In this document: positions 1 through 64,000 of the stretch, piece by piece
Layout of the letters: every line of letters starts with the position of its first letter
How positions within the stretch are numbered: position 1 is the stretch's first letter
DNA from: Gammaproteobacteria bacterium HGW-Gammaproteobacteria-1
GTDB taxonomy: Bacteria > Pseudomonadota > Gammaproteobacteria > Thiohalomonadales > Thiohalomonadaceae
Direction: 5' to 3'
DNA: 64,000 bases
Assembly: GCA_002840095.1 (NCBI GenBank)
Contig: PGZL01000007.1
Location: 169,375-233,374, forward strand
Notes under the pieces: generated by a model
What the model saw: only the letters and a program-made list of their open reading frames with translations
Told to the model about the DNA's origin: nothing
Database searches by the model: none
Program-made: the position numbers and the translations under genes

Positions 1-165
1 GCGCCGATTCGGGCGAGAAGCGCAGGGGACCCGCAGGGCGCGGCAATCGGGCGGCCTTTCTTTTCGTTAGTTTTCTTTGGCCGAACAAAGAAAAGTAACC
101 CGGCGTAGGGGGACGGAATCCCCCGCCTAAATCAGCGCGCGCAGCGCACCACACAGAGACGGAGC
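1..165. repeat. Dispersed ~300-bp repeat, partial copy at window edge
   Basis: This stretch matches, nearly base for base over its core, the segments near 22.35-22.72 kb (opposite orientation) and 36.11-36.41 kb (same orientation). Shared landmarks are the block reading CGGCCTTTCTTTT, the short inverted pair TTTTCTTTGGCCG / AAAGAAAAGT, and the run GGGGGACGGAATCCCCC. No credible gene lies in it. It is cut by the window start. Confidence 0.75.
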
Positions 166-221
166 CCCCGTCTAAATACACTGCACGACAGCGCGCACAA
201 ATCCTCCCACAACCCCCAAAG

Positions 222-252
222 AAAAAGGGGCGGTTCCCACCGCCCCTTTTTT
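222..252 (-). terminator. Bidirectional intrinsic terminator of the RND operon
   Basis: A GC-rich stem (GGGGCGG / CCGCCCC) around a 6-nt loop is flanked by an A-run on one side and a T-run on the other, so it can act in both directions. It sits just after the stop of the RND permease on the minus strand. Confidence 0.75.
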
Positions 253-270
253 GCCACACCCGAGCCCCTC

Positions 271-3200
271 TTACGCCGGCCCGTTAACGATGGCATCCAG
301 CCGCTTGCGCATGAAGGCGTAATACATCACCGGGATCACGACCAGCGTCAGCAGGGTGGAGACGAAGATGCCGAAAATCAGCGATACGGCCAGGCCGCTG
401 AAGATCGGGTCGTCGATGATGAAGAACGCGCCCAGCATGGCAGCCAGTCCGGTGAGCACGATGGGCTTGGCGCGCACCGCGCCGGAACGTATCACCGCCT
501 CCTCGAAGTCGATGCCTTCGCGTACCTGCTGGTTGATGAAGTCCACCAGCAGGATGGAGTTGCGCACGATGATGCCGGCCAGGGCGATCATGCCGATCAT
601 CGAGGTGGCGGTGAACTGCTTGTCCAGCATCCAGTGCCCCGGCATCACGCCGATGACCGTGAGCGGGATCGGCACCATGATGATCAGCGGCACCAGGTAG
701 GAGCGGAACTGCCCCACCACCAGCAGGTAGATGAGCAGCAGGCCCACCGAATAGGCCAGGCCCATGTCGCGGAAGGTCTCGTAGGTGACCTGCCACTCGC
801 CGTCCCACTTCAGGCTGTATTCATAGGGACTGACCGGCGGGCTGATCAGGTACTGCTTGAGCACCTCGCCGTTTTCCATGGTGCGATCGCCGAGCTGGCC
901 GAGGATGTCGAACATACCGTACAGCGGGCTGTCCAGTTCGCCGGCCATGTCGCCGTTGACGAACACCACCGGCAGCATGTCCTTGTGGTAGATGGCGTGT
1001 TCCAGCGTGCTGCGCTCCACCGTGACGATGTCGGACAGGGGCACCAGCTGGCCGCCCTGGCTGCGCACGCGCAGATCAAGCAGGGAACCGACGTCGGCCT
1101 TGGCGGCCACCGGGTATTCCAGGCGGATCGGCACCGGGTACTTGAAGTGCTCACCGTGCAGGTAGGAGGCGTCCTCGCCGGACAGCACCGTATTCAGCGC
1201 CGCCACCACGCTCTGCTGGGCCACGCCGAGCAGCGCGGCCTTCTGCTGGTCGACCTTGAGGATCAGCTTGGTCTGCGCCGCCTCGATGCTGTCGTCCACG
1301 TCGATGATGTCGGCGGTGGACTCGAACACGCCGCGCACCTCGCGGGCGACGCGGATCTGGCCTTCGTAGTCCAGGCCGTAGATCTCCGCCACCAGCGGCG
1401 ACATCACCGGCGGCCCCGGCGGCACTTCGACCACCTTGACGTTGGCGTTGTGGCGACGGCCGATTTCCTGCAAGGGGCCGCGCACGGCCAGCGCGATCTC
1501 GTGGCTCTTGCGCTCGCGATCGTGCGCCGTCACCAGGTTCACCTGCAGATCGCCCACGTTGGCGCCGCGGCGCAGGTAGTACTGGCGCACCAGGCCGTTG
1601 AAGTTGATGGGCGCGGCGGTGCCGGCATACACCTGGTAATCGCTCACCTCGGGCACGGTGGCCAGGTACTCGCCCAACTCGGACAGCACGCGCGCGGTCT
1701 GTTCCACGCTGGTGCCCTCGGGCATGTCCAGCACTACCTGGAACTCCGACTTGTTGTCGAAGGGCAGCATCTTCAGCACCACCAGCTTCACCCCGGCCAG
1801 TCCCGCCGACAGCACGATCAGGACGAAGATGGCCAGGGTCAGCTTGCGCCGGCGCGCGCCGCCCTCGGCGCCGCAGAGGAAACGGCCGACGCTGTTCTTG
1901 AACAGGCGGTACAGCCAGTCCTCCTGATGCCCCTCCTGATGGGCCACGTGGTGATTCTTGAACATCACCTGCGACAGCCAGGGGGTGAAGATGAAGGCCA
2001 CGCCCAGAGAGATGACCATGCCGATGGAGGCGTTGATGGGGATCGGGCTCATGTACGGCCCCATCAGGCCGGAGACGAAGGCCATGGGCAGCAGCGCGGC
2101 GATGACGGTGAAGGTGGCGAGGATGGTGGGGCCGCCCACCTCGTCCACCGCCATGGGGATCGCTTCCAACAGGCTCTTGTTGCCCATCTGCATGTGGCGA
2201 TGGATGTTTTCCACCACCACGATGGCGTCGTCCACCAGGATGCCGATGGAGAAAATCAGGGCGAACAGCGACACGCGGTTGAGGGTGAAGCCCCAGGCCC
2301 AGGAGGCGAACAGCGTCACCGCCAGGGTGATCACCACCGCCATGCCGACGATGAAGGCCTCGCGCCAACCCAGGGCGAAGAACACCAGCGCCACCACCGA
2401 GGCGGTGGCGAAGATCAGCTTGGAGATCAGCTTCTGCGCCTTGTCGTTGGCGGTCTCGCCGTAATTGCGCGTCACCGTGGCGTGCACGCCCTCGGGCACG
2501 AAGATGCCCTTGAGCTGTTCAAAGCGGTCGATCACCTGGTCGGCGATCTGCACGGCGTTGGTGCCCGGCTGCTTGGCCACCGCCACGGTCACCGCCGGGT
2601 GGCTGCCCTGGGAAGTGATGCCCTTGCTGGCGGCGGCGGGACCGGTGCCGAACCAGGCGTACTGCTCCGGCTGATCGGCGCCGCCCGTCACCTGCGCCAC
2701 GTCGCGCAGGTAGACCGGCGCGCCGTTGGCCACGCCCACTACCAGGTCCGCCACCTCCTCCGCGCTGGCCAGAAAGGTGCCGGTCTGCACCAGGATCTCC
2801 TGGTTGTCGCTGACCAGGGCACCGGCCGGCTGGGTCTGGTTGGACAGCTGCAAGGCGCGGCGCAAATCATCCAGCGCCAGGCCGTAACCGGCCAGCCGTG
2901 CGGCGTCGAGCTGCACGTGCACCACCTGGTCGGGACCGCCGATGGTGTAGATGTCGCGCGTGCCCTTGACCCGCTTCAGCTCGGTCTCCAGGGCATGGGC
3001 CACCTGCTTGAGCTCGTAGCCGCCCACCTGCGGATCGTCGCTCCACAGGGTCAGGGCGACGATGGGCACGTCGTCTATACCCTTGGGCTTGATCAGCGGC
3101 TGGCCGACGCCGAGGTTGCGCGGCAGCCAGTCGCCCTTGGAATACATGGCGTTGTACAGGCGCACGATGGCGGCGGTGCGATCCTCGCCCACCTCGTACT

Positions 3201-3501
3201 GCACGGTGAGCACGGCCATGCCCGGCTGCGACACCGAGTACACGTGCTTGACCCCTTCGATCTCGGACAGGATCTGCTCCGCCGGCATGCTCAGCAGGCT
3301 TTCCACCTCGCGCGCCGAGGCGCCGGGATAGGCGATGAAGATGTTGGCGAAGGTGACGTTGATCTGCGGCTCTTCCTCGCGCGGCGTGATCAGCACCGCG
3401 AACACGCCGAGCAGAAAGCCCACCAGGGCCAGCAGCGGGGTGATTTCGGTGGTGAGGAAACGTTGGGCGATAGTGCCCGAGATGCCCAGCTTCACGCTCA
3501 T
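271..3501 (-). CDS. Efflux RND transporter permease subunit (AcrB/HAE1-like)
   Basis: This 1076-residue protein has the usual length of an inner-membrane RND pump, which exports substrates in exchange for protons as a trimer. An N-terminal membrane helix (about 20-40) is followed by the porter domain, then a helix block with GILVDDAIVVVEN, which holds the paired Asp of the proton relay. A second porter half and a final helix block with VRNSILLVDF follow. At the place where AcrB has its relay Lys in helix 10, an Arg is seen. The start overlaps the stop of the adaptor gene by 4 nt (ATGA), so the two are translationally coupled. No outer-membrane channel gene is nearby. The substrate cannot be read from sequence. 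Confidence 0.93.
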   Translation of the reverse strand: MSVKLGISGTIAQRFLTTEITPLLALVGFLLGVFAVLITPREEEPQINVTFANIFIAYPGASAREVESLLSMPAEQILSEIEGVKHVYSVSQPGMAVLTVQYEVGEDRTAAIVRLYNAMYSKGDWLPRNLGVGQPLIKPKGIDDVPIVALTLWSDDPQVGGYELKQVAHALETELKRVKGTRDIYTIGGPDQVVHVQLDAARLAGYGLALDDLRRALQLSNQTQPAGALVSDNQEILVQTGTFLASAEEVADLVVGVANGAPVYLRDVAQVTGGADQPEQYAWFGTGPAAASKGITSQGSHPAVTVAVAKQPGTNAVQIADQVIDRFEQLKGIFVPEGVHATVTRNYGETANDKAQKLISKLIFATASVVALVFFALGWREAFIVGMAVVITLAVTLFASWAWGFTLNRVSLFALIFSIGILVDDAIVVVENIHRHMQMGNKSLLEAIPMAVDEVGGPTILATFTVIAALLPMAFVSGLMGPYMSPIPINASIGMVISLGVAFIFTPWLSQVMFKNHHVAHQEGHQEDWLYRLFKNSVGRFLCGAEGGARRRKLTLAIFVLIVLSAGLAGVKLVVLKMLPFDNKSEFQVVLDMPEGTSVEQTARVLSELGEYLATVPEVSDYQVYAGTAAPINFNGLVRQYYLRRGANVGDLQVNLVTAHDRERKSHEIALAVRGPLQEIGRRHNANVKVVEVPPGPPVMSPLVAEIYGLDYEGQIRVAREVRGVFESTADIIDVDDSIEAAQTKLILKVDQQKAALLGVAQQSVVAALNTVLSGEDASYLHGEHFKYPVPIRLEYPVAAKADVGSLLDLRVRSQGGQLVPLSDIVTVERSTLEHAIYHKDMLPVVFVNGDMAGELDSPLYGMFDILGQLGDRTMENGEVLKQYLISPPVSPYEYSLKWDGEWQVTYETFRDMGLAYSVGLLLIYLLVVGQFRSYLVPLIIMVPIPLTVIGVMPGHWMLDKQFTATSMIGMIALAGIIVRNSILLVDFINQQVREGIDFEEAVIRSGAVRAKPIVLTGLAAMLGAFFIIDDPIFSGLAVSLIFGIFVSTLLTLVVIPVMYYAFMRKRLDAIVNGPA

Positions 3502-4514
3502 GAGCCGCCGCCCTCACGCTGCCCCTTGAGGTAAATGCCGGCGCGGATCGGATCCAGCGCCACGCGCTCGCCGGCGGCGAGACCGGCCAGCACTTCCACG
3601 TTGCCGTCGGGCAGGGTGCGGCCGGCGCGGACGTGGCGCAGGCTGACGCGATTGCCCTCGCCCACCACGTACACCGCGGTCACCTCGGAGCGATGCACCA
3701 CCGCCGCCGCCGGCACCACCAGGCGCGCCTCTTCGCCCACGGCGAAGGCCACCTTGGCGAACATGCCGGGATAGACGCCGTGCTGACCGGGCGGCAGATC
3801 GACGCGCACCTTGAAGGTGTGGGAAATGGGGTCGGCATAGGGACTGATGGTCAGCTTGACGCCTTCGGCGCCGGGCGCACCGTCCGGCACCAGCACCCGC
3901 GCCCGCGACAGGCTGCGCAGGGTGTCGATGTGGGCCTGCGGCACGTCGGCCACGGCGCGCAGCCGCTCCAGCGACAGGCCGGTCATCAGGGCTTGGCCCG
4001 GACTGGCCACCTCGCCCACCTCGATGTGGCGCTTGACCACGATGCCGGCATAAGGCGCGCGTACCACCGTGTGTTCAAGCTGTTCCTGCGCCTGTTCCAG
4101 GCCGGCGCGCGCCGCCTTGAAGGCGGCTTCGGCGCGGTCAAAGGCGGACTTGGCCACCAGTTTCTTTTCGTAGATGTCCTTGGTGCGGTTGAACTCAGCC
4201 TCGGCCTCGGCGTAGCGCGCCTGGGCGGCCTTGAGTGCCGCGCGCTGCTCGGCGTCGCGGAAGCGGATCAGCACATCACCCTTGGCAACGTAGTCGTCGG
4301 TGTCGAAGTTGACCTCCACCACCCGGCCGGAGGTCTGCGCCGACACGGTGGCGCGCTGCACCGCCTCGATGACCGCGTTCACCACCGCTTCGCGCACCAC
4401 GGTCCGCGGCTCGGCCGTCGTCACCTCGAAGGGCAGCTGCGGCTCCGCCGCCATCGCCCCGCCCAACCCACCCAGGGCGACGATGCCACCGATCAACAGA
4501 CGCCTCATGCGCAT
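3498..4514 (-). CDS. RND periplasmic adaptor (membrane fusion protein)
   Basis: The 338-residue product begins with a signal sequence (MRMRRLLIGGIVALGG then A-rich to about residue 23). It continues with the biotinyl/lipoyl-like hairpin (VSAQTSGRVVEVNFDTDDYV), a coiled-coil helical hairpin (about 90-150), the second lipoyl half (VVRAPYAGIVVKRH) and beta-barrel domains. Such adaptors bridge an RND pump to an outer-membrane channel. I chose the ATG at 4514 over the upstream one because GGAGGAA sits 5 nt before it. It is the first gene of a two-gene operon with the permease. Confidence 0.92.
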   Translation of the reverse strand: MRMRRLLIGGIVALGGLGGAMAAEPQLPFEVTTAEPRTVVREAVVNAVIEAVQRATVSAQTSGRVVEVNFDTDDYVAKGDVLIRFRDAEQRAALKAAQARYAEAEAEFNRTKDIYEKKLVAKSAFDRAEAAFKAARAGLEQAQEQLEHTVVRAPYAGIVVKRHIEVGEVASPGQALMTGLSLERLRAVADVPQAHIDTLRSLSRARVLVPDGAPGAEGVKLTISPYADPISHTFKVRVDLPPGQHGVYPGMFAKVAFAVGEEARLVVPAAAVVHRSEVTAVYVVGEGNRVSLRHVRAGRTLPDGNVEVLAGLAAGERVALDPIRAGIYLKGQREGGGS

Positions 4515-4688
4515 ACCCGTTCCTCCGCAGAAATTCGTTATCAAACCGAAACTTGGCTAACTATAGTGAAGTCGCACGAACAACGCTAACACGCCTCCGG
4601 GACCGGCAGGCATTGTATATTAGCGTTTTCTTATATTCCAGAGAAAATATGGGGAGGCAATAAGGGAATTCAAGCGGGACGGGAGTTA

Positions 4689-4803
4689 GTTCAAGGTTCA
4701 AGGTTCAAGGTTCAAGGTTCAAGGTTCAAAGTGCGCCGGGGCAACGGCCCGCCCCTGCCCCCCTCCCTCTTCAGTTTTGAACCTTGAACCTTGAACCTTG
4801 AAT
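4689..4803. repeat. Heptamer-array hairpin (GTTCAAG x6 / CTTGAAC x4)
   Basis: Six tandem copies of GTTCAAG (4689-4730, last ending A) face four copies of the reverse complement (4776-4803) across a 45-nt spacer. The array can fold into one long hairpin. It lies between the end of the chemoreceptor gene and the start region of the efflux operon. Nothing else is seen in this intergenic stretch. Confidence 0.9.
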
Positions 4804-4814
4804 TTTCGGTTCTT

Positions 4815-6437
4815 TCAGAGCTTGAACTGACCGACCAGACGGTTCAGTTCATTGGCCACGCGCACCAGCTCCTCGCTGATCTGCGAGGTCTGCTTGGCCC
4901 CTTCCGAGGTCATGTCGGCCATGTGGCTGATGCTGGAAATATTGCGGTTGATTTCGTCCGCCACCGCGCTCTGCTCTTCGGCGGCGGTGGCGATCTGGGT
5001 GTTCATGTCGTTGATGGTGCCCACCTCGCCGGCGATCATGCCCAGACTTTCCGCCGCCTTCTCCACCTGGTCGGAACCGAACTGGGCCCGGGTCTGCGCC
5101 GCTTCCATGGCCCGCACCGCATCGCGCACGCCGCTCTGCAGGCGCTCGATCATGGTCTGGATTTCCTCGGTGGATTTCTGCGTGCGCGAGGCCAGCGTGC
5201 GCACCTCGTCGGCCACCACGGCGAAGCCGCGGCCCTGCTCGCCGGCGCGCGCCGCCTCGATGGCCGCATTGAGGGCCAGCAGGTTGGTCTGCTCGGCGAT
5301 GCCCTTGATCACGTCCAGCACCATGCCGATGTTGGCGCTGTCGGCCTCCACTTTCTGGATGACCTTGGCGGCGTTTTCGATGTCGCGGATCAGCACCTCG
5401 ATGCCGCCCAACGCCTCGGTGGCCACGTAGGCGCCGTTCTTGGCCTCGTCGTCGGCGCCGCGCGAGGCGGCGGCGGTCTGGCTGGCGTTGCGCGCCACCT
5501 CCTGCACCGTGGCGGACATTTCGTTCATGGCCGAGGCGACCATATCGGTTTCGCTGCGCTGCTCCATCACCACCTTGAGGGTTTCGTCCGCCACGTCGGC
5601 GACACGGTCCGACACCTCGTTGAGCTGGCGGGTGGCGCCGGCCACGGCCTCCAGGCTGCGGCGGAACTTCTCGATCATGCGGTTGAAGGCGTGGCCCATG
5701 GCGCCCACCTCGTCTTCGGCGCTGATGGCGACGCTGCGGCTCAGGTCCTCGTCCTGGGCCATGGCCTCCATGGTGTTGCGCATGGCGTTGATGCGGTTGA
5801 TGACCACGCCGCGCACGGTATAGAACATCACCACCAGGCCGGCGACGAGCAGCAGCAACTGGATGCCGGCGGAGACCAGCACGTTGCGGTCCACTTCCTC
5901 GTCCAGCGTCTTGAGGGCGTAGCTGATGCGCACCGCGCCGACCACGGCGTTCTCCTCCACCTGGTGGCACATCAGACAGTTGGTGCCGCGATAATCCTTC
6001 TCGGCGTGGATCGGGTTGACCACGGTGAGCACGCGGCCATCGCCGTTGTCGGTCACCTGGATGATGGCCTCGCCCGCCAGGGCGCGACGGTCCAGTTCGT
6101 CCTGCGGCGCCTGGCCCTCGTTGCCGGGGCCGAACACCTTGGTGATTTCCTCGTCGCGGATGATGCGCGCGTCGATCACCCCGGGGCGCGCCAGGATCTT
6201 GTTGCGCAGCACGTCGCGCTGGGCCATGGTGCCGGTGAGCATCATGGTGTTGATGCTGTCGAAGTAGGAGTCGGCCGCGTCCTTGGTCTGCTGTTCCACC
6301 ACGTCCAGCACCAGGCGCTTTTCGGTACTCGCCGCGAAGATGAGCGAGGCGGCCATGACCAGGGCAAAGACCAGCAGCAGGGCGAGATTGATTTTGGCCT
6401 GGACGGACATTTGTCGGGTGGCGGACGGCTTGTTCAT
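4815..6437 (-). CDS. Methyl-accepting chemotaxis protein with c-type haem motif in the sensor domain
   Basis: The product has 540 residues. One membrane helix (about 14-36) precedes a periplasmic sensor domain, a second helix (about 190-212) follows, then HAMP and a full-length cytoplasmic signalling domain with the conserved hairpin tip ([15 protein letters not shown]). The sensor contains CLMCH at 154-158, a CxxCH site for covalent haem attachment, in a region resembling Tll0287/DUF3365-like haem sensor folds. This suggests sensing of redox state or a diatomic gas such as O2 or NO (inference). The start is supported by GAGGTAAT just before the ATG. It appears monocistronic. Confidence 0.93.
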
Positions 6438-6660
6438 TTATTACCTCAATGGCTGCTGTGGCGTGCGGCCCGCGGGCCGCCCTAGCTTTCTTAGAGTATC
6501 CGCAACTCCCTGCCCCGGCGGCCCGGCATCCTCCCGGCCCCGGTTCCCCGCATATTCCGGCCCCACTTGCATTAATCCCGCTATCGGCAGAGGGCGGAGG
6601 TTCTGAAGGGGCGGCATGCCTGTGCCGCCTATCATACCCTGCGGCGCCCGCGCTGCGCAC

Positions 6661-7980
6661 TCAGCCGTTGATGCGGTGCCCACCCGCAGGGCTGTCGCCG
6701 CGGTAAAAATGATATTGCTCACCCCGCTCGCGCGCCTGCCCCATGGCAATCTCCGCCTTGCGCAGCAAATCCTCCGTCTCCTCGCCGTCGCCGGGAAACA
6801 GGCTGATGCCGATGGCGGGGGTGAGGAACAGCTCGTAGCCGTCCAGCCGCAAGGGCTGCGCGAACTCCAGCATGATGCGCCGGGCCATGGGCTCGGTCGC
6901 CGGCAGGTGGGCGGCGTGCTTGTGCAGGATGGCGAATTCGCCGCGGCCCAGCCGCGCCACGGTGTCCCCCTCCGCCACCACCTCGCGCAGGTGCTGCGCC
7001 AGCAACCCCTGGAACCGCTCCTCCGTCACCCGGCCCAGCTCCTCGCCGAACAGACCGGCCAGGTCGAAGCCCACATGGAGGACGCCGATCGCCAGCCCCA
7101 GGCGCCGCGCCTGCAACAGCGCCTGCCCCAGCCGGTCGGTGAACAGGATGCGGTTGGCCAGTCCGGTCATGGCGTCGTAGTGCAGGACGCGGTGCAGGCG
7201 CTGCTGCGCCAGCAGGCGCCGGGTGATGTCCTTGCCGGTGGAAACGAAGTGGGTGATGTTGCCCTGCTCGTCGCGCACCGGGGTAATGGTCTTTTCCTCG
7301 TAATACAGCTCGCCGTCCTTGCGCCGGTTGATGAACACGTCGCTGAAGGGCAGGCCGTTGAGCAACGCCTGCCACAGCTGGCTATAGAAGGACGCGTCCT
7401 GAAAGCCGGAGCGCAGCAGGTCCGGGCTGCGGCCGATCACCTCGGCCTTGGCGTAGCCGGTGACGTCCTCGAAGGCGGCATTGACGTATTCGATGACGCC
7501 GTCGCGATCAGTGATCATCACCGCATCGGCGGTCTGCTCCAGCGCCCGCGACATCTGCTTGCTCTGCGCCTCCAGCTGGCGCGCCTCGGTAATGTCGCGG
7601 GACAGTGCGGCACAGCGCTGAACCCGGCCATCGGCCTCCTGGAACGGAAAGGTGCGGCTGCGCACCCAACGCACCGTGCCGTCCGGCCGCTGGATGCGGT
7701 ATTCGCCGCTCAGGCCATTCCAGCCCGCCGCCAGCCATTCCTCCACCCGCGGCACATCCTCGGGGTGCACCGTGGCGAGAAACGAGGGAATATCGTGGAA
7801 CATGATGGCCGCCGGCCGTCCCCACAGGAGTTCGCAGGCGGGGTTGGCGTGCAGCAGGCGTCCGCTGCCGCAATCGGCCAGCCAGAAGGCTTCGTCGATG
7901 GCATCGGCGAACTGCCGCAGACCGGCGGCATCGGCATCAGGAACGGCGGTTTCCAGTGGTGGTTTGCGTGTGCTGTCCAT
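6661..7980 (-). CDS. PAS-PAS-GGDEF sensor protein with degenerate GGDEF site
   Basis: The 439-residue protein has a first PAS/PAC domain (about 20-135), a second PAS/PAC (about 145-260) and a GGDEF-family domain (about 270-430). No membrane helix is seen, so it is probably cytosolic. The active-site loop reads GRGEF rather than GG[DE]EF, and the upstream metal-binding stretch reads HVGFD instead of the usual DxD. It is therefore probably not an active diguanylate cyclase and may act as a c-di-GMP or GTP-binding partner. It is transcribed divergently from ettA with about 150 bp between. Confidence 0.85.
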   Translation of the reverse strand: MDSTRKPPLETAVPDADAAGLRQFADAIDEAFWLADCGSGRLLHANPACELLWGRPAAIMFHDIPSFLATVHPEDVPRVEEWLAAGWNGLSGEYRIQRPDGTVRWVRSRTFPFQEADGRVQRCAALSRDITEARQLEAQSKQMSRALEQTADAVMITDRDGVIEYVNAAFEDVTGYAKAEVIGRSPDLLRSGFQDASFYSQLWQALLNGLPFSDVFINRRKDGELYYEEKTITPVRDEQGNITHFVSTGKDITRRLLAQQRLHRVLHYDAMTGLANRILFTDRLGQALLQARRLGLAIGVLHVGFDLAGLFGEELGRVTEERFQGLLAQHLREVVAEGDTVARLGRGEFAILHKHAAHLPATEPMARRIMLEFAQPLRLDGYELFLTPAIGISLFPGDGEETEDLLRKAEIAMGQARERGEQYHFYRGDSPAGGHRING

Positions 7981-8131
7981 ATCGATCCGCTCATCCGGGC
8001 TGGAACACTGCGGATCGTCATCCTATGACCGCCGCCGACACGGCACAAGCCTTTTTCCGCCGCGCTTTGCCCCGCAATTTGCGGGGCGGCTATAATGCCG
8101 CCTTTCGCATCCACCCCGACAGCAGGCAGCC

Positions 8132-9796
<1,665 letters not shown>

Positions 9797-9822
9797 GCAG
9801 CGGCCGTATCGATGTGCTCAAT

Positions 9823-9893
9823 GTAGGGTGGGCAGGCTTCATCTGCCCACGCGGAGCCGCACCGCATGGGCAGACGCCCCCTGCCCACCCTGC
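9823..9893. repeat. REP-type inverted repeat upstream of the RAYT gene
   Basis: Arms starting GTAGGGTGGGCAG and ending CTGCCCACCCTGC face each other over a short loop. The same arm sequence recurs after the transposase gene (10496-10575), making this the left REP of the RAYT locus. Confidence 0.85.
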
Positions 9894-9943
9894 ATATCTG
9901 TCCGTGTCCCGGACGGCAACAAACTGGCAAGGAGGCCAATATC

Positions 9944-10471
9944 ATGTCGCACTATCGGCGCGATCACACACCCGGCGGTATCTACTTTTTCACCGTCGCA
10001 CTCGAACATCGTGATACCGGCTTGCTGGTCGAACACGTCGATCATCTGCGTACCGTGTATCAACGGGTACAAAAACAGCTCCCCTTTCGCACCATCGCCA
10101 TATGCGTGTTGCCGAATCACTTGCACAGCATCTGGCAACTGCCTGAAGGCGACGCGAACTACCCCCAACGCTGGAGCCTGATCAAGTCCGGTTTTTCACG
10201 CCTGCTGCTTCCAGTGGAGCACACATCCAGCAAAACCAGACGGCGAGAAAAGGGCATATGGCAACGTCGCTACTGGGAGCATCGGATTCGTGACGAAAAT
10301 GATCTGGCACGGCATGTGGATTACATCCACTTCAACCCGGTGAAGCACGGACTGACACCGTTCGTATGTGATTGGCCATGGTCAAGTTTTCATCGCTACG
10401 TTGCCCGCGGCTGGCTGCCGGAGGACTGGGCAGGTGAAGGTGCGGATACAGAGGGCCGTTACGGCGAGTAG
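9944..10471 (+). CDS. REP-associated tyrosine transposase (RAYT, Y1/HUH family)
   Basis: The 175-residue protein has the RAYT hallmarks: the HUH motif within LPNHLHSIW, the RYWEHRIRDENDLARHVDY block, and YIHFNPVKHGL with the catalytic Tyr region. RAYTs bind and cut REP hairpins as single strands and are thought to spread them. The start at 9944 is chosen because AAGGAGG lies 8 nt upstream. The longer upstream reading is REP-derived. The gene is intact and flanked on both sides by matching REP hairpins, so it may still be functional. Confidence 0.93.
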   Translation: MSHYRRDHTPGGIYFFTVALEHRDTGLLVEHVDHLRTVYQRVQKQLPFRTIAICVLPNHLHSIWQLPEGDANYPQRWSLIKSGFSRLLLPVEHTSSKTRRREKGIWQRRYWEHRIRDENDLARHVDYIHFNPVKHGLTPFVCDWPWSSFHRYVARGWLPEDWAGEGADTEGRYGE

Positions 10472-10495
10472 TCCTGGCCAATACAAAATAATGTC

Positions 10496-10575
10496 GGTGG
10501 GCAGATGAACCTTGCCCACCCTACGACACTGCGGCGATATAGTTATGTAGGGTGGGCAGGGTTCATCTGCCCACC
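10496..10575. repeat. Paired REP (BIME) downstream of the RAYT gene
   Basis: Two 29-nt arms (10496-10524 and 10547-10575) are reverse complements with one mismatch. Each contains GTAGGGTGGGCA and a TTCATCTGCCCAC end, separated by a 22-nt spacer. This is the classic inverted REP pair expected next to a RAYT. Confidence 0.9.
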
Positions 10576-10602
10576 AGCCTGCCCCTGCCATAACTGCGCT
10601 GC

Positions 10603-11049
10603 TCAAACCTCGATCTTCAGCACCACCTTGTGGATGTGCCCGCTGCCCACCAGCGGGGCATGGGCGTCGTCGGGAAAGAAGATGCAGAAGCTGCCGGCGG
10701 CGGCGGCGACCCAGCTCCAGGGGGTGTCGTCGAAGAACTGGATGTCCTTCTCCGTGCTGAACGCCGCCGCCGGGCGGCGGCAGGCGGGCAGCGGCGCCCA
10801 GCCCATTTCATCGCAGCCGGCGATGACGTACTGGATGTCGATGTAGCGGCGGTGGCATTCCAGCCGCGCCGCGTCGCGCGCCCGTCCGGGCACGGCGGAA
10901 TAGATCGCCACCAGCTTCTCGCCGTCGAGGTTGAGGCGCCCGCTCTCGGGCGGCTGCGCCGGCAGGCGGCGCAGGTAGTCGAAGGCGGCGGCGAACTGGG
11001 GATGGAGGGCGGCATAGCGCCCGGCGTTGTCCAGGGTATCGAGTATCAC
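10603..11049 (-). CDS. YhcH/YjgK/YiaL (DUF386) family protein
   Basis: The 148-residue protein fits the small cupin-like YhcH family, linked in other bacteria to sugar-acid or biofilm metabolism. Visible family features are ATRLECHRRYIDIQYV-like text (here RLECHRRYIDIQYVI), a conserved E/H set, and FFPDDAHAP near the C-terminus, typical of the metal site. The start is GTG with GGGAG just upstream. The substrate is unknown and no sugar-utilisation genes are adjacent. Confidence 0.85.
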   Translation of the reverse strand: MILDTLDNAGRYAALHPQFAAAFDYLRRLPAQPPESGRLNLDGEKLVAIYSAVPGRARDAARLECHRRYIDIQYVIAGCDEMGWAPLPACRRPAAAFSTEKDIQFFDDTPWSWVAAAAGSFCIFFPDDAHAPLVGSGHIHKVVLKIEV

Positions 11050-11258
11050 GTGTGTCTCCCAAGGCCCTGCCGGGCGCTGAATCCGGTGTGGTCGGATGCC
11101 TGCCTTAGGTTAACCCATCCGCCCCCCGGCCTGCCCGCTCTTTGCGTTTTCCACGTTTTCCGTGCCGATTTGACGCCGCGACGCCTCATGGGCTAAAACC
11201 GCACGACCGGCGCCGCGCGCGTCCGGCTTCCCGCCCGTCACAACAACGAGGTATCACC

Positions 11259-12611
11259 GTGGCCCAGACCAAGATCCTGCTCGACGAGAGCGAAATCCCC
11301 ACCCACTGGTACAACGTCGTCGCCGACATGCCCAATCCGCCGGCAGCGGTGCTGGGCCCGGACGGCAAACCGATCACCCCCGACGCGCTGGCGGCGATCT
11401 TCCCCATGTCGCTCATCGGACAGGAAGTGTCGGCGGAACGCTGGATCGAGATTCCGGAACAGGTGCGCGAGATCTACCAGATGTGGCGCCCGTCGCCCAT
11501 GTTCCGCGCCCACCGCCTGGAGCAGGCGCTCGGAACCCCGGCGAAGATTTACTACAAGTACGAGGGCGTCAGCCCGGCCGGCTCGCACAAGCCCAACTCG
11601 GCCATTGCCCAGGCCTATTACAACAAGGAGGCCGGCATCAAGCGCCTGGTCACCGAAACCGGCGCCGGCCAGTGGGGCTCGTCCCTGGCCCTGGCGGGAC
11701 AGATGTTCGGCATGCAGGTGCGCGTCTACATGGTGAAGGTGAGCTACGAGCAGAAACCGTTCCGCCGCTCCATGATGCAGACCTGGGGCGCCGAGGTGTT
11801 CGCCAGCCCCACCAACATGACCAACGCCGGCCGCGGCGTGCTGGAGAAGGACCCGAACAATCCCGGCTCGCTGGGCATCGCCATCTCCGAGGCGGTGGAG
11901 GAAGCGGCCTCCCGCGCCGACACCAACTACGCGCTGGGCTCGGTGCTGAACCACGTCATCCTGCACCAGACCGTCATCGGCCTGGAGGCCAAGAAGCAGT
12001 TCGAGAAGGTGGGCGACTATCCGGACATGATCTTCGCCCCCTGCGGCGGCGGCTCCAATTTCGGCGGCGCGGCCTTCCCCTTCCTGGCCGACAAGGCGGC
12101 GGGCAAGAACGTGCGCCTGGTGGCGGTGGAGCCCTCCTCCTGCCCGACCCTGACCCGCGGCCACTATGCCTACGACTTCGGCGACTCCGTCGGCATGACC
12201 CCGCTGCTCAAGATGTACACCCTGGGCCACGACTTCATGCCGCCGTCGATCCACGCCGGCGGCCTGCGCTATCACGGCGACAACGCCCTGGTGTCGCAGC
12301 TGTACAACGAAGGCATCATCGAGGCCGTGGCCGTGCCGCAGGTGGCCACCTTCGAGGCCGGGGTGCAGTTCGCCCGCGCCGAAGGCATCATCCCGGCGCC
12401 CGAATCCTGCCACGCCATCCGCGCCTGCATCGACGAGGCGTTGCAGTGCAAGGCCTCGGGCGAGGCCAAGACGCTGTTCTTCAACCTCTCCGGCCACGGC
12501 CACTTCGACATGGCCTCCTACGACAAGTATTTCGCCGGTGAGCTGGAGGACTATGCTTATCCTGAAGAGGCCATCCGTCAGGCACTCGATCACCTGCCCA
12601 AGGTGGGGTGA
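11259..12611 (+). CDS. TrpB-like (TrpB2-type) pyridoxal-phosphate enzyme
   Basis: The 450-residue protein resembles the long TrpB2 class of tryptophan synthase beta chains, which make L-tryptophan from indole and serine. The PLP lysine is seen in GSHKPNSA, the substrate loop in ETGAGQWG, and the phosphate-binding glycine loop in CGGGSNFGG. No trpA, trpF or other trp gene is near, so it is a stand-alone copy. TrpB2 enzymes may salvage indole or act on other amines (inference). The GTG start at 11259 is chosen since homologous sequence begins there. The upstream in-frame extension looks non-coding. Confidence 0.9.
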
Positions 12612-12826
12612 CACCTTTTGGGCGCCGACGACTACATGGACGTAGTCGGTTGGAAATGTCGGGAACATATTTCCCGGACGCAGAAAGCACGGCGTGTGAT
12701 CACTCGGTGAACCGGTTCATCGCCAGTCGCCGCCTTGGTGTGGAAACGACACATCGAATAGTTTTGTCTCTGCGCCCTCTGCGCCTCTGCGGCAGGATGT
12801 TGAAAGTCGATAAATAAAGGATCGCC

Positions 12827-15280
12827 ATGAGCAAACCCGAACCGCTGGCACCCGAAGTACTGTACAAGCGCTGCGACCCCGGCCTGTTCGGCTTCGAGAC
12901 CACCGCCGAGCTGCCCGACCTGACCGAGGTCATCGGCCAGGCGCGCGCCATCGGCGCGGTGCACTTCGGCGTCAACATCCGCCGTGAGGGCTACAACCTC
13001 TACGTCATGGGACCGCCGGGCATCGGCAAGCACACCCTGGTGCGCCAGTTCCTGCAACAGAAGGCCGACGCCTGCGTCACACCGGACGACTGGTGCTACG
13101 TCAACAACTTCGAAACGCCGCACAAACCCCACGCCCTGCGCCTGCCGCCGGGCCGCGGCATGGAACTCAAGCACGACATGGAAAAGCTGGTGGAGGAGCT
13201 GGGCGTGGTGCTGCCCGCCACCTTCGAAGGCGATGAATACCGCAGCCGTATCCAGGCCCTGGAAGAGGAACTGAAGGAACACCAGGAAAAGGACTTCGGC
13301 GCCCTGGCCGAGGAGGCAGGCAAACAAAACGTCAAGCTGTTCCGTACCCCGTCGGGATTCGCCTTCGCGCCCATGAAGGACGACGAGGTGCTCGGCCCCG
13401 ATGAATTCGAAAAACTGCCCAAGGATGAACAGGAACGCATCGAACACATCGTCGCCGCCCTGCAGGAGAAGCTGCAGGCGCTGATTCGCCAGATCCCGTT
13501 GTGGCGCAAGGAAACGCGCGAAAAGGTGAAGGACCTCAACCGCGATACCTCCATGGCGGCGGTCAATCATCTCATCGAGGAGATCAAGCAGCGCTACACC
13601 GACCTGCCGCGGGTGGTGGAATACCTCGCGGCAGTGGAACAGGACGTGATCAATAACGTGCGCAACTTCGTCCACAGCGACGAAAGTGCCGAAGGCATGC
13701 CCGACGGCAAGGGCGAATCGCTGCACCGCTACCAGGTCAACGTGCTGGTCGACAACAAGGAAACCGAAGGCGCGCCCATCGTCTACCTGGACAACCCCAC
13801 CTATCTCAACCTGGTGGGCCGTGCCGAACACGTCGCGCAGTTCGGTACCCTGATCACCGACTTCACCCTGATCAAGTCCGGCGCCCTGCACCAGGCCAGC
13901 GGCGGCTACCTGCTGGTGGACGCCTACAAGCTGCTCACCCACTCCTTCGCCTGGGAAGGCCTCAAGCGCGCGCTGTACTCTTCCGAGATCCGCATCGAGT
14001 CGCTGGAGAAGATGCTGTCTCTGGTGAGCACCGTGTCGCTGGAACCGGAGGCGATTCCGCTCGACGTGAAGGTGGTGATCATCGGCGACCGCATGACCTA
14101 TTACCTGCTGCACGAGTACGACCCGGATTTCGCCGAGCTGTTCAAGGTGGCGGCCGACTTCGAGGGCCGTCTCCCGCGCACCGACGACAACAAGCAGATT
14201 TACGCCCAACTCATCGCCACCCTCTCCCGCAAGGAGAAGCTGCGGCCGTTCGATCGCGGCGCCGTGGCCCGCGTCATCGAACACGGTTCACGCCTGGTGG
14301 AAGACACCGAACACCTCACCACCCACATGCGTTCCATCGCCGACGTGCTGCGCGAGGCCGACTACTGGGCCGGCGAGGCCGGCCACGAAGTGGTCGGCGC
14401 CGTCGATATCGAGCAGGCCATCGACCATCAGATCCACCGCTCCTCGCGCGTGCGCGAGCACCTGCAGGACGAGATCCGCCGCGGCACCATCATGATCGCC
14501 ACCGACGGCGCGCAGATCGGCCAGATCAACGGCCTGTCGGTGCTGTCCATGGGCGACTTCGCCTTCGGCCAGCCCTCGCGCATCACCGCCAACGTGCACA
14601 TCGGCGAAGGCGGCGTGGTCGACATCGAACGCGAAGTGGAACTGGGCGGCGCCATTCATTCCAAGGGCGTAATGATCCTCTCCTCCTTCCTCGCCGCGCG
14701 CTACGCCACGCATTATCCCCTGGCCCTGTCGGCCAGCCTGGTGTTCGAGCAGAACTACGGCATGGTCGACGGCGATTCGGCCTCGCTGGCGGAGCTGTGC
14801 GCGCTGATGTCCGCCCTGGCCGAACTGCCGGTGGCGCAATCCTTCGCCATGACCGGTTCGGTCAACCAGCACGGCCAGGTGCAGCCCATCGGCGGCGTCA
14901 ACGAAAAGATCGAGGGCTTCTTCGACGTGTGCCGCCTGCGCGGCCTGACCGGCAAACAGGGCGTGCTGATTCCCGCCAGCAACGTCAAACACCTGATGCT
15001 GCGCCAGGACGTGGTGCAGGCCGTGGCGGAGCAGCAGTTCCGCATCTTTGCGGTGGAAACCGTGGATCAGGCCCTCGGCCTGCTGATGGATGCCGAGGCC
15101 GGCGTGGCGGACGAGGACGGCAACTGGCCGGCGGACAGCATCAACGGCCGCGTGCAGGCACGCCTCTCCGAGATGGCGCACATCCGCGCCAGCTTCGGCG
15201 ATCACGGCAAGGACAAGCACGACGACAGCCCGCCGCCCGACACCAGCGACGCCGACGCCCCGCCCCGCCATGTCGACTGA
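12827..15280 (+). CDS. ATP-dependent Lon-like protease (YcbZ/LonB-type, S16 family)
   Basis: The 817-residue protein has an N-terminal AAA-related part with a P-loop-like GPPGIGKHT (about 64), a large helical insertion with acidic coiled-coil segments (about 140-280), an ATPase remainder with a VDAYKLL Walker-B-like region, and a C-terminal S16 protease domain. The catalytic Ser lies in GDSASLAE and the Lys in GGVNEKIEG. This matches the LonC/YcbZ-like family rather than canonical Lon, as it lacks the LAN domain. The ATG follows AAAGGA. Its 3' end overlaps the next gene by 11 nt. Confidence 0.93.
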   Translation: MSKPEPLAPEVLYKRCDPGLFGFETTAELPDLTEVIGQARAIGAVHFGVNIRREGYNLYVMGPPGIGKHTLVRQFLQQKADACVTPDDWCYVNNFETPHKPHALRLPPGRGMELKHDMEKLVEELGVVLPATFEGDEYRSRIQALEEELKEHQEKDFGALAEEAGKQNVKLFRTPSGFAFAPMKDDEVLGPDEFEKLPKDEQERIEHIVAALQEKLQALIRQIPLWRKETREKVKDLNRDTSMAAVNHLIEEIKQRYTDLPRVVEYLAAVEQDVINNVRNFVHSDESAEGMPDGKGESLHRYQVNVLVDNKETEGAPIVYLDNPTYLNLVGRAEHVAQFGTLITDFTLIKSGALHQASGGYLLVDAYKLLTHSFAWEGLKRALYSSEIRIESLEKMLSLVSTVSLEPEAIPLDVKVVIIGDRMTYYLLHEYDPDFAELFKVAADFEGRLPRTDDNKQIYAQLIATLSRKEKLRPFDRGAVARVIEHGSRLVEDTEHLTTHMRSIADVLREADYWAGEAGHEVVGAVDIEQAIDHQIHRSSRVREHLQDEIRRGTIMIATDGAQIGQINGLSVLSMGDFAFGQPSRITANVHIGEGGVVDIEREVELGGAIHSKGVMILSSFLAARYATHYPLALSASLVFEQNYGMVDGDSASLAELCALMSALAELPVAQSFAMTGSVNQHGQVQPIGGVNEKIEGFFDVCRLRGLTGKQGVLIPASNVKHLMLRQDVVQAVAEQQFRIFAVETVDQALGLLMDAEAGVADEDGNWPADSINGRVQARLSEMAHIRASFGDHGKDKHDDSPPPDTSDADAPPRHVD

Positions 15281-16013
15281 AGACACCCGCCGCGCCGTGC
15301 GCCACATCCTGCTCGCCCTCGACTCGGCGCAGGACGCCACCACGCTGGAGCTGGCAGCCCAGCTGGCGGCCCTGGTGCAGGGCACGTTGCAGGGCGTGTT
15401 CGTGGAGAGCAGCGACCTGCTGCGCCTGGCGCAACTGCCCTTTGCGCGCGAGATATCGATCACCTCGGCCACGCCGCGCCGCCTCGAAACGGCGCAGCTG
15501 GAGCGCGATCTGCGCGCCCAGGCGGAACAGGTGCGCCGCCTGCTGGAAAATCACGCCGTGCGCCACAGCGTGCAATGGACCTTCCGCATCGAACGCGGCG
15601 CGCTCACCGCGACCCTGGCCGCCAGCAGCGCCACCGACATCGTCATGCTGGGCCGCCCCGGCGACAGCCCCCGCCGGCAGCCCGCCGGCACCACCCCGGT
15701 GCTCGCCGCCTTCGACGGCAGCGAGGCCGCACACCGCGCCCTCGACACCGCGGCCGACATGGCGGACGAAGGCGACGGCATACTCATACTGCTGCCCGCC
15801 GCCCAGGCACAGGAACTGCGTCCCGCCGCCGCCGCATTGCTCGCCGCCCGCAAGCGCCGCGCCCATTACCTGGTCCTGCCCGACCTGTCGCCGGCGCAAC
15901 TGCTCGACGCCGGCCGCCGCCACCACTGCCGCCTGCTGGTGGTGGGCGGCAATCCCGCGGCACTGCTGCCGCAGCTGCAACAGTCCAGCTGCCCGGTGGC
16001 GGTGGTGCAGTAA
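15270..16013 (+). CDS. UspA-like (universal stress) protein
   Basis: The 247-residue product begins with HILLALDSAQDA, the first strand and loop of a UspA fold. A second half starts VLAAFDGSEAAHRAL, suggesting two degenerate Usp domains in tandem. It ends with a short strand reading CPVAVVQ, as Usp proteins typically do. The classic ATP-binding G-2x-G-9x-G(S/T) pattern is not clear. The start codon lies inside the last codons of the Lon-like gene (11-nt overlap), indicating translational coupling and perhaps a stress-related link. Confidence 0.75.
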   Translation: MSTEDTRRAVRHILLALDSAQDATTLELAAQLAALVQGTLQGVFVESSDLLRLAQLPFAREISITSATPRRLETAQLERDLRAQAEQVRRLLENHAVRHSVQWTFRIERGALTATLAASSATDIVMLGRPGDSPRRQPAGTTPVLAAFDGSEAAHRALDTAADMADEGDGILILLPAAQAQELRPAAAALLAARKRRAHYLVLPDLSPAQLLDAGRRHHCRLLVVGGNPAALLPQLQQSSCPVAVVQ

Positions 16014-16018
16014 AGACA

Positions 16019-16101
16019 GTTGCAAGTGACAAGTTGCAAGTAACAAGAAAAGGAAAACAATCCTGCTGTCACTTGTCACTTGTCACTTGTCACTTGTAAC
16101 T
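16019..16101. repeat. Heptamer-array hairpin (GTTGCAA/GTNACAA vs TGTCACT)
   Basis: Four heptamers (GTTGCAA, GTGACAA, GTTGCAA, GTAACAA; 16019-16046) face five TGTCACT-type heptamers (16067-16101). The right arm overlaps the final codons and the stop of pcm. The unit sequence recurs at 60064-60133. Confidence 0.9.
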
Positions 16102-16731
16102 GCCTTTAACGAGCGGCACAAACGCCACCGGCAATACCGACCGTTCGCTCACCGCGCCGTCCCCATCCTTTTCCACCACCAGCAGCTGTTGCGGGCCGCC
16201 GACGTCGCCGACGGGGATCACCAAGCGCGCACCCGGCTTGAGTTGCTCGATGAGGGGGGCGGGAACATAGGGCGCGGCGGCGGTGACGATGATGCCGTCG
16301 TAAGGGGCGTGTTCGGGCCAGCCGGCGTAGCCGTCGCCCTGGCGGGCCTCGACGTTGCGGCATCCCAGTTCGCGCAGCTTCGCGGCAGCGGCGGCGGCCA
16401 GGGGCGCGACGATCTCCAGGCTGTAAACCTGGCGTGCCAATCGCGCCAGGATGGCGGTCTGGTAGCCGGAGCCGGTGCCGACCTCCAGCACCACGGCATC
16501 GGGGGTCAGCCGCAGCAGGTCGGTCATCAGGGCGACGATATAGGGTTGGGAAATGGTCTGGCCGTGGCCGATGGGCAGGGGGCCGTTGTCGTAGGCCGCC
16601 TCCTGCAAATCCTCGGGCACGAAGTGATGCCGCGGCACGGCGGCAATGGCGGTCAGTACGCGCTCACTGAAAGCGCTCTGACCGATGTAGTCACGGGTGT
16701 AATGCAGCTCGCGATCGATATCGATGAGCAT
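16090..16731 (-). CDS. pcm: Protein-L-isoaspartate O-methyltransferase
   Basis: The 213-residue protein carries the SAM-binding motif VLEVGTGSGYQTA, the PCMT signature HHFVPEDL near the N-terminus and QTISQPYIVALM. It repairs isoaspartyl residues in damaged proteins by methyl transfer from SAM. I chose the ATG at 16731, preceded by AGGGG, over the in-frame start at 16791, which would run into the upstream gene. The last three codons and the stop (SYK*) are written by the heptamer repeat array, so the native C-terminus may have been altered by repeat insertion. Confidence 0.93.
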   Translation of the reverse strand: MLIDIDRELHYTRDYIGQSAFSERVLTAIAAVPRHHFVPEDLQEAAYDNGPLPIGHGQTISQPYIVALMTDLLRLTPDAVVLEVGTGSGYQTAILARLARQVYSLEIVAPLAAAAAAKLRELGCRNVEARQGDGYAGWPEHAPYDGIIVTAAAPYVPAPLIEQLKPGARLVIPVGDVGGPQQLLVVEKDGDGAVSERSVLPVAFVPLVKGSYK

Positions 16732-16778
16732 GCGCCGCAGCCCCTGCGGGTCGGGCGCAGCGGAATTCCCGCGACCGC

Positions 16779-17078
16779 CTACTCCTCCCACTCCAGCGTA
16801 TCCAGCGGGCCGGACCAGTCTTCGGGATGACGCACCTGTTCGGTGTCGCCGAAGTCGTCCTTTTCCAGATCGTCGAAGGGGCCGGACCAGTCTTCCGGCG
16901 CCTCGCGCCGGATCAGTTCCATTTCATACCAGGTATCCAGATCCAGCTCTTCCACCGCGCCGTCGAAATACTGGATTTCGACGATGCTTTCGCTGTCATC
17001 GATGGCGATGACCTCGAAGGATTCGCCCTCTATGTTCTTGTACCAGGCGCCAATCTCGGGGTTGATAGCCGTAGCCAT
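16779..17078 (-). CDS. Small acidic protein, DUF6763-like
   Basis: This 99-residue acidic protein starts MATAINPEIGAWYKN. It contains two near-identical short blocks, PEDWSGPFDDLE and PEDWSGPLDTLE, and fits a conserved small gammaproteobacterial family I associate with DUF6763 (tentative). No signal peptide or membrane helix is present. It lies 47 nt upstream of pcm in the same direction and may be co-transcribed. The function is unknown. Confidence 0.8.
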   Translation of the reverse strand: MATAINPEIGAWYKNIEGESFEVIAIDDSESIVEIQYFDGAVEELDLDTWYEMELIRREAPEDWSGPFDDLEKDDFGDTEQVRHPEDWSGPLDTLEWEE

Positions 17079-17274
17079 GTCGCATACCTCCGCTTCATGC
17101 ACACCCCTATAGTAGCCCTAATACTCCGCCGAGGATCACGCGAAGATTGCAGTCCATGGCATCGCCTCTGCTCAATGCCTTTGACTTGGGCCCTGCCGGA
17201 CGCCTATGCTAGCGTGGATATTTTGCATCTACGCCACTTAAATCATAAAGATACGACTGAAACCTAGAAATTTG

Positions 17275-19431
17275 ATGAAGCGCACGGAAAAGCCAAAAAC
17301 TCCGCTACGCCTCACCGGACTGTCCAGTCTGCGCAGTCGCTATCTGGCCGCCATGATCGTGCTCACCGCACTGCTCGCCGGCTGCGCCCTGCTGTTACAG
17401 CACTACATCACCACCGTCCGCGGCGAACGCGCCACCAGCATCGAGACGCGGCAACAGGCCAGTCAGCACAGCCGCCTGCTGCGCGAGGCCCTGCTCGACG
17501 TGGAGCGCGCCCTGACCAGCTATTACTGGGCACCGTCGACCGAGCGACGCCGGACGGTATTCCAGGCCGTGGACCGGGCCCAGCAGCGGCAACAGCAACT
17601 GTTCGCATCCCCCTGGCTGCACGGCAGCCGGCACAGTGCCGAGCTCGCCGCCCTGGGGACGGAAATGCAAGGGCTGCACAGCCGCCTCGATCGCCTGATG
17701 GAGGCTCACCGCCCGGGCGCGCCCAACCCGCCCGGAACCGCCTTCGATACCCTCTGGCAGCAGCTGCAGAAAATGGACCAGACGCTGGAGTCCTCCGCCA
17801 CGGCGGAGGTGTCCTATCTGCTGCGCGCATCCAACAACGTCATCGGCAGCGTCTGGCTGCTGGCCCTGGGCACCCTGGCCATGATGTTGATCGGCTTCTT
17901 CCTGTTCCAGCGCTACGTGCTCGGCCCCATCTCCCTGGTGGCCCGCGCCCTGCGCGACGAGGCCCACGGCAAGCGCGACCTGGTGCTGCCGCTGCCGGCC
18001 ACCACGGAAACCCAGCATCTGGTGGAGGCCTTCACGGAGATGCGGCGCCAGGTGGCCGATCGGCAGCAGGCCCTGGAACACCAGGCCATGCACGACGCCC
18101 TCACCGGCCTGCCCAACCGCGTCCTGCTGCAGGATCGGGTGCAGCAGGCCATCCACCACCTGCGCCGCCTCGGCCACGGCGGGCTGGCCCTGCTGATCAT
18201 GGACCTGGACGGCTTCAAGGAAATCAACGACACCCTGGGCCATCCCATCGGCGACGGCCTGTTGCAGCAGCTGGCCGACCGCCTGCAGCGCGAGGTGCGC
18301 GACAGCGACACCGTGGCCCGCCTCGGCGGCGACGAATTCGCCGTCCTGCTGGAGCACGTCGACCAGGCGGAGGCGCAGCACATGGCCGGCCGCATCCTGC
18401 ACCTGCTGGACAATCCCTTCGAAGTGGCAGGCCAGAGCCTGTACGTGTCGGGCAGCATCGGCATGGCCCTCTACCCGCAGCATGCCCACACCCCGCAGGA
18501 ACTGTCGCGCCGCGCCGACGTGGCGATGTACGTGGCCAAGCGGGAGAAGAACGGCGTCGCCCTGTACGACCCGGCCCAGGACCACTACACCCTGCAACGC
18601 CTGGCCCAGGCCAGCGACCTGCGCAGCGCCATCGGCAACGACCACCTGTTCCTGCACTTCCAGCCGCAGATCGACCTGCACACCGGCCGCTTCAGCGGCG
18701 TCGAGGCCCTGCTGCGCTGGCAGCACCCGCAGCTGGGCTACATCTCCCCCGACGACTTCATCCCGGTGGCCGAGCAGACCGGCCTGATCCGCCACCTCAC
18801 CTACTGGGTGCTGGATCAGTCCCTGGCCCACGTCGCCGCCTGGCGCCATCGCGGGCTGCCGCTGGGCTCCATCGCCGTGAACCTGTCCGCCTACAACCTG
18901 CAGGACGCGGACCTGTCGCTGGAGGTGGCGCGCCTGCTGAAGAAATGGGGCGTGCAGCCCTGGCGCCTGGCACTGGAGATCACCGAAAGCTCCATGATGG
19001 CCAACCCCGCCCGCGCCCTGGCCACGCTGGAGAAGCTCAACGACATCGGCGTGCAGATCGCCATCGACGACTTCGGCACCGGCTTCTCGTCCCTGTCCTA
19101 TCTCAAGCAGCTGCCGGTGGACAAACTTAAGATCGACAAGTCCTTCGTGATGCAGATGAACGAGGACGACAACGACGCGATGATCGTCCGTTCGACCATC
19201 GATCTGGCGCACAACCTGGGGCTGGAAGTGGTGGCGGAAGGGGTGGAGAGCGAAGAGGCGCTGGCCCTGCTGCGCATCCTCGACTGCGACGCGGCGCAGG
19301 GTTACCACATCAGCCGGCCGCTGTCGGCGGCGGCGCTGGAAGACTGGCTGGAATCAAGCGAATACTGCAAGGGTTACGAAGAGGCTCCGGAGCAGGACGC
19401 CCCGGAGCCGGATTTGCCGACTACACACTAA
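17275..19431 (+). CDS. Membrane GGDEF-EAL protein with HAMP, both sites intact
   Basis: The 718-residue protein has a membrane helix (about 25-45), a periplasmic helical sensor, a second helix (about 195-215), HAMP, a GGDEF domain with intact GGDEF (RLGGDEFAVLL), and an EAL domain with intact EALLRW, NLSAYN, LEITES, DDFGTGFSSL and KIDKSFV. It may make and degrade c-di-GMP, with output set by the periplasmic sensor. Which activity dominates cannot be read from sequence. The start is ATG at 17275. A TTG one codon earlier is possible. Confidence 0.93.
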   Translation: MKRTEKPKTPLRLTGLSSLRSRYLAAMIVLTALLAGCALLLQHYITTVRGERATSIETRQQASQHSRLLREALLDVERALTSYYWAPSTERRRTVFQAVDRAQQRQQQLFASPWLHGSRHSAELAALGTEMQGLHSRLDRLMEAHRPGAPNPPGTAFDTLWQQLQKMDQTLESSATAEVSYLLRASNNVIGSVWLLALGTLAMMLIGFFLFQRYVLGPISLVARALRDEAHGKRDLVLPLPATTETQHLVEAFTEMRRQVADRQQALEHQAMHDALTGLPNRVLLQDRVQQAIHHLRRLGHGGLALLIMDLDGFKEINDTLGHPIGDGLLQQLADRLQREVRDSDTVARLGGDEFAVLLEHVDQAEAQHMAGRILHLLDNPFEVAGQSLYVSGSIGMALYPQHAHTPQELSRRADVAMYVAKREKNGVALYDPAQDHYTLQRLAQASDLRSAIGNDHLFLHFQPQIDLHTGRFSGVEALLRWQHPQLGYISPDDFIPVAEQTGLIRHLTYWVLDQSLAHVAAWRHRGLPLGSIAVNLSAYNLQDADLSLEVARLLKKWGVQPWRLALEITESSMMANPARALATLEKLNDIGVQIAIDDFGTGFSSLSYLKQLPVDKLKIDKSFVMQMNEDDNDAMIVRSTIDLAHNLGLEVVAEGVESEEALALLRILDCDAAQGYHISRPLSAAALEDWLESSEYCKGYEEAPEQDAPEPDLPTTH

Positions 19432-19463
19432 GAGTTGCCGGACACCGCTGCGCTACGTCCGGC

Positions 19464-19901
19464 CTACTGACCGTAGATGAAGTCGCGGCTGATCATCACC
19501 TCACCCGCACCGTCCACCACGCTCAGGGTCCACACGCCGGTCCACTCGGGCATCAGGTTCTTGCTGGACCAGACGCGCCAGCGCGGGCCGTTGACGTCGA
19601 ATCCCACCTCGGCCATCACCTGGCCCTTGTGTTCCCAGCGGTGCACCACGCGCTGACCCTGCATGCCGCGCAGCTCGGTGAAGAAATACGCCTGCGGGGC
19701 CTCGCCGGCCAGCTGGTTCACGTCATCCACCGGCTCGCGTTCGCTGATGCCGCTGGTCACGATGGCACGGGCCACTTCCCACTGGGGTACGGCGGCGGCG
19801 GCGACAGCGGCCTCCCCTTCGGCCACAGCTTCCCCTTCGGCCAGGACCGGCGCCGCAGCGACCAGCAAGCCCAGCGACAAAACCCAAGAAATCATCCTCA
19901 T
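19464..19901 (-). CDS. DUF2914 domain-containing secreted protein
   Basis: The 145-residue protein begins with a signal peptide (MRMISWVLSLGLLVAAAPVLA), followed by an A/E-rich linker. The remainder reads like DUF2914: AYFFTELRGMQGQRVVHRW, GPRWRVWSSKNL and GVWTLSVVDGAGEV. It is therefore periplasmic or surface-exposed. GGGAGA lies just before the ATG. It converges with the GGDEF-EAL gene, and a GCCGGAC/GTCCGGC stem lies between their ends (about 19436-19457). The function of DUF2914 is unknown. Confidence 0.85.
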   Translation of the reverse strand: MRMISWVLSLGLLVAAAPVLAEGEAVAEGEAAVAAAAVPQWEVARAIVTSGISEREPVDDVNQLAGEAPQAYFFTELRGMQGQRVVHRWEHKGQVMAEVGFDVNGPRWRVWSSKNLMPEWTGVWTLSVVDGAGEVMISRDFIYGQ

Positions 19902-20044
19902 GCTCAATCTCCCTGTTGCTTGTTGTATGAAGGCAGTGCGGTGCCGCCCCGGCACCGCAGGTGATTTATAGACCAGAAAAGGGGAAAAAACCGCGATGCC
20001 TTCGGCAGAAACCGGGCCGGAGGCCGCCCAGCGGGGCGGCAATC

Positions 20045-21298
20045 CTATACGCCGGCGGCGAAGACGTAGGGCGTGTCCTGCCGGCTGCGGTAGGCGGCGG
20101 TCTGCTCCACCGTGCCGTTCGCCACCCGGGCGCGGGCGCGGCGCAGCTCGTCCTCGATGCGGCGATCGCGCAGCTGGTAGCGCGGGTCCAGGCCGATATC
20201 CGCCAGGGTCGGGCAGGACTCGCCGAACACGTGGTGGTACAGACCGGTCATCATGCCGTAGCGCCCGGCCATCAGGGTGTTGGTGGCGTTCTTGACGGCC
20301 TCGATGTCGCGGGCCTCGCGCACGTAGAAACTGGTCACCAGCATGACGGCGATGGCGTGCAGCACGTCGTAGCGCACGTGGGCGATGAACACGAACAGGT
20401 GCTCCTGCGTCAGCGGCACCTGGTGGTCCCGGGCGAAACGGATCATGCCGCCGAGCAGCAGGCTGAAGAACTCCGGCACGCCCCACTCCATGCCCAGGCC
20501 CACCGAGGCCAGGGACTCCAGCGGCGTGAAGGCCTCGCTGCCCGCCACCAGGCGCTGGGTCAGCACGTTGTCGGCCACCTCCGGCAGCATGGGGATGTCC
20601 TGCTGCTCGAAGGGGATGCCCAGGCCGTCGAACAGCTGGCGGTACATGACGATGTGGGTGGTGGACTGGAACAGCCCGCCCATGGACGGGTAATCCTCGA
20701 CGGAGTGGCTACCGACGCCGTATTCGTCGGCCACCAGCTGCGCCAGCACGATCTGGGTCAGCTCCGACAGGCGCTCGTTGAGCACGCCGTAGGGCGAGGC
20801 CATCACGCCGGAGAAGCGGCCCAGGGACAGGGCCACGCACTGGCGGGTGTTCTTGATCTGGTTGAAATACTGCAAAGCGAACCTGGCCAGCTGCTGCTGG
20901 GTGAAGCGGCCCTCGAACACCCGCACGAAGAACGGATGGCGCCACACCGGGTGATCCATCACGTGATTGTGCAGGTCGAGAAACATGTCCTGCAGGGCGC
21001 CGGAGGCGAACAGGCGGTTGCCGGGAAAGGGATTGCCCGGCTGCCGGGCGGCGATGTCGCGCAGCTCGTGCAGCATGCGGTACAGCGGATTGGCCGGGTC
21101 CTCCAGCTCCTTGATCACGGCGCTGAAGTCCTGCTGCTGGCTGTCCTTGAAACGGGCCAGCACCTGCTCGGCGGACAGCTCCAGCAGATCGGCCATGGGA
21201 TGGACCGCCTCCGGCAGGCGGCTGCTGCCGTCGGCCAGGGTCTCGACCAGGTCGGAAAAGAGGGTGCCGGCATCGCGGCGTTCGGTGGGAATGGACAT
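20045..21298 (-). CDS. Iron-containing redox enzyme family protein (haem-oxygenase-like fold)
   Basis: The 417-residue all-helical protein resembles the haem-oxygenase-like diiron oxidase group (TenA/PqqC/CADD-like). Relevant segments are QQQLARFALQYFNQIKNTR, LVADEYGVGSHSVEDYP with acidic and His residues, and HVRYDVLHAIAVMLV, which could supply metal ligands. There is no signal peptide. The family has varied oxidase and decarboxylase activities, so no substrate can be given. It is divergent from the YbgA-like gene with a 57-nt gap. Confidence 0.7.
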   Translation of the reverse strand: MSIPTERRDAGTLFSDLVETLADGSSRLPEAVHPMADLLELSAEQVLARFKDSQQQDFSAVIKELEDPANPLYRMLHELRDIAARQPGNPFPGNRLFASGALQDMFLDLHNHVMDHPVWRHPFFVRVFEGRFTQQQLARFALQYFNQIKNTRQCVALSLGRFSGVMASPYGVLNERLSELTQIVLAQLVADEYGVGSHSVEDYPSMGGLFQSTTHIVMYRQLFDGLGIPFEQQDIPMLPEVADNVLTQRLVAGSEAFTPLESLASVGLGMEWGVPEFFSLLLGGMIRFARDHQVPLTQEHLFVFIAHVRYDVLHAIAVMLVTSFYVREARDIEAVKNATNTLMAGRYGMMTGLYHHVFGESCPTLADIGLDPRYQLRDRRIEDELRRARARVANGTVEQTAAYRSRQDTPYVFAAGV

Positions 21299-21355
21299 GC
21301 GACTGTGCTCCTGAATACGATGCGGGTACGTTAGCGCCTATACATGTGTCCGCCA

Positions 21356-22324
21356 ATGACAAATATCAAAAATTCCCCCGATCCTGCCGCCCCCGTCGTC
21401 GGCATCAGCGCCTGCCTGCTGGGGGAAAAGGTGCGTTTCGACGCCAACCACAAGCTGGACACCTACATCCGCGACACCCTCGGGGAATATTTCGAATTCG
21501 TCCCCGTCTGCCCCGAAGTCGCCATCGGCCTGGGCGTGCCCCGCCCCACCCTGCGCCTGGTGGGCGACCCGGCCCGGCCCCGCGCCGTCGGCGTGCTCGA
21601 TCCCGCGCGGGACGTCACCGCCGCCCTGGAGGACTACGGCCGGCGCATGGCCCGGGAACTGCCGCCCCTGGCCGGCTACATCCTCAAGAGCAAATCCCCC
21701 AGCTGCGGCATGGAGCGGGTCAAGGTCTACCAGGACAAAGGCGTGCCCAAACCAGGCCGCGGCCTCTACGCCCGCGAACTGATGACAGCCCGGCCGCTCC
21801 TGCCGGTGGAAGAGGAAGGCCGCCTCGGCGACCCGGTACTGCGCGAAAACTTCATCGAGCGGGTCTTCGCCTACCAGCGCTGGCTGCAACTGGAAGCCGC
21901 CGGCATCACCCCGGCGCGGCTGCTGGAGTTCCACTCCCGCCACAAACTGGTCCTCATGAGCCACGGCGCCGAATACTACCGCGCCCTCGGCCGCCTCGCC
22001 GCCCGCGCCGGCAGCGAACCCATCGCCCCCCTGGCGCAGGAATACATCCACGGCTTCATGGCGGCGCTGGCCCACCCCGCCACGCGCAAGCGTCACGCCA
22101 ACGTACTGCAACACCTCATGGGCTACCTGAAGAAACAGATCGACGGCACCGACAAGGCCGAGCTGCTGGAGATCATCGACGCCTACCGCCTGGACGAAGT
22201 GCCGCTCATCGTTCCCGTCACCCTGCTCAACCATCACTTCCGGCGCCATCCCAATGAATATGTGGCGCAGCAGATTTATCTGGCGCCGCATCCGCGGGAG
22301 TTGATGTTGCGGAATCATATTTGA
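21356..22324 (+). CDS. YbgA-like protein (DUF523 + DUF1722)
   Basis: The 322-residue protein has an N-terminal DUF523 domain (GISACLLGEKVRFDANHK, SKSPSCGME, about 12-160) and a C-terminal DUF1722/YbgA domain (LLEFHSRHKLVLMSHG to the end). Conserved Cys residues in SACLLG and SPSCG suggest metal or Fe-S binding. In several bacteria the two-domain protein sits with photolyase genes, which are not present here. The ATG at 21356 is preferred over 21344. Confidence 0.9.
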   Translation: MTNIKNSPDPAAPVVGISACLLGEKVRFDANHKLDTYIRDTLGEYFEFVPVCPEVAIGLGVPRPTLRLVGDPARPRAVGVLDPARDVTAALEDYGRRMARELPPLAGYILKSKSPSCGMERVKVYQDKGVPKPGRGLYARELMTARPLLPVEEEGRLGDPVLRENFIERVFAYQRWLQLEAAGITPARLLEFHSRHKLVLMSHGAEYYRALGRLAARAGSEPIAPLAQEYIHGFMAALAHPATRKRHANVLQHLMGYLKKQIDGTDKAELLEIIDAYRLDEVPLIVPVTLLNHHFRRHPNEYVAQQIYLAPHPRELMLRNHI

Positions 22325-22334
22325 CGGGGATACC

Positions 22335-22720
22335 GGTCCCCTGCGCCGGAGGGCGTGTGGTGCGCTATCGCACGCTGATTTAGGCGGGGGATTCCGTCCC
22401 CCTACTCCGGATTACTTTCTTTTGAGCGGCCGAAAAGAAAGTAACCAAAGCGTCGCTCCTGCGCATCCATGCGCCCGCGACATTAGTACGTCCCTGTACG
22501 TCAAAGGCCGCCCCGATGTCTCGCCGCTATCGCGGTCCCCTGCGTTGCTCGCCCAAAACGGGGTTTCGCCGACAGGACGTCCCTGTCCTGACGGCGAAAG
22601 ACGCGCCATCCATGGCGCGCCCCCTGCGGGCCTTAACCGTTTTGAGCTGCGCTACTCGGCGAGACAAAGGGGATGAAAGGCAAAGACGGCTCGCCTGGCG
22701 GCATCGCGCTGGATAAATCC
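22335..22720. repeat. Dispersed ~300-bp repeat, left boundary of the accessory island
   Basis: This copy is inverted relative to the one at 36.11-36.41 kb and to the partial copy at 1-165. Landmarks are TTTAGGCGGGGGATTCC, GGCCGCCCCGATGTCTCGCC, a perfect hairpin around CAGGACGTCCCTG, and a palindrome GGCGCGCCATCCATGGCGCG. It has an extra stretch of about 50 nt (about 22450-22503) not present in the 36-kb copy. ORFs here are translations of the repeat. Confidence 0.88.
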
Positions 22721-22851
22721 CAAAACCAGGCGGCCATATTGACCATATCAGTACGGCAACTATTCGAAGTCCCCAGGCCCTTGACTACGAAGGCTGAATC
22801 CACTCCTCACCCCACCTGTATCAAGTGATATCAGTCGACCGACCGACAGGG

Positions 22852-22879
22852 TTGATATACCGTCATTTTGCGGTATATT
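22852..22879 (+). promoter_or_regulatory. Strong sigma70-type promoter, candidate cassette promoter (Pc)
   Basis: TTGATA (22852-22857) and TATATT (22874-22879) each match consensus at 5 of 6 positions with a 16-nt spacer. It points into the cassette array and sits about 110 nt before the first core site, the position of Pc in an integron. Confidence 0.65.
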
Positions 22880-22935
22880 CGCCCAAGGGTCCCCGCCAAT
22901 GCAGGATGCAACCGCCCGAAAGAGAAAGAAAAATC

Positions 22936-23013
22936 ATGAAAGGGAACAATTCATCGGCCGCGATATCAGTCATATGGCCGTCTAATCATCGTTGGGCCCT
23001 CAGAAACGGATGA
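22936..23013 (+). CDS. 25-codon leader ORF crossing the first core site
   Basis: ATG at 22936 opens a 25-residue reading frame that runs through the GTTGGGC core site (22991-22997). It ends with a TGA overlapping the ATG of the first cassette gene (ATGA at 23010-23013). This layout resembles the short attI ORFs of class 1 integrons that boost translation of a first cassette lacking its own ribosome site. Its peptide has no recognisable domain. That it is translated is inferred from the overlap and from the lack of a good ribosome site for the cassette gene. Confidence 0.5.
   Translation: MKGNNSSAAISVIWPSNHRWALRNG
22991..22997 (+). other. Integron-type core site GTTGGGC (attI/first cassette junction)
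   Basis: GTTGGGC fits the GTTRRRY core consensus and is the exact reverse complement of the GCCCAAC box that opens the attC after the first gene, as expected for the two ends of one inserted cassette. No integrase gene lies to its left. Confidence 0.6.
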
Positions 23014-23387
23014 AGCTTCTTCCAACGCAAATAGATGAAGAGACCCTCTTTGGCTTTGGAAAAGAGGCGGTTGCGATGGTCATGCGCGGCGACTTCGAGG
23101 CATTGGCAAGCCGTTTTGGTTATGCCTTGGCGTGGGATCGAGAACCTGCGGTTGCATTGAAAGCTGATTATGAAAGGTCGGCTTCATCGCCCCTTAAGGC
23201 AAGACCCGGTGATGGGCTGTCGGTCGTGGTGAAGTACTTCAAACCAAACGATACCGGCCTCTTTGCGGTTGTTGAGTGTGCGATTCCTCTGGTCGAGGGA
23301 GCAGCGGTAGGCATGGATCTGATAGTTAGCGGCAACGGAGAAGAAAAGGACATTTCGGTGGAGGATGTCTATGGCCAAGTGTACTAG
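23010..23387 (+). CDS. Hypothetical cassette protein (DUF7668-like, tentative)
   Basis: The soluble 125-residue protein contains VVKYFKPNDTGLFAVVECAIPL and MDLIVSGNGEEKDISVEDVY, a pattern I loosely associate with the DUF7668 group of small uncharacterised proteins. No signal or membrane segment is seen. Its stop is followed immediately by an attC-like site (23388), so it is the gene of the first cassette. Its start overlaps the leader ORF. Codon use is less GC-biased than the flanking core. Confidence 0.75.
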   Translation: MKLLPTQIDEETLFGFGKEAVAMVMRGDFEALASRFGYALAWDREPAVALKADYERSASSPLKARPGDGLSVVVKYFKPNDTGLFAVVECAIPLVEGAAVGMDLIVSGNGEEKDISVEDVYGQVY

Positions 23388-23478
23388 GCCCAACAAGTTC
23401 TTTCAGGCCGACGCGCCGGACGCTACGCCTAAATGTCATGCAGCCGCAGCGGCGCGCGTCTGAAGAAAGACGCTGGGC
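23388..23478 (+). other. attC-like recombination site 1
   Basis: The R'' box GCCCAAC (23388-23394) and an R'-like box GCTGGGC (23472-23478, one base off GTTRRRY) enclose imperfectly pairing arms (TTCTTTCAGGCCGACGCGCC against GGCGCGCGTCTGAAGAAAGA). The extra unpaired bases in the left arm are typical of attC sites. Confidence 0.7.
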
Positions 23479-23487
23479 AAATCAATC

Positions 23488-23910
23488 ATGACATTGCGCG
23501 TTTACCAAATGTTGGTAATCGGAAGCCTTCTCCTATATGGGATCTGGTGCTTGTTGCCGTACACGGGATGGACCACTACTGAGGACGCGTTTGCCGCGCT
23601 TCAATACGCAGGCGCCGGCGCATGGAATTTTACCTGGCACCCGCTGTTCTCTATAACTGAATTTGCAATCCGTGCTGCGGCCACTCTTGGGATGTTTCTG
23701 CTGTTAACTTGGGGGCGCAGCCTGTTTGTCGTTTGGCTGGCCGCGGGCGTTGTTATCGGCCCATTCAGCGGCGTGGCAGTGGTTCCGGCGGTCGATAACG
23801 CAGTTGGATACCTGAGCACACTTATCGACGGGGCGCTGGTGGTACTTTCATTTGCCCCACCAATAGGTCGCCTGTACAGGATAGACGGACATGCCAAACA
23901 TAGCGCTTGA
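23488..23910 (+). CDS. Hypothetical membrane protein (cassette gene)
   Basis: The 140-residue protein is mostly hydrophobic, with helices around 7-27, 58-78, 80-102 and 108-128, so about four membrane spans. It starts 10 nt after attC-like site 1. I do not recognise the family. The end reads IDGHAKHSA. A degenerate attC-like stem may follow it (about 23893-23985), but the core boxes are poor. Confidence 0.7.
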   Translation: MTLRVYQMLVIGSLLLYGIWCLLPYTGWTTTEDAFAALQYAGAGAWNFTWHPLFSITEFAIRAAATLGMFLLLTWGRSLFVVWLAAGVVIGPFSGVAVVPAVDNAVGYLSTLIDGALVVLSFAPPIGRLYRIDGHAKHSA

Positions 23911-23990
23911 AACGACGCCGATATGTGTTCCGCTCCTTTCATGCTGTGGCAGCAGCACTGCTTCAGCTCTTTCGCTATAGGTATCAAGAC

Positions 23991-24404
23991 ATGCGATGTC
24001 TTTTTCTTATTTTCTGCATCACTCCGGGCGTGAGCGCGGCCGCACCAGCATGCATCCCGGCATTCGATGAGTTTCTTTCTAAGTTCGAGGCTAATAGATC
24101 ATTTCAAGAAGAGAACATAATCCTTCCGTTAAAGCATTCCTTTGTGGACGCGGGAGCCGAACCAGAGCCAAAAGTAATTGATATACCCCTCTCAAAGAGC
24201 GAGGTGGTCGAGCGCTTGGCGCCAGTATTCCCTTCGCAAGCAGATCAGAAGAAACTCCAGCTTGAGAAACTCATCATGAGCCCAAGACTGGATGGAAGAA
24301 TTGTTCAGTTACAGAAACCTGACACCGGACACTTGCTCATCTACCACTTCCAGAAAATCGGTGAGTGTTGGAAGCTGGTCGAGTTCGAGGATACATCAAT
24401 ATGA
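23991..24404 (+). CDS. Hypothetical secreted protein
   Basis: The 137-residue product begins MRCLFLIFCITPGVSAAAP, a short signal peptide, followed by a soluble domain ending in RIVQLQKPDTGHLLIYHFQKIGECWKLVEFED, written here only as a description of a beta-rich C-terminal half. It resembles periplasmic proteins with a SnoaL/NTF2-like or DUF4348-like ending, but I cannot place it. An earlier in-frame ATG at 23907 lacks a signal peptide and overlaps the previous gene. Confidence 0.65.
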   Translation: MRCLFLIFCITPGVSAAAPACIPAFDEFLSKFEANRSFQEENIILPLKHSFVDAGAEPEPKVIDIPLSKSEVVERLAPVFPSQADQKKLQLEKLIMSPRLDGRIVQLQKPDTGHLLIYHFQKIGECWKLVEFEDTSI

Positions 24405-24437
24405 ATACCCATAAACATCACCTCCGGTTGACTCTCC

Positions 24438-24507
24438 GATATTTGGGGTCAGAGTAAAAACTCGAAGACATTTGAAGTCATGGCTTTTTACTCTTACCCC
24501 AAATATC
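24438..24507. repeat. Palindromic element (GGGGTCAGAGTAAA type)
   Basis: Two 23-nt arms (24438-24460 and 24485-24507) are inverted with two mismatches around a 24-nt loop. The TTTGGGGTCAGAGTAAA text resembles terminal hairpins that accompany RAYT-like transposases in many Gammaproteobacteria. No transposase is inside, so this is a stand-alone miniature element between a cassette gene and its attC. Confidence 0.75.
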
Positions 24508-24578
24508 TACGGATCGAGATTAGGGGAGACCAATTTGCCCCAACCAAAGAAGATTCTTATTGCTGGTAAGGGAGACAG

Positions 24579-24668
24579 GTCTAACCACCAGCTGAACCCG
24601 ACGCCGGAAAGCGCAGTGGGCGCTTCGCGGAGGGCTCGGCAGCGGGGCGGGTTAGCGGTACGTTAGAG
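24579..24668 (+). other. attC-like recombination site 2
   Basis: GTCTAAC (R'', 24579-24585) and GTTAGAG (24662-24668) bound an imperfect palindrome containing GAACCCGACGCC and GGGGCGGGTTAGCGG. The R' box is the exact complement of the CTCTAAC that opens attC-like site 3, as expected when both belong to the same next cassette. This is the most canonical attC in the window. Confidence 0.82.
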
Positions 24669-24681
24669 GAAAAAGAAGAAC

Positions 24682-25167
24682 ATGCAGAGTAATGACATGA
24701 GCGTCACCGAATTGAAAACATTTGCTGGTTCCGGTGGCTACGAAACCATTTGGCACCCTTATCATGATGGGAGCACAAAGTTAGCTGGCTTTAACCGTTG
24801 GGCCGCGATCCTTGGTGTCCAGTGGTTCTTCTACCGAAAACTTTACATGTTTGGAGTAGGCGCGCTGATTGGAGATGTATTGCTACTCGGCGGAACGCCG
24901 CTCATTGCCACCGCAGCATTCGGCCCCAAAAATGGTGCGGGGATTGCCCTAATCCTGGGATGTTTGTTCCTTTGGAGGTCCATTCTTGGATTCGCGGCAA
25001 ACGTGCTCTATTACCGAAAGGCTGTAAAGACAATTAACGTCCTATCGGAGCTTAACGTAACCAATGAAGAATATTTGCAACGGCTTGCGACAGCAGGTGG
25101 GGTTAGCATTGGTGCAGTATTTGGCCTTCTCTTCGCCGGGATTCTTGCAAGATTCGCCCTTTCATGA
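24682..25167 (+). CDS. DUF2628-like membrane protein (cassette gene)
   Basis: The 161-residue protein has the FNRWAAILGVQWFFYRKLYMFG pattern of DUF2628 (only part of which is diagnostic), then helices around 60-80, 88-108 and 135-155. It starts 13 nt after attC-like site 2 and its stop is 55 nt before site 3. DUF2628 proteins are small inner-membrane proteins of unknown role, common in gene cassettes. Confidence 0.8.
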   Translation: MQSNDMSVTELKTFAGSGGYETIWHPYHDGSTKLAGFNRWAAILGVQWFFYRKLYMFGVGALIGDVLLLGGTPLIATAAFGPKNGAGIALILGCLFLWRSILGFAANVLYYRKAVKTINVLSELNVTNEEYLQRLATAGGVSIGAVFGLLFAGILARFALS

Positions 25168-25222
25168 GATCGAGACATGGAAGCGTTCCTAGCCGGATAT
25201 TTAAGCGTTCTCCTATCCGAAG

Positions 25223-25328
25223 CTCTAACTATCGGCTGCAGTCCGACCCGCAAACGCGGAGCAACTTCCATGTTCGTTTTTGCGCTCGACGCGCCGCTTT
25301 TGCGGGGCGGCTGAGCTCAGCGTTGCAC
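25223..25328 (+). other. attC-like recombination site 3
   Basis: The R''-like CTCTAAC (25223-25229) pairs with the GTTAGAG that starts this cassette at 24662. The arms CTGCAGTCCGACCCGCAAA and TTTTGCGGGGCGGCTGAG fold on each other. The R' box reads GTTGCAC (25322-25328), a looser fit to GTTRRRY. Confidence 0.7.
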
Positions 25329-25374
25329 CAAGAGCCCAAAGGAAAGCGCGGCGCAAATGGAAGCAGATAAACGC

Positions 25375-25575
25375 ATGAATAATACAACAGAGCGCCGTCC
25401 GTTCCTAAAGAGTCGCGCCTTGGTTGTGTTCTGGATCGTTTTCTGTGTGGTGATGGGCGGTGGTCGCGTGTGGCTGTGGTCTCAAGGAGTTGGGAATATT
25501 TACGGCCTCTACTTCGGGATCGCGTGGTTCATTCCAGTGCCATTCTTGCTCTGGGAGTACTTCCGCCGTGCATAA
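25375..25575 (+). CDS. Small two-helix membrane protein (cassette gene)
   Basis: The 66-residue protein has a charged N-terminus and two hydrophobic segments (about 15-37 and 42-60). The stop codon lies within the R'' box of the next attC-like site, a common cassette arrangement. An in-frame start at 25357 would add six residues. I do not recognise a family. Confidence 0.6.
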   Translation: MNNTTERRPFLKSRALVVFWIVFCVVMGGGRVWLWSQGVGNIYGLYFGIAWFIPVPFLLWEYFRRA

Positions 25576-25659
25576 CGAATACTTGAGCCCGACACCTTGG
25601 AAGCTCCGCCTCTCGCTTGGGCGTCTTGCAGTGGACGCAGGCCAAGAAACACGTTGGCC
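25570..25659 (+). other. attC-like recombination site 4
   Basis: GCATAAC (25570-25576) and GTTGGCC (25653-25659) enclose CTTGAGCCCGACACC and GGACGCAGGCCAAG, which pair imperfectly. The boxes fit the consensus less well than site 2, so it may be decayed. It begins inside the stop of the preceding gene. Confidence 0.6.
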
Positions 25660-25692
25660 CCACGACAACTTTCATCACATACAGAAACCATT

Positions 25693-26406
25693 ATGAATAA
25701 TTCCTATATTGCCAGCGTCATTCTATTGCTCATTTTATGCAGCACCACGGTAGCCAGCGCTGAATCGACATTCACCTTTGAGTCAGTAGTAACGCTCGAC
25801 GAAATGTCGTCTCTGATTCATGCGAAAGCACCGCTTGGCACTTCTCGCGCAAATATACGGCGCATGTTTGTGGAACAAGGGCGCGCAACACTAAAGATCA
25901 AGGCCGATGATCCTAGTATCGAGAAGTACGTCTACGATATCGATCTATGCCATTACTATATTTGGCGCTGGAACATATCGGCTGACTACGACGCCAGCGG
26001 TCAACTACGCCAAGCATACGTAAACGGGAACATTGTATTTTCGAACGGCCATCCAAAGAAGGTTGTTCCCAAGGTCGCGAAAGAAGGAAAAAAGGCGTCG
26101 ATATATCGGGTCCAACGCCCCAGGCCAGAAGCTTACAAGGGTGAGAGTTCGCTGGGGTTCTTACTCTTTGACCGCGACAGCGATCCGAGCACTACAGATG
26201 ATCAAGCCCTCGTTGGCGCCGGTCCCAGCCGTGCCGACCCAATGAATATGGGCAAGCTTATCGCCTATACAGACGTCGAGCCCTGGCGCTCTATTTTCGA
26301 CTTTGATGCTGCTGACCGCATCATGCCTTATCCGGGCAGTTGCGATGGAGTAGACATGCTGATGAGCGCACAGAAAAACAAAGTTGACGGAGGGATTAAT
26401 AAATGA
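25693..26406 (+). CDS. Hypothetical secreted protein
   Basis: The 237-residue protein starts with a signal peptide (MNNSYIASVILLLILCSTTVASA). The mature part has DLCHYYIWRWNISADYD and SIYRVQRPRPEAY, giving a mixed soluble fold I do not recognise. The end overlaps the next gene by 4 nt (ATGA). It follows attC-like site 4 by 33 nt, so it would be the gene of the fifth cassette, but I could not find a good attC after it. Confidence 0.7.
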   Translation: MNNSYIASVILLLILCSTTVASAESTFTFESVVTLDEMSSLIHAKAPLGTSRANIRRMFVEQGRATLKIKADDPSIEKYVYDIDLCHYYIWRWNISADYDASGQLRQAYVNGNIVFSNGHPKKVVPKVAKEGKKASIYRVQRPRPEAYKGESSLGFLLFDRDSDPSTTDDQALVGAGPSRADPMNMGKLIAYTDVEPWRSIFDFDAADRIMPYPGSCDGVDMLMSAQKNKVDGGINK

Positions 26407-27020
26407 CCAGTTGCTCGAAACTTAGTCCATCCGTCCACCGGCCGGGGCCGACGTCGGGGACGTTGTCGCCCCCCTCGGCAGCCAGGCAGTGCCGCTGCGC
26501 CGGCACAGCCATTCGATCACTCTTACTTACTACCCTGTTACTGATCAGTACACCCTACGCAGTCGCCGCCGATGTCGAATGCACGGAACGTCCAGAATGC
26601 TGGCCGGAAGGTAGTGCCATGCATACCGGGCTACTAAGGCGTCAAATTGAAGACAAATTGCGCAAGCAGCTGCAACAACGACATGAGGAACTCGTCGCCC
26701 TTATTTCCACCAAGCACGTCAACAATGGTACTGAGCACCTCGATGACCAGCGACTGGTAGAAGCTGTTCAAGCTCAGCACAAGTCATGGCATCAATTCAA
26801 GGACAATGAATGCGAGCTTATCGGCGCACTTTCTGGAGGCATGAGCACTTGGCAGTCCGCCAGGGCCGTAGAGTGCGAAATGAATCTGACAAGCCAGCGC
26901 CTGAGGCGAACACAGCACGCAATCCGATGCGTAAAGCGAATTGCACCTGAAGACCGTCAATTCAATCAACAAACTTGTCTGTACCAATTAGCCCCATTGG
27001 CGGTTCCACTTGAAAAGTAG
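26403..27020 (+). CDS. LprI-like (DUF1311) secreted protein
   Basis: The 205-residue product has an unusual Pro/Ser/Cys-rich N-terminal stretch (about 1-38), then a hydrophobic signal-like segment (SLLLTTLLLISTPYAVAA, about 39-56). The C-terminal half has the pattern of the lysozyme-inhibitor LprI-type domain: WHQFKDNECELIGALSGG, then ECEMNLTSQRLRRT and a last Cys pair. LprI-like proteins can inhibit lysozyme, but many are uncharacterised. The 26440-26520 DNA is much richer in GC than its surroundings, suggesting an inserted or misread start region. The true start may be internal. Confidence 0.7.
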   Translation: MTSCSKLSPSVHRPGPTSGTLSPPSAARQCRCAGTAIRSLLLTTLLLISTPYAVAADVECTERPECWPEGSAMHTGLLRRQIEDKLRKQLQQRHEELVALISTKHVNNGTEHLDDQRLVEAVQAQHKSWHQFKDNECELIGALSGGMSTWQSARAVECEMNLTSQRLRRTQHAIRCVKRIAPEDRQFNQQTCLYQLAPLAVPLEK

Positions 27021-27099
27021 CCCCAACCCACAGTCCCACCACACAGAAATCTGGACCGATTTGTTTACCATTAACTTGCAGTGACAACGGACATCCATC

Positions 27100-27384
27100 G
27101 TGGCCAAGTGCGTTATATGCAAATCCCCGGTGCCATTCTTGGCATACCTGAAATACCTGATCTCCAACAGGGCTTATCAATGCGCCAATTGCAAGACGAC
27201 CTATGACGACCATATTCTGCACAAAGGCGTTGTTGCCATATTCCTTGGCCTTCTCCTGTTTCACCGCATTCTGTTTGGGGACATGATTCACACCATGACG
27301 GATGCTGCTGTATTCGTTCTGGCATGGCTTTCATTGATCATGCTGGGCATATATCTGCATTACCGATATAAATTCAGGGGCTAG
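27100..27384 (+). CDS. Small zinc-ribbon membrane protein
   Basis: The 94-residue protein has CVIC (4-7) and CANC (28-31), a likely zinc ribbon, then two membrane helices (about 42-60 and 66-88). The start is GTG. The family is not recognised, but CxxC zinc ribbon plus two helices is common in small stress or membrane-quality proteins. Confidence 0.65.
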   Translation: MAKCVICKSPVPFLAYLKYLISNRAYQCANCKTTYDDHILHKGVVAIFLGLLLFHRILFGDMIHTMTDAAVFVLAWLSLIMLGIYLHYRYKFRG

Positions 27385-27413
27385 AGCTAGCTCAACCTGG
27401 ACGGGAGAACACT

Positions 27414-27905
27414 TTGATTCACCGCGAATCCAGAAATCGACTTGCAGAGGCACTAAGGCAATACTTGTCCGGACGCATCACGAACGATGAACTGGATGCT
27501 ATTGAAGTCGACTGGCGTGATCGCGGGGCCGTTGCTGTTAAAGAGATGGCCTGGCACCTGTATGACGACCTGCGCACCCATCATGTAGAAGGCAATCTCA
27601 CACGCGGTTCTGAAGAGAGAAGGACGGTCGCTCGCTGGATTGCGTTCTTGCACTCCGACAGGGAGTATCTATGGCCTGAGTATTCCTTCATGCAATTCGT
27701 GAATTGGCCCATGAACCTGCTGACTCTCGGCTGGTGGGGAAGAATGAAAAAGAGGAAGTGGGAGCAGTTTTTGGAGGCCGGGGATTTCAACGTATGGCCG
27801 TTCTGCACCAAGGAAGAGCTTGAATCTGTTTTACAAAAGCCGCAGCTTCTTGCAGGAAAACGCGTCCAACAAGACGTTCCGATAGACGCCGAATCCGACA
27901 AATAG
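27414..27905 (+). CDS. Hypothetical soluble protein
   Basis: The 163-residue helical protein contains WRDRGAVAVKEMAWHLYDDL and a Trp-rich middle (FVNWPMNLLTLGWWGRMKKRKW). The start appears to be TTG, with GGGAG upstream. I have no functional call. It converges with the lipoprotein gene at 28026. The gap between them holds a GGCGCC/GGCGCC stem but no T-run. Confidence 0.65.
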   Translation: MIHRESRNRLAEALRQYLSGRITNDELDAIEVDWRDRGAVAVKEMAWHLYDDLRTHHVEGNLTRGSEERRTVARWIAFLHSDREYLWPEYSFMQFVNWPMNLLTLGWWGRMKKRKWEQFLEAGDFNVWPFCTKEELESVLQKPQLLAGKRVQQDVPIDAESDK

Positions 27906-28025
27906 CGGAGTGCCGTGCCCGCCGCGATACGGCGCCCATGGGGCGCCCTATGACAGGATACTGTTGCGGAACACATAGGGCTCCTGTCCAGTTAGAACGT
28001 TCGCCATCTGAAGCTTTTATGCAGA

Positions 28026-28739
28026 TTATTTCAGAATGACACTGTCGGGCTTGAAGAATGAACCCAGCTCAGTCTTGGGGATAAGCACGGAGACGGGGCA
28101 ATCCGGTTCTCCGTGGATTGGTGGCAGCCCTCTCAGTTCTATGCCTTGAGCGGTAATTAATGCATTACGGGCGTTTTCAAATGGTGCGCAGCCTGAGATA
28201 TCCTCTTCCGGTAGTTTTCTCAGCTTCTCTTCCAGCAACTGATTGGCGAGTTCAATAAATCGCTTCTGAGATGTTGCATCAAGAAACTCCTCATTGACTG
28301 TCAGCGATGCGCCGGTTTCCAGATTGTAATTGGCGGTGCCAGAGGTGCTATCCGGTGATGGCATCGACTCGCACATCCAGGTCGCTTCGTAGTAGAAGCT
28401 AAGCGCGCGTCCGTTGCTGTAGATCGGTTCGGCCGTAAACGCCTGATCGCCTGGGCCCTGGCAGGAATATCTGTCGACCAACGCATCAATCTGTTTGTTT
28501 ACCGAATCGAGTGTCTTTTTTCCGGCTTGTATGAGTTGCGGGTAGGTAAGGGATGTTCCCCAGTAACCTACGGGAGATGAGGAGGAATCAAGCCGCTTCT
28601 CGACAGTAACAACCTTGAATTCATTACTCTCGGTAGCATTGGATGGTGAGTTACAAGAAGTACAGCCGGCCGCCATAACCAGTAGCAGGGCTTTGAGGCA
28701 TATTCTCTCTCTCGTGCTTATATTTCTGGATTCTTCCAC
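28026..28739 (-). CDS. Putative lipoprotein with DUF3298/RsiV-like C-terminus
   Basis: The 237-residue protein has a hydrophobic N-terminus ending MAAGCTSC, which offers a lipobox Cys. The mature domain contains NLETGASLTVNEEFLDA and ends CPVSVLIPKTEL, as in RsiV-like DUF3298 proteins, which include lysozyme-binding members. That link is tentative. Note that an LprI-like gene lies about 1 kb away. It is on the minus strand, opposite to the cassettes. Confidence 0.65.
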   Translation of the reverse strand: MEESRNISTRERICLKALLLVMAAGCTSCNSPSNATESNEFKVVTVEKRLDSSSSPVGYWGTSLTYPQLIQAGKKTLDSVNKQIDALVDRYSCQGPGDQAFTAEPIYSNGRALSFYYEATWMCESMPSPDSTSGTANYNLETGASLTVNEEFLDATSQKRFIELANQLLEEKLRKLPEEDISGCAPFENARNALITAQGIELRGLPPIHGEPDCPVSVLIPKTELGSFFKPDSVILK

Positions 28740-28776
28740 TATTCTCTTCCTTGAGTTTTTGCATACGGGCCAATAA

Positions 28777-29166
28777 TTATTGGCAATCGGTATCTGACTT
28801 CTTTTTCATGAAAATCAATTCAATAACCTGGATTTGGCCGTCATAATCCATAGCGAAACCGTCCGTAGCTTTGCCAAGTTGTTGACCAACTATCTGGGCG
28901 AATACTTCTTCGTGAGGTTCCGTGGTTAGCTTGCTGTATTTTTTCGCCATAAGCTCAAGCATTTTATCTGAGCCAGATACCCAATATACCTTTTCCCCGC
29001 CGCAAGGTTGGAAGCTGTTTGCTTCGTGCCCATAGATATAGTGCCCGGACAATGTCGAACCGTCGGCACCGGCTTGAATTGACGCCGCCGCTACGGAACC
29101 ACATGCCAGGGGAAGTGAATAGAGAAGAAGTGTAAGCAAATATCTGCTCGATCTTTTCGTATTCAA
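28777..29166 (-). CDS. Hypothetical secreted protein
   Basis: I place the start at a TTG (29166) because it gives a clear signal peptide (MNTKRSSRYLLTLLLYSLPLA) and follows AGGTGG. A GTG at 29232 would add a non-signal extension. The mature part has SGHYIYGHEANSFQPCGG followed by KVYWV, a pattern seen in NlpE/META-like envelope proteins, though I cannot assign it firmly. It is 37 nt upstream of the lipoprotein gene and probably co-transcribed. Confidence 0.6.
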   Translation of the reverse strand: MNTKRSSRYLLTLLLYSLPLACGSVAAASIQAGADGSTLSGHYIYGHEANSFQPCGGEKVYWVSGSDKMLELMAKKYSKLTTEPHEEVFAQIVGQQLGKATDGFAMDYDGQIQVIELIFMKKKSDTDCQ

Positions 29167-29245
29167 TTGCCCACCTGATTGCTGTCGACGGGTTTGCTCT
29201 TTCACCCTGCCGAGTATATCTCCGCGCTGCACATGATCGGTGATG

Positions 29246-29312
29246 GATTCCGGGGACAGTATACCGATACAGGCCGAGGCTTCCGGCCAATAGGTATACT
29301 GTCCCCGATTAC
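29246..29312. repeat. Palindromic element (GGGGACAGTATACC type)
   Basis: The arms CGGGGACAGTATACC and GGTATACTGTCCCCG are inverted around an inner GGCC/GGCC stem. It ends 2 nt before the stop codon of the XRE gene. Such GGGGACAGTATACC ends usually mark RAYT-like transposon termini. No transposase is inside. Confidence 0.8.
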
Positions 29313-29313
29313 C

Positions 29314-29610
29314 TTATTGCTTTTCCCTGGCTATATCGCCCGATATCCTGCGCAGCAGCTGCGCTCCCAGTTCGGCGGGATCGGGCTCGCGCATCAGGTC
29401 CAACAGCGTCAAGCCGAAGGCCCCTGCCAGCCGCTCCACGCTATCCAGGCTGACGTTGCGCCGGGCCTGTTCGATGTCGCCCACGTAGGAGCGATCCAGC
29501 TCCGCCGCCTCGGCCAGCGCCTCCTGTGACCAGCCCCGCATCAGCCGCAGGACGCGAACATTCTGCGCCAACAGCCTCCGTGCCGCGCCCCCACCCATGG
29601 CGGCGGTCAT
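29314..29610 (-). CDS. XRE-family helix-turn-helix regulator
   Basis: The 98-residue protein is almost entirely an HTH_3 domain: RVLRLMRGWSQEALAEAAEL, then DRSYVGDIEQARRNVSLDSV and LAGAFGLTLLDLM. I chose the ATG at 29610. The longer frame to 29766 is Pro/Arg-rich and unlike any repressor. Its GC content is higher than the rest of the island. No obvious partner toxin is adjacent. Confidence 0.8.
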   Translation of the reverse strand: MTAAMGGGAARRLLAQNVRVLRLMRGWSQEALAEAAELDRSYVGDIEQARRNVSLDSVERLAGAFGLTLLDLMREPDPAELGAQLLRRISGDIAREKQ

Positions 29611-29924
29611 TGGCTTGTACCAGTAGGCAGGCTGCGGGCGCCCGGCCCCTTGGGGCCGGCATGGCATGGTGGAACGTGGGATGGCGGCGGGGGTTTGGGG
29701 ACGACAGGCCGCAGGCTGCTGGCCTGGGCAGGCATCTCCCCGCCCTCGGTGTACTGCCTGTCCCACAGGGAAAGGGAATAAAAGGTGGTTCCATTACGAT
29801 CGGCGGTCCCGTCCATAAGCCCTCCTGGCTCTTTGTGGGGCCGCAAACGAAAACGGCCCCGATTACGGGGCCGCTCGATGAGCCGAGATCCAGCTGGGGC
29901 CGGACCCGGTGATATACTCTCGCG

Positions 29925-30004
29925 CAGCCCCAAGGTCTGGTCTTGTCAGTCTTGGGGTTAGCCGCCCGGATGGTGTTAGCGCACCACCGGGCGGCGCTTT
30001 TTCT
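29925..30004 (+). ncRNA. Candidate small RNA with two hairpins and intrinsic terminator
   Basis: An extended -10 element (TG-A-TATACT, 29910-29918) precedes a stem CCCCAAG/CTTGGGG (29928-29957). A long GC stem GCCGCCCGG-TGGTG / CACCA-CCGGGCGGC (29961-29995) then ends in GCTTTTTCTT. No plus-strand gene ends here, so the terminator is orphaned unless it closes a short RNA of about 80 nt. There is no good -35 box. The RNA is inferred. It lies about 315 nt from the start of the divergent XRE gene. Confidence 0.45.
29961..30004 (+). terminator. Strong intrinsic terminator with no upstream gene
   Basis: A stem of about 14 pairs with one bulge is followed by TTTTTCTT. The nearest plus-strand gene upstream ends 2 kb away, which is why a short RNA is proposed. 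The rest of 29611-30340 shows no credible CDS, only another GGCCCC/GGGGCC stem near 29858-29873. Confidence 0.75.
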
Positions 30005-30340
30005 TGATGCCTTAAAGTGTATGAATAGACAGTGGATGTCAAGCATGAATTTACACGCCGTAGATGCAGGTTGGTTTAGCCTGTTCAGGCGTATCCCCTG
30101 GGATTTCTTGTACGAACTCCTGCGCCAGCCCTCCCCCATCCCGCGCCTGCGGTTGGATTTTGCCCTGAGATGGAGTTAGATTAGGCCCACACCCCATCCG
30201 AAGGACCGGCGCATGGACATCGAAGGACTGAATCTCCCCCCAACACCGCCGGCTGACGCTACGACACCCGCGCCGCCCCTAAGGCGCGCAATTCAATCCC
30301 CTCTATCTCTATATAGCGTGCAACCCTGATGGGTGGCCTA

Positions 30341-30399
30341 GCCCAACAACGTTTATCCGCTATGCTGCGCACGGCGGATAAATGCTTATTAAGTTGAAC
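30341..30399 (+). other. attC-like recombination site 5
   Basis: GCCCAAC (30341-30347) and GTTGAAC (30393-30399) both fit the integron core consensus and enclose GTTTATCCGC and GCGGATAAATGC, which pair. At 59 nt it is a short attC. The next gene starts 4 nt after it. Confidence 0.72.
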
Positions 30400-30403
30400 G
30401 TAA

Positions 30404-30676
30404 ATGGATAGCGTTTTTGTAGTTCAGCATCTTCATCGGCTTCCTCACGGGGAAGATAGCGTCATGTTTATCGGTGTCTATCGCACAAGAAGTCATGCTG
30501 AGGAAGCGGTAAAGCGACTTTCGCTACAGCCTGGTTTCTCAAAACACCCATATGTAGTTGATTTTGATAAATACGACGATGATCAAGGATTCCACATCTC
30601 CGAATATCCGCTAGACAAAGATCACTGGACAGAGGGTTTCGTAACTATGGTCGGTGATCGGGAGATCGAAGAATGA
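30404..30676 (+). CDS. Small cassette protein (DUF7336-like, tentative)
   Basis: The 90-residue soluble protein reads FVVQHLHRLPHGEDSVMFIG early and YPLDKDHWTEGFVT near the end. The latter block recurs in small proteins often found in gene cassettes (I associate it with DUF7336, tentative). It starts directly after attC-like site 5. A decayed attC may follow (about 30690-30805, arms AAGGCGACTTTCGGCCAG and CTGGCTTCGCC), but the core boxes are not convincing. Confidence 0.75.
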   Translation: MDSVFVVQHLHRLPHGEDSVMFIGVYRTRSHAEEAVKRLSLQPGFSKHPYVVDFDKYDDDQGFHISEYPLDKDHWTEGFVTMVGDREIEE

Positions 30677-30923
30677 GAACCCAGCCCTTGTTAACCACCC
30701 TACAAGGCGACTTTCGGCCAGAAGAGACATTGTCCGATGCGTCAATATGACTGCAAGACAGTTCCTACAGACCAGCACAAAACATGCTGGCTTCGCCTGT
30801 GTTAGTGGATAAACCCTACACCGACGGGGCACGCCATAAGCGGAACAACACCAGACAGGGGCGTAAATCCCGATATGAATGCGCTACCGTTTTTTGAGCG
30901 TCAGCTGTTTAATGGAGAACAAA

Positions 30924-31412
30924 ATGTCATCTCTAATGAAAACATTACGACCAATATCTGCCGCGGCTATTTTCATATTACTTTCAGCCTGCTCTCAAAA
31001 CGCGAACCCTGTTGATTCAGATGCTAAAGATTCTCTGTTGACGGGATTGCGCGCAATCAATGGGGAGTATAAATGGAATGATGAACTGAAGCGTTTTACT
31101 TATTCAGAAAAGAATCTCATTGAAAAAATACTATCAACCAGAGAACCGGAACTTGCGGTTAATGCACTTGTTGATTGCCTTGATGATCTAACGTTGACCA
31201 ATTCGACTTTGCGAGGCGAAAAGCTGGCCACGGGGATTATTTGCTACGAAGCTCTTTCTCAAATGGCTTATTACGAACCCACGACAAAAGAAGGCGATAT
31301 TGAAAAGAACTGGCCTGGACATGTCGTGCCGACGGCAACACCAGGCGAGCTAAAGGAAGCAAAGTTAGCCTGGAAGGCGGTTTTAGACTCAAAGTCATAC
31401 ATATTTTTATAG
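30924..31412 (+). CDS. Putative lipoprotein of unknown function
   Basis: The 162-residue product has a lipoprotein signal (ISAAAIFILLSAC), so the mature protein would begin at that Cys. The soluble part is helical and has a VDCLDDLTLTNSTLRGEKLA segment, similar in feel to HEAT-like or immunity-type lipoproteins, without a firm family. I chose the ATG at 30924, with GGAG 7 nt upstream. Earlier in-frame starts at 30912 and 30879 are possible. Confidence 0.7.
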   Translation: MSSLMKTLRPISAAAIFILLSACSQNANPVDSDAKDSLLTGLRAINGEYKWNDELKRFTYSEKNLIEKILSTREPELAVNALVDCLDDLTLTNSTLRGEKLATGIICYEALSQMAYYEPTTKEGDIEKNWPGHVVPTATPGELKEAKLAWKAVLDSKSYIFL

Positions 31413-31434
31413 CTCATGGAGAGAGGGCATACCA

Positions 31435-31527
31435 ATGTCAAACATACCAACATCAATAAATGGCGTCACAGTCGAATTTGCGACAACTGTGAACAAGGAA
31501 GTTGAACAGGCAATGATTAATGGGTAG
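31435..31527 (+). CDS. 30-codon ORF coupled to the next gene
   Basis: ATG at 31435 is preceded by GGAGAGAGG and opens a 30-residue frame whose stop overlaps the start of the next gene by 8 nt. The peptide includes SINGVTVEFATTVNKEVEQA, which reads like ordinary coding sequence. It could be a remnant of a larger gene or a translational leader. No family is recognised. Confidence 0.4.
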   Translation: MSNIPTSINGVTVEFATTVNKEVEQAMING

Positions 31528-31882
31528 ATCGAAGGAAGTGGATGCGTACATCGCCGCGCAGCCCCCAGAAACGCAGCGAGCGCTTGAGGAGATTCGTTCA
31601 TATATTTGGCTCGCAGCGCCGAACTCTTCCGAACTCTTAAACTACAACATCCCGGCCTTTGCTTTGATCGAAGGTGGCAAGCGCGACCAGCAGATCATGA
31701 TTGCAGGATACGCTAAACATGTTGGATTCTATCCACATCCGGACGTGATAGAGGCGTTCTCCGACCGGCTTACAGGATACAAGTTCGCCAAGGGCTCAAT
31801 TCAATTCCCCGTAAACAAGCCTGTCCCAAAAGAACTTGTCATTGAAATGGTGAAGCACAGGCTGTCCCAACTGAATAAATGA
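31520..31882 (+). CDS. DUF1801 / YdhG-like protein
   Basis: The 120-residue protein matches the DUF1801 pattern: VDAYIAAQPPETQRALEEIR, NYNIPAFAL, HVGFYPHPDVIEAF and GSIQFPVNKPVP. Members resemble a frataxin-like fold and are sometimes called iron chaperones, with little direct evidence. It is a full-length soluble protein. Its end overlaps the next gene by 4 nt. Confidence 0.88.
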   Translation: MGRSKEVDAYIAAQPPETQRALEEIRSYIWLAAPNSSELLNYNIPAFALIEGGKRDQQIMIAGYAKHVGFYPHPDVIEAFSDRLTGYKFAKGSIQFPVNKPVPKELVIEMVKHRLSQLNK

Positions 31883-32244
31883 AGAAACGTCACGTGACAT
31901 TATTGGGCTTGATTCTTGTATTGGCGGCAATGTTTGCGATGTCGCAGCTTAAATCAGATGAGCTTGTTCTAAGCGCAAGCTATCAAAAGCTCGCGTGCGA
32001 GAACTGCTATCACATGACAGTTGAAAAGAGCATCGATCCAGGCCTGCTGGGCGAAACCATTATTCCTGTGTCAAAGACAGTGGATATTGAGAAGATGATT
32101 GATGGTATTTCTCTAACTAATGAGCATGTATGCTTACGGGGTCGACTTCATAGCTTCAATTTCAATTTGTTCAGGATTGACCCTGACGGGAAGAAGTTCG
32201 AAGTCCTTTCGCAAGAAAAGGCGGAGGCCTGCGCATCAATTTGA
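31879..32244 (+). CDS. Hypothetical membrane-anchored protein
   Basis: The 121-residue protein has an N-terminal helix (about 6-24) serving as signal or anchor and a small extracytoplasmic domain with four Cys (ACENC, HVC, AC), suggesting disulfides. It overlaps the DUF1801 gene by 4 nt, so the two are co-translated. The family is unknown. Confidence 0.65.
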   Translation: MKKRHVTLLGLILVLAAMFAMSQLKSDELVLSASYQKLACENCYHMTVEKSIDPGLLGETIIPVSKTVDIEKMIDGISLTNEHVCLRGRLHSFNFNLFRIDPDGKKFEVLSQEKAEACASI

Positions 32245-32410
32245 ATTTGGTGGACAACCGTGATCAGGTTGAGGGGCTTATGCTTTCTGGACCGCAGCCA
32301 CAGTCCGGTGGATAATGCCGCCCAAGGCCACGCCTTCACACAGGAAAGGCAAAAGACAAGACCCTCAAAATTTGGCCCATAGATACTTTCAACAGGAGGA
32401 CAAATAGACA

Positions 32411-32758
32411 ATGGCAGATAGTGGAACAGCCGCAGCTGCGGGGCTACTTGGTATCGCTGGTCTCGGATTGCTCCTAGCGAAGCCCGAGGTACGGGATGTG
32501 TGGTATCACAACAAAGAGGTCAAATTGGATGGTTATCGCTTTATTGCATGCAGATTCGATGGGTGCAAATTGGTCCTAACTTCAACGAACTTTGAACTCG
32601 ACGCGTGCTACATAGACCCTACGACAACAGTCGTCTACGGAAATGATGTTCTGCGCCCGATTAAGCTGTTCAATAGTAGAAATGAATGGATGTACGCCGA
32701 AGCCCCTTACTTTGCGCCAATTCGCAACGCAAACGGCACCATAACGATCAAGGGCTAA
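32411..32758 (+). CDS. Hypothetical protein upstream of the GIY-YIG pair
   Basis: The 115-residue protein has a hydrophobic start (AAAAGLLGIAGLGLLLA, about 6-22). A repeat-like stretch with alternating aromatic/Cys positions (YRFIACRFDGCKLVL, then ELDACYID) hints at a small beta solenoid or sandwich. AGGAGG lies upstream of the ATG. It is 6 nt from the next gene, so both are likely one transcript. No known family is assigned. Confidence 0.65.
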   Translation: MADSGTAAAAGLLGIAGLGLLLAKPEVRDVWYHNKEVKLDGYRFIACRFDGCKLVLTSTNFELDACYIDPTTTVVYGNDVLRPIKLFNSRNEWMYAEAPYFAPIRNANGTITIKG

Positions 32759-32764
32759 GAGGTA

Positions 32765-33322
32765 GTGCTTGTGAACGTTGATACAAAATTAGAAGCTGGA
32801 ATTCAAATAACTCCCGAGCGGAGTCATGTGTATCTGTTCATGCTGGGATTTGGGGCACTACTCTCGTTAACTGCCGGCTTTGTCTTCCTTTGGCATAAGC
32901 CGGAATTGTGTTGGATACCTTTCGCGTTCGTAGGCGTATTTTTAGCGTCTGGTTGGAGCGTGTGGTCAAGGTCGCATGCGAATATAGATATGGCCGGAGC
33001 GACCCCAACGACCATTTCTAACAGCCTGACAGGTGTTTCCGTTAGTACGGACACCCGTGCATTAGCATCTCCCGAGAGCGTTCAATCTCTGGAAAAGATA
33101 TTTTCTGTTTTAGGTCATCGAGAACCTCTCCCTGCACCGGATGGGTTGTTGGATTCGTCCGGGAACCCAATCCCAGGAACCGAGTGTGCAGCTGCTCAGA
33201 AAATCGACGAAATTAACGCAACAGTTGCAGAACGGATTGTGCAGGCTGCACGTTTGTTTTCTGGTGGATCTCGAAACGGCCTTGTTGAGCATCAACCATT
33301 TGTCGACCCTGCGACGGAATAA
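32765..33322 (+). CDS. Hypothetical two-helix membrane protein upstream of the GIY-YIG pair
   Basis: The 185-residue protein (GTG start, with a second GTG two codons later) has two membrane helices (about 18-40 and 47-66) and a cytosolic or periplasmic tail that is Ser/Thr-rich. The tail ends with a helical part (AAQKIDEINATVAERIVQAARL). It sits 63 nt before the first DUF4041 gene. I do not recognise it. Its position suggests membership in the same operon. Confidence 0.65.
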   Translation: MLVNVDTKLEAGIQITPERSHVYLFMLGFGALLSLTAGFVFLWHKPELCWIPFAFVGVFLASGWSVWSRSHANIDMAGATPTTISNSLTGVSVSTDTRALASPESVQSLEKIFSVLGHREPLPAPDGLLDSSGNPIPGTECAAAQKIDEINATVAERIVQAARLFSGGSRNGLVEHQPFVDPATE

Positions 33323-33385
33323 TGATAGGGACGGAATAGCCGTGGCCAGAGCAAGGATGCCAGATTAATAAGGATAGACTTTGAA

Positions 33386-34753
33386 ATGTTAACCTCCCCA
33401 GATCAGATTCCTTACTTTATCGCTGTCATTTCATTCGCGCTCAGCATATCGGCAATTGTTCTTTATGCTCGCGCATTAGCACTTAGGAAGCGCATCGAAA
33501 CCATGGCGGCAGAAATGGCAAAAAAGCCCGTTTCAGCGCTTGTCGAAGAGTTAGAGAAGGAGAAGCTGCCTGTCTTGGAAAAGCTCCAAAATGGCAATTC
33601 CATACTTTCCAAACTGATTGAAGCTTATGCTAAAGCTGAGGCTCAAGTGAGCCAAATCAAAGCCGGACTTCCCCCGCCCAACTTTAAAGTCGATGACGAT
33701 GAAAGCCTAAAGTCTGCCATTCGCGAGATCCGTGGCAAGCAACACGAACTCATCACCAGCCAACGCGCAACAAGCTCTATGTCGAACTGGGAGTGGTTTG
33801 GCAGCAAGTCAGACGGACAAAAACTCATAAAAACCTACAATAAGTTGATGATTAGCGCACTCAACGCCGAATTTGACATGGCTAGGGACAAAATGCGGCA
33901 CGGCAGCTACGATACCGCGATCAATAAGCTCAGAGCGAGCATCAAATCGCTGGAAGAATTGGCCGCAACAGTCAACGTAAAGATTTCATCAGAATACCTT
34001 TCCACGAAAGAGGAAGAGTTAAAAATATGGCATACCGATCTGGCACGAAAGCAAGAAGAGAAAGAAGCCAGAACTAAGCAAAAAGCGATCCTCCGAGAGC
34101 AAAACAAAGCCCTTGGACGTTCGTCGGATGACGACGAAGACGATGACGACGAAGTCGGTATCGAAAGCCAGCTGGCAACCTGCTCCGCAGAACTCGAAAA
34201 GGCTCGCGAACTGGCAATGCAGATCGCTGGAGATGATTTAGCGAAGCTGGAATTGAAAATTGAGAAGGTCGAAGAGGAAAAGCGGAACCTCGAAGCTAAA
34301 CTTGAACGTGCCACATCCCAGGCTCAAATCACCCGCGCCGGCTACATCTATGTCATTTCCAATATAGGCAGCTTTGGAGAAGGTGTATGTAAAATAGGCA
34401 TGACCCGACGCCTAGAGCCCATGGAACGAGTGGTAGAACTTGGCGACGCAAGTGTCCCATACCGCTTTGATGTGCACACCCTAGCTTTTGTGGACGACGC
34501 TCCAAGGATAGAAAAGGCCATACACAAGGTGTTCAGCTCTAGACGTGTCAATAAGGAGAATCACCGTAAAGAGTTCTTCTTCGTCTCACCAGAGGAAGCA
34601 AAGGCCGTTATGGACAATATTGGCATCAAATCGTCCTGGTACTATGAATGCGATGCCAGGGAGTACCGGGAATCAGAGATGATGAGGGAAGCGATGCTTG
34701 TAGAACACCGTAGTCACAGAGCGGGCTCCATCGAGCTTCCGGACGCGATATAA
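33386..34753 (+). CDS. Membrane-anchored DUF4041 + GIY-YIG (T5orf172) protein, copy A
   Basis: The 455-residue protein starts with a membrane helix (about 9-29) and a coiled-coil (about 33-95). A DUF4041 domain follows (about 125-235; FDMARDKMRHGSYDTAINKL, EYLSTKEEELKIW), then an acidic Asp/Glu tract (about 248-258), a second coiled-coil (about 265-310) and a C-terminal T5orf172/GIY-YIG domain. The last shows GYIYVISN, CKIGMTRR, EKAIHKVF and KEFFFVS, so the GIY, YIG, Arg and Glu positions look intact. It is probably a membrane-tethered nuclease or nucleic-acid-binding protein. The gene is 13 nt from its paralogue. Confidence 0.85.
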   Translation: MLTSPDQIPYFIAVISFALSISAIVLYARALALRKRIETMAAEMAKKPVSALVEELEKEKLPVLEKLQNGNSILSKLIEAYAKAEAQVSQIKAGLPPPNFKVDDDESLKSAIREIRGKQHELITSQRATSSMSNWEWFGSKSDGQKLIKTYNKLMISALNAEFDMARDKMRHGSYDTAINKLRASIKSLEELAATVNVKISSEYLSTKEEELKIWHTDLARKQEEKEARTKQKAILREQNKALGRSSDDDEDDDDEVGIESQLATCSAELEKARELAMQIAGDDLAKLELKIEKVEEEKRNLEAKLERATSQAQITRAGYIYVISNIGSFGEGVCKIGMTRRLEPMERVVELGDASVPYRFDVHTLAFVDDAPRIEKAIHKVFSSRRVNKENHRKEFFFVSPEEAKAVMDNIGIKSSWYYECDAREYRESEMMREAMLVEHRSHRAGSIELPDAI

Positions 34754-34766
34754 GGAAAAGCAAACC

Positions 34767-35996
34767 ATGAACACGGCCATCTCATCGGCAGCCCTCATCG
34801 CCGCCTTGGTTGCTCTGATCGTCGCTGCACTATACCGCAAGAAACTGCAGGCACAGCACGACACACTAATGATCGACTACAGACCTGTAGACGCTTTAAA
34901 AACAGAGGTATTCACTCTCTCTAAGACCTACTCTGACCTACAGGAAAAGTACAAAGTCAAACGCAGCGCCCTTCAAACCTTTGAGGGCATTATTAGTACC
35001 TACAACCTGGGAGTGGGCACCATCGATGTCAGCACCTACACGCCCATCCACGACACACGGGACGTCTCCGTCTTGGAGGCAGAGCTAGAGAAGGTGAAGG
35101 AGAAAGCCAAGACGATTGTAAGCGCCAAACGCGCCTGCATATCTCACTTACCTTCAAATATTGCCATAAATGGCCGCAAGGGCGCTGCCAAGACCTTTAT
35201 TAACCGCGAAATAAGGTTGCGCATCAGATGCCTGGACAACGAAGTGAAGGCCGCAATCGCTGCGGCAGAGTGGAATAACATCAATCGCCTCATAGAACGC
35301 GTCCAAAACAAGTTCCAGGAGATCAATGACGAGAGCAAGCTGGTTAAAATCTTCCTGGAGAAGGACTATCTGGATATCAAGGTACTTGAGCTTCGCCTGA
35401 ATTATGAGATCAAACAACTAAAGACTGACCTCAAAGAAGAGGAAAGAGAGGAGCGCCAACGGATCCGGGAAGAAGAGCGTGATGAAGAACGCGTAAAAAA
35501 GGAACTTGAGAAAGCTGAACGTGATCGGGCACGAATGGAAAAGCTGGTGGAGCAGGAGTTGGCCAAAATCAGTGAAGCGACAGACGCTCAGAAAGAAAAA
35601 CTGGCTCTTCATCAAAAAGAGCTGGAGCTGTTAAGAGCGAAAGAGGCGAGAGCGATATCGCTGGCCCAGCAGACACGCGCCGGCTACGTGTACATCATCT
35701 CAAACACAACCTCATTCGGAGAGGGCATCTGCAAAATAGGCATGACCAGACGCCTGGATCCAAATGACAGGGTCAAAGAGCTAGGTGACGCTTCTGTACC
35801 AGAATTCTTCACTGTGCACGCATTTATCTATACAGATGATGCGCCTACACTGGAGAAGCACTTCCATGATCACTTTAAAAATCTCCGGGTAAATCTCGTC
35901 AATCGCAGAAAGGAGTTTTTCCGCCTGGCACCCGAGGATGCGCTTAAAGCACTGAAAAATTACGAAGGGAATTACAATTTAGAGGCCACCGGGTAG
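34767..35996 (+). CDS. Membrane-anchored DUF4041 + GIY-YIG (T5orf172) protein, copy B
   Basis: The 409-residue paralogue of the preceding gene has the same plan: membrane helix (about 4-23), coiled-coil, DUF4041 (about 135-215; VKAAIAAAEWNNINRLIERV, KDYLDIKVLELRLNYE), a very charged helix (about 220-300), and the GIY-YIG-like domain (GYVYIISN, CKIGMTRR, EKHFHDHF, KEFFRLA). The nuclease domains are much more alike than the rest, so the pair arose by old duplication or selection for a heteromer. GGAAAAG precedes the ATG. Confidence 0.85.
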   Translation: MNTAISSAALIAALVALIVAALYRKKLQAQHDTLMIDYRPVDALKTEVFTLSKTYSDLQEKYKVKRSALQTFEGIISTYNLGVGTIDVSTYTPIHDTRDVSVLEAELEKVKEKAKTIVSAKRACISHLPSNIAINGRKGAAKTFINREIRLRIRCLDNEVKAAIAAAEWNNINRLIERVQNKFQEINDESKLVKIFLEKDYLDIKVLELRLNYEIKQLKTDLKEEEREERQRIREEERDEERVKKELEKAERDRARMEKLVEQELAKISEATDAQKEKLALHQKELELLRAKEARAISLAQQTRAGYVYIISNTTSFGEGICKIGMTRRLDPNDRVKELGDASVPEFFTVHAFIYTDDAPTLEKHFHDHFKNLRVNLVNRRKEFFRLAPEDALKALKNYEGNYNLEATG

Positions 35997-36109
35997 ATAG
36001 CGCTCGTCTCATCATTCAAGTAGCAGGAATATATACAATCCATTGCACACGGAGCCAGTCATGCTCCGCTACATCGATCCTGGACGGAAAATCGGGACAG
36101 ATTTATTTA

Positions 36110-36415
36110 CCCCACGCCGCGTGCGCGCAGCGCACGCCACCTCCGCGATGCCGGCAGGCGAGCTGCCTTTGACTTTCATCCCCTTTGGCTCGCCGAGTAG
36201 CGCAGCTCAAAACGGACAGGCCCGCAGGGGGCGCGCCATGGATGGCGCGTCTTTCGCCGTCAGGACAGGGACGTCCTGTCGGCGAAACCCCGTTTTGAGC
36301 GAGCAACGCAGGGAACCCGAAGGGCGAGACATCGGGGCGGCCTTTCTTTTGGTTACTTTTCTTTGGCCGTGCAAAGAAAAGTGACCCGCGCGCGGGGCGG
36401 CCCCCCGCATCAAAA
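36110..36415. repeat. Dispersed ~300-bp repeat, right boundary of the accessory island
   Basis: It is inverted relative to the 22.35-22.72 kb copy and in the same orientation as the window-edge copy. It shares the CAGGACGTCCCTG hairpin, GGCGCGCCATGGATGGCGCG, and CATCGGGGCGGCC followed by the AAAGAAAAGT inverted pair. A single GGGACAGATTTATTT arm, typical of RAYT-type termini, lies just left at about 36093. The 35997-36109 stretch shows nothing else. Confidence 0.88.
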
Positions 36416-36441
36416 ACCACCCGCGCGACAGCGCATCAATA

Positions 36442-36557
36442 TCATCGCGGCATAGCCGCTCCCACAGTCCTCGCCGCACAAAACCATTCGCGGCATAGCC
36501 GCTCCCACAGTCCTCGCCGCACAAAACCATTCGCGGCATAGCCGCTCCCACAGTCCC
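36442..36557. repeat. 43-bp tandem REP-like repeat (about 2.7 copies)
   Basis: TCGCGGCATAGCCGCTCCCA begins at 36445, 36488 and 36531, giving a 43-bp period. The hairpin GCGGCATAGCCGC with a CTCCCACAG tail resembles Pseudomonas-type REP units. It abuts the 3' end of motB. Confidence 0.88.
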
Positions 36558-36575
36558 CCCTCCCCCTTCAAATAT

Positions 36576-37397
36576 CTACTGCGCCCCCGCCGCCCCCTCC
36601 GCCGTCATGGAAATGACTATCGAAACCCGCCTATTCCTCGCCCTCCCCTCCACCGACTCGTTGTCATCCAACGGCCGGGTATCGGCATAACCGATGGCGC
36701 GCAGCTGCGTCGCGGCCACACCCTGGCTGATCAGGTGCCGCACCACGTTGGTCGCGCGCGCCGCCGACAGCTCCCAGTTGGAGGGAAACACCTCGTTGGC
36801 GATGGGCACGTTGTCGGTGTGTCCCTCCACCGCGATGGCGCGGCCGTCCTGGCGCAGCAGCGGCACCAGCGGGTCGAGCACGGCGCGGCCTTCCGGGCGC
36901 AGCTCGGCCTGGGCGGTGGCGAAGAGGATGCTTTCCTTGAGGCGCAGTTCGATGCTGCCCGCCTGGGTCAGCACCTCGACGTTTTCGCCCAGGCCCTGCT
37001 GGGCGATGGTTTGGCTCAGCTGTTCCGCCAGCGCCTGTTCCTCGCTGACCGGCGCCGCCTCGGGCTGCACCACCTTGCCCATTTCCCGCGACACCGCCTC
37101 GGACAGTTCGCGGTATTCCTCGGCGTCGGTCTTGGCGTAGGCCAGCATCACCACGAACATGGTCAGGATCAGGGTGAGCATGTCGATGTAGGTGAAGACC
37201 CAGGCGTTGTCGTCCTCGTAGGTGGAGTCGGGCCGGGGGTCGTGGGTCTGCGCCCAGGGCAGCGGCGTGCGCCGCGCCTCTTCCAGCTCGACGCGCAGGC
37301 GATCGTTGTCGAGCTTGTATTCGTCCTCGGGCGGCACCGCGGCGACGCCGTTGCCGTCGCCGTTGGTTTTCTTGTCGCTGCCGGGTTCTTCCGCCAT
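36576..37397 (-). CDS. motB: Flagellar motor stator protein MotB (PomB-like)
   Basis: The 273-residue protein has a cytosolic N-terminal segment (about 1-65), a single membrane helix with the ion-binding Asp (TYIDMLTLILTMFVVML, about 70-88), and an OmpA/MotB peptidoglycan-binding domain (IAVEGHTDNVPI, LSAARATNVVRHLI, GYADTRP). Such stators convert H+ or Na+ flow into flagellar torque. It lies 13 nt after motA. No other flagellar genes are in the window, so this is a separated stator operon. Confidence 0.92.
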   Translation of the reverse strand: MAEEPGSDKKTNGDGNGVAAVPPEDEYKLDNDRLRVELEEARRTPLPWAQTHDPRPDSTYEDDNAWVFTYIDMLTLILTMFVVMLAYAKTDAEEYRELSEAVSREMGKVVQPEAAPVSEEQALAEQLSQTIAQQGLGENVEVLTQAGSIELRLKESILFATAQAELRPEGRAVLDPLVPLLRQDGRAIAVEGHTDNVPIANEVFPSNWELSAARATNVVRHLISQGVAATQLRAIGYADTRPLDDNESVEGRARNRRVSIVISMTAEGAAGAQ

Positions 37398-37410
37398 GGC
37401 CGTGGCTCCG

Positions 37411-38181
37411 CTACTGGCGGATTTCGTCCTCGTAACGCGCCATGAAGGACTTGAGGGTTTCGCGGATGTAGGCGGGCGAGCGCCCCTTGCTCATCAGGGT
37501 GATGCCTTCCAGCACCATGTTCATCAGCATCACGCGCTGTTCGATGCGCCGCTCCATCTTGATGGCGATGGGCTTGAACACCAGGTTGGCGAGGATGATG
37601 CCGTAGAAGGTGGTGATCAGGGCGATGCCGAGATTGACGCCGATGCTTTCGAAGTCGGAGCCTTCCATGCCGAACAGCATGTTGATCAGGCCCACCAGGG
37701 TGCCGAGCATACCGAAGGCCGGGGCGTACATGGCCATGGTGCGGAACACTTGGGCCTCGGCGGACTCCTTGGCGCGCAGGCGCGTCATGCGCCATTGCAG
37801 CAGGGTGAGGATGTCGTCCAGCGGCGTGTCGTCGATGACCAGCTGGATGCCCATGCGCAGGTAGGGATTCTGGATTTCGTTGAGGCGGTTTTCGATGGCG
37901 GCGAGATTGCCCTTGAACCACTGGCGCGATACCGCGACGATTTCCTCCATGTCTTCCTTGGCGTAGTAGCGCTCGCTGCGCAGCACGATGATGAAGACGC
38001 GGAACACCCGCAGCACTTCGTGCAGCGGGTAGCTGACCAGGGTGGCGGCGACGGTGCCGCCGAGCACGATGCCGAGTCCGGGCAGGTTCCAGAAGACGCT
38101 GTAGTCCCTGGCGGTGAGTGCGACGGTCACGGTGAGCAGTAGGATGCCGCCGATCATGCCGAGTACGGTTGCCGGATTCAT
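37411..38181 (-). CDS. motA: Flagellar motor stator protein MotA (PomA-like)
   Basis: The 256-residue protein has four membrane helices (about 5-25, 33-52, 150-172, 180-200) with a cytosolic loop between the second and third, and the conserved FGMLGTLVGLINML and GIALITTFYGIILANLVFKPIA segments. It pairs with MotB. The full-length MotA fold and the tight spacing leave little doubt. Confidence 0.93.
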   Translation of the reverse strand: MNPATVLGMIGGILLLTVTVALTARDYSVFWNLPGLGIVLGGTVAATLVSYPLHEVLRVFRVFIIVLRSERYYAKEDMEEIVAVSRQWFKGNLAAIENRLNEIQNPYLRMGIQLVIDDTPLDDILTLLQWRMTRLRAKESAEAQVFRTMAMYAPAFGMLGTLVGLINMLFGMEGSDFESIGVNLGIALITTFYGIILANLVFKPIAIKMERRIEQRVMLMNMVLEGITLMSKGRSPAYIRETLKSFMARYEDEIRQ

Positions 38182-38230
38182 GAATGATTCATCCCTGTCG
38201 TTCCCCCGATCTTCATGGTAGCGCCTATTC

Positions 38231-39508
38231 TCACTCCCGCGCCATGCGCTCGCCCTGCGCCAGGTCCACCCGGCTGAGGAACCAGGCGCCGAGGCCGAAC
38301 AGCACCAGCAGCGACAGCAGCGACAGGCGCGGGCTGCCGCTGGCGACGCTGACCCAGCCCACCAGGATGGGGCCGATCACCGCCGCGAACTTGCCCAGCA
38401 TGTTGTAGAAACCGAAGAACTCGGCGCTCTTGTCCGGCGGGATGAGGCGCGCATACACCGAGCGGCTGAGGGACTGGATGCCGCCCTGCACCAGGCCGAT
38501 CACCACCGCCAGGGCGTAGAACTCCGCCTCGTGCTGCATGCGCGTGGCCCACAGCACCACCAGGGAATACACGGCGATGGCCAGGTAGATGCCGGCGCGG
38601 GCGCCGAAGCGCTCGCCCAGGCGGCCGAATACCACGGCGGCGGGAAAGCCGACGAACTGGGTGATGAGCAGGGCCACGATCAGGCTCTCCGCCTGAAAGC
38701 CGATGGCCAGGCCGTAGTCCACCGCCATGCGGATGATGGTGTCGACGGCGTCGATGTAGCACCAGTAGGCGAGGAGGAACAGGCCGACGTGGCGCAGGCG
38801 GCGCACCTCGCGGAAGGTGTCGCGCAGCTGGCGCAGGCCGCCCGCCACCGCGGCGAAACCGCCGCGGCCGTTGCCCGCCGGCTCCGGCACCCACAGGGCC
38901 AGCGGCAGGGTGAACAGCAGCCACCACACCGCCACGGTGAGGAAGGACAGGCGCACCGCCGCCGCCGCGTCGGCCAGGCCGAACCAGTGCGGCTTGAGGG
39001 TCATCGCCACGTTGAGCGCGAACAGCACGCCGCCGCCCAGATAGCCGAGGGCGAAACCCAGGGCGGAGACGCGGTCGTAGCGCTCCGGCGGCGCGATGGC
39101 CACGATCAGCGCATCGTAAAAAATGAGGCTGGCGAAAAAGCCGATGGAGGCGCCCACGTAAAGCAGGGCGGCGGGCAGCCATGCGCCCTGGGCGACGAAG
39201 TACAGGCCGCCGGTCATGCCGGCGCCGAACAGGGTGAAGGCGTAGAGGAACTTCTTGCGCGCCCGCCCCTGGTCGGCGATGGCCCCCAGGGCCGGGGCGA
39301 TGAAGATGATCAGCAGGCTGGCCAGGGAATTGGCCACGCCGAGCTGGAAGGTGCTCTCGGTGACGTCGCTGCCGGCGCTCCAGTACTGCTTGAAGAACAG
39401 CGGGAAGAACCCCGCCATCACCGTGGTGGCAAAGGCGGAGTTGGCCCAGTCGTACAGGGCCCAGGCATAAACGGGTTTCTGGCTGTCGGCGTGCCGTTCC
39501 ATGGGCAC
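38231..39508 (-). CDS. UMF1/Atg22-type MFS transporter
   Basis: The 425-residue protein has about 12 membrane helices and the UMF1 start (AWALYDWANSAFATTVMAGFFPLFFK). Other family text is GALADQGRARKKFLY (here GAIADQGRARKKFLY) and YARLIPPDKSAEFFGFYNMLGKFAAVIGP. Bacterial substrates are not well defined. The yeast relative exports amino acids from the vacuole. A start two codons later is possible. Confidence 0.9.
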   Translation of the reverse strand: MPMERHADSQKPVYAWALYDWANSAFATTVMAGFFPLFFKQYWSAGSDVTESTFQLGVANSLASLLIIFIAPALGAIADQGRARKKFLYAFTLFGAGMTGGLYFVAQGAWLPAALLYVGASIGFFASLIFYDALIVAIAPPERYDRVSALGFALGYLGGGVLFALNVAMTLKPHWFGLADAAAAVRLSFLTVAVWWLLFTLPLALWVPEPAGNGRGGFAAVAGGLRQLRDTFREVRRLRHVGLFLLAYWCYIDAVDTIIRMAVDYGLAIGFQAESLIVALLITQFVGFPAAVVFGRLGERFGARAGIYLAIAVYSLVVLWATRMQHEAEFYALAVVIGLVQGGIQSLSRSVYARLIPPDKSAEFFGFYNMLGKFAAVIGPILVGWVSVASGSPRLSLLSLLVLFGLGAWFLSRVDLAQGERMARE

Positions 39509-39525
39509 ACCTTAGCAGAAGTGAT

Positions 39526-40305
39526 TTACAGCGCGTACCGCAGCGCCACGCCCACGCCCCAGTCGGGACTGGCGTCGCCAAAGCCCTTCAGCAAGTGGCC
39601 GGTCAGGCGGGTCTTGCCGTCCAGCGCCCGGCCCAGGTAGAGGACCAGTTCGCGCTTGCCGTCGAGGCCGTCCACCGCCGCCTGTTCGGCATACAGCTCC
39701 ACGCCGCCGTCGGCGCGCCCGGCGAAGAAATTGAAGCCGGCGGTGCCGTACCAGATGTCGTTGTAGTTGACCCCCGCCGGATCACCCAGCACCTTGTAGC
39801 CCACGTGGCCGTAGAGCGCCTCCCTGGCCAGCTCCAGTTGCAGGGAGTAGTCGTTCTCGCCGGTGCCGAGGCGGCGCGCCTCGTCGGCGGTGCCCAGCTT
39901 CACTTTGGCGGTGACCGCCATCCAGGGCCGGCGCGCGCTTTCCTCCCACAGGCGCAGGGTGCCGCTGGCGGTGACGTCGCCCAGGCCGCTGTCGGTGCGG
40001 GTGGCGGTGCTGGAGCGCGTCGGGCTGAAGCGGCCGGGGCCGCTGCTGCTCACCACCACGTCGCCCGGACCCTGCACCCACAGATAGGGCACCGACACCG
40101 ACCAGGCGTAGCGCGGCTCGGCGTATTGCAGGGTGAACGGCACGGTGATCAGGCTGACGTCGCTGCCCGTGCCGTAATCGCCGCGGGTGTATTCGCCGCC
40201 CACGCCGAGGCTGTAGCCGGTGGCGGCCTGCGCCGCCGGTGCCGCGGCCAGAACCGCCGCCAATGCCCACCATTTTTTCACTGTTCTCGCTCCTTGTTGT
40301 TTCAT
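39526..40305 (-). CDS. Outer-membrane beta-barrel (transporter-like) protein
   Basis: The 259-residue protein has a signal peptide ending AAPAAQA, then alternating strands with aromatic girdles (AWSVSVPYLWVQG, YGTAGFNFFAGRADGG). A C-terminal strand ends GVGVALRYAL, close to the barrel-insertion signal rule (hydrophobic or aromatic residue near the end). The family resembles putative MetA-pathway or phenol-degradation channel-like barrels. The cargo is unknown. It is 15 nt after the DUF3106 gene in the same direction and may belong to that operon. Confidence 0.8.
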   Translation of the reverse strand: MKQQGARTVKKWWALAAVLAAAPAAQAATGYSLGVGGEYTRGDYGTGSDVSLITVPFTLQYAEPRYAWSVSVPYLWVQGPGDVVVSSSGPGRFSPTRSSTATRTDSGLGDVTASGTLRLWEESARRPWMAVTAKVKLGTADEARRLGTGENDYSLQLELAREALYGHVGYKVLGDPAGVNYNDIWYGTAGFNFFAGRADGGVELYAEQAAVDGLDGKRELVLYLGRALDGKTRLTGHLLKGFGDASPDWGVGVALRYAL

Positions 40306-40320
40306 CTATGCGCCGCGGCC

Positions 40321-40866
40321 TCAGCGCCGCCCGCCCATGCCGCCGCCGAAATCGCGCCGTTGTTCCATGCGATCCCGCGACATGCGTTCGCGCCGTTCCG
40401 GCATGGCCTCTTCGCTACGCTGCTGCGCCCGCTCCCGCACCTCGCTGCGCTGTTCCGGCGTCATCTCCTCCCAGCGCTTGCGCAGCTCCTCGCGCCGCTC
40501 CGGCGATTGCTCGCGGAACCACTGGGCGCGCTGGCGGATGCGTTCCTGTTCCTCCGGCGACAGCTGCCGGAACTGCTCGTAGCGATCGCGGATCTGCGTC
40601 TGCTGCTCGGGCGACAGCTCGCGCCAGTGCTGGAAGCGCTCCTGGGCCTGGCTGCGCTGCTCCGGCGTCATCGCCTGCCAGCGCTGCGCGCCCTTTTGCA
40701 GCCGTTCGCGCTGTTCCGGCGTCAGGCTGTCCCAGCGCTCCGCGTAGGGCGCGAGCACCTTCTGTTCATCGGCACCCAGCTCGCTCCACGCCGGGGCGGC
40801 CCCGGCCTGCGTCACGGCCAGCAGCAGGGCCGCGGCCAGCATGTACAACCATCGTCTGTTCATCAT
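40321..40866 (-). CDS. DUF3106 secreted protein with PEQR-type repeats
   Basis: The 181-residue protein has a signal peptide (MMNRRWLYMLAAALLLAVTQA). About six repeats of the form (W/F)xxx(S/T)PEQRxxxxxRxxxW follow, spaced about 18-20 residues, then a Gly/Met/Arg tail. This is the DUF3106 pattern, probably helical and periplasmic. The start overlaps the preceding gene by 4 nt. It closes the sigma-factor operon and may be a target or effector of that envelope response (inference). Confidence 0.88.
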   Translation of the reverse strand: MMNRRWLYMLAAALLLAVTQAGAAPAWSELGADEQKVLAPYAERWDSLTPEQRERLQKGAQRWQAMTPEQRSQAQERFQHWRELSPEQQTQIRDRYEQFRQLSPEEQERIRQRAQWFREQSPERREELRKRWEEMTPEQRSEVRERAQQRSEEAMPERRERMSRDRMEQRRDFGGGMGGRR

Positions 40867-41063
40867 TCCTCCTGCCCTCCACGCTCCGCCGTCTCGTTCT
40901 CCGGCGGCGGCATCACTTCCAGCTCGGTCGGGTCCAGCCACTGGCCCTCGGCCGTTTCGAAACTGCCGAGAAAATCCAGCAGCTCGAGGCTCGGCGCCTC
41001 GTCTTCCGCCGCCACCGGGGCGGCCAGCAGCAGCGCTGCCAGCGCCAGCGGTCTAACCCGCAT
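40863..41063 (-). CDS. 66-residue secreted protein in the sigma-factor operon
   Basis: A signal peptide (MRVRPLALAALLLAAPVAA) is followed by an acidic stretch that ends PPPENETAERGGQEE. It overlaps the DUF3619 gene by 11 nt and the DUF3106 gene by 4 nt, strong evidence that it is real. The family is unknown. The LELLDFLGSFE segment could be a short interaction helix. Confidence 0.7.
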   Translation of the reverse strand: MRVRPLALAALLLAAPVAAEDEAPSLELLDFLGSFETAEGQWLDPTELEVMPPPENETAERGGQEE

Positions 41064-41394
41064 GCACGTTTTCCTCTTCCAGCCAGCGATAGAATTCCAG
41101 TTCCTGATACAGCTCCAGGCCGTCGTTCGACGTCAGCAGTTCGAGATCGGCCACGCCGCTGAATCCGTTGCCGGGCAGCGGCGCCGGCTGTCCCAGCCAC
41201 AGCACGGCGGCCAGCACCGAGGCGAACACTGCGCCGCCCGCCGGCAGCCACAGGCGCCAATGACTGTGCCGCGGCTCCAGGGCGCGGGCCCGCGCCTGGG
41301 CCAGGCGCGAACGGGTCGCCCCGTCCAGGTTCGCCGCCCCCTCGTCCAGGGCGGAGCGGATCCGGCCGATCAGCGGGTCGTCGTCGTCATTCAT
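41053..41394 (-). CDS. DUF3619-like single-pass membrane protein (candidate anti-sigma)
   Basis: The 113-residue protein has a cytosolic N-terminus (IGRIRSALDEGAANLDGATRSRLAQAR) and one membrane helix (about 48-68). An outer end contains DLELLTSNDGLELYQELEFYRWL, the pattern of DUF3619. The topology matches an anti-sigma factor. Its start overlaps the sigma gene by 8 nt. That it binds the sigma factor is inferred from order and topology. Confidence 0.8.
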   Translation of the reverse strand: MNDDDDPLIGRIRSALDEGAANLDGATRSRLAQARARALEPRHSHWRLWLPAGGAVFASVLAAVLWLGQPAPLPGNGFSGVADLELLTSNDGLELYQELEFYRWLEEENVHAG

Positions 41395-41908
41395 GGCGGT
41401 GCTCCTCGAGCTGTTCGCGCAGCGCCTGCACCGCGCGGGAGTAGTGAGTCTTTACGCTGCCGGCCGATATGCCCATGGCCGCGGCAGTCTGTGCCGTGTC
41501 CAACCCTTCCCAGGCGCGCAGCAGAAAGGCCTGCTGCTGCCGCAATGGCAGGGCGCGCACGGCGCGGTCGATGGCGCCCAGGGTTTGCCCGTCCTCCATC
41601 CGCCGCTCCGGTTCGCCGGCCGGATCGGCCGGGAACGCCGCGAGCGGGTCCTCCTCGTCCTCGTCGCCGCGGCCGAACCACACGCGCAGCCGCGAGCGCA
41701 CCTTCTCGCGCCGGTACCAGTCGCGGATCCGGCTTTGCAGGATGGTATGAAACAGCGCCGGCCAGTCATCCGCGCGGTGCCCGCCGTAGCGCCGCACCAG
41801 GGTCAACATCGCCTCCTGCACCAGCTCCAGGGCATCGTCCCGGTTGCCCGTGGCATACCAGGCGATGCGGTAGGCGCGGGCCTCGATACCTGCGAGAAAC
41901 CGGTTCAT
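41387..41908 (-). CDS. ECF-type RNA polymerase sigma factor
   Basis: The 173-residue protein has a region 2 (RAYRIAWYATGNRDDALELVQEAMLTLVRRY, here described in parts) and region 4 (ALPLRQQQAFLLRAWEGLDTAQTAAAMGISAGSVKTHYSRA). An acidic linker lies between them. It is the first gene of an operon of four overlapping genes. The DNA upstream likely holds its own target promoter, but I cannot name the motif from one copy. Confidence 0.9.
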   Translation of the reverse strand: MNRFLAGIEARAYRIAWYATGNRDDALELVQEAMLTLVRRYGGHRADDWPALFHTILQSRIRDWYRREKVRSRLRVWFGRGDEDEEDPLAAFPADPAGEPERRMEDGQTLGAIDRAVRALPLRQQQAFLLRAWEGLDTAQTAAAMGISAGSVKTHYSRAVQALREQLEEHRHE

Positions 41909-41987
41909 CTCCGAGTTGGAATCCAGGGCGTCCTCCTTCCCCTTGCGTGCCGGCGGCGCGTCGACGCCGCCGGCCTTTGCCTATGGC

Positions 41988-42416
41988 TTAGCGGCCCTTG
42001 CCGCCGCCCATGCCGCCGCCCATACCGCCGGAACCACCCATGCGGCTGCCGCCCATACCGCCGCCCTGGCCCTTGCCGCTGCCGGAACCGCCTTCATTGA
42101 GGCGCTGTTCCAGGCGGCGCTGGTTTTCCGCGCGCTGCGCCTGCTCCGGGTCGGCCTGGTTCACCCGCTCCTGGGTGCGGGTACGGGTCTGGTCCTGGCT
42201 GCCGCTCTGGTCACGAACCTGATCCTGGATCCGGGTCTGGTCCTGGGTACGCAACTGGTCCTGGGTGCGCAGCGGGTCCTGGGTACGCAGCTGATCCTGC
42301 GTGCGGGTCTGGTCCTGGTCGCGCAGCGGCGTCACGGTGTCCTCGGCCCAGGCGGGAACGGACAGCAGGGCGGACACCAGGCCGGCGGCCAGCAGGGAAC
42401 GGGTGAAGTTTTTCAT
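41988..42416 (-). CDS. Secreted low-complexity protein with RTQDQ repeats
   Basis: The 142-residue protein has a signal peptide (MKNFTRSLLAAGLVSALLSVPAWA). At least five repeats of (L/T)RTQDQ or close variants follow (about 32-80), then a QRAENQRRLEQRLNEG helix and a Gly/Met tail (about 110-142). It is probably periplasmic and disordered or coiled-coil. The repeat DNA is an 18-nt tandem array. It lies just upstream of the sigma operon in the same direction. The function is unknown. Confidence 0.75.
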   Translation of the reverse strand: MKNFTRSLLAAGLVSALLSVPAWAEDTVTPLRDQDQTRTQDQLRTQDPLRTQDQLRTQDQTRIQDQVRDQSGSQDQTRTRTQERVNQADPEQAQRAENQRRLEQRLNEGGSGSGKGQGGGMGGSRMGGSGGMGGGMGGGKGR

Positions 42417-42506
42417 GATCGTAGTCCTCGATACGTGGGAAATAGTTGCCTTACAGTGACTAGTAACGCAGCACCCACTCAACGGTTGACAGGACGACGA
42501 ATAAAT

Positions 42507-43271
42507 TCACAGGCGCAGCACCGCACGGGCGTTGGCCGTGGTGGCGACTGCCAGCGCGGCGGCGGATTCGCCCCTTACCTCGGCCAGGGCCGCCAGCACC
42601 TCGGGCAGGTATTCCGGGCTGTTGCGCTCGCCGCGGTGGGCGGCGGTGACGATGTCGGGGGCGTCGGTCTCCAGCACGATGGCCTCCAGCGGCAGTTCCC
42701 GCGCCAGGGTACGGATGCGGCTGGAACGCTCGTAGGTGAGGGTACCGCCGAAGCCCAGCCTGAAACCGAGATCCAGGTACTGCTGCGCCTGCTGGGCGCT
42801 GCCGGAATAGGCATGGGCGATGCCGCCCTGGCTGAAGCGGAGCCGGCGCAGGGTGGCCAGCACCTGGTCGTGGGCCTTGCGCACGTGCAGCAGCACTGGC
42901 AGCCCGGCCTTCTCCGCCAGGCCCAGCTGGGCCTCGAACAGCGCCTGCTGCGCCTCGTGGTCCAGTCCCTCGACGAAGTAATCCAGCCCGATCTCGCCCA
43001 CCGCCACCGGCCGCTCCCGCGCCAGCAACCCGCGCAGCTCCTCCAGGTGCTCCGGCCGGTGCACGTCCAGGTAGATGGGATGCATGCCCAGCGTCGGATA
43101 GAGATCGCCCTCCTGCCGGCACAGCTCCAGCAGGGCGGCCCAGCCGGGCTGGTGGATGGCGGCCACCACCTGGCCCACCACCCCGGCGGCGCGGCTGCGC
43201 GCGAGCACCGCGGCGCGATCGGCGGAAAATTCCGCAACGTCTATGTGGCAATGGGTGTCTATCAGTTCCAT
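42507..43271 (-). CDS. TatD-family metal-dependent hydrolase
   Basis: The 254-residue protein has the TatD metal ligands in order: HxH in DTHCHID (5-9), Glu in VGEIGLDYF, His in LLHVRKAH, and Asp in ETDAPD. TatD proteins are Mg2+-dependent 3'-5' DNA/RNA exonucleases. The ATG at 43271 is chosen because the family begins there. The upstream frame extension overlaps the antitoxin gene on the other strand. It may be a TatD paralogue (YcfH/YjjV type) rather than TatD itself, so no symbol is given. Confidence 0.9.
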   Translation of the reverse strand: MELIDTHCHIDVAEFSADRAAVLARSRAAGVVGQVVAAIHQPGWAALLELCRQEGDLYPTLGMHPIYLDVHRPEHLEELRGLLARERPVAVGEIGLDYFVEGLDHEAQQALFEAQLGLAEKAGLPVLLHVRKAHDQVLATLRRLRFSQGGIAHAYSGSAQQAQQYLDLGFRLGFGGTLTYERSSRIRTLARELPLEAIVLETDAPDIVTAAHRGERNSPEYLPEVLAALAEVRGESAAALAVATTANARAVLRL

Positions 43272-43358
43272 GGAATTTGCGGCCGATGTTTGTGGGGCCG
43301 GCCCGACGGTGGCATAGTACGCCGTACTGTCGGTTCGAGTCGGTCTAAACTGTATCTC

Positions 43359-43583
43359 ATGAGCGGCAACCTGTCTGATTACAAAGCATTGTCCATAGCC
43401 GAGCGTATCCAATTGGTCGAGGATATCTGGGACAGCATTGCCCAGGACTCGCCCGGTTCCTTCGCCCTCACCGAAGCCCAACGGATGGAGCTGCAACGGC
43501 GCCTGGATGCGCATCGCCAAGACCCTTCCACGGCCATTCCTTGGGCAGAGGTGCGTGACCAGTTGTTGCAACGCCGCGGCTGA
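43359..43583 (+). CDS. Addiction-module antitoxin (RelB/ParD-like, TIGR02574 type)
   Basis: The 74-residue protein has the pattern LSIAERIQLVEDIWDSIAQD followed by LTEAQRMELQRRLDAHRQDP and PWAEV, the standard addiction-module antitoxin family. Its stop overlaps the toxin start by 1 nt (TGATG). It is intact although its toxin is broken. Confidence 0.92.
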   Translation: MSGNLSDYKALSIAERIQLVEDIWDSIAQDSPGSFALTEAQRMELQRRLDAHRQDPSTAIPWAEVRDQLLQRRG

Positions 43584-44038
43584 TGCGCATCCTGCTCCGA
43601 CCGGAAGCTGCGGCCGAGCTGTTCGAGGCGCAGGCCTGGTATGAAGCCCGCTCGCCGGGTTTGGGTCTTGACCCGGATATTTCGTGAATTGCGCGCGCCC
43701 TCGCTTGATCTTTGATTCCCCAAGGGATTTTTCTCAGTCGGCCGTAATCACCGATACGCCGCTCCTTCGAAAAATCCCTTGTGGAATCAAATCTGCGGCG
43801 CGATCATCGCGCGAATTCATGAAACATCCGGGTTGAATTCGTCCGCGCCGTGGAATCCGCTTTTGCCGGCGCCGCCCGATTTCCGGAGAAGTACCCCTGC
43901 GTCGAAGGGGAGCTGCGCCGGGTGATTCTGCGCCGCTTCCCCTACGCCGTGTTCTACCGCACCGATGGCGACGACCTTCTCATCGTCGCCTGCTACCATC
44001 ACCGACGCGACCCCAGCACGCGGCAAAACCGCAATTGA
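43583..44038 (+). pseudogene. RelE/ParE-family toxin gene interrupted by a MITE
   Basis: The frame from 43583 encodes MRILLRPEAAAELFEAQAWY and continues to PGLGL, then hits a TGA at 43685 inside a 161-bp insertion. After the insertion (from 43837) the reading resumes with EFVRAVESAF, the RFPEKYP block, RRVILRRFPYAVFYR and LIVACYHHRRDP, all conserved in RelE/ParE toxins. Removing the insertion and one TTGA copy restores a toxin of about 96 residues. As it stands, only 34 residues can be made, so the toxin is almost certainly inactive. The antitoxin upstream is intact. Confidence 0.9.
43672..43832. mobile_element. 161-bp MITE with TTGA target duplication
   Basis: Terminal inverted repeats of about 24 nt (CCCGGATATTTCGTGAATT and AATTCATGAAACATCCGGG) bound a second inner palindrome (TTCCCCAAGGGATTTTT / AAAAATCCCTTGTGGAA). 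TTGA is present on both sides (43668-43671 and 43833-43836), consistent with a 4-bp target duplication. It has no coding capacity. It inserted in the toxin gene. Confidence 0.85.
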
Positions 44039-44143
44039 GCAGGATCGGGGGCGCGGCGCGGCTCCCGCGCAGTGCAGTCCTTGTATACTTACCGGCTCGT
44101 CCCTACCTACTTAAATCGCCACTACCCGCTACGCAGGAACCGC

Positions 44144-47062
44144 ATGAACCAGCCGACCACCCATTCCGCCTTCGAGTGGCTGCGCAGCAGCCGTATTCCT
44201 TCCCTCAATGTCGAGGTGCAGGAGTACCGCCACAAGGTCACCGGCGCGCCGCACATCCACCTGGACGCCGACGACGACCAGAATGCCTTCCTGGTGGGTT
44301 TCCGCACCGTGCCGCAGGATTCCACCGGCGTGGCCCACATCCTGGAGCACACCACCCTGTGCGGCAGCCGCCGCTACCCGGTGCGCGACCCGTTCTTCAT
44401 GATGACGCGGCGCTCGCTCAACACCTTCATGAACGCCTTCACCTCCAGCGACTGGACCGCCTACCCCTTCGCCAGCTGCAACCGCAAGGATTTCTACAAC
44501 CTGCTGCAGGTCTACCTGGACGCGGTGTTCTTCCCCACCCTGGATGCGCTGGACTTCGCCCAGGAGGGCCACCGCGTCGAATTCGCCGAGCCGGAGAATC
44601 CGGACAGCCCGCTGGTGTTCAAGGGCGTGGTGTTCAATGAAATGAAGGGCGCCATGAGCGCGCCCACCTCGGCGCTGTACCAGTACCTGACCAAGCACCT
44701 GTTCCCCACCATCACCTATCACCACAATTCGGGCGGCGATCCGGAATGTATCCCTGACCTCACCTACGACCAACTCAAGAGCTTCCACGCCCGCCACTAT
44801 CATCCGTCCAACGCGCTGCTGATGACCTACGGCGACATCCCGGCGCACGAGCACCAGCTCTATTTCGAGGAATATGCGCTCAAGCAGTTCCAGCGCCTCG
44901 ACGTGAACATCGCCGTGCCCGACGAGCAGCGCTACGCCGCCCCGCTCACCGCCGAGGAACGCTACGCCCTCGACGGCGAGGAGGAGACCGCGGGCAAGAG
45001 CCACATCGTGCTGGGCTGGCTGCTCGGCAACGGCACCGATCCCGAGACCCTGCTCACCGCGCACCTGGTGTCCGACGTGCTGCTCGACAACAGCTCCTCG
45101 CCCCTGCGCCAGGTGCTGGAAACCTCGGAGCTGGGCAGCGCGCCCTCGCCCATGTGCGGCCTGTCCGATTCCAGCCGCGAGATATTCTTCGCCGCCGGGC
45201 TGGAGGGCAGCGATCCGGAGCAGGCCGAGGCCGTGGAGCAGCTGGTGCTGGACACCCTGCGCCAGGTGGCCGAACAGGGCGTGCCGCAGGAACAGGTGGA
45301 GGCCATGCTGCACCAGCTGGAGCTGTCGCAGCGCGAGATCAGCGGCGACGGCTTTCCCTACGGCCTGCAACTGATGGTGCACGCCCTGTCGCCCGCCCTG
45401 CACGGCGCCGATCCGGCGGCGGTGCTGGACATCGACACCATCCTCAACCGGCTGCGCGAGCGCATCGCCGATTCCGAGTTCATCAAGGGCGAAGTGCGCA
45501 GGCTCATCGCCAACCCGCACCGGGTGCGCCTGACCATGCGCCCGGACACCGGCCTCTCCGCCGAGCGCGCCGCGCGCGAGGCGGACCGTCTCGCCGCCAT
45601 GAAGGCTGCTCTCGGCGCCGACGACAGGCAACGCATCGTGGCGCAGGCGGCCGAACTGGCCGCGCGCCAGGCCAAACAGGACGATCCGGAGGTGCTGCCC
45701 AAGGTCAGCCTGGGCGACGTGCCGGAGGATCTGCACGTGCCGCCCAGCGAGGCCACCACCATCGCCGCCATGCCCGCCACCTGGTATGCGCGCGGCACCA
45801 ACGGCCTGGTGTACCAGGAACTGGTGGTGAACCTGCCGGCACTGGAGCCCGACCTGGCCAACCTGCTGCCCATGTTCTGCAACCTCCTCACCGAGGTGGG
45901 CAGCGGCGGCCGCGACTATCTCGCCACCCAGGAATTGCAGGCCGCGGTCACCGGGGGCCTGTCGGCGCGCAGCACCGTGCGCGGCTCCATCGACGATGCA
46001 AACAACGGCCGCGGCGTGTTCGTCCTCGCCGGCAAGGCCCTGGCGCGCAATCACGCCGCCCTCACCGACCTGCTGCGCGAGACCTTCGAGAGCGCGCGCT
46101 TCGACGAACTGGATCGGCTGCGCGAACTGGTCACCCAGGAACGCCTGCACCAGGAACAGAGCGTCACCGGCAGCGGCCACGGCCTGGCCATGACCGCCGC
46201 CGCCGCCGGCCTCTCCGCCACCGCCGCCCTCAACCACCGCTGGTACGGCCTGGCCGGCATCAAGGCACTGAAACATCTGGACGATGCCCTGGAAGACGAC
46301 GTGGCCTGCCAGGCCTTCGCCGATCGCCTGCAACGCCTGCGCGCCGCCCTGCTTGCTGCGCCGCGCCAGCTGCTGCTCATCGGCGAGGAGGAACAGCGCA
46401 GCGGCTACACCAGCGCCCTCGCCGTGCGCTGGGCCGATGCCGCCGCGGCACAGGAAACCGCCCCCTTCACCCTGCCCGCCAGCGCCGAGCCGCGGAACCA
46501 GGGCTGGACCACCTCCACCCAGGTCAATTTCTGCGCCCGCGCCTATCCGGCCGTGCCCATCGAGCACCCCGACGCCGCCGCGCTGATGGTGCTGGGCGGA
46601 TTCCTGCGCAACAACTACCTGCACCGCGCCATCCGCGAACAGGGCGGCGCCTACGGCGGCGGCGCCGGCTACGATCCGGACAGCGCGGCCTTCCGCTTCT
46701 ATTCCTACCGCGACCCGCGCCTGGCCGAAACCCTGGCCGACTTCGACGGCTCGATCCGCTGGCTGCTGGACGGCACGCACGAATGGCGCCTGGTGGAAGA
46801 GGCGATCCTCGGCGTGATCTCCTCCATCGACAAACCCGGCTCGCCCGCCGGCGAGGCGAAGAAGACCTTCCACGCCGCCCTGCACGGCCGCACGCCGGAA
46901 CAACGCCGCCGCTTCCGCAGCCGCGTGCTGGAAGTCAGCCAGGACGACCTCAAGCGCGTCGCCGCCGCCTACCTCAAGCCGGAGGCGTCCAGCACTGCCG
47001 TGATCAGCAACCCGGCCACGCTGAAGCAGGCCGGCCTGGGACTGGAAATCATCAGTCTGTAG
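44144..47062 (+). CDS. M16 (insulinase/presequence-protease-like) metallopeptidase
   Basis: The 972-residue protein has the inverted zinc motif HILEH (HxxEH) near residue 70, followed by LNTFMNAFTSSDWTAYPFAS, and the M16C-associated domain in the middle. A second, inactive M16 half with GGAYGGGAGYD follows near the C-terminus. The length and layout match the PreP/Cym1 group rather than short M16B enzymes. It degrades peptides in a closed chamber. No signal peptide is seen with the chosen ATG (44144), so it is likely cytosolic. Confidence 0.95.
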   Translation: MNQPTTHSAFEWLRSSRIPSLNVEVQEYRHKVTGAPHIHLDADDDQNAFLVGFRTVPQDSTGVAHILEHTTLCGSRRYPVRDPFFMMTRRSLNTFMNAFTSSDWTAYPFASCNRKDFYNLLQVYLDAVFFPTLDALDFAQEGHRVEFAEPENPDSPLVFKGVVFNEMKGAMSAPTSALYQYLTKHLFPTITYHHNSGGDPECIPDLTYDQLKSFHARHYHPSNALLMTYGDIPAHEHQLYFEEYALKQFQRLDVNIAVPDEQRYAAPLTAEERYALDGEEETAGKSHIVLGWLLGNGTDPETLLTAHLVSDVLLDNSSSPLRQVLETSELGSAPSPMCGLSDSSREIFFAAGLEGSDPEQAEAVEQLVLDTLRQVAEQGVPQEQVEAMLHQLELSQREISGDGFPYGLQLMVHALSPALHGADPAAVLDIDTILNRLRERIADSEFIKGEVRRLIANPHRVRLTMRPDTGLSAERAAREADRLAAMKAALGADDRQRIVAQAAELAARQAKQDDPEVLPKVSLGDVPEDLHVPPSEATTIAAMPATWYARGTNGLVYQELVVNLPALEPDLANLLPMFCNLLTEVGSGGRDYLATQELQAAVTGGLSARSTVRGSIDDANNGRGVFVLAGKALARNHAALTDLLRETFESARFDELDRLRELVTQERLHQEQSVTGSGHGLAMTAAAAGLSATAALNHRWYGLAGIKALKHLDDALEDDVACQAFADRLQRLRAALLAAPRQLLLIGEEEQRSGYTSALAVRWADAAAAQETAPFTLPASAEPRNQGWTTSTQVNFCARAYPAVPIEHPDAAALMVLGGFLRNNYLHRAIREQGGAYGGGAGYDPDSAAFRFYSYRDPRLAETLADFDGSIRWLLDGTHEWRLVEEAILGVISSIDKPGSPAGEAKKTFHAALHGRTPEQRRRFRSRVLEVSQDDLKRVAAAYLKPEASSTAVISNPATLKQAGLGLEIISL

Positions 47063-47073
47063 GCAAAAAGATC

Positions 47074-47154
47074 AACGCAGAGGCGCAGAGTACGCAGAGA
47101 TGAATCATTTCAAGACCCTCTATTTTCTTCTCTGCGCCTCTGCGCCTCCGCGTT
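47074..47154. repeat. Octamer-array hairpin (CGCAGAG / CTCTGCG)
   Basis: Three CGCAGAG units spaced 8-9 nt (47074-47100) face three CTCTGCGC/CTCCGCG units (47129-47154). It fills the whole gap between the M16 peptidase gene and the ABC transporter genes. The same unit is found at 53381-53492. Confidence 0.85.
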
Positions 47155-47168
47155 AGATTTTCTGAACC

Positions 47169-48095
47169 ATGACCCACGCACTGGAAATCAGCGGTCTGCA
47201 CAAGACCTACCGCAGCGGCCACGAGGCATTGAAGGGCATCGACCTGCACGTGGAGCAGGGTGACTTCTTCGCCCTGCTCGGCCCCAACGGCGCCGGCAAG
47301 TCCACCACCATCGGCATCGTCACCGCGCTGGTGAACAAGAGCGGCGGCACGGTCAAGGTGTTCGGCCACGACATCGACCGCGAACCCATGGCGGCGCGGC
47401 GCTGCATCGGGCTGGTGCCGCAGGAATTCAACTTCAACCAGTTCGAGCCGGTGATCGAAATCGTGATCAACCAGGCCGGCTACTACGGCGTGCCCAAGGC
47501 GCAGGCCCTGCAACGGGCGGAAACCTATCTCAGGCAGCTCGGCCTGTGGGACAAACGGCGCACCCTGGCGCGCCATCTCTCCGGCGGCATGAAGCGGCGC
47601 CTGATGATCGCCCGCGCCCTGGCGCACGAACCGCGCCTGCTGATCCTCGACGAACCCACCGCCGGCGTCGACATCGAGCTGCGCCGCTCCATGTGGAAGT
47701 TCCTGCGCGAGGTGAATGCCAGCGGCACCACCATCATCCTCACCACCCACTATCTGGAAGAGGCGGAAAATCTCTGCCGCAACGTGGCGATCATCGACGA
47801 GGGCAACATCGTCGTGCACACCGGCATCAAGACCCTGCTCAACCAGCTCAACAGCGAGACCATGGTCCTCGACCTGAAACAGCCGCTGCCGCATGCGCCG
47901 CACCTGGACGGCTACGGCAGCTGCCTCACCGACCCCTGCACCCTGGAGGTGGACATCCCCCGCGCCGAGGGCATCAACCGCCTGTTCCAGGCGCTCTCCG
48001 CCCAGGGCATAGAAGTGGTGAGCATGCGCAACAAGTCCAACCGGCTGGAGGAGCTGTTCCTGCGCCTGGTGGAAAACGGCGGAGAACAACCATGA
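47169..48095 (+). CDS. ABC-2 exporter ATP-binding protein (YadG-like)
   Basis: The 308-residue protein has Walker A GPNGAGKST, Q-loop QEFNFNQ, signature LSGGMKRRL and Walker B LLILDEPTAGVD. A C-terminal extension follows, typical of YadG/CcmA-type exporters. Its stop overlaps the permease start (ATGA). The exported substrate is unknown. Confidence 0.93.
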   Translation: MTHALEISGLHKTYRSGHEALKGIDLHVEQGDFFALLGPNGAGKSTTIGIVTALVNKSGGTVKVFGHDIDREPMAARRCIGLVPQEFNFNQFEPVIEIVINQAGYYGVPKAQALQRAETYLRQLGLWDKRRTLARHLSGGMKRRLMIARALAHEPRLLILDEPTAGVDIELRRSMWKFLREVNASGTTIILTTHYLEEAENLCRNVAIIDEGNIVVHTGIKTLLNQLNSETMVLDLKQPLPHAPHLDGYGSCLTDPCTLEVDIPRAEGINRLFQALSAQGIEVVSMRNKSNRLEELFLRLVENGGEQP

Positions 48096-48856
48096 ACGGC
48101 GCCGTCGCCTTCCGCACCATCCTGGTCAAGGAGATCCGCCGCTACCTGCGTATCTGGCTGCAGACCATCCTGCCGCCGATGATCACCACCGCGCTCTACT
48201 TCATCATCTTCGGCCAGCTCATCGGCAGCCAGATCGGCGCCATCGCCGGCCACAGCTACATGGACTACATCGTCCCCGGCCTGATCCTGATGGCCGTGAT
48301 CACCAACTCCTATGCCAACGTGGTGTCGTCGTTCTACGGCGCGAAATTTTCCCACTACGTCGAAGAGCTGCTCATCGCGCCGATCCCCAACAGCCTGATC
48401 CTGCTCGGCTACGTCGCCGGCGGCGTGGCGCGCGGCATTACCGTGGGTGCGGCGGTGACCCTGGTCGCCATGTTCTTCACCACCTTCCATATCCACAACC
48501 TGGCGGTGGTGCTGGCGGTGGTGTTGCTCACCTCGGTGCTGTTTTCACTCGGCGGCTTCATCAACGCGGTCTATGCCAAGAGCTTCGACGACATCTCCAT
48601 CATCCCCACCTTCGTGCTGACGCCGCTGACCTATCTGGGCGGCATCTTCTACTCCATCGACATGCTGCCGCCCTTCTGGCGCGACGTATCCCTGCTCAAC
48701 CCGATCCTGTACATGATCAACGCCTTCCGCTACGGCCTGCTGGGCGTCACCGACATCGCGCTGACCACCGCCTTCGGCGTCACCGCACTGTTCATCGCCC
48801 TGCTGTTCGCCTACGCCCTGCTGCTGCTGCGCCGCGGCGTCGGGCTGAAGCATTGA
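48092..48856 (+). CDS. ABC-2 family transporter permease (YadH-like)
   Basis: The 254-residue protein has six membrane helices with the ABC-2 signature region (DISIIPTFVLTPLTYLGGIFYSIDMLPP, quoted here in part: TPLTYLGGIFYSIDMLPPFW). It pairs with the preceding ATPase. The start codon overlaps the ATPase stop. The matching E. coli pair is YadGH. Confidence 0.93.
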   Translation: MNGAVAFRTILVKEIRRYLRIWLQTILPPMITTALYFIIFGQLIGSQIGAIAGHSYMDYIVPGLILMAVITNSYANVVSSFYGAKFSHYVEELLIAPIPNSLILLGYVAGGVARGITVGAAVTLVAMFFTTFHIHNLAVVLAVVLLTSVLFSLGGFINAVYAKSFDDISIIPTFVLTPLTYLGGIFYSIDMLPPFWRDVSLLNPILYMINAFRYGLLGVTDIALTTAFGVTALFIALLFAYALLLLRRGVGLKH

Positions 48857-48930
48857 CGGCAGGCCTCGCCCACAGGCGCGGCCGAAAAACGCTATTCTTT
48901 AACCGAACACCAGCCCCAAAGGCATCCGCC

Positions 48931-49356
48931 ATGACCTACGATCCCGTGCAGTGGAATCCCAGTTTCGAAATCGGCCTGCAGGTGATCGACAAGGAACACG
49001 AAGGACTGCTGGTCCGGCTCAACGCCCTCATCGAGCTGCTGGCCGCCGACGCGCCGCCGGCCGACTGGCTGCCCGAGCTGGATCGTCTCATCACCGAGGT
49101 GGCCGATCATTTCGCCCATGAAGAACAGATCATGGACAACATCGCCTATCCCGGTTACATGGCGCACCGCCAGCAACACCAGCACCTGTTGCAGGAAGTG
49201 GCCCAGTTCCGCGACAAGATAGCGGCGGAGAACACAATGGAAGATACGCTGTCCACCGTGCGCTTCCTGAAGTTCTGGGTGCTCAAGCACATGGTGCAGG
49301 AAGACAGCAAGATCGGGCAGCACATCAAGCGCGGCCTGCCGGCCGACACGCAGTGA
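48931..49356 (+). CDS. Bacteriohemerythrin
   Basis: The 141-residue four-helix protein has the diiron ligand pattern: His in VIDKEHEGL, His and Glu in HFAHEEQIM, HxxxH in HRQQHQHLL, and HxxxxD in HMVQEDSKI. It binds O2 reversibly and may store or deliver oxygen to enzymes or sense it. The ATG at 48931 is chosen because the family begins MTYDPVQWNPSFEIG. It has its own short leader after the ABC operon. Confidence 0.95.
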   Translation: MTYDPVQWNPSFEIGLQVIDKEHEGLLVRLNALIELLAADAPPADWLPELDRLITEVADHFAHEEQIMDNIAYPGYMAHRQQHQHLLQEVAQFRDKIAAENTMEDTLSTVRFLKFWVLKHMVQEDSKIGQHIKRGLPADTQ

Positions 49357-49395
49357 TCCGGCGCAGGCAATAACATCCGGCACAAGGAGGCAGTA

Positions 49396-50088
49396 ATGAA
49401 TATCCATACGTTACGCTGGCTGGTTCTGTTCACGGCAATGTGCGGCGGCCAGCAGGTGGCCGCGGCCGGTGCGCAGTTCGCAGCGGACATGGTGCAGAAG
49501 GCCGGGGGCCGGACCCACACGATGCGCTACTACCAGGGCGACCAGAAGATGCGCACGGAGATGAAGACGGAGGACGGCCAGCAGGCGATCAGCATCATCG
49601 ACCTCAAGGCGAGGAAAATGCTGCAGCTGATGCCCGACAACAGGATGTATATGGAAATTCCGCTGGGCGGCGACACCGCGGCATGGGCGGCCGACGACCA
49701 GACCCGGCAGGAATATTACGAAGTGAAACATGCCGGCACCGAAAAGGTGAACGGCTATGTGTGCGACAAGTACATCCTGATCCCGAAAAAGCCGGAGCTG
49801 GAAAAATCCACCACCTGGATAGCCCGGAAGCTGGGCTATCCCATCAAGAGCGTCGGCCAGAGCTACTCCATGGAACTGACCAATATCAAGGAAGGCACCC
49901 AGGCGGCGTCGTTGTTCGCCGTGCCCAAGGACTACCAGAAGATGCCCGGCATGGAAGACTACTATCGCGGCATGATGCAGCAGGGCGGCGGCACGTCTGC
50001 GCCGCCGCCGGACGCCGCCGGCAAGGGCGACGACGGCGATATGTCCGAGGCCATCGGCAAGGGCCTGCGCGGACTGTTCGGCAGGTAA
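49396..50088 (+). CDS. DUF4412 secreted protein
   Basis: The 230-residue protein has a signal peptide (to about residue 24, ending AAAG). A lipoprotein-carrier-like DUF4412 domain follows (MRYYQGDQKMRTEMKTEDG, IIDLKARKMLQLMPDNRMYM, EKVNGYVCDKYILIP), and then a Gly/Pro-rich C-terminal tail. These are periplasmic proteins with a LolA-like half-barrel. The function is unknown. AAGGAGG lies 9 nt upstream of the ATG. Confidence 0.88.
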   Translation: MNIHTLRWLVLFTAMCGGQQVAAAGAQFAADMVQKAGGRTHTMRYYQGDQKMRTEMKTEDGQQAISIIDLKARKMLQLMPDNRMYMEIPLGGDTAAWAADDQTRQEYYEVKHAGTEKVNGYVCDKYILIPKKPELEKSTTWIARKLGYPIKSVGQSYSMELTNIKEGTQAASLFAVPKDYQKMPGMEDYYRGMMQQGGGTSAPPPDAAGKGDDGDMSEAIGKGLRGLFGR

Positions 50089-50188
50089 TCGATCGTACCC
50101 GCGCTGCGCCTCCTCCCCTGGTGCGGGAGGAGGCTGAATGCATCCATCCGGCGCGGCATGCACGCTGACATCCCCAAGGGGAACCGGT

Positions 50189-52114
50189 ATGCTGGCCGCC
50201 ATTGCGCATACGCTTTCGGTACCGGCAGCCGTGGATCTCCTGGACGTCATACATAACATCGCCCTGCTGGTGGCCCTGGCCGCCGTGTATCAGGTCGTCA
50301 TCTCGCGCGTGCTGTTGCGCACCAAGGGCGGACAGGTGGTGTTCGGCCTGCTGTTCGGCCTGGTCGCGGTGCTGGGCATGATGGCGCCGGTCAGTTTCAC
50401 CCCCGGCATCATCTTCGACGGCCGTTCGATCATTCTCGCCGTTTCCGGCCTCATCGGCGGCCCGCTGGTCGCCCTGGCCAGCACCCTGGTGGCGGGTGCC
50501 TACCGCCTCTGGCTGGGCGGGGTGGGCGCTCCGGTGGGCATCGCCGTCATCGCCGCGTCCTCTGCCCTGGGCGTCGTCTTCCATTACCATCGCCGGCGCA
50601 GCGGCGGCCACCTCGGCGCACTTCAGCTGCTGGGTTTCGGCCTGCTGGTGCACTTGATCATGCTGGGGCTGTTCCTGCTGCTGCCCGGCGATGCCGGCCG
50701 GCGGGTGCTGGGAGAAATGGGCCTGACCATCGTGCTGGTGTATCCGCTGGCCACCATGCTGATCTGCATGCTGTTCCAGGACTATGAAGTACAGGAAAAC
50801 ACCAAGGCCCATCTGCATGACCTGGCTTACTACGACAGCCTGACCGCCCTGCCCAACCGGGCGCTGCTGATTGAGCGCCTCGAACAGATGCTGGCCGCCG
50901 GGCAGCCGCAGCAGGGCGACGCCGCGCTGATGTTCTTCAACCTGGACCGCTTCAAGACCCTCAACGACGCCCGCGGCCACGCCACCGGCGATGCCGTGCT
51001 GTGCGCCATCGGCGGTCGCCTGCGCCCGCTGTTGCAGGAGGGCGATACCCTGGCGCGCGTGGGCGCCGATGAATTCGCCCTGCTGCTGCACCGCCCCGGC
51101 GAACACGCCACCACTTTCCGGCTCAGCATCACGGGACTGGCCGCGCGCCTGCACGAGGCCATCCGCCTGCCGCTGCACATCGGTTCCGATGAGGTGTCGG
51201 TCACTCTCAGTCTGGGCATTACCCTGTTCGCGCCGGACGGCAACGACAGCGCGGGCGACATCATGCGCCGCGCCGACACGGCGCTGCACCAGGCCAAGCA
51301 GCGCGGCGGCAATCAAAGCGTGTTCTTCGAGCAGACCATGACCAAGACGGTGGAACACCGCTTCCGCACCGAACGCGAGTTGCGCCGCGCGGTACAGACC
51401 GGGGAACTGCGCCTGTTTCTGCAATCCCAGGTGAATGCGGCGGGCACCGTCGTCGGCGCCGAGTCGCTGGTGCGCTGGCAACATCCCGAGCGCGGCCTGA
51501 TCACCCCGGCCGCCTTCATTCCCCTCGCCGAGGAGACCGATCTCATCATCGACGTCGGCGTGTGGGTGTTCAATGAGGCCTGCGCGTTGCTGACGCGGCC
51601 GGAACTGGCGGGACAGCCCATCCGCCTGTCGGTCAACATCAGCCCGCGCCACTTCCGCCAGCCCAGCTTCGTCAGCTGGATCAAGGACACCCTGCAGGCG
51701 AGCGGCGCCGACCCCAACCAGCTCACCCTGGAAATCACCGAGGGCCTGCTCATCCACAACCTCAACGACGTCATCGCCAAGATGACCGAGCTCACCGCCA
51801 TCGGCGTGCGCTTTTCCGTCGACGATTTCGGTACCGGCTACTCGTCGCTCACCTACCTCAAGCGCCTGCCCATACACGAAATCAAGATCGACAAGTCCTT
51901 CGTGCAGGACGCGCCCACCGACGCCAACGACGCCACGCTGGTGGACACCATCCTCGCGGTCGCGGAGCGCATGCAGCTCGACGTGGTCGCCGAGGGCGTG
52001 GAGACGCGTGAACAGGCGGCGTTCCTCAATGCCCGCGGCAAGGTGATCCATCAGGGCTATCTGTACAGCAAACCGGAACCGGCGGAAGACTGGCTGCAGC
52101 GCCTGCGCGGGTGA
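50189..52114 (+). CDS. 5TM-LYT sensor GGDEF-EAL protein, both signature motifs altered
   Basis: The 641-residue protein begins with a 5TM-5TMR_LYT sensor (about 12-200; five or six helices). A GGDEF-family domain with GADEF in place of GGDEF (RVGADEFALLL) and an EAL domain with ESLVRW in place of EAL follow. Other EAL residues are present (NISPRHF, LEITEG, DDFGTGYSSL, KIDKSFV, AEGVET). The cyclase is probably weak or dead. The phosphodiesterase may still be active because the catalytic Glu is kept. The ATG at 50189 is preceded by AAGGGGAA and is preferred over 50138. Confidence 0.9.
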   Translation: MLAAIAHTLSVPAAVDLLDVIHNIALLVALAAVYQVVISRVLLRTKGGQVVFGLLFGLVAVLGMMAPVSFTPGIIFDGRSIILAVSGLIGGPLVALASTLVAGAYRLWLGGVGAPVGIAVIAASSALGVVFHYHRRRSGGHLGALQLLGFGLLVHLIMLGLFLLLPGDAGRRVLGEMGLTIVLVYPLATMLICMLFQDYEVQENTKAHLHDLAYYDSLTALPNRALLIERLEQMLAAGQPQQGDAALMFFNLDRFKTLNDARGHATGDAVLCAIGGRLRPLLQEGDTLARVGADEFALLLHRPGEHATTFRLSITGLAARLHEAIRLPLHIGSDEVSVTLSLGITLFAPDGNDSAGDIMRRADTALHQAKQRGGNQSVFFEQTMTKTVEHRFRTERELRRAVQTGELRLFLQSQVNAAGTVVGAESLVRWQHPERGLITPAAFIPLAEETDLIIDVGVWVFNEACALLTRPELAGQPIRLSVNISPRHFRQPSFVSWIKDTLQASGADPNQLTLEITEGLLIHNLNDVIAKMTELTAIGVRFSVDDFGTGYSSLTYLKRLPIHEIKIDKSFVQDAPTDANDATLVDTILAVAERMQLDVVAEGVETREQAAFLNARGKVIHQGYLYSKPEPAEDWLQRLRG

Positions 52115-52194
52115 GCGACCACCCGGTGCGCTTGCCCCGGCCGCCTGCGGTCGTGCATACTTCCACCCTTCCCGCAAGCCATTGAATCGTTCCC

Positions 52195-52536
52195 ATGTCC
52201 ACTATTCCCGCCTGCCCCCTGTGTACCCTCGAAAACACCTATCCCGACGGCGACAACTACGTCTGCGCCGACTGCGGTCACGAATGGCCGATGGTGGAAG
52301 CCGCAAGCGGCGATGATCAGGCCGAGGCCGTGATCAAGGATGCCAACGGCAACGTGCTCGCCGACGGCGACTCCGTGGTGCTGATCAAGGATTTGAAGGT
52401 CAAGGGTTCGTCCATCACCCTCAAGGTGGGGACCAAGGTGAAGAGCATCCGCCTGGTGGGCGGCGATCATGAAGTGGATTGCCGCATGGATGCCGGCAAC
52501 TTCATGCTCAAGGCCTGTTACCTGAAGAAAGTCTGA
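52195..52536 (+). CDS. yjdM: YjdM/PhnA-type zinc-ribbon protein
   Basis: The 113-residue protein has an N-terminal zinc ribbon (CPLC and CADCGHEW, Cys at 7, 10, 24, 27), then the PhnA C-terminal domain (DANGNVLADGDSVVLIKDL, SIRLVGGDHEVDC). YjdM (formerly PhnA) is not needed for phosphonate breakdown despite its old name, and its role is unclear. It appears monocistronic and converges with murI. Confidence 0.93.
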   Translation: MSTIPACPLCTLENTYPDGDNYVCADCGHEWPMVEAASGDDQAEAVIKDANGNVLADGDSVVLIKDLKVKGSSITLKVGTKVKSIRLVGGDHEVDCRMDAGNFMLKACYLKKV

Positions 52537-52565
52537 TCCCGGCGTCCCCCGCGGACGCCGCACGC

Positions 52566-53360
52566 TCACTCCGTCCAGCGCTCCAGCGCCACGGCCTCCG
52601 GCCACAGGCGCGCCAGCACCGGCGCCACCCGCTCGGGATCACCGGAGGTGAGGAAGCGCACCTCCCCCGCCCCTTCCGTTGCCAGCATGGCCGCCGCGGC
52701 CAGGCGCCGTCCCAACTCCGCCGCCACGGCGGGACCGGTTTCCAGCACCTCGATGCCGGGCCCGGCAATCTCCTCGATCAATCCGCGCAGGAAGGGATAG
52801 TGGGTGCAGCCCAGCACCAGCTGATCGGCACCGGCACCGAGCAGGGGGGTCACGTAGTCACGCAACATGCGGCGGGTGGCCTCGCAGTCCCAGTCGCCCT
52901 GTTCCACGCGCTCCACCAGGCCGGGACAGGCCTGCGCCACCACGCGGGCGCGATCGCCGTAGCGGGCGAGCAGCGCGGCGTAGCGCGGGCTGGCGAGGGT
53001 GGCGCTGGTGGCGAGCACGCCGACGGTGCCGGAGGCGGTGCGGTGCACCGCCGGCTTCACCGCCGGCTCGATGGCGACGATGGGCAGGGAGTAGAGCGTG
53101 CGCAGATGTTCGACGGCGATGGCGGTGGCGGTGTTGCAGGCCACCACCACCGCCTTGGCACCGTGTTCCACCAGATGGCGGGTGATGCGCTCGGATCGAT
53201 CGCGGATGTGCTCGGGGCTGAGGTCGCCGTAGGGCGCATGGGCCGAGTCGGCAATGTAGAGCAGGTTCTCCGCCGGCAGCGCCGCGCGGATGGAACGCAG
53301 CACCGAGAGGCCGCCCACCCCGGAATCGAACACGCCGATGAATCCCGGCTCCAATCGCAT
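52566..53360 (-). CDS. murI: Glutamate racemase
   Basis: The 264-residue protein has FIGVFDSGVGGLSVL, and the two catalytic Cys in VVACNTAT and LGCTHYPFL. It supplies D-glutamate for peptidoglycan. I chose ATG at 53360. A TTG at 53375 would add five residues and lies next to the repeat. The upstream gap to prfC is filled by an octamer-array hairpin. Confidence 0.95.
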   Translation of the reverse strand: MRLEPGFIGVFDSGVGGLSVLRSIRAALPAENLLYIADSAHAPYGDLSPEHIRDRSERITRHLVEHGAKAVVVACNTATAIAVEHLRTLYSLPIVAIEPAVKPAVHRTASGTVGVLATSATLASPRYAALLARYGDRARVVAQACPGLVERVEQGDWDCEATRRMLRDYVTPLLGAGADQLVLGCTHYPFLRGLIEEIAGPGIEVLETGPAVAAELGRRLAAAAMLATEGAGEVRFLTSGDPERVAPVLARLWPEAVALERWTE

Positions 53361-53380
53361 CACAAATAAAACCAACCCGG

Positions 53381-53492
53381 CGCAGAGACGCAGAGACGCA
53401 GAGATATGGAGTTGCGCATGCAGCCCATTAGGTACGGTGCAGAATTCATGGACAAGTCAATTGACACACTCTGCGCCTCTGCGTCTCCGCGA
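53381..53492. repeat. Octamer-array hairpin (CGCAGAGA x3 / CTCTGCG)
   Basis: Three tandem CGCAGAGA (53381-53404) face CTCTGCGC, CTCTGCGT and CTCCGCGA (53469-53492) across a 64-nt spacer. Same unit as at 47074-47154. It lies between prfC and murI. Confidence 0.9.
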
Positions 53493-53501
53493 CAATGATG
53501 T

Positions 53502-55082
53502 TTACTTCTCCCGCGTGTCGAAGAAGCGCACCTCGGGCCAGCGTTCCTGCGTCAGGTTCAGGTTGACGCGGGTGGGCGCCAGGTAGGTGAGCAGGCCGGA
53601 GCCGTCGACGGCGAGGTTGTCGTGGGCCTTGACCTTGAACTCCTCCAGCTTCTTCGCATCGTCGCATTCGACCCAGCGCGCGGTGTTCACGGTCACCGGC
53701 TCGAAGATGCAGTCGACGTTGTATTCGTCCTTCAGGCGGTAGGCCACCACGTCGAACTGCAGCACGCCGACGGCGCCGAGGATCAGGTCGTTGTTGCGCA
53801 CCGGGCGGAACAGCTGGGTGGCGCCCTCCTCCGACAACTGCTCCAGCCCCTTTTGCAGGGCCTTCATGCGCAGCGGGTCCTTGAGCACGGCGCGGCGGAA
53901 CAGTTCCGGCGCGAAGTGCGGAATGCCGGTGAACTTGAGGTCTTCGCCCTCGGTGAAGGTGTCGCCGATCTGGATGGTGCCGTGATTGTGCAGGCCGATG
54001 ATGTCGCCTGACCAGGCGTCTTCCACCGCCTCGCGTTCCTGCGCCATGAAGGTGATGGCGTTGGCGATCTTCACGTCACGGCCGAGGCGCACGTGCTTCA
54101 CCTTCATGCCCTGGCTGTAATGCCCGGAGCAGACGCGCAGGAAGGCGACGCGGTCGCGGTGGGCCGGGTCCATATTGGCCTGGATCTTGAACACGAAGCC
54201 GCTGAACTTCTCTTCCGTGGGCTGCACCGTGCGCGTGGTGGTGGCGCGCGGCAGCGGCGTGGGCGCGTAGTCCACCAGGGCGTCGAGTACCTCGCGCACA
54301 CCGAAGTTGTTGATGCCGGAGCCGAAGAACACCGGGGTCAGCTCGCCGCGGCGGAAGGCCTCCAGGTCGAACTCGTGGCTGGCGCCGCGCACCAGTTCGA
54401 TTTCGTCACGCAGCTCCTGCGCCACGCTGCCGAACAGCTGGTCCAGGCGCGGGTTGTCCAGGCCCTGGATGATCTCCGCCTCGGCGATCTTGCCGCCGTG
54501 CTGGGGCGAGAACAGGTGGATGGCGTTGTTGTACAGATGGAACACGCCCTTGAAACCCTTGCCCATGCCGATGGGCCAGGTCATGGGCGCGCAATTGATC
54601 TTGAGCACCTGCTCCACTTCGTCCAACAGGTCGATGGGCGGGCGGCTCTCGCGGTCCATCTTGTTGACGAAGGTGATGATGGGCGTGTCGCGCAGGCGGC
54701 ACACGTCCATCAGCTTGATGGTGCGCGACTCGACGCCCTTGGCGCCGTCGATGACCATCAAGGCCGAGTCCACCGCGGTCAGGGTGCGGTAGGTGTCCTC
54801 GGAGAAGTCTTCATGACCCGGCGTGTCGAGCAGGTTGATGACGTGCTCGCGATAGGGAAACTGCATCACCGACGAGGTGACGGAGATGCCACGCTGCTTT
54901 TCCAGTTCCATCCAGTCGGAGGTGGCGTGGCGCGCGGCCTTGCGGCCCTTGACCGTACCGGCGAGCTGGATCGCCCCGCCGAACAGCAGCAGCTTTTCGG
55001 TCAGCGTGGTCTTGCCGGCATCCGGGTGGGAGATGATGGCGAAGGTGCGGCGGCGCGCCGCTTCTTTCTCGATGATGCTCAT
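53502..55082 (-). CDS. prfC: Peptide chain release factor 3
   Basis: The 526-residue GTPase has G1 [10 protein letters not shown]3 [14 protein letters not shown] and G4 NKMDRES, followed by domain II and the RF3 C-terminal domain ([21 protein letters not shown], given in part). RF3 releases RF1/RF2 from the ribosome after termination using GTP. Full length, with an ATG start and no overlap with neighbours. Confidence 0.97.
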
Positions 55083-55147
55083 GGGAATCGTGACAGGCGG
55101 AAAAGGGCGCCATTTTACCCCATCCGGCGCGGCTGTGGGGATTGCGC

Positions 55148-55612
55148 TCAGAGCGCCAGTGCCATGATCAGGGCATCCTCGCGGCCGCGGGCGGCGGGAT
55201 AGTAGTCGCGGCGCAGTCCCGCCTGATTGAAGCCGATGGATTCGTACAGCTGCACCGCCACGCGGTTGGACGGGCGCACCTCGAGAAAGGCGGTGTCGGC
55301 GCCGTGGTCGCGGGCCCGGTCCAGCAGGTGGACCATCAGTTCGCGGCCCAATCCGCGCCCCTGGTATTCGGGGTGGATCGAGATGTTGAGGATATGGGCC
55401 TCGCCCGCCCCCACCGACAGGACGCCGTAGCCGGCGATGCAGTCGTCCGCTTCGTATACCCAGCAGCTGTAGCCGACGCGGATGCAGTCGCGCAGGATGC
55501 CTTCGGTCCAGGGGAAGGGGTAGTTGAGCAGCTCCACCACCATGACCGCCTGCACGTCCTCCTCGCGCATGGGCCGCAGGCGCGGCAGCGCGTTTTGCAG
55601 CTGGGCACTCAT
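55148..55612 (-). CDS. rimI: [Ribosomal protein bS18]-alanine N-acetyltransferase
   Basis: The 154-residue GNAT protein has [20 protein letters not shown] at the start and the acetyl-CoA loop [12 protein letters not shown]. The RimI-type end [24 protein letters not shown] is conserved (quoted in part: [20 protein letters not shown]). It acetylates the N-terminus of ribosomal protein S18. The start overlaps the uracil-DNA glycosylase stop by 4 nt. Confidence 0.92.
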
Positions 55613-56352
55613 GTGCCGCGGCCCTGCTGCAGGGTGTTCGCCGCCAGGCGCAGATCGTCCCAGGCCTTGCGCTTCTCGCCGGGCGAGCGCAACAGGTAGG
55701 CGGGATGGTAGGTGACCACCAGGGGGACCTCGCCGTAGCGGTGCACCTGTCCGCGCAGCTTGCCGATGGGCGTGTCGGTCTTGAGCAGGTTCTGCGCCGC
55801 GATGCGTCCCACCGCCAGGATCATGCGCGGCTGGAGCAGGGCGATCTGGCGCCGGAGATAGGGCTCGCAGTTGGCCGCCTCCTCCGTCTTCGGGTCGCGG
55901 TTGCCGGGCGGGCGGCACTTGAGCACGTTGGCGATGAAAACCTGTTCGCGCTTGAGGCCGATGGCCAGCAGCATGGCATTGAGCAGCTGCCCGGCGCGGC
56001 CGACGAAGGGTTCGCCCTGGGCATCCTCGTCGGCGCCCGGCGCCTCGCCGATGACCAGCCACTGCGCCTGGTGGTCGCCGACGCCGAACACCGTCTGGGT
56101 ACGCGTGGCGGCCAGTTCCTCGCACAGGGTGCATGCGCTCACCCGTTGCTGTAACGCAGTCCAATCCAGCGCCGCGACTTCGTTCGGCGTCGCCGGTTGC
56201 GGGTTGCGAGTTGCGAGTTGCGCCGGTACCTCGTCCCCAGGTTCAGCATCCCTCGCACCGCGTACCTCGTCCCTGGCCGGAACGGACGCGCGCAGCTCCC
56301 AGGCCTGGATGCCCATGGCGTCGAGATATTGCAGGCGCCGCGCGTCCATCAC
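55609..56352 (-). CDS. Type 4 (Fe-S) uracil-DNA glycosylase with a repeat-derived linker
   Basis: The 247-residue protein has the family-4 signature [20 protein letters not shown], the Fe-S Cys in [16 protein letters not shown] and NCEPYL, and the motif [11 protein letters not shown]. It removes uracil from DNA. Residues about 22-58 form an odd low-complexity linker, ending [16 protein letters not shown], encoded by four tandem heptamers (56195-56222) plus a second direct repeat (TACCTCGTCC). This part is variable in the family and here looks recruited from intergenic repeats. It is co-transcribed with rimI. Confidence 0.92.
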
Positions 56353-56353
56353 G

Positions 56354-57907
56354 CTAGACCGTCGGCACCTGGGGATGGGCGCGCTCGGAGGGGGCCATGA
56401 TCTTGTTCAGGGCGTTGAGATAGGCCTTGGCCGAGGCGATGACGATGTCGGTGTCGGCGCCCTGGCCGTTGACGATGCGGCCGCCCTTCTCCAGGCGCAC
56501 GGTGACCTCGCCCTGGGCGTCGGTGCCGCTGGTGATGTTGTTGACCGAATACAGTTGCAGGGTGGTGCCACTGTCGATGACGCTCTCGATGGCCTTGAAG
56601 GTGGCGTCCACCGGGCCGCCGCCCTGGGCGCACAGCTTCTGCTCCTCGCCGCCGTCCACCGCCAGGGTGACGCAGGCCTCCGGCGTCTCGCCGGTCTCGC
56701 AGCACACGTGCAGGTAGACCAGCTTGATGCGCTCGTTGACGTCGCTCTCGGTGGCGGTCTCGGTCACCAGGGCCTGCAAATCCTCGTCGAAGATTTCGTG
56801 CTTCTTGTCGGCCAGATCCTTGAAGCGGGCGAAGGCGGCATTGAGCGCCTCGTCCGATTCCAGTTCGATGCCCAGCTCGGAGAGGCGGCTCTTGAAGGCG
56901 TTGCGGCCGGAGTGCTTGCCCAGCACCATGCGGTTGGCGCTCCAGCCCACGTCCTCGGCACGCATGATTTCGTAGGTCTCGCGGTGCTTGAGCACGCCGT
57001 CCTGGTGGATGCCCGATTCGTGGGCAAAGGCGTTGGCGCCGACGATGGCCTTGTTGGGCTGCACGGCGAAGCCGGTGATGCTGGCCACCAGGCGCGAGGT
57101 CGGCACGATCTGGGTGGTGTCGATATGCTCCACCTGGCAGGGGAACACGTCCTGGCGGGTGCGCACCGCCATCACCACCTCTTCCAGTGATGCATTGCCG
57201 GCGCGCTCGCCCAGGCCGTTGATGGTGCACTCCACCTGGCGGGCGCCGTTCATCACCGAGGCCAGGGAGTTGGCCACGGCCAGGCCGAGGTCGTTGTGGC
57301 AGTGCACCGAGAACACCGCCTGGTCGGCATTGGGCGTGCCCTCCATGGCCTTGCGCACCAGCTCGCCGAACTGGTGCGGCACGTTGTAGCCCACGGTGTC
57401 GGGAATGTTGATGGTGCGCGCACCGGCCTTGATCACCGCCTCGAAGATGCGGCACAGAAAGGCGATGTCGGAACGGCCGGCGTCCTCGGCGGAAAACTCC
57501 ACGTCGTCGGTGAACTGGCGCGCACGCTTGACCGCGTGCACCGCCTGCTCCACCACCTGGTCCGGCGTCATGCGCAGCTTGCGCTCCATGTGGATGGGCG
57601 AGGTGGCGATGAAGGTGTGGATGCGGCCGGAGGCGGCCTCCTTCAGCGCCTCGCCGGCGCGATCGATGTCCTTGTCCAGGGCGCGCGCCAGGGAGCACAC
57701 CGTGCTGTCCTTGACCGCGCGGGCCACCGCCTGCACCGACTCGAAGTCGCCCTGGCTGGCGATGGCGAAACCGGCCTCGATGACGTTGACGCCCATGCGC
57801 TCCAGCGCCTTGGCGATGCGCACCTTCTCGTCGCGGGTCATGGAGGCGCCGGGGCTCTGTTCGCCGTCGCGCAGGGTGGTGTCGAAAATGATCAGGGAGT
57901 CTTTCAT
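56354..57907 (-). CDS. leuA: 2-isopropylmalate synthase
   Basis: The 517-residue enzyme has the metal motif [14 protein letters not shown], catalytic [13 protein letters not shown] and [12 protein letters not shown]-terminal LeuA regulatory (leucine-binding) domain starts at about residue 390. It makes the first committed intermediate of leucine synthesis from 2-ketoisovalerate and acetyl-CoA. It is the long (type I) LeuA, so leucine feedback is expected. A decamer-array hairpin lies in its leader region. Confidence 0.97.
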
Positions 57908-57921
57908 CTAAAACCTCAATC

Positions 57922-58019
57922 GGTCCGCGAATGAACGCCAATGTACGCCAACGAATGCCAAGAGAACCAGATCCGGCTCACTCGCAATATTCGCGTCCAT
58001 TCGCGTTCATTCGCGGACC
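57922..58019. repeat. Decamer-array hairpin (GCGAATGAAC type)
   Basis: The left arm (57922-57960) and right arm (57989-58019) are inverted, and each repeats a unit of about 10 nt (GCGAATGAAC, GCCAATGTAC, GCCAACGAAT / ATTCGCGTCC, ATTCGCGTTC, ATTCGCGGAC). The architecture matches the heptamer hairpins but the period is 10. It lies between pssA and leuA. Confidence 0.85.
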
Positions 58020-58031
58020 CCGTTTTTTAGG

Positions 58032-58805
58032 TTAAATGTCGGCGGGTGGCGGCGTACCGGAACTGTCCTGCTGGCGTCCGCGGCGCTTGCGCTGCAGCAG
58101 GTACACGGTCATCACCGGGCCGGACAGGGCGTAGAGCAGGAAGCCGAAGAACAGCACCTTGGGCGGGTCGATGGTGATGGTGACGTAGACCAGCACCACC
58201 ACCAGGATGGCGACGAAGGGCACCTTGCCGCGCAGGTCCAGCCCCTTGAAGCTGTGATAGCGAATGTTGCTCACCATCAGCAGGCCGGCGATCAGGGTCA
58301 GCACGAAGGCCGCCCAGCGCATGGTCGCCCCCTCCAGGCCCAGGTCGTGGCAGACCCACACCAGGCCGGCGACGATGGCCGCCGCGGACGGGCTGGCCAG
58401 TCCCTGGAAGAAACGCTTGTCGGCACCATCGACCTGGGTGTTGAAGCGTGCCAGGCGCAGGGCGGCGGCGGCGGCGTAGATGAAGGCGGCCAGCCAGCCC
58501 AGCTTGCCCAGGTTCTCCAGCGACCAGGCATAGACCACCAGGGCCGGGGCCAGGCCGAAGGACACCATGTCGGACAGGCTGTCGTATTCGGCGCCGAAGG
58601 CACTCTGGGTGTTGGTCATGCGCGCCACACGGCCGTCGAGGCCGTCGAGCACCATGGCGATGAAGATGGCCACCGGTGCAGCCACGTATTGTCCGTTCAT
58701 CGCCGCCACGATGGCGTAGAAACCGGCAAACAGGGCGGCGGTGGTGAACAGGTTGGGCAGCAGGTAGATGCCGCGGGCACGTTTGGGCTTGATTTGGTCG
58801 GTCAT
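58032..58805 (-). CDS. pssA: CDP-diacylglycerol-serine O-phosphatidyltransferase
   Basis: The 257-residue membrane protein has the CDP-alcohol phosphatidyltransferase motif DGLDGRVAR, continuing to FGAEYDSLSD, matching D-G-x2-A-R-x8-G-x3-D-x3-D in a slightly offset form, and about seven membrane helices. It makes phosphatidylserine, the precursor of phosphatidylethanolamine. The ATG at 58805 follows AGGAAGATC. The ilvC-pssA-leuA neighbourhood is common in Proteobacteria. Confidence 0.95.
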   Translation of the reverse strand: MTDQIKPKRARGIYLLPNLFTTAALFAGFYAIVAAMNGQYVAAPVAIFIAMVLDGLDGRVARMTNTQSAFGAEYDSLSDMVSFGLAPALVVYAWSLENLGKLGWLAAFIYAAAAALRLARFNTQVDGADKRFFQGLASPSAAAIVAGLVWVCHDLGLEGATMRWAAFVLTLIAGLLMVSNIRYHSFKGLDLRGKVPFVAILVVVLVYVTITIDPPKVLFFGFLLYALSGPVMTVYLLQRKRRGRQQDSSGTPPPADI

Positions 58806-58824
58806 GATCTTCCTCTTGAACAAC

Positions 58825-58891
58825 CGTAGGGTGCGCATCGCGCACCGTGCTCCCCTCGACGGCAAGAACGGTGTGCGATGCGCACCCTACG
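58825..58891. repeat. REP-like inverted repeat in the pssA leader
   Basis: CGTAGGGTGCGCATCGCGCACCG and the matching inverted CGGTGTGCGATGCGCACCCTACG form a 67-nt hairpin. The GTAGGGTG head matches the REPs of the RAYT locus near 10.5 kb but the body differs. It lies 20 nt before the pssA start codon. Confidence 0.85.
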
Positions 58892-58969
58892 ATGCTGACA
58901 GTTTAACCCAAAAAAACATGTCGCCGCAGAGACGCCACGGCGGTCTGTGGTATGTGCCCGCGCCCCAAC

Positions 58970-59003
58970 AAAAACGGCCGGTCCCTTGTGGAGACCGGCC
59001 GTT
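58970..59003 (-). terminator. Intrinsic terminator of ilvC
   Basis: On the minus strand an ACGGCCGGTC / GACCGGCCGT stem is followed by a T-run (A-run 58970-58974 on the plus strand), 25 nt after the ilvC stop. It separates ilvIHC from pssA-leuA. Confidence 0.85.
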
Positions 59004-59027
59004 CGTCACGACGGGGTGGCCAGAACC

Positions 59028-60133
<1,106 letters not shown>

Positions 60134-60142
60134 TGGTTTTTT

Positions 60143-60637
60143 TTAAATCCTCAACGCCTTCTCGCCGCGCGAAATGCCCATCACGCCGGAGCGCACGGTC
60201 TCCAGGATCAGACTCTTGTCCAGCGCCTGGATGAAGGCATCCAGCTTGGTGCTGTCGCCGGTTACTTCGATGGTATAGGTGGTGTCGGTAACGTCGATGA
60301 TGCGGCCGCGGAAGATGTCGGCCATGCGCTTCACCTCGTCGCGCTGGTCGCCGCCCACGGCGCGCAGCTTGATCAGCATCATCTCGCGCTCGATGTGCGG
60401 CCCTTCGGTCAGGTCCATCAGCTTGACCACGTCGATCAGCTTGTTCAGCTGCTTGGTGATCTGCTCGATGATGTCGTCGGAACCGCGCGTCACCAGGGTC
60501 ATACGCGACAGCGAGGCATCCTCGGTCGGCGCCACGGTCAGGGACTCGATATTGTAACCGCGCGCGGAGAACAGACCCGCCACGCGCGACAGCGCACCGG
60601 CCTCGTTTTCAATCAGGATCGATATGATGTGCCGCAT
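60143..60637 (-). CDS. ilvH: Acetolactate synthase small (regulatory) subunit
   Basis: The 164-residue protein starts with an ACT domain (ISILIENEAGALSRVAGLFS, RGYNIESLTVAPTED), followed by a C-terminal ACT-like domain. It stimulates the large subunit and binds valine for feedback. It is 3 nt from ilvI, hence co-translated. IlvN-type proteins are shorter, so ilvH is the better name. Confidence 0.96.
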   Translation of the reverse strand: MRHIISILIENEAGALSRVAGLFSARGYNIESLTVAPTEDASLSRMTLVTRGSDDIIEQITKQLNKLIDVVKLMDLTEGPHIEREMMLIKLRAVGGDQRDEVKRMADIFRGRIIDVTDTTYTIEVTGDSTKLDAFIQALDKSLILETVRSGVMGISRGEKALRI

Positions 60638-60640
60638 CGC

Positions 60641-62338
60641 TTACACCAGGATCATTTCGTCCAGGCCGGCGCCGGCCGGAACCATGGGATAGACGTTTTC
60701 CGTCTGGTCGGTGAGGAAGTTCATGAACACCAGACGGTTCTTGTGCTTGGTGAAGGCCTCTTTCAACGCCGCCTCCACGTCCGCCGGCTTGTCGATCTGC
60801 ATGCCGACGTGGCCATAGGCCTCGGCCAGCTTCACGAAGTCGGGCAGCGACTCCATATAGGAGTGCGAGTAGCGCTTGTCGTAGAAGAACTCCTGCCACT
60901 GCCGCACCATGCCGAGGAAGCGGTTGTTGAGGCAGATGATCTTGATGGGCAGGCCGTACTGCAGGCAGGTGGACAGCTCCTGGATGTTCATCTGGATGGA
61001 ACCTTCGCCGGTGACGCACACCACGCTGGCCTTGGGATGGGCGAACTGCACGCCCATGGCCGCCGGCAGGCCGAAGCCCATGGTGCCGAGGCCGCCGGAG
61101 TTGATCCAGCGGCGCGGCTTGTCGAAGCGGTAGAACTGCGCGGTCCACATCTGGTGCTGGCCCACGTCGGAGCAGACGAAGGCGTCGCCCTTGGTGATCT
61201 TGTGCAGGGTCTCCAGCACGTACTGCGGCTTGATCAGCTCGGAGCTCTTGTCGTACTTGAGGCACTCCTTGGCGCGCCACTCGTCGATCTGCGTCCACCA
61301 CTTGGCCAGCGCCTCGCCGTCCGGCACCTCACCCGAGTCCTTGATCAGCTTGAGCATGTCCTTGAGCACGTGCTCCACGCTGCCGACGATGGGCACGTCC
61401 ACCTTCACGTTCTTGGAGATGGAGGACGGGTCGATGTCGATGTGGATGATCTTGGCGTGGGGGCAGAACTTCTGCACGTTGCCGGTGACGCGGTCGTCGA
61501 AGCGGGCGCCGATGGCCACCAGCACGTCGCAGTGCGACATGGCCATGTTGGCTTCATAGGTGCCGTGCATGCCCAGCATGCCGACGAACTGCTTGTCGCT
61601 GGCGGGATAGCCGCCCAGGCCCATGGAGGTGTTGGTCACCGGGTAACCCAGCAGGCGGGCGAATTCGACCAGCTGCCTGGAGGCGTCGTTGAGCACCACG
61701 CCGCCGCCGGTGTAGAGCATCGGCCGCTTGGCGCCCAGGATCATGCCCACGGCGCGCTTGATCTGGCCGGTGTGGCCCTTCACCACCGGATTGTAGGAGC
61801 GCATGCTCACCGTCTTGGGGAAGACGTATTTGGTGCGATTGGCCGTAACATCCTTGGGGATATCCACCACCACCGGGCCGGGGCGGCCGGTCTGGGCGAT
61901 GTAAAAGGCCTTTTTCAGGGTGATGGCCAGATCCTTGACGTCCTTCACCAGGAAGTTGTGCTTGACGCAGGGGCGGGTGATGCCCACCGCGTCCACCTCC
62001 TGGAAGGCGTCATTGCCGATCAGGCTGGTCGGCACCTGGCCGGTCAGCACCACCATGGGGATGGAGTCCATATAGGCCGTGGCGATGCCGGTCACGGCAT
62101 TGGTGGCGCCGGGGCCGGAGGTCACCAGCACCACGCCGGGCTTGCCGGTGGAGCGGGCATAGCCGTCGGCGGCGTGGGTCGCCGCCTGCTCGTGGCGTAC
62201 CAGGATGTGCTTGACCTTGTCCTGCCGGTACAGGGCGTCGTAAATATGCAGGACAGCACCACCCGGGTAGCCAAACAGATGTTCGACGCCCTCGTCATGC
62301 AGGAATCGGACGACGATTTCGGCACCGGTCAGCTCCAC
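60641..62338 (-). CDS. ilvI: Acetolactate synthase large subunit
   Basis: The 565-residue enzyme has the catalytic Glu region ([20 protein letters not shown]), the FAD-contacting middle, and the TPP/Mg motif [12 protein letters not shown]. It condenses pyruvate to acetolactate. The start is GTG, 14 nt downstream of a minus-strand intrinsic terminator, so expression may be controlled by attenuation. It is the first gene of ilvIHC. Confidence 0.96.
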
Positions 62339-62354
62339 CTCAGGAATCCCCCAG

Positions 62355-62377
62355 AAAAAAAGCCCGCGAAAACGGGC
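62355..62377 (-). promoter_or_regulatory. Terminator-like hairpin in the ilvI leader (candidate attenuator)
   Basis: On the minus strand GCCCG-TTTTCG-CGGGC is followed by seven T, ending 16 nt before the GTG of ilvI. No minus-strand gene ends here, so the element lies in the ilv leader. Upstream leader text CCCACCT can pair with AGGTGG at the start codon, giving a possible alternative fold. Confidence 0.55.
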
Positions 62378-62468
62378 ATGTTGCGAATTGGTTGTAGTCA
62401 GAAGGTGGGAAGCTACTGAGAATCGCCGCCGAGGTCAAGAGCGACGGGCACTTGGCGGCGTCTCCCCC

Positions 62469-62496
62469 TTGTCCGCGCCGCGGAAAAACCCATAAT
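62469..62496 (+). promoter_or_regulatory. Promoter of the DUF4124 gene
   Basis: TTGTCC (62469-62474) and CATAAT (62491-62496) are separated by 16 nt, with the gene start 46 nt downstream. Both boxes are moderate matches to sigma70. Confidence 0.5.
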
Positions 62497-62541
62497 AGTT
62501 GGCACGGCGCCGCCCCGGCGTCCTCGGACAGGACTATCGCG

Positions 62542-63000
62542 ATGAACAAGGGAACCTCACTCTGGTCCGCCATGCTGCTTGGTGCCGGCCTGCTGGTCGC
62601 CTCTGCCAACGGTCTGGCGGCGGCCATGTACAAATGGACAGACAGCGAAGGCAACGTCCAGTACAGCCAGAATCCTCCGCCGCAGGGGGGCTTCCAGACC
62701 ATGGCCCCCCCTCCTCCGGCCCCCGCCACCCCCGAGCCGGAAGCGGAGGCTCCCAAGGCCGCGGCCGGGCAACCCGCCGGCGCGAACGGCGACGCCATCT
62801 CAAAGGAAGAGGCGGAACGGAAGGAACTGGCGGCAACCATCGCCAGAAAGAATTGTGAAACCGCGCGCAAGAACCTGGAGATTTACACCACCTTCCGCCG
62901 GGTCATGAACGAACAGGGGGAAATCGTCACCATGGGCGATGACGAACGGGCGGCGAAGCTCAAGGAAGCCAACGACATGATCAAGAAGTTCTGCCAGTAA
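62542..63000 (+). CDS. DUF4124 secreted protein
   Basis: The 152-residue protein has a signal peptide (MNKGTSLWSAMLLGAGLLVASA...). A DUF4124 motif follows (AAMYKWTDSEGNVQYSQNPP), then a Pro/Ala-rich linker and a helical tail ending in Cys. DUF4124 proteins are envelope proteins of unknown role, common in Gammaproteobacteria. Its stop overlaps the next start by 1 nt (TAATG). Confidence 0.88.
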   Translation: MNKGTSLWSAMLLGAGLLVASANGLAAAMYKWTDSEGNVQYSQNPPPQGGFQTMAPPPPAPATPEPEAEAPKAAAGQPAGANGDAISKEEAERKELAATIARKNCETARKNLEIYTTFRRVMNEQGEIVTMGDDERAAKLKEANDMIKKFCQ

Positions 63001-63344
63001 TGCCCTACCTGCTGATCAAAACCAATGTCACCCCGGCTGACGGGGCCGCCGCACCGCTGCTGCGCAAGGCCTCGCAGCAGGTGGCACAGGCCCTGGGCAA
63101 GCCGGAGGACTACGTCATGGTGGCCCTGGAACACGGCTGCCCGATGCTGTTCGCCGGCGGTGACGCCCCCCTCGCCTACGTGGAACTGAAAAGCATCGGC
63201 CTGCCGAAGGCACGCACCGCCGAGCTGTCGGCCCTGCTCTCGCGCCTGCTGCAGGAGGAACTGGGCATCGCCGCCGACCGGGTCTATATCGAGTTCTCCC
63301 CCGCAACTGGCGAGCTGTGGGGCTGGAACGGCGCGACGTTCTAG
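63000..63344 (+). CDS. Phenylpyruvate tautomerase / MIF-related protein
   Basis: The 114-residue protein keeps the catalytic Pro as residue 2 (MPYLLIKTN) and the MIF-family end (VYIEFSPATGELWGWNGATF). It would form a trimer with keto-enol tautomerase activity. It directly follows the DUF4124 gene and is probably co-transcribed. The physiological substrate in bacteria is unclear. Confidence 0.92.
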   Translation: MPYLLIKTNVTPADGAAAPLLRKASQQVAQALGKPEDYVMVALEHGCPMLFAGGDAPLAYVELKSIGLPKARTAELSALLSRLLQEELGIAADRVYIEFSPATGELWGWNGATF

Positions 63345-63360
63345 CCGAAAACCAAAATTA

Positions 63361-63487
63361 CTCTCGCCAAGACGCCAAGACCGCCAAGAAAAACGCCGTC
63401 TTGGGTCAGTAAGTCCGCGCACCGGCCGGCGAGGTGGTGCACGTCCTTCGCCTTGTTTTCTCTGCACGCCTGGCGCCTTGGCGAGAG
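63361..63487. repeat. Octamer-array hairpin (CGCCAAGA type)
   Basis: CTCTCGCCAAG, ACGCCAAGA and CCGCCAAGAAAA (63361-63392) face the inverted TTTTCTCTGCACGCC and TGGCGCCTTGGCGAGAG (63456-63487). It fills most of the gap between the tautomerase gene and proS. The 63488-63600 remainder holds the proS leader. Confidence 0.85.
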
Positions 63488-63600
63488 TCCAATCGAATTA
63501 TTCGGGTTTAACCTTTTAATCACGTCTCGATTATCATAGGCAGCCCGGCGCCGTGGTCACGGCGCGTACTGCATTGTCATCAACGGAGAACAAGCTTCCC

Positions 63601-64000
63601 ATGCGCGCATCCCGCACCCTGATCGCCACCGTCAAGGAAACCCCGGCGGACGCCGAAGTCATCAGCCACCAGCTCATGCTGCGCGCCGGCCTGGTCCGCA
63701 AGCTGGCGGCCGGCCTCTACACCTGGCTGCCGCTGGGCCTGCGCGTGCTGCGCAAGGTCGAGGCCATCGTGCGCGAAGAGATGGACCGTGCCGGCGCCCA
63801 GGAGGTGCTGATGCCGGCGGTGCAGCCGGCCGAGCTGTGGCAGGAATCAGGCCGCTGGGACCAGATGGGCGAGGAGATGCTGCGCCTGAAGGATCGCCAC
63901 CAGCGCGAATTCTGCTTCGGCCCGACCCACGAGGAGATCATCACCGATCTGTGCCGCAACGAACTGCGCTCCTACAAGCAGCTGCCGGCCAACTTCTACC
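63601..64000 (+). CDS. proS: Prolyl-tRNA synthetase, N-terminal part (cut by window end)
   Basis: The visible 133 residues start [20 protein letters not shown] and include [20 protein letters not shown] and the class II text [14 protein letters not shown]. This matches the bacterial-type (long, editing) ProS. The gene runs off the right edge of the window. Confidence 0.96.

What the first reader, a model, noticed from the sequence alone, without database searches (positions are those of the whole stretch)
33386..35996. Tandem membrane-anchored DUF4041 plus GIY-YIG proteins
Seen: two adjacent genes, 13 nt apart, each with N-terminal membrane helix, coiled-coil, DUF4041 and a C-terminal T5orf172-type GIY-YIG domain with the GxxYxxxN, KIGMTRR and Glu positions present. 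The nuclease domains are much more similar than the rest. Known: T5orf172/DUF4041 proteins occur in phages and mobile islands. Inferred: a membrane-tethered heteromeric nuclease that cuts incoming DNA at the envelope, i.e. a candidate anti-phage or plasmid-exclusion system. I do not know of a characterised tandem version.
Basis: partly seen in the sequence, partly recalled or inferred. Interest (0 to 1): 0.72.

Follow-up and report, generated by a model that had tools for sequence, protein, structure and literature searches.

The report
Paired SNIPE-type membrane anti-phage nucleases
Two neighbouring bacterial genes each encode a membrane-anchored DNA-cutting protein of the recently described SNIPE anti-phage family, and the same two-gene arrangement recurs in a few other bacteria, which suggests a two-part version of a defence known so far as a single protein.

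Summary
A (33386-34753, 455 aa) and B (34767-35996, 409 aa) each carry an N-terminal hydrophobic helix, DUF4041, coiled coil and a GIY-YIG domain with catalytic residues. The basic kind is known: both match PADLOC PD-Lambda-1 over most of their length (337 and 333 bits), which is SNIPE, shown in 2026 to sit in the inner membrane and cut phage DNA during injection (PMC13190303). I found no description of the pair. The same A-then-B order, 0-13 nt apart, is in four further genomes (in one, A is cut at a contig end). A-type and B-type each form a fully supported clade that holds none of 53 or 70 single homologues. B-type lacks the C-terminal tail that A-type and the singles have, and has Glu where 71 of 71 singles have Phe, but keeps the catalytic residues. 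The similar nuclease domains are ordinary for the family. Best reading: a two-gene SNIPE variant, probably a heteromer. Heteromer and defence activity are inferred. Plasmid exclusion is not supported.

The parts
33386..34753 (+). Gene A (455 aa), SNIPE-like membrane-anchored GIY-YIG nuclease, A-type
   Evidence: (PADLOC PD-Lambda-1 337.1 bits, residues 41-441)
33407..33463 (+). A: predicted N-terminal transmembrane stretch (residues 8-26), no Lys/Arg before it and 4 after it, which suggests C-terminus inside
   Evidence: hydropathy; helix 5-45
33842..34009 (+). A: DUF4041 domain (residues 153-208)
34340..34621 (+). A: T5orf172/MUG113-type GIY-YIG nuclease domain (residues 319-412)
   Evidence: strands and helices of the model
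34511..34513 (+). A: catalytic Glu codon (E376, aligned to SNIPE E414)
34631..34690 (+). A: C-terminal tail (residues 416-435), of the kind seen in single-gene SNIPE homologues and missing in B-type
34754..34766 (+). 13-nt gap between A and B, beginning with GGAAAAG
34767..35996 (+). Gene B (409 aa), SNIPE-like membrane-anchored GIY-YIG nuclease, B-type
   Evidence: (PADLOC PD-Lambda-1 332.8 bits, residues 44-399)
34776..34832 (+). B: predicted N-terminal transmembrane stretch (residues 4-22)
   Evidence: (helix 2-81)
35223..35381 (+). B: DUF4041 domain (residues 153-205), 26.9 bits against a cut-off of 27
35682..35960 (+). B: T5orf172/MUG113-type GIY-YIG nuclease domain (residues 306-398)
   Evidence: model
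35802..35804 (+). B: E346 codon, a position that is Phe in 71 of 71 single homologues and Glu in 5 of 5 B-type proteins
35853..35855 (+). B: catalytic Glu codon (E363, aligned to SNIPE E414)

Best explanation
A and B are a two-gene variant of the SNIPE anti-phage system. Shown by sequence: both are SNIPE homologues with a hydrophobic anchor, DUF4041, a long helical linker and intact GIY-YIG active-site residues; they are adjacent and co-directional; the A-B unit recurs in other genomes as two separate clades; B-type has changed nuclease-domain positions and no C-terminal tail. Inferred from the characterised relative: both sit in the inner membrane facing the cytoplasm, bind the entry machinery (tape measure protein) and incoming DNA through DUF4041, and cut phage DNA as it is injected, with membrane anchoring sparing the chromosome. 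Inferred from the conserved pairing: A and B work together in one complex, for example each supplying one GIY-YIG active site so that both strands of the entering duplex are cut, with the surface altered in B forming the contact to its partner. I put SNIPE-like function of at least one protein at about 0.85 and the heteromer at about 0.5.
For: PADLOC PD-Lambda-1 matches over residues 41-441 of A and 44-399 of B. The SNIPE E414 equivalent is Glu in all 62 proteins aligned and in 71 of 71 singles. N-terminal hydrophobic stretch in all 9 pair proteins whose N-terminus is available. Same A-B order and 0-13 nt spacing in five genomes. A-type clade 100/100 and B-type clade 100/100 in the careful tree of 62 proteins; both whole again among 70 singles in a quick tree. 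No A-type or B-type gene was found alone in the samples taken. Shared departures of B-type from positions invariant in singles. Between window and L036 copies, third codon positions differ more (0.55 for A, 0.51 for B) than first and second (0.13-0.20), so both genes look conserved as proteins. SNIPE mechanism: PMC13190303.
Against: Only five pairs, and in L038 A is incomplete (bases 1-77 at the contig end do not match A), so an intact pair is seen in four. No test of physical interaction: no complex could be modelled. SNIPE homologues are mostly single genes, and SNIPE works as one gene in E. coli, so a partner is not needed in principle. No clear defence island around the pair in the window. 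Outside the nuclease A and B are no closer to each other than to singles. Whether they arose by tandem duplication or by joining of two lineages is unresolved (AU p = 0.162). Defence was not tested.
Confidence: 0.55

Rival explanations
1. Two independent SNIPE nucleases stacked side by side. Each acts alone, with different DUF4041 and N-terminal regions aimed at different phages or host entry proteins, and they stay together because they are co-transferred.
For: Outside the nuclease A and B are about 16-19% identical on average, no closer to each other than to singles. [quoted passage not shown] Catalytic residues are intact in both.
Against: Both clades were found only together in the samples taken, and the order and close spacing hold in all five. 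B-type has shared nuclease-domain changes that none of 71 singles shows.
Confidence: 0.3
2. B (or A) is mainly a regulatory partner: a tail-less nuclease-like subunit that holds the other in an inactive state at the membrane until a phage tape measure protein arrives.
For: SNIPE in the membrane is described as auto-inhibited (PMC13190303 section 5), and how its nuclease is shielded is left to future work there. B-type lacks the tail and has Glu at a Phe position in 5 of 5.
Against: The active-site residues of B are kept, which a pure regulator would not need.
Confidence: 0.1
3. A mobile-element or homing-endonuclease gene pair without a defence role.
For: T5orf172/GIY-YIG domains occur in phage homing nucleases (search listing); low-GC block in an otherwise GC-rich window; relatives in viral contigs, phages and plasmids.
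Against: Hydrophobic anchor and DUF4041, long match to a tested defence family, no integrase or phage structural gene among the island proteins scanned, no pair seen in the viral-contig, phage and plasmid searches (a few plasmid records with two places were not looked at).
Confidence: 0.05

Closest known systems
SNIPE (PD-Lambda-1), Escherichia coli; PMC13190303 (abstract, sections 5, 9, 10 and passages seen); first found in PMC9519451 (passages seen)
   Same: N-terminal membrane helix, DUF4041, long helix, C-terminal GIY-YIG nuclease, catalytic Glu equivalent to E414; PADLOC PD-Lambda-1 models match A and B over most of their length.
   Different: Two adjacent genes of two separate clades in place of one. 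A and B are 35% and 38% identical to the phage-borne E. coli copy (annotated PD-lambda-1, L081) over the aligned part. B-type lacks the C-terminal tail and has changes at positions invariant in singles. The window's A has an acidic stretch breaking the long helix (residues 245-254 have pLDDT under 50).
PD-Lambda-1 of Streptococcus thermophilus, PMC12322248 (passages seen)
   Same: Same family; of two homologues tested there, one gave strong defence and the other none.
   Different: No pairing is mentioned in the passages seen.
T5orf172/MUG113-type GIY-YIG proteins, including phage homing nucleases (PMC10448857, search listing only)
   Same: Nuclease domain family.
   Different: A and B add a membrane anchor and DUF4041.
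Slx1 structure-specific endonuclease (PDB 7cq4, 7cq2, 4xm5; that it is a GIY-YIG DNA-repair enzyme is recalled)
   Same: Slx1 entries are among the weak fold matches of both models (E 0.36-2.2, so suggestive only).
   Different: No DUF4041 or membrane anchor (recalled).

Membership tests
SNIPE / PD-Lambda-1 | GIY-YIG nuclease domain with the catalytic Glu (E414 in E. coli SNIPE) | tested here: met
   E376 in A, E363 in B; Glu in 4 of 4 A-type, 5 of 5 B-type, 71 of 71 singles
SNIPE / PD-Lambda-1 | DUF4041 domain before the nuclease | tested here: met
   A 36.2 bits; B 26.9 bits against a cut-off of 27, but B matches the PD-Lambda-1 models through this region
SNIPE / PD-Lambda-1 | N-terminal membrane anchor (66% of homologues in the paper have one or two predicted) | tested here: met
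   hydropathy only: A 2.33, B 2.63, Lys/Arg only on the C-terminal side; 46 of 53 singles reach 1.6
SNIPE / PD-Lambda-1 | Long match to the family's defence models | tested here: met
   PDLC03976: A 337.1 bits over model positions 85-480 of 491, B 332.8 bits over 93-450; the first 84-92 model positions are not matched
SNIPE / PD-Lambda-1 | One gene is enough for defence | not testable with these tools
   here the genes are paired in all five genomes found; whether one acts alone needs the bench
SNIPE / PD-Lambda-1 | Direct defence, cleavage of phage DNA during injection, association with the tape measure protein | not testable with these tools
   shown for E. coli SNIPE in PMC13190303, inferred here
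Sequence pattern of single-gene SNIPE homologues (my own criterion, not a published definition) | C-terminal tail, and Gly/Phe at the positions of SNIPE G366 and F397 | tested here: not met
   A-type: tail 4 of 4, G366 Gly 4 of 4, F397 position Tyr/Tyr/Phe/Phe. B-type: tail 0 of 5, G366 Gly 0 of 5, F397 position Glu 5 of 5. This is why it is called a variant.
Free-standing phage homing endonuclease (T5orf172) | Lies in a phage or intron, no membrane anchor (recalled criterion) | tested here: not met
   both have a hydrophobic anchor; chromosomal block next to motAB, no phage gene among the proteins scanned

The most novel reading that the evidence does not exclude
A two-component SNIPE: A and B form an obligate membrane heteromer in which B is a specialised, tail-less subunit. 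The heteromer puts two different GIY-YIG active sites on the entering phage duplex, and removal of either gene abolishes defence.
Probability: 0.4. Interest if true: 0.6.

Novelty: new variant of a known kind. Interest (0 to 1): 0.42.

Why it matters
SNIPE is a recent example of defence that tells self from non-self by place (the membrane at phage entry). [quoted passage not shown] how one such domain makes double-strand cuts is, in my view, also open. A natural variant that splits the job between two clades, one lacking a tail that the single proteins keep, gives a genetic handle on both questions. It also means that a defence finder that reports two PD-Lambda-1 hits here could miss that they may form one unit.

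Tried and rejected
Recent duplication or gene conversion of the nuclease domains: rejected as an explanation of their similarity, since A-B identity there (59% mean) equals A-single (58%) and B-single (58%).

A and B as sister clades: the best tree separates them, but holding them together is not rejected (p-AU 0.162); left open. The careful tree warns of one long row (L079) and of two other long-branch groups meeting; the later quick tree left L079 out and places A with weak support.

Island as an integron: stretches between island genes looked attC-like to me by eye, but a strict scan with a recalled attC consensus found none (0.6 expected in shuffles). Rfam at gathering thresholds found nothing in the window.

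Island as an element bounded by the inverted 175-nt repeat: rejected, because the repeat has 23 matches across the genome. A clean empty site was not found: motAB is conserved in G001 and G003 and none of the 11 island proteins used as queries matched there, but the other flank gene (21344-22324) was not in the stretches fetched either.

Defence island: of 2 neighbours and 10 further island proteins scanned against PADLOC, one matched, a helix-turn-helix protein (29314-29766) resembling restriction-modification control proteins (best 64 bits). Of 8 neighbours of other pairs, 3 matched: a helicase-like protein in part, a sigma-54 regulator, and a small regulator.

Structure: single-chain models gave mean pLDDT 83.7 (pTM 0.39) and 83.1 (pTM 0.48). 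Fold searches gave no match at E 0.001 or better. A profile search of solved structures gave 15 sequences at E up to 1, best 0.063, coiled-coil and other helical chains, so nothing usable. No complex could be modelled, and no model file was in the Python box.

Pair in phages, plasmids or viral contigs: not found. Plasmid totals show two (A) and three (B) places beyond one per record; the rows listed (60 of 196 records) show one such record, a Lactococcus plasmid; none was followed up.

Full report
Observation. Pfam finds T5orf172, MUG113 and DUF4041 in both; DUF4041 in B is 26.9 bits against a cut-off of 27. BLASTP between them gives 33% identity over 377 columns, concentrated in the nuclease. 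Each begins with one hydrophobic stretch with Lys/Arg only on its C-terminal side, which fits the orientation shown for SNIPE. A search of the genome (4.23 Mb, 70 contigs) with A found these two places only. The genes lie at the right-hand end of a low-GC block (48-57% GC in the 2-kb steps from 22 to 36 kb, against 61-70% in the rest of the window) of small proteins, most without a known family, next to motAB.

What the family is. Both proteins match the PADLOC PD-Lambda-1 models, at 337 and 333 bits, over all but the first 84-92 model positions and the end, and PHROG 1847. PD-Lambda-1 was renamed SNIPE in a 2026 Nature paper (PMC13190303; I saw the abstract, sections 5, 9 and 10, and passages). 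It is an inner-membrane protein with a transmembrane helix, DUF4041 and a GIY-YIG nuclease. E414A and deletion of DUF4041 abolish defence; without the membrane helix it cuts the host chromosome. It cleaves phage DNA during injection and associates with ManYZ and the tape measure protein. It does not block plasmid transformation. A word search of that paper's main text for tandem, dimer, oligomer, paralog, adjacent and multimer found nothing on paired genes. Searches for DUF4041 (3 papers), PD-Lambda-1 or SNIPE defence (14 papers) and PD-Lambda-1 with tandem (4 papers) listed no paper whose title or abstract start speaks of a tandem version. Of the other papers listed I opened passages of PMC9519451 and PMC12322248 only; supplements and preprints were out of reach.

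The pair is a conserved unit. One scan of the species-genome contigs with the A+B alignment, limited to contigs that hold one of two short peptide patterns, gave 4 relatives from 84 pattern matches. Three carry both genes in the same order: L036 (a Pseudomonadales MAG; A 68%, B 76% identity by tblastn), L037 (an uncultured bacterium; A 40%, B 48%) and L038 (Marinobacter iranensis; B 73%, and only the last 135 residues of A, because the contig ends there, with its first 77 bases not matching A). The fourth, a Desulfocapsa MAG (L039), has a single homologue. Sampling of genomes then gave one more intact pair, G1068. The gap between the genes is 13, 8, 0, 11 and 11 nt (window, L036, L037, L038, G1068). 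In samples of whole genomes, the centre genome included, matches at E 0.001 or better were found in 3 of 39 (relatives), 35 of 397 (phylum), 21 of 369 (class), 2 of 20 (order), 16 of 341 (order of L038's genome), 7 of 154 (class of L037's genome), 13 of 293 (order of L036's genome; largely the same genomes) and 24 of 343 (phylum of L037's genome). Many of the weaker matches look like other GIY-YIG or coiled-coil proteins. No adjacent pair beyond the five was seen. G1238 and G422 have two places on different contigs, G201 two pieces of what looks like one broken gene, and G1510 two pieces of one open frame. Limits: in several genomes only part of the first-look candidates was scored (for example 3 of 6), the samples are drawn from larger groups, and of the 53 singles of the tree six have under 600 bases on one side of the ORF in the fetched stretch, so a partner could be out of view (L007, L013, L014, L060, L077, L142). 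In viral contigs 41 and 5 relatives were found, none paired (two-copy check), and an A-type query found none. Phage records with a match were 37 for A and 40 for B, one place each. Plasmid records were 190 with 192 places for A and 196 with 199 places for B; the records with more than one place were not followed up.

Two clades. From the fetched loci I kept ORFs scoring at least 100 bits, one per set with identical last 300 residues (75), added the two window proteins, and dropped 15 rows that were fragments (among them the A fragment of L038), a row with an internal stop, or near copies. That left 9 pair proteins and 53 singles. In a careful maximum-likelihood tree the four A-type proteins form one clade (100/100) and the five B-type another (100/100); in both the window groups with L036, and the deeper orders are compatible, not identical in resolution. 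Adding 18 more singles and leaving out one long-branch row, both clades remain whole among 70 singles in a quick tree. A and B are not sisters in these trees, but the data do not reject that they are (p-AU 0.162), so duplication in place or joining of two lineages both stay open. Between the window and L036, codon positions 1 and 2 differ at 0.13-0.20 and position 3 at 0.51-0.55 in the two genes, so both look conserved as proteins.

Asymmetry. Active-site positions (Tyr322, Lys336, Gly338, Arg341, Arg342, His364, Glu376, Asn389 of A) are the same in all A-type, B-type and the 53 singles. B-type departs elsewhere. The C-terminal tail, marked by the Ala at SNIPE position 463, is in 70 of 71 singles and 4 of 4 A-type, but in 0 of 5 B-type; in the one other single, L062, the tail sequence lies behind the ORF in another reading frame. 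L038's B has a C-terminus of similar length but unlike sequence. SNIPE G366 is Gly in 71 of 71 singles and 4 of 4 A-type but 0 of 5 B-type. F397 is Phe in 71 of 71 singles, Tyr or Phe in A-type, and Glu in 5 of 5 B-type. D400 is Asp in 71 of 71 singles and 2 of 5 B-type. A-type in turn has Ser/Thr at N218 (Asn in 63 of 71 singles) and Gln at E283 (Glu in 67 of 71). These counts follow lineages, so each is probably one change, not several independent ones. The stretch around DUF4041 (A residues 95-215) is somewhat more positive in B-type (net +4 to +10) than in A-type (-3 to +1) or singles (mean 1.6, sd 3.5); this is weak.

Mechanism. Shown here: architecture, intact catalytic residues, conserved pairing, clade structure and the shared B-type changes. 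Inferred from SNIPE: inner-membrane location, action on DNA at injection, and binding of phage entry proteins by DUF4041. Inferred from pairing: the two proteins act together, most simply as a heteromer placing two active sites on the incoming duplex. The main rival, two stacked SNIPEs with different targets, is not excluded, and the finding that A and B are no closer to each other than to singles outside the nuclease fits it too. What favours joint action is that neither type was found alone in these samples, and that B has changed positions that all 71 singles keep.

Structure. Single-chain models are fairly confident locally (mean pLDDT 83.7 and 83.1) with low pTM (0.39, 0.48). Slx1 entries appear among weak fold matches. 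No complex could be predicted here.

Verdict. Observation confirmed; interpretation partly supported. A new variant of a known kind: a two-gene SNIPE, rare in the samples taken and conserved in order.

Noticed in passing
window 22534-22708 and 36144-36317: A repeat of about 175 nt flanks the low-GC block in inverted orientation and has 23 matches across the genome; short ORFs in it are probably not genes.
   Followed up: partly
L147 (G001:C1:1937000-1955000), ORF segment from 9402, and L004: A same-genus genome has a remnant of a SNIPE-like gene (last part of the nuclease domain and tail only), with copies of the same dispersed repeat just beside it.
   Followed up: partly
window 22400-33386: Low-GC block of small proteins; Pfam hits among those scanned are to LprI, DUF1801, DUF2628, DUF7336, weak Arv1, NlpE_C and YwiC, and an HTH protein.
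   Followed up: no
window 36445-36573: Three head-to-tail copies of a 43-nt repeat (two identical, one 74%) just past the dispersed repeat.
   Followed up: no
L036 9337-12726 (- strand): Near the pair in L036, facing it, is a 1129-aa protein with an RNase H-like domain and helicase-type AAA domains, with partial PADLOC matches to MkoA/MkoC.
   Followed up: no
L038 1-77: The contig of Marinobacter iranensis ends inside A, and its first 77 bases do not match A; either an assembly break at a repeat or an interrupted gene.
   Followed up: no
L062 after 5897: A single SNIPE homologue on a viral contig whose ORF stops right after the nuclease domain while its tail sequence follows in another reading frame.
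   Followed up: partly
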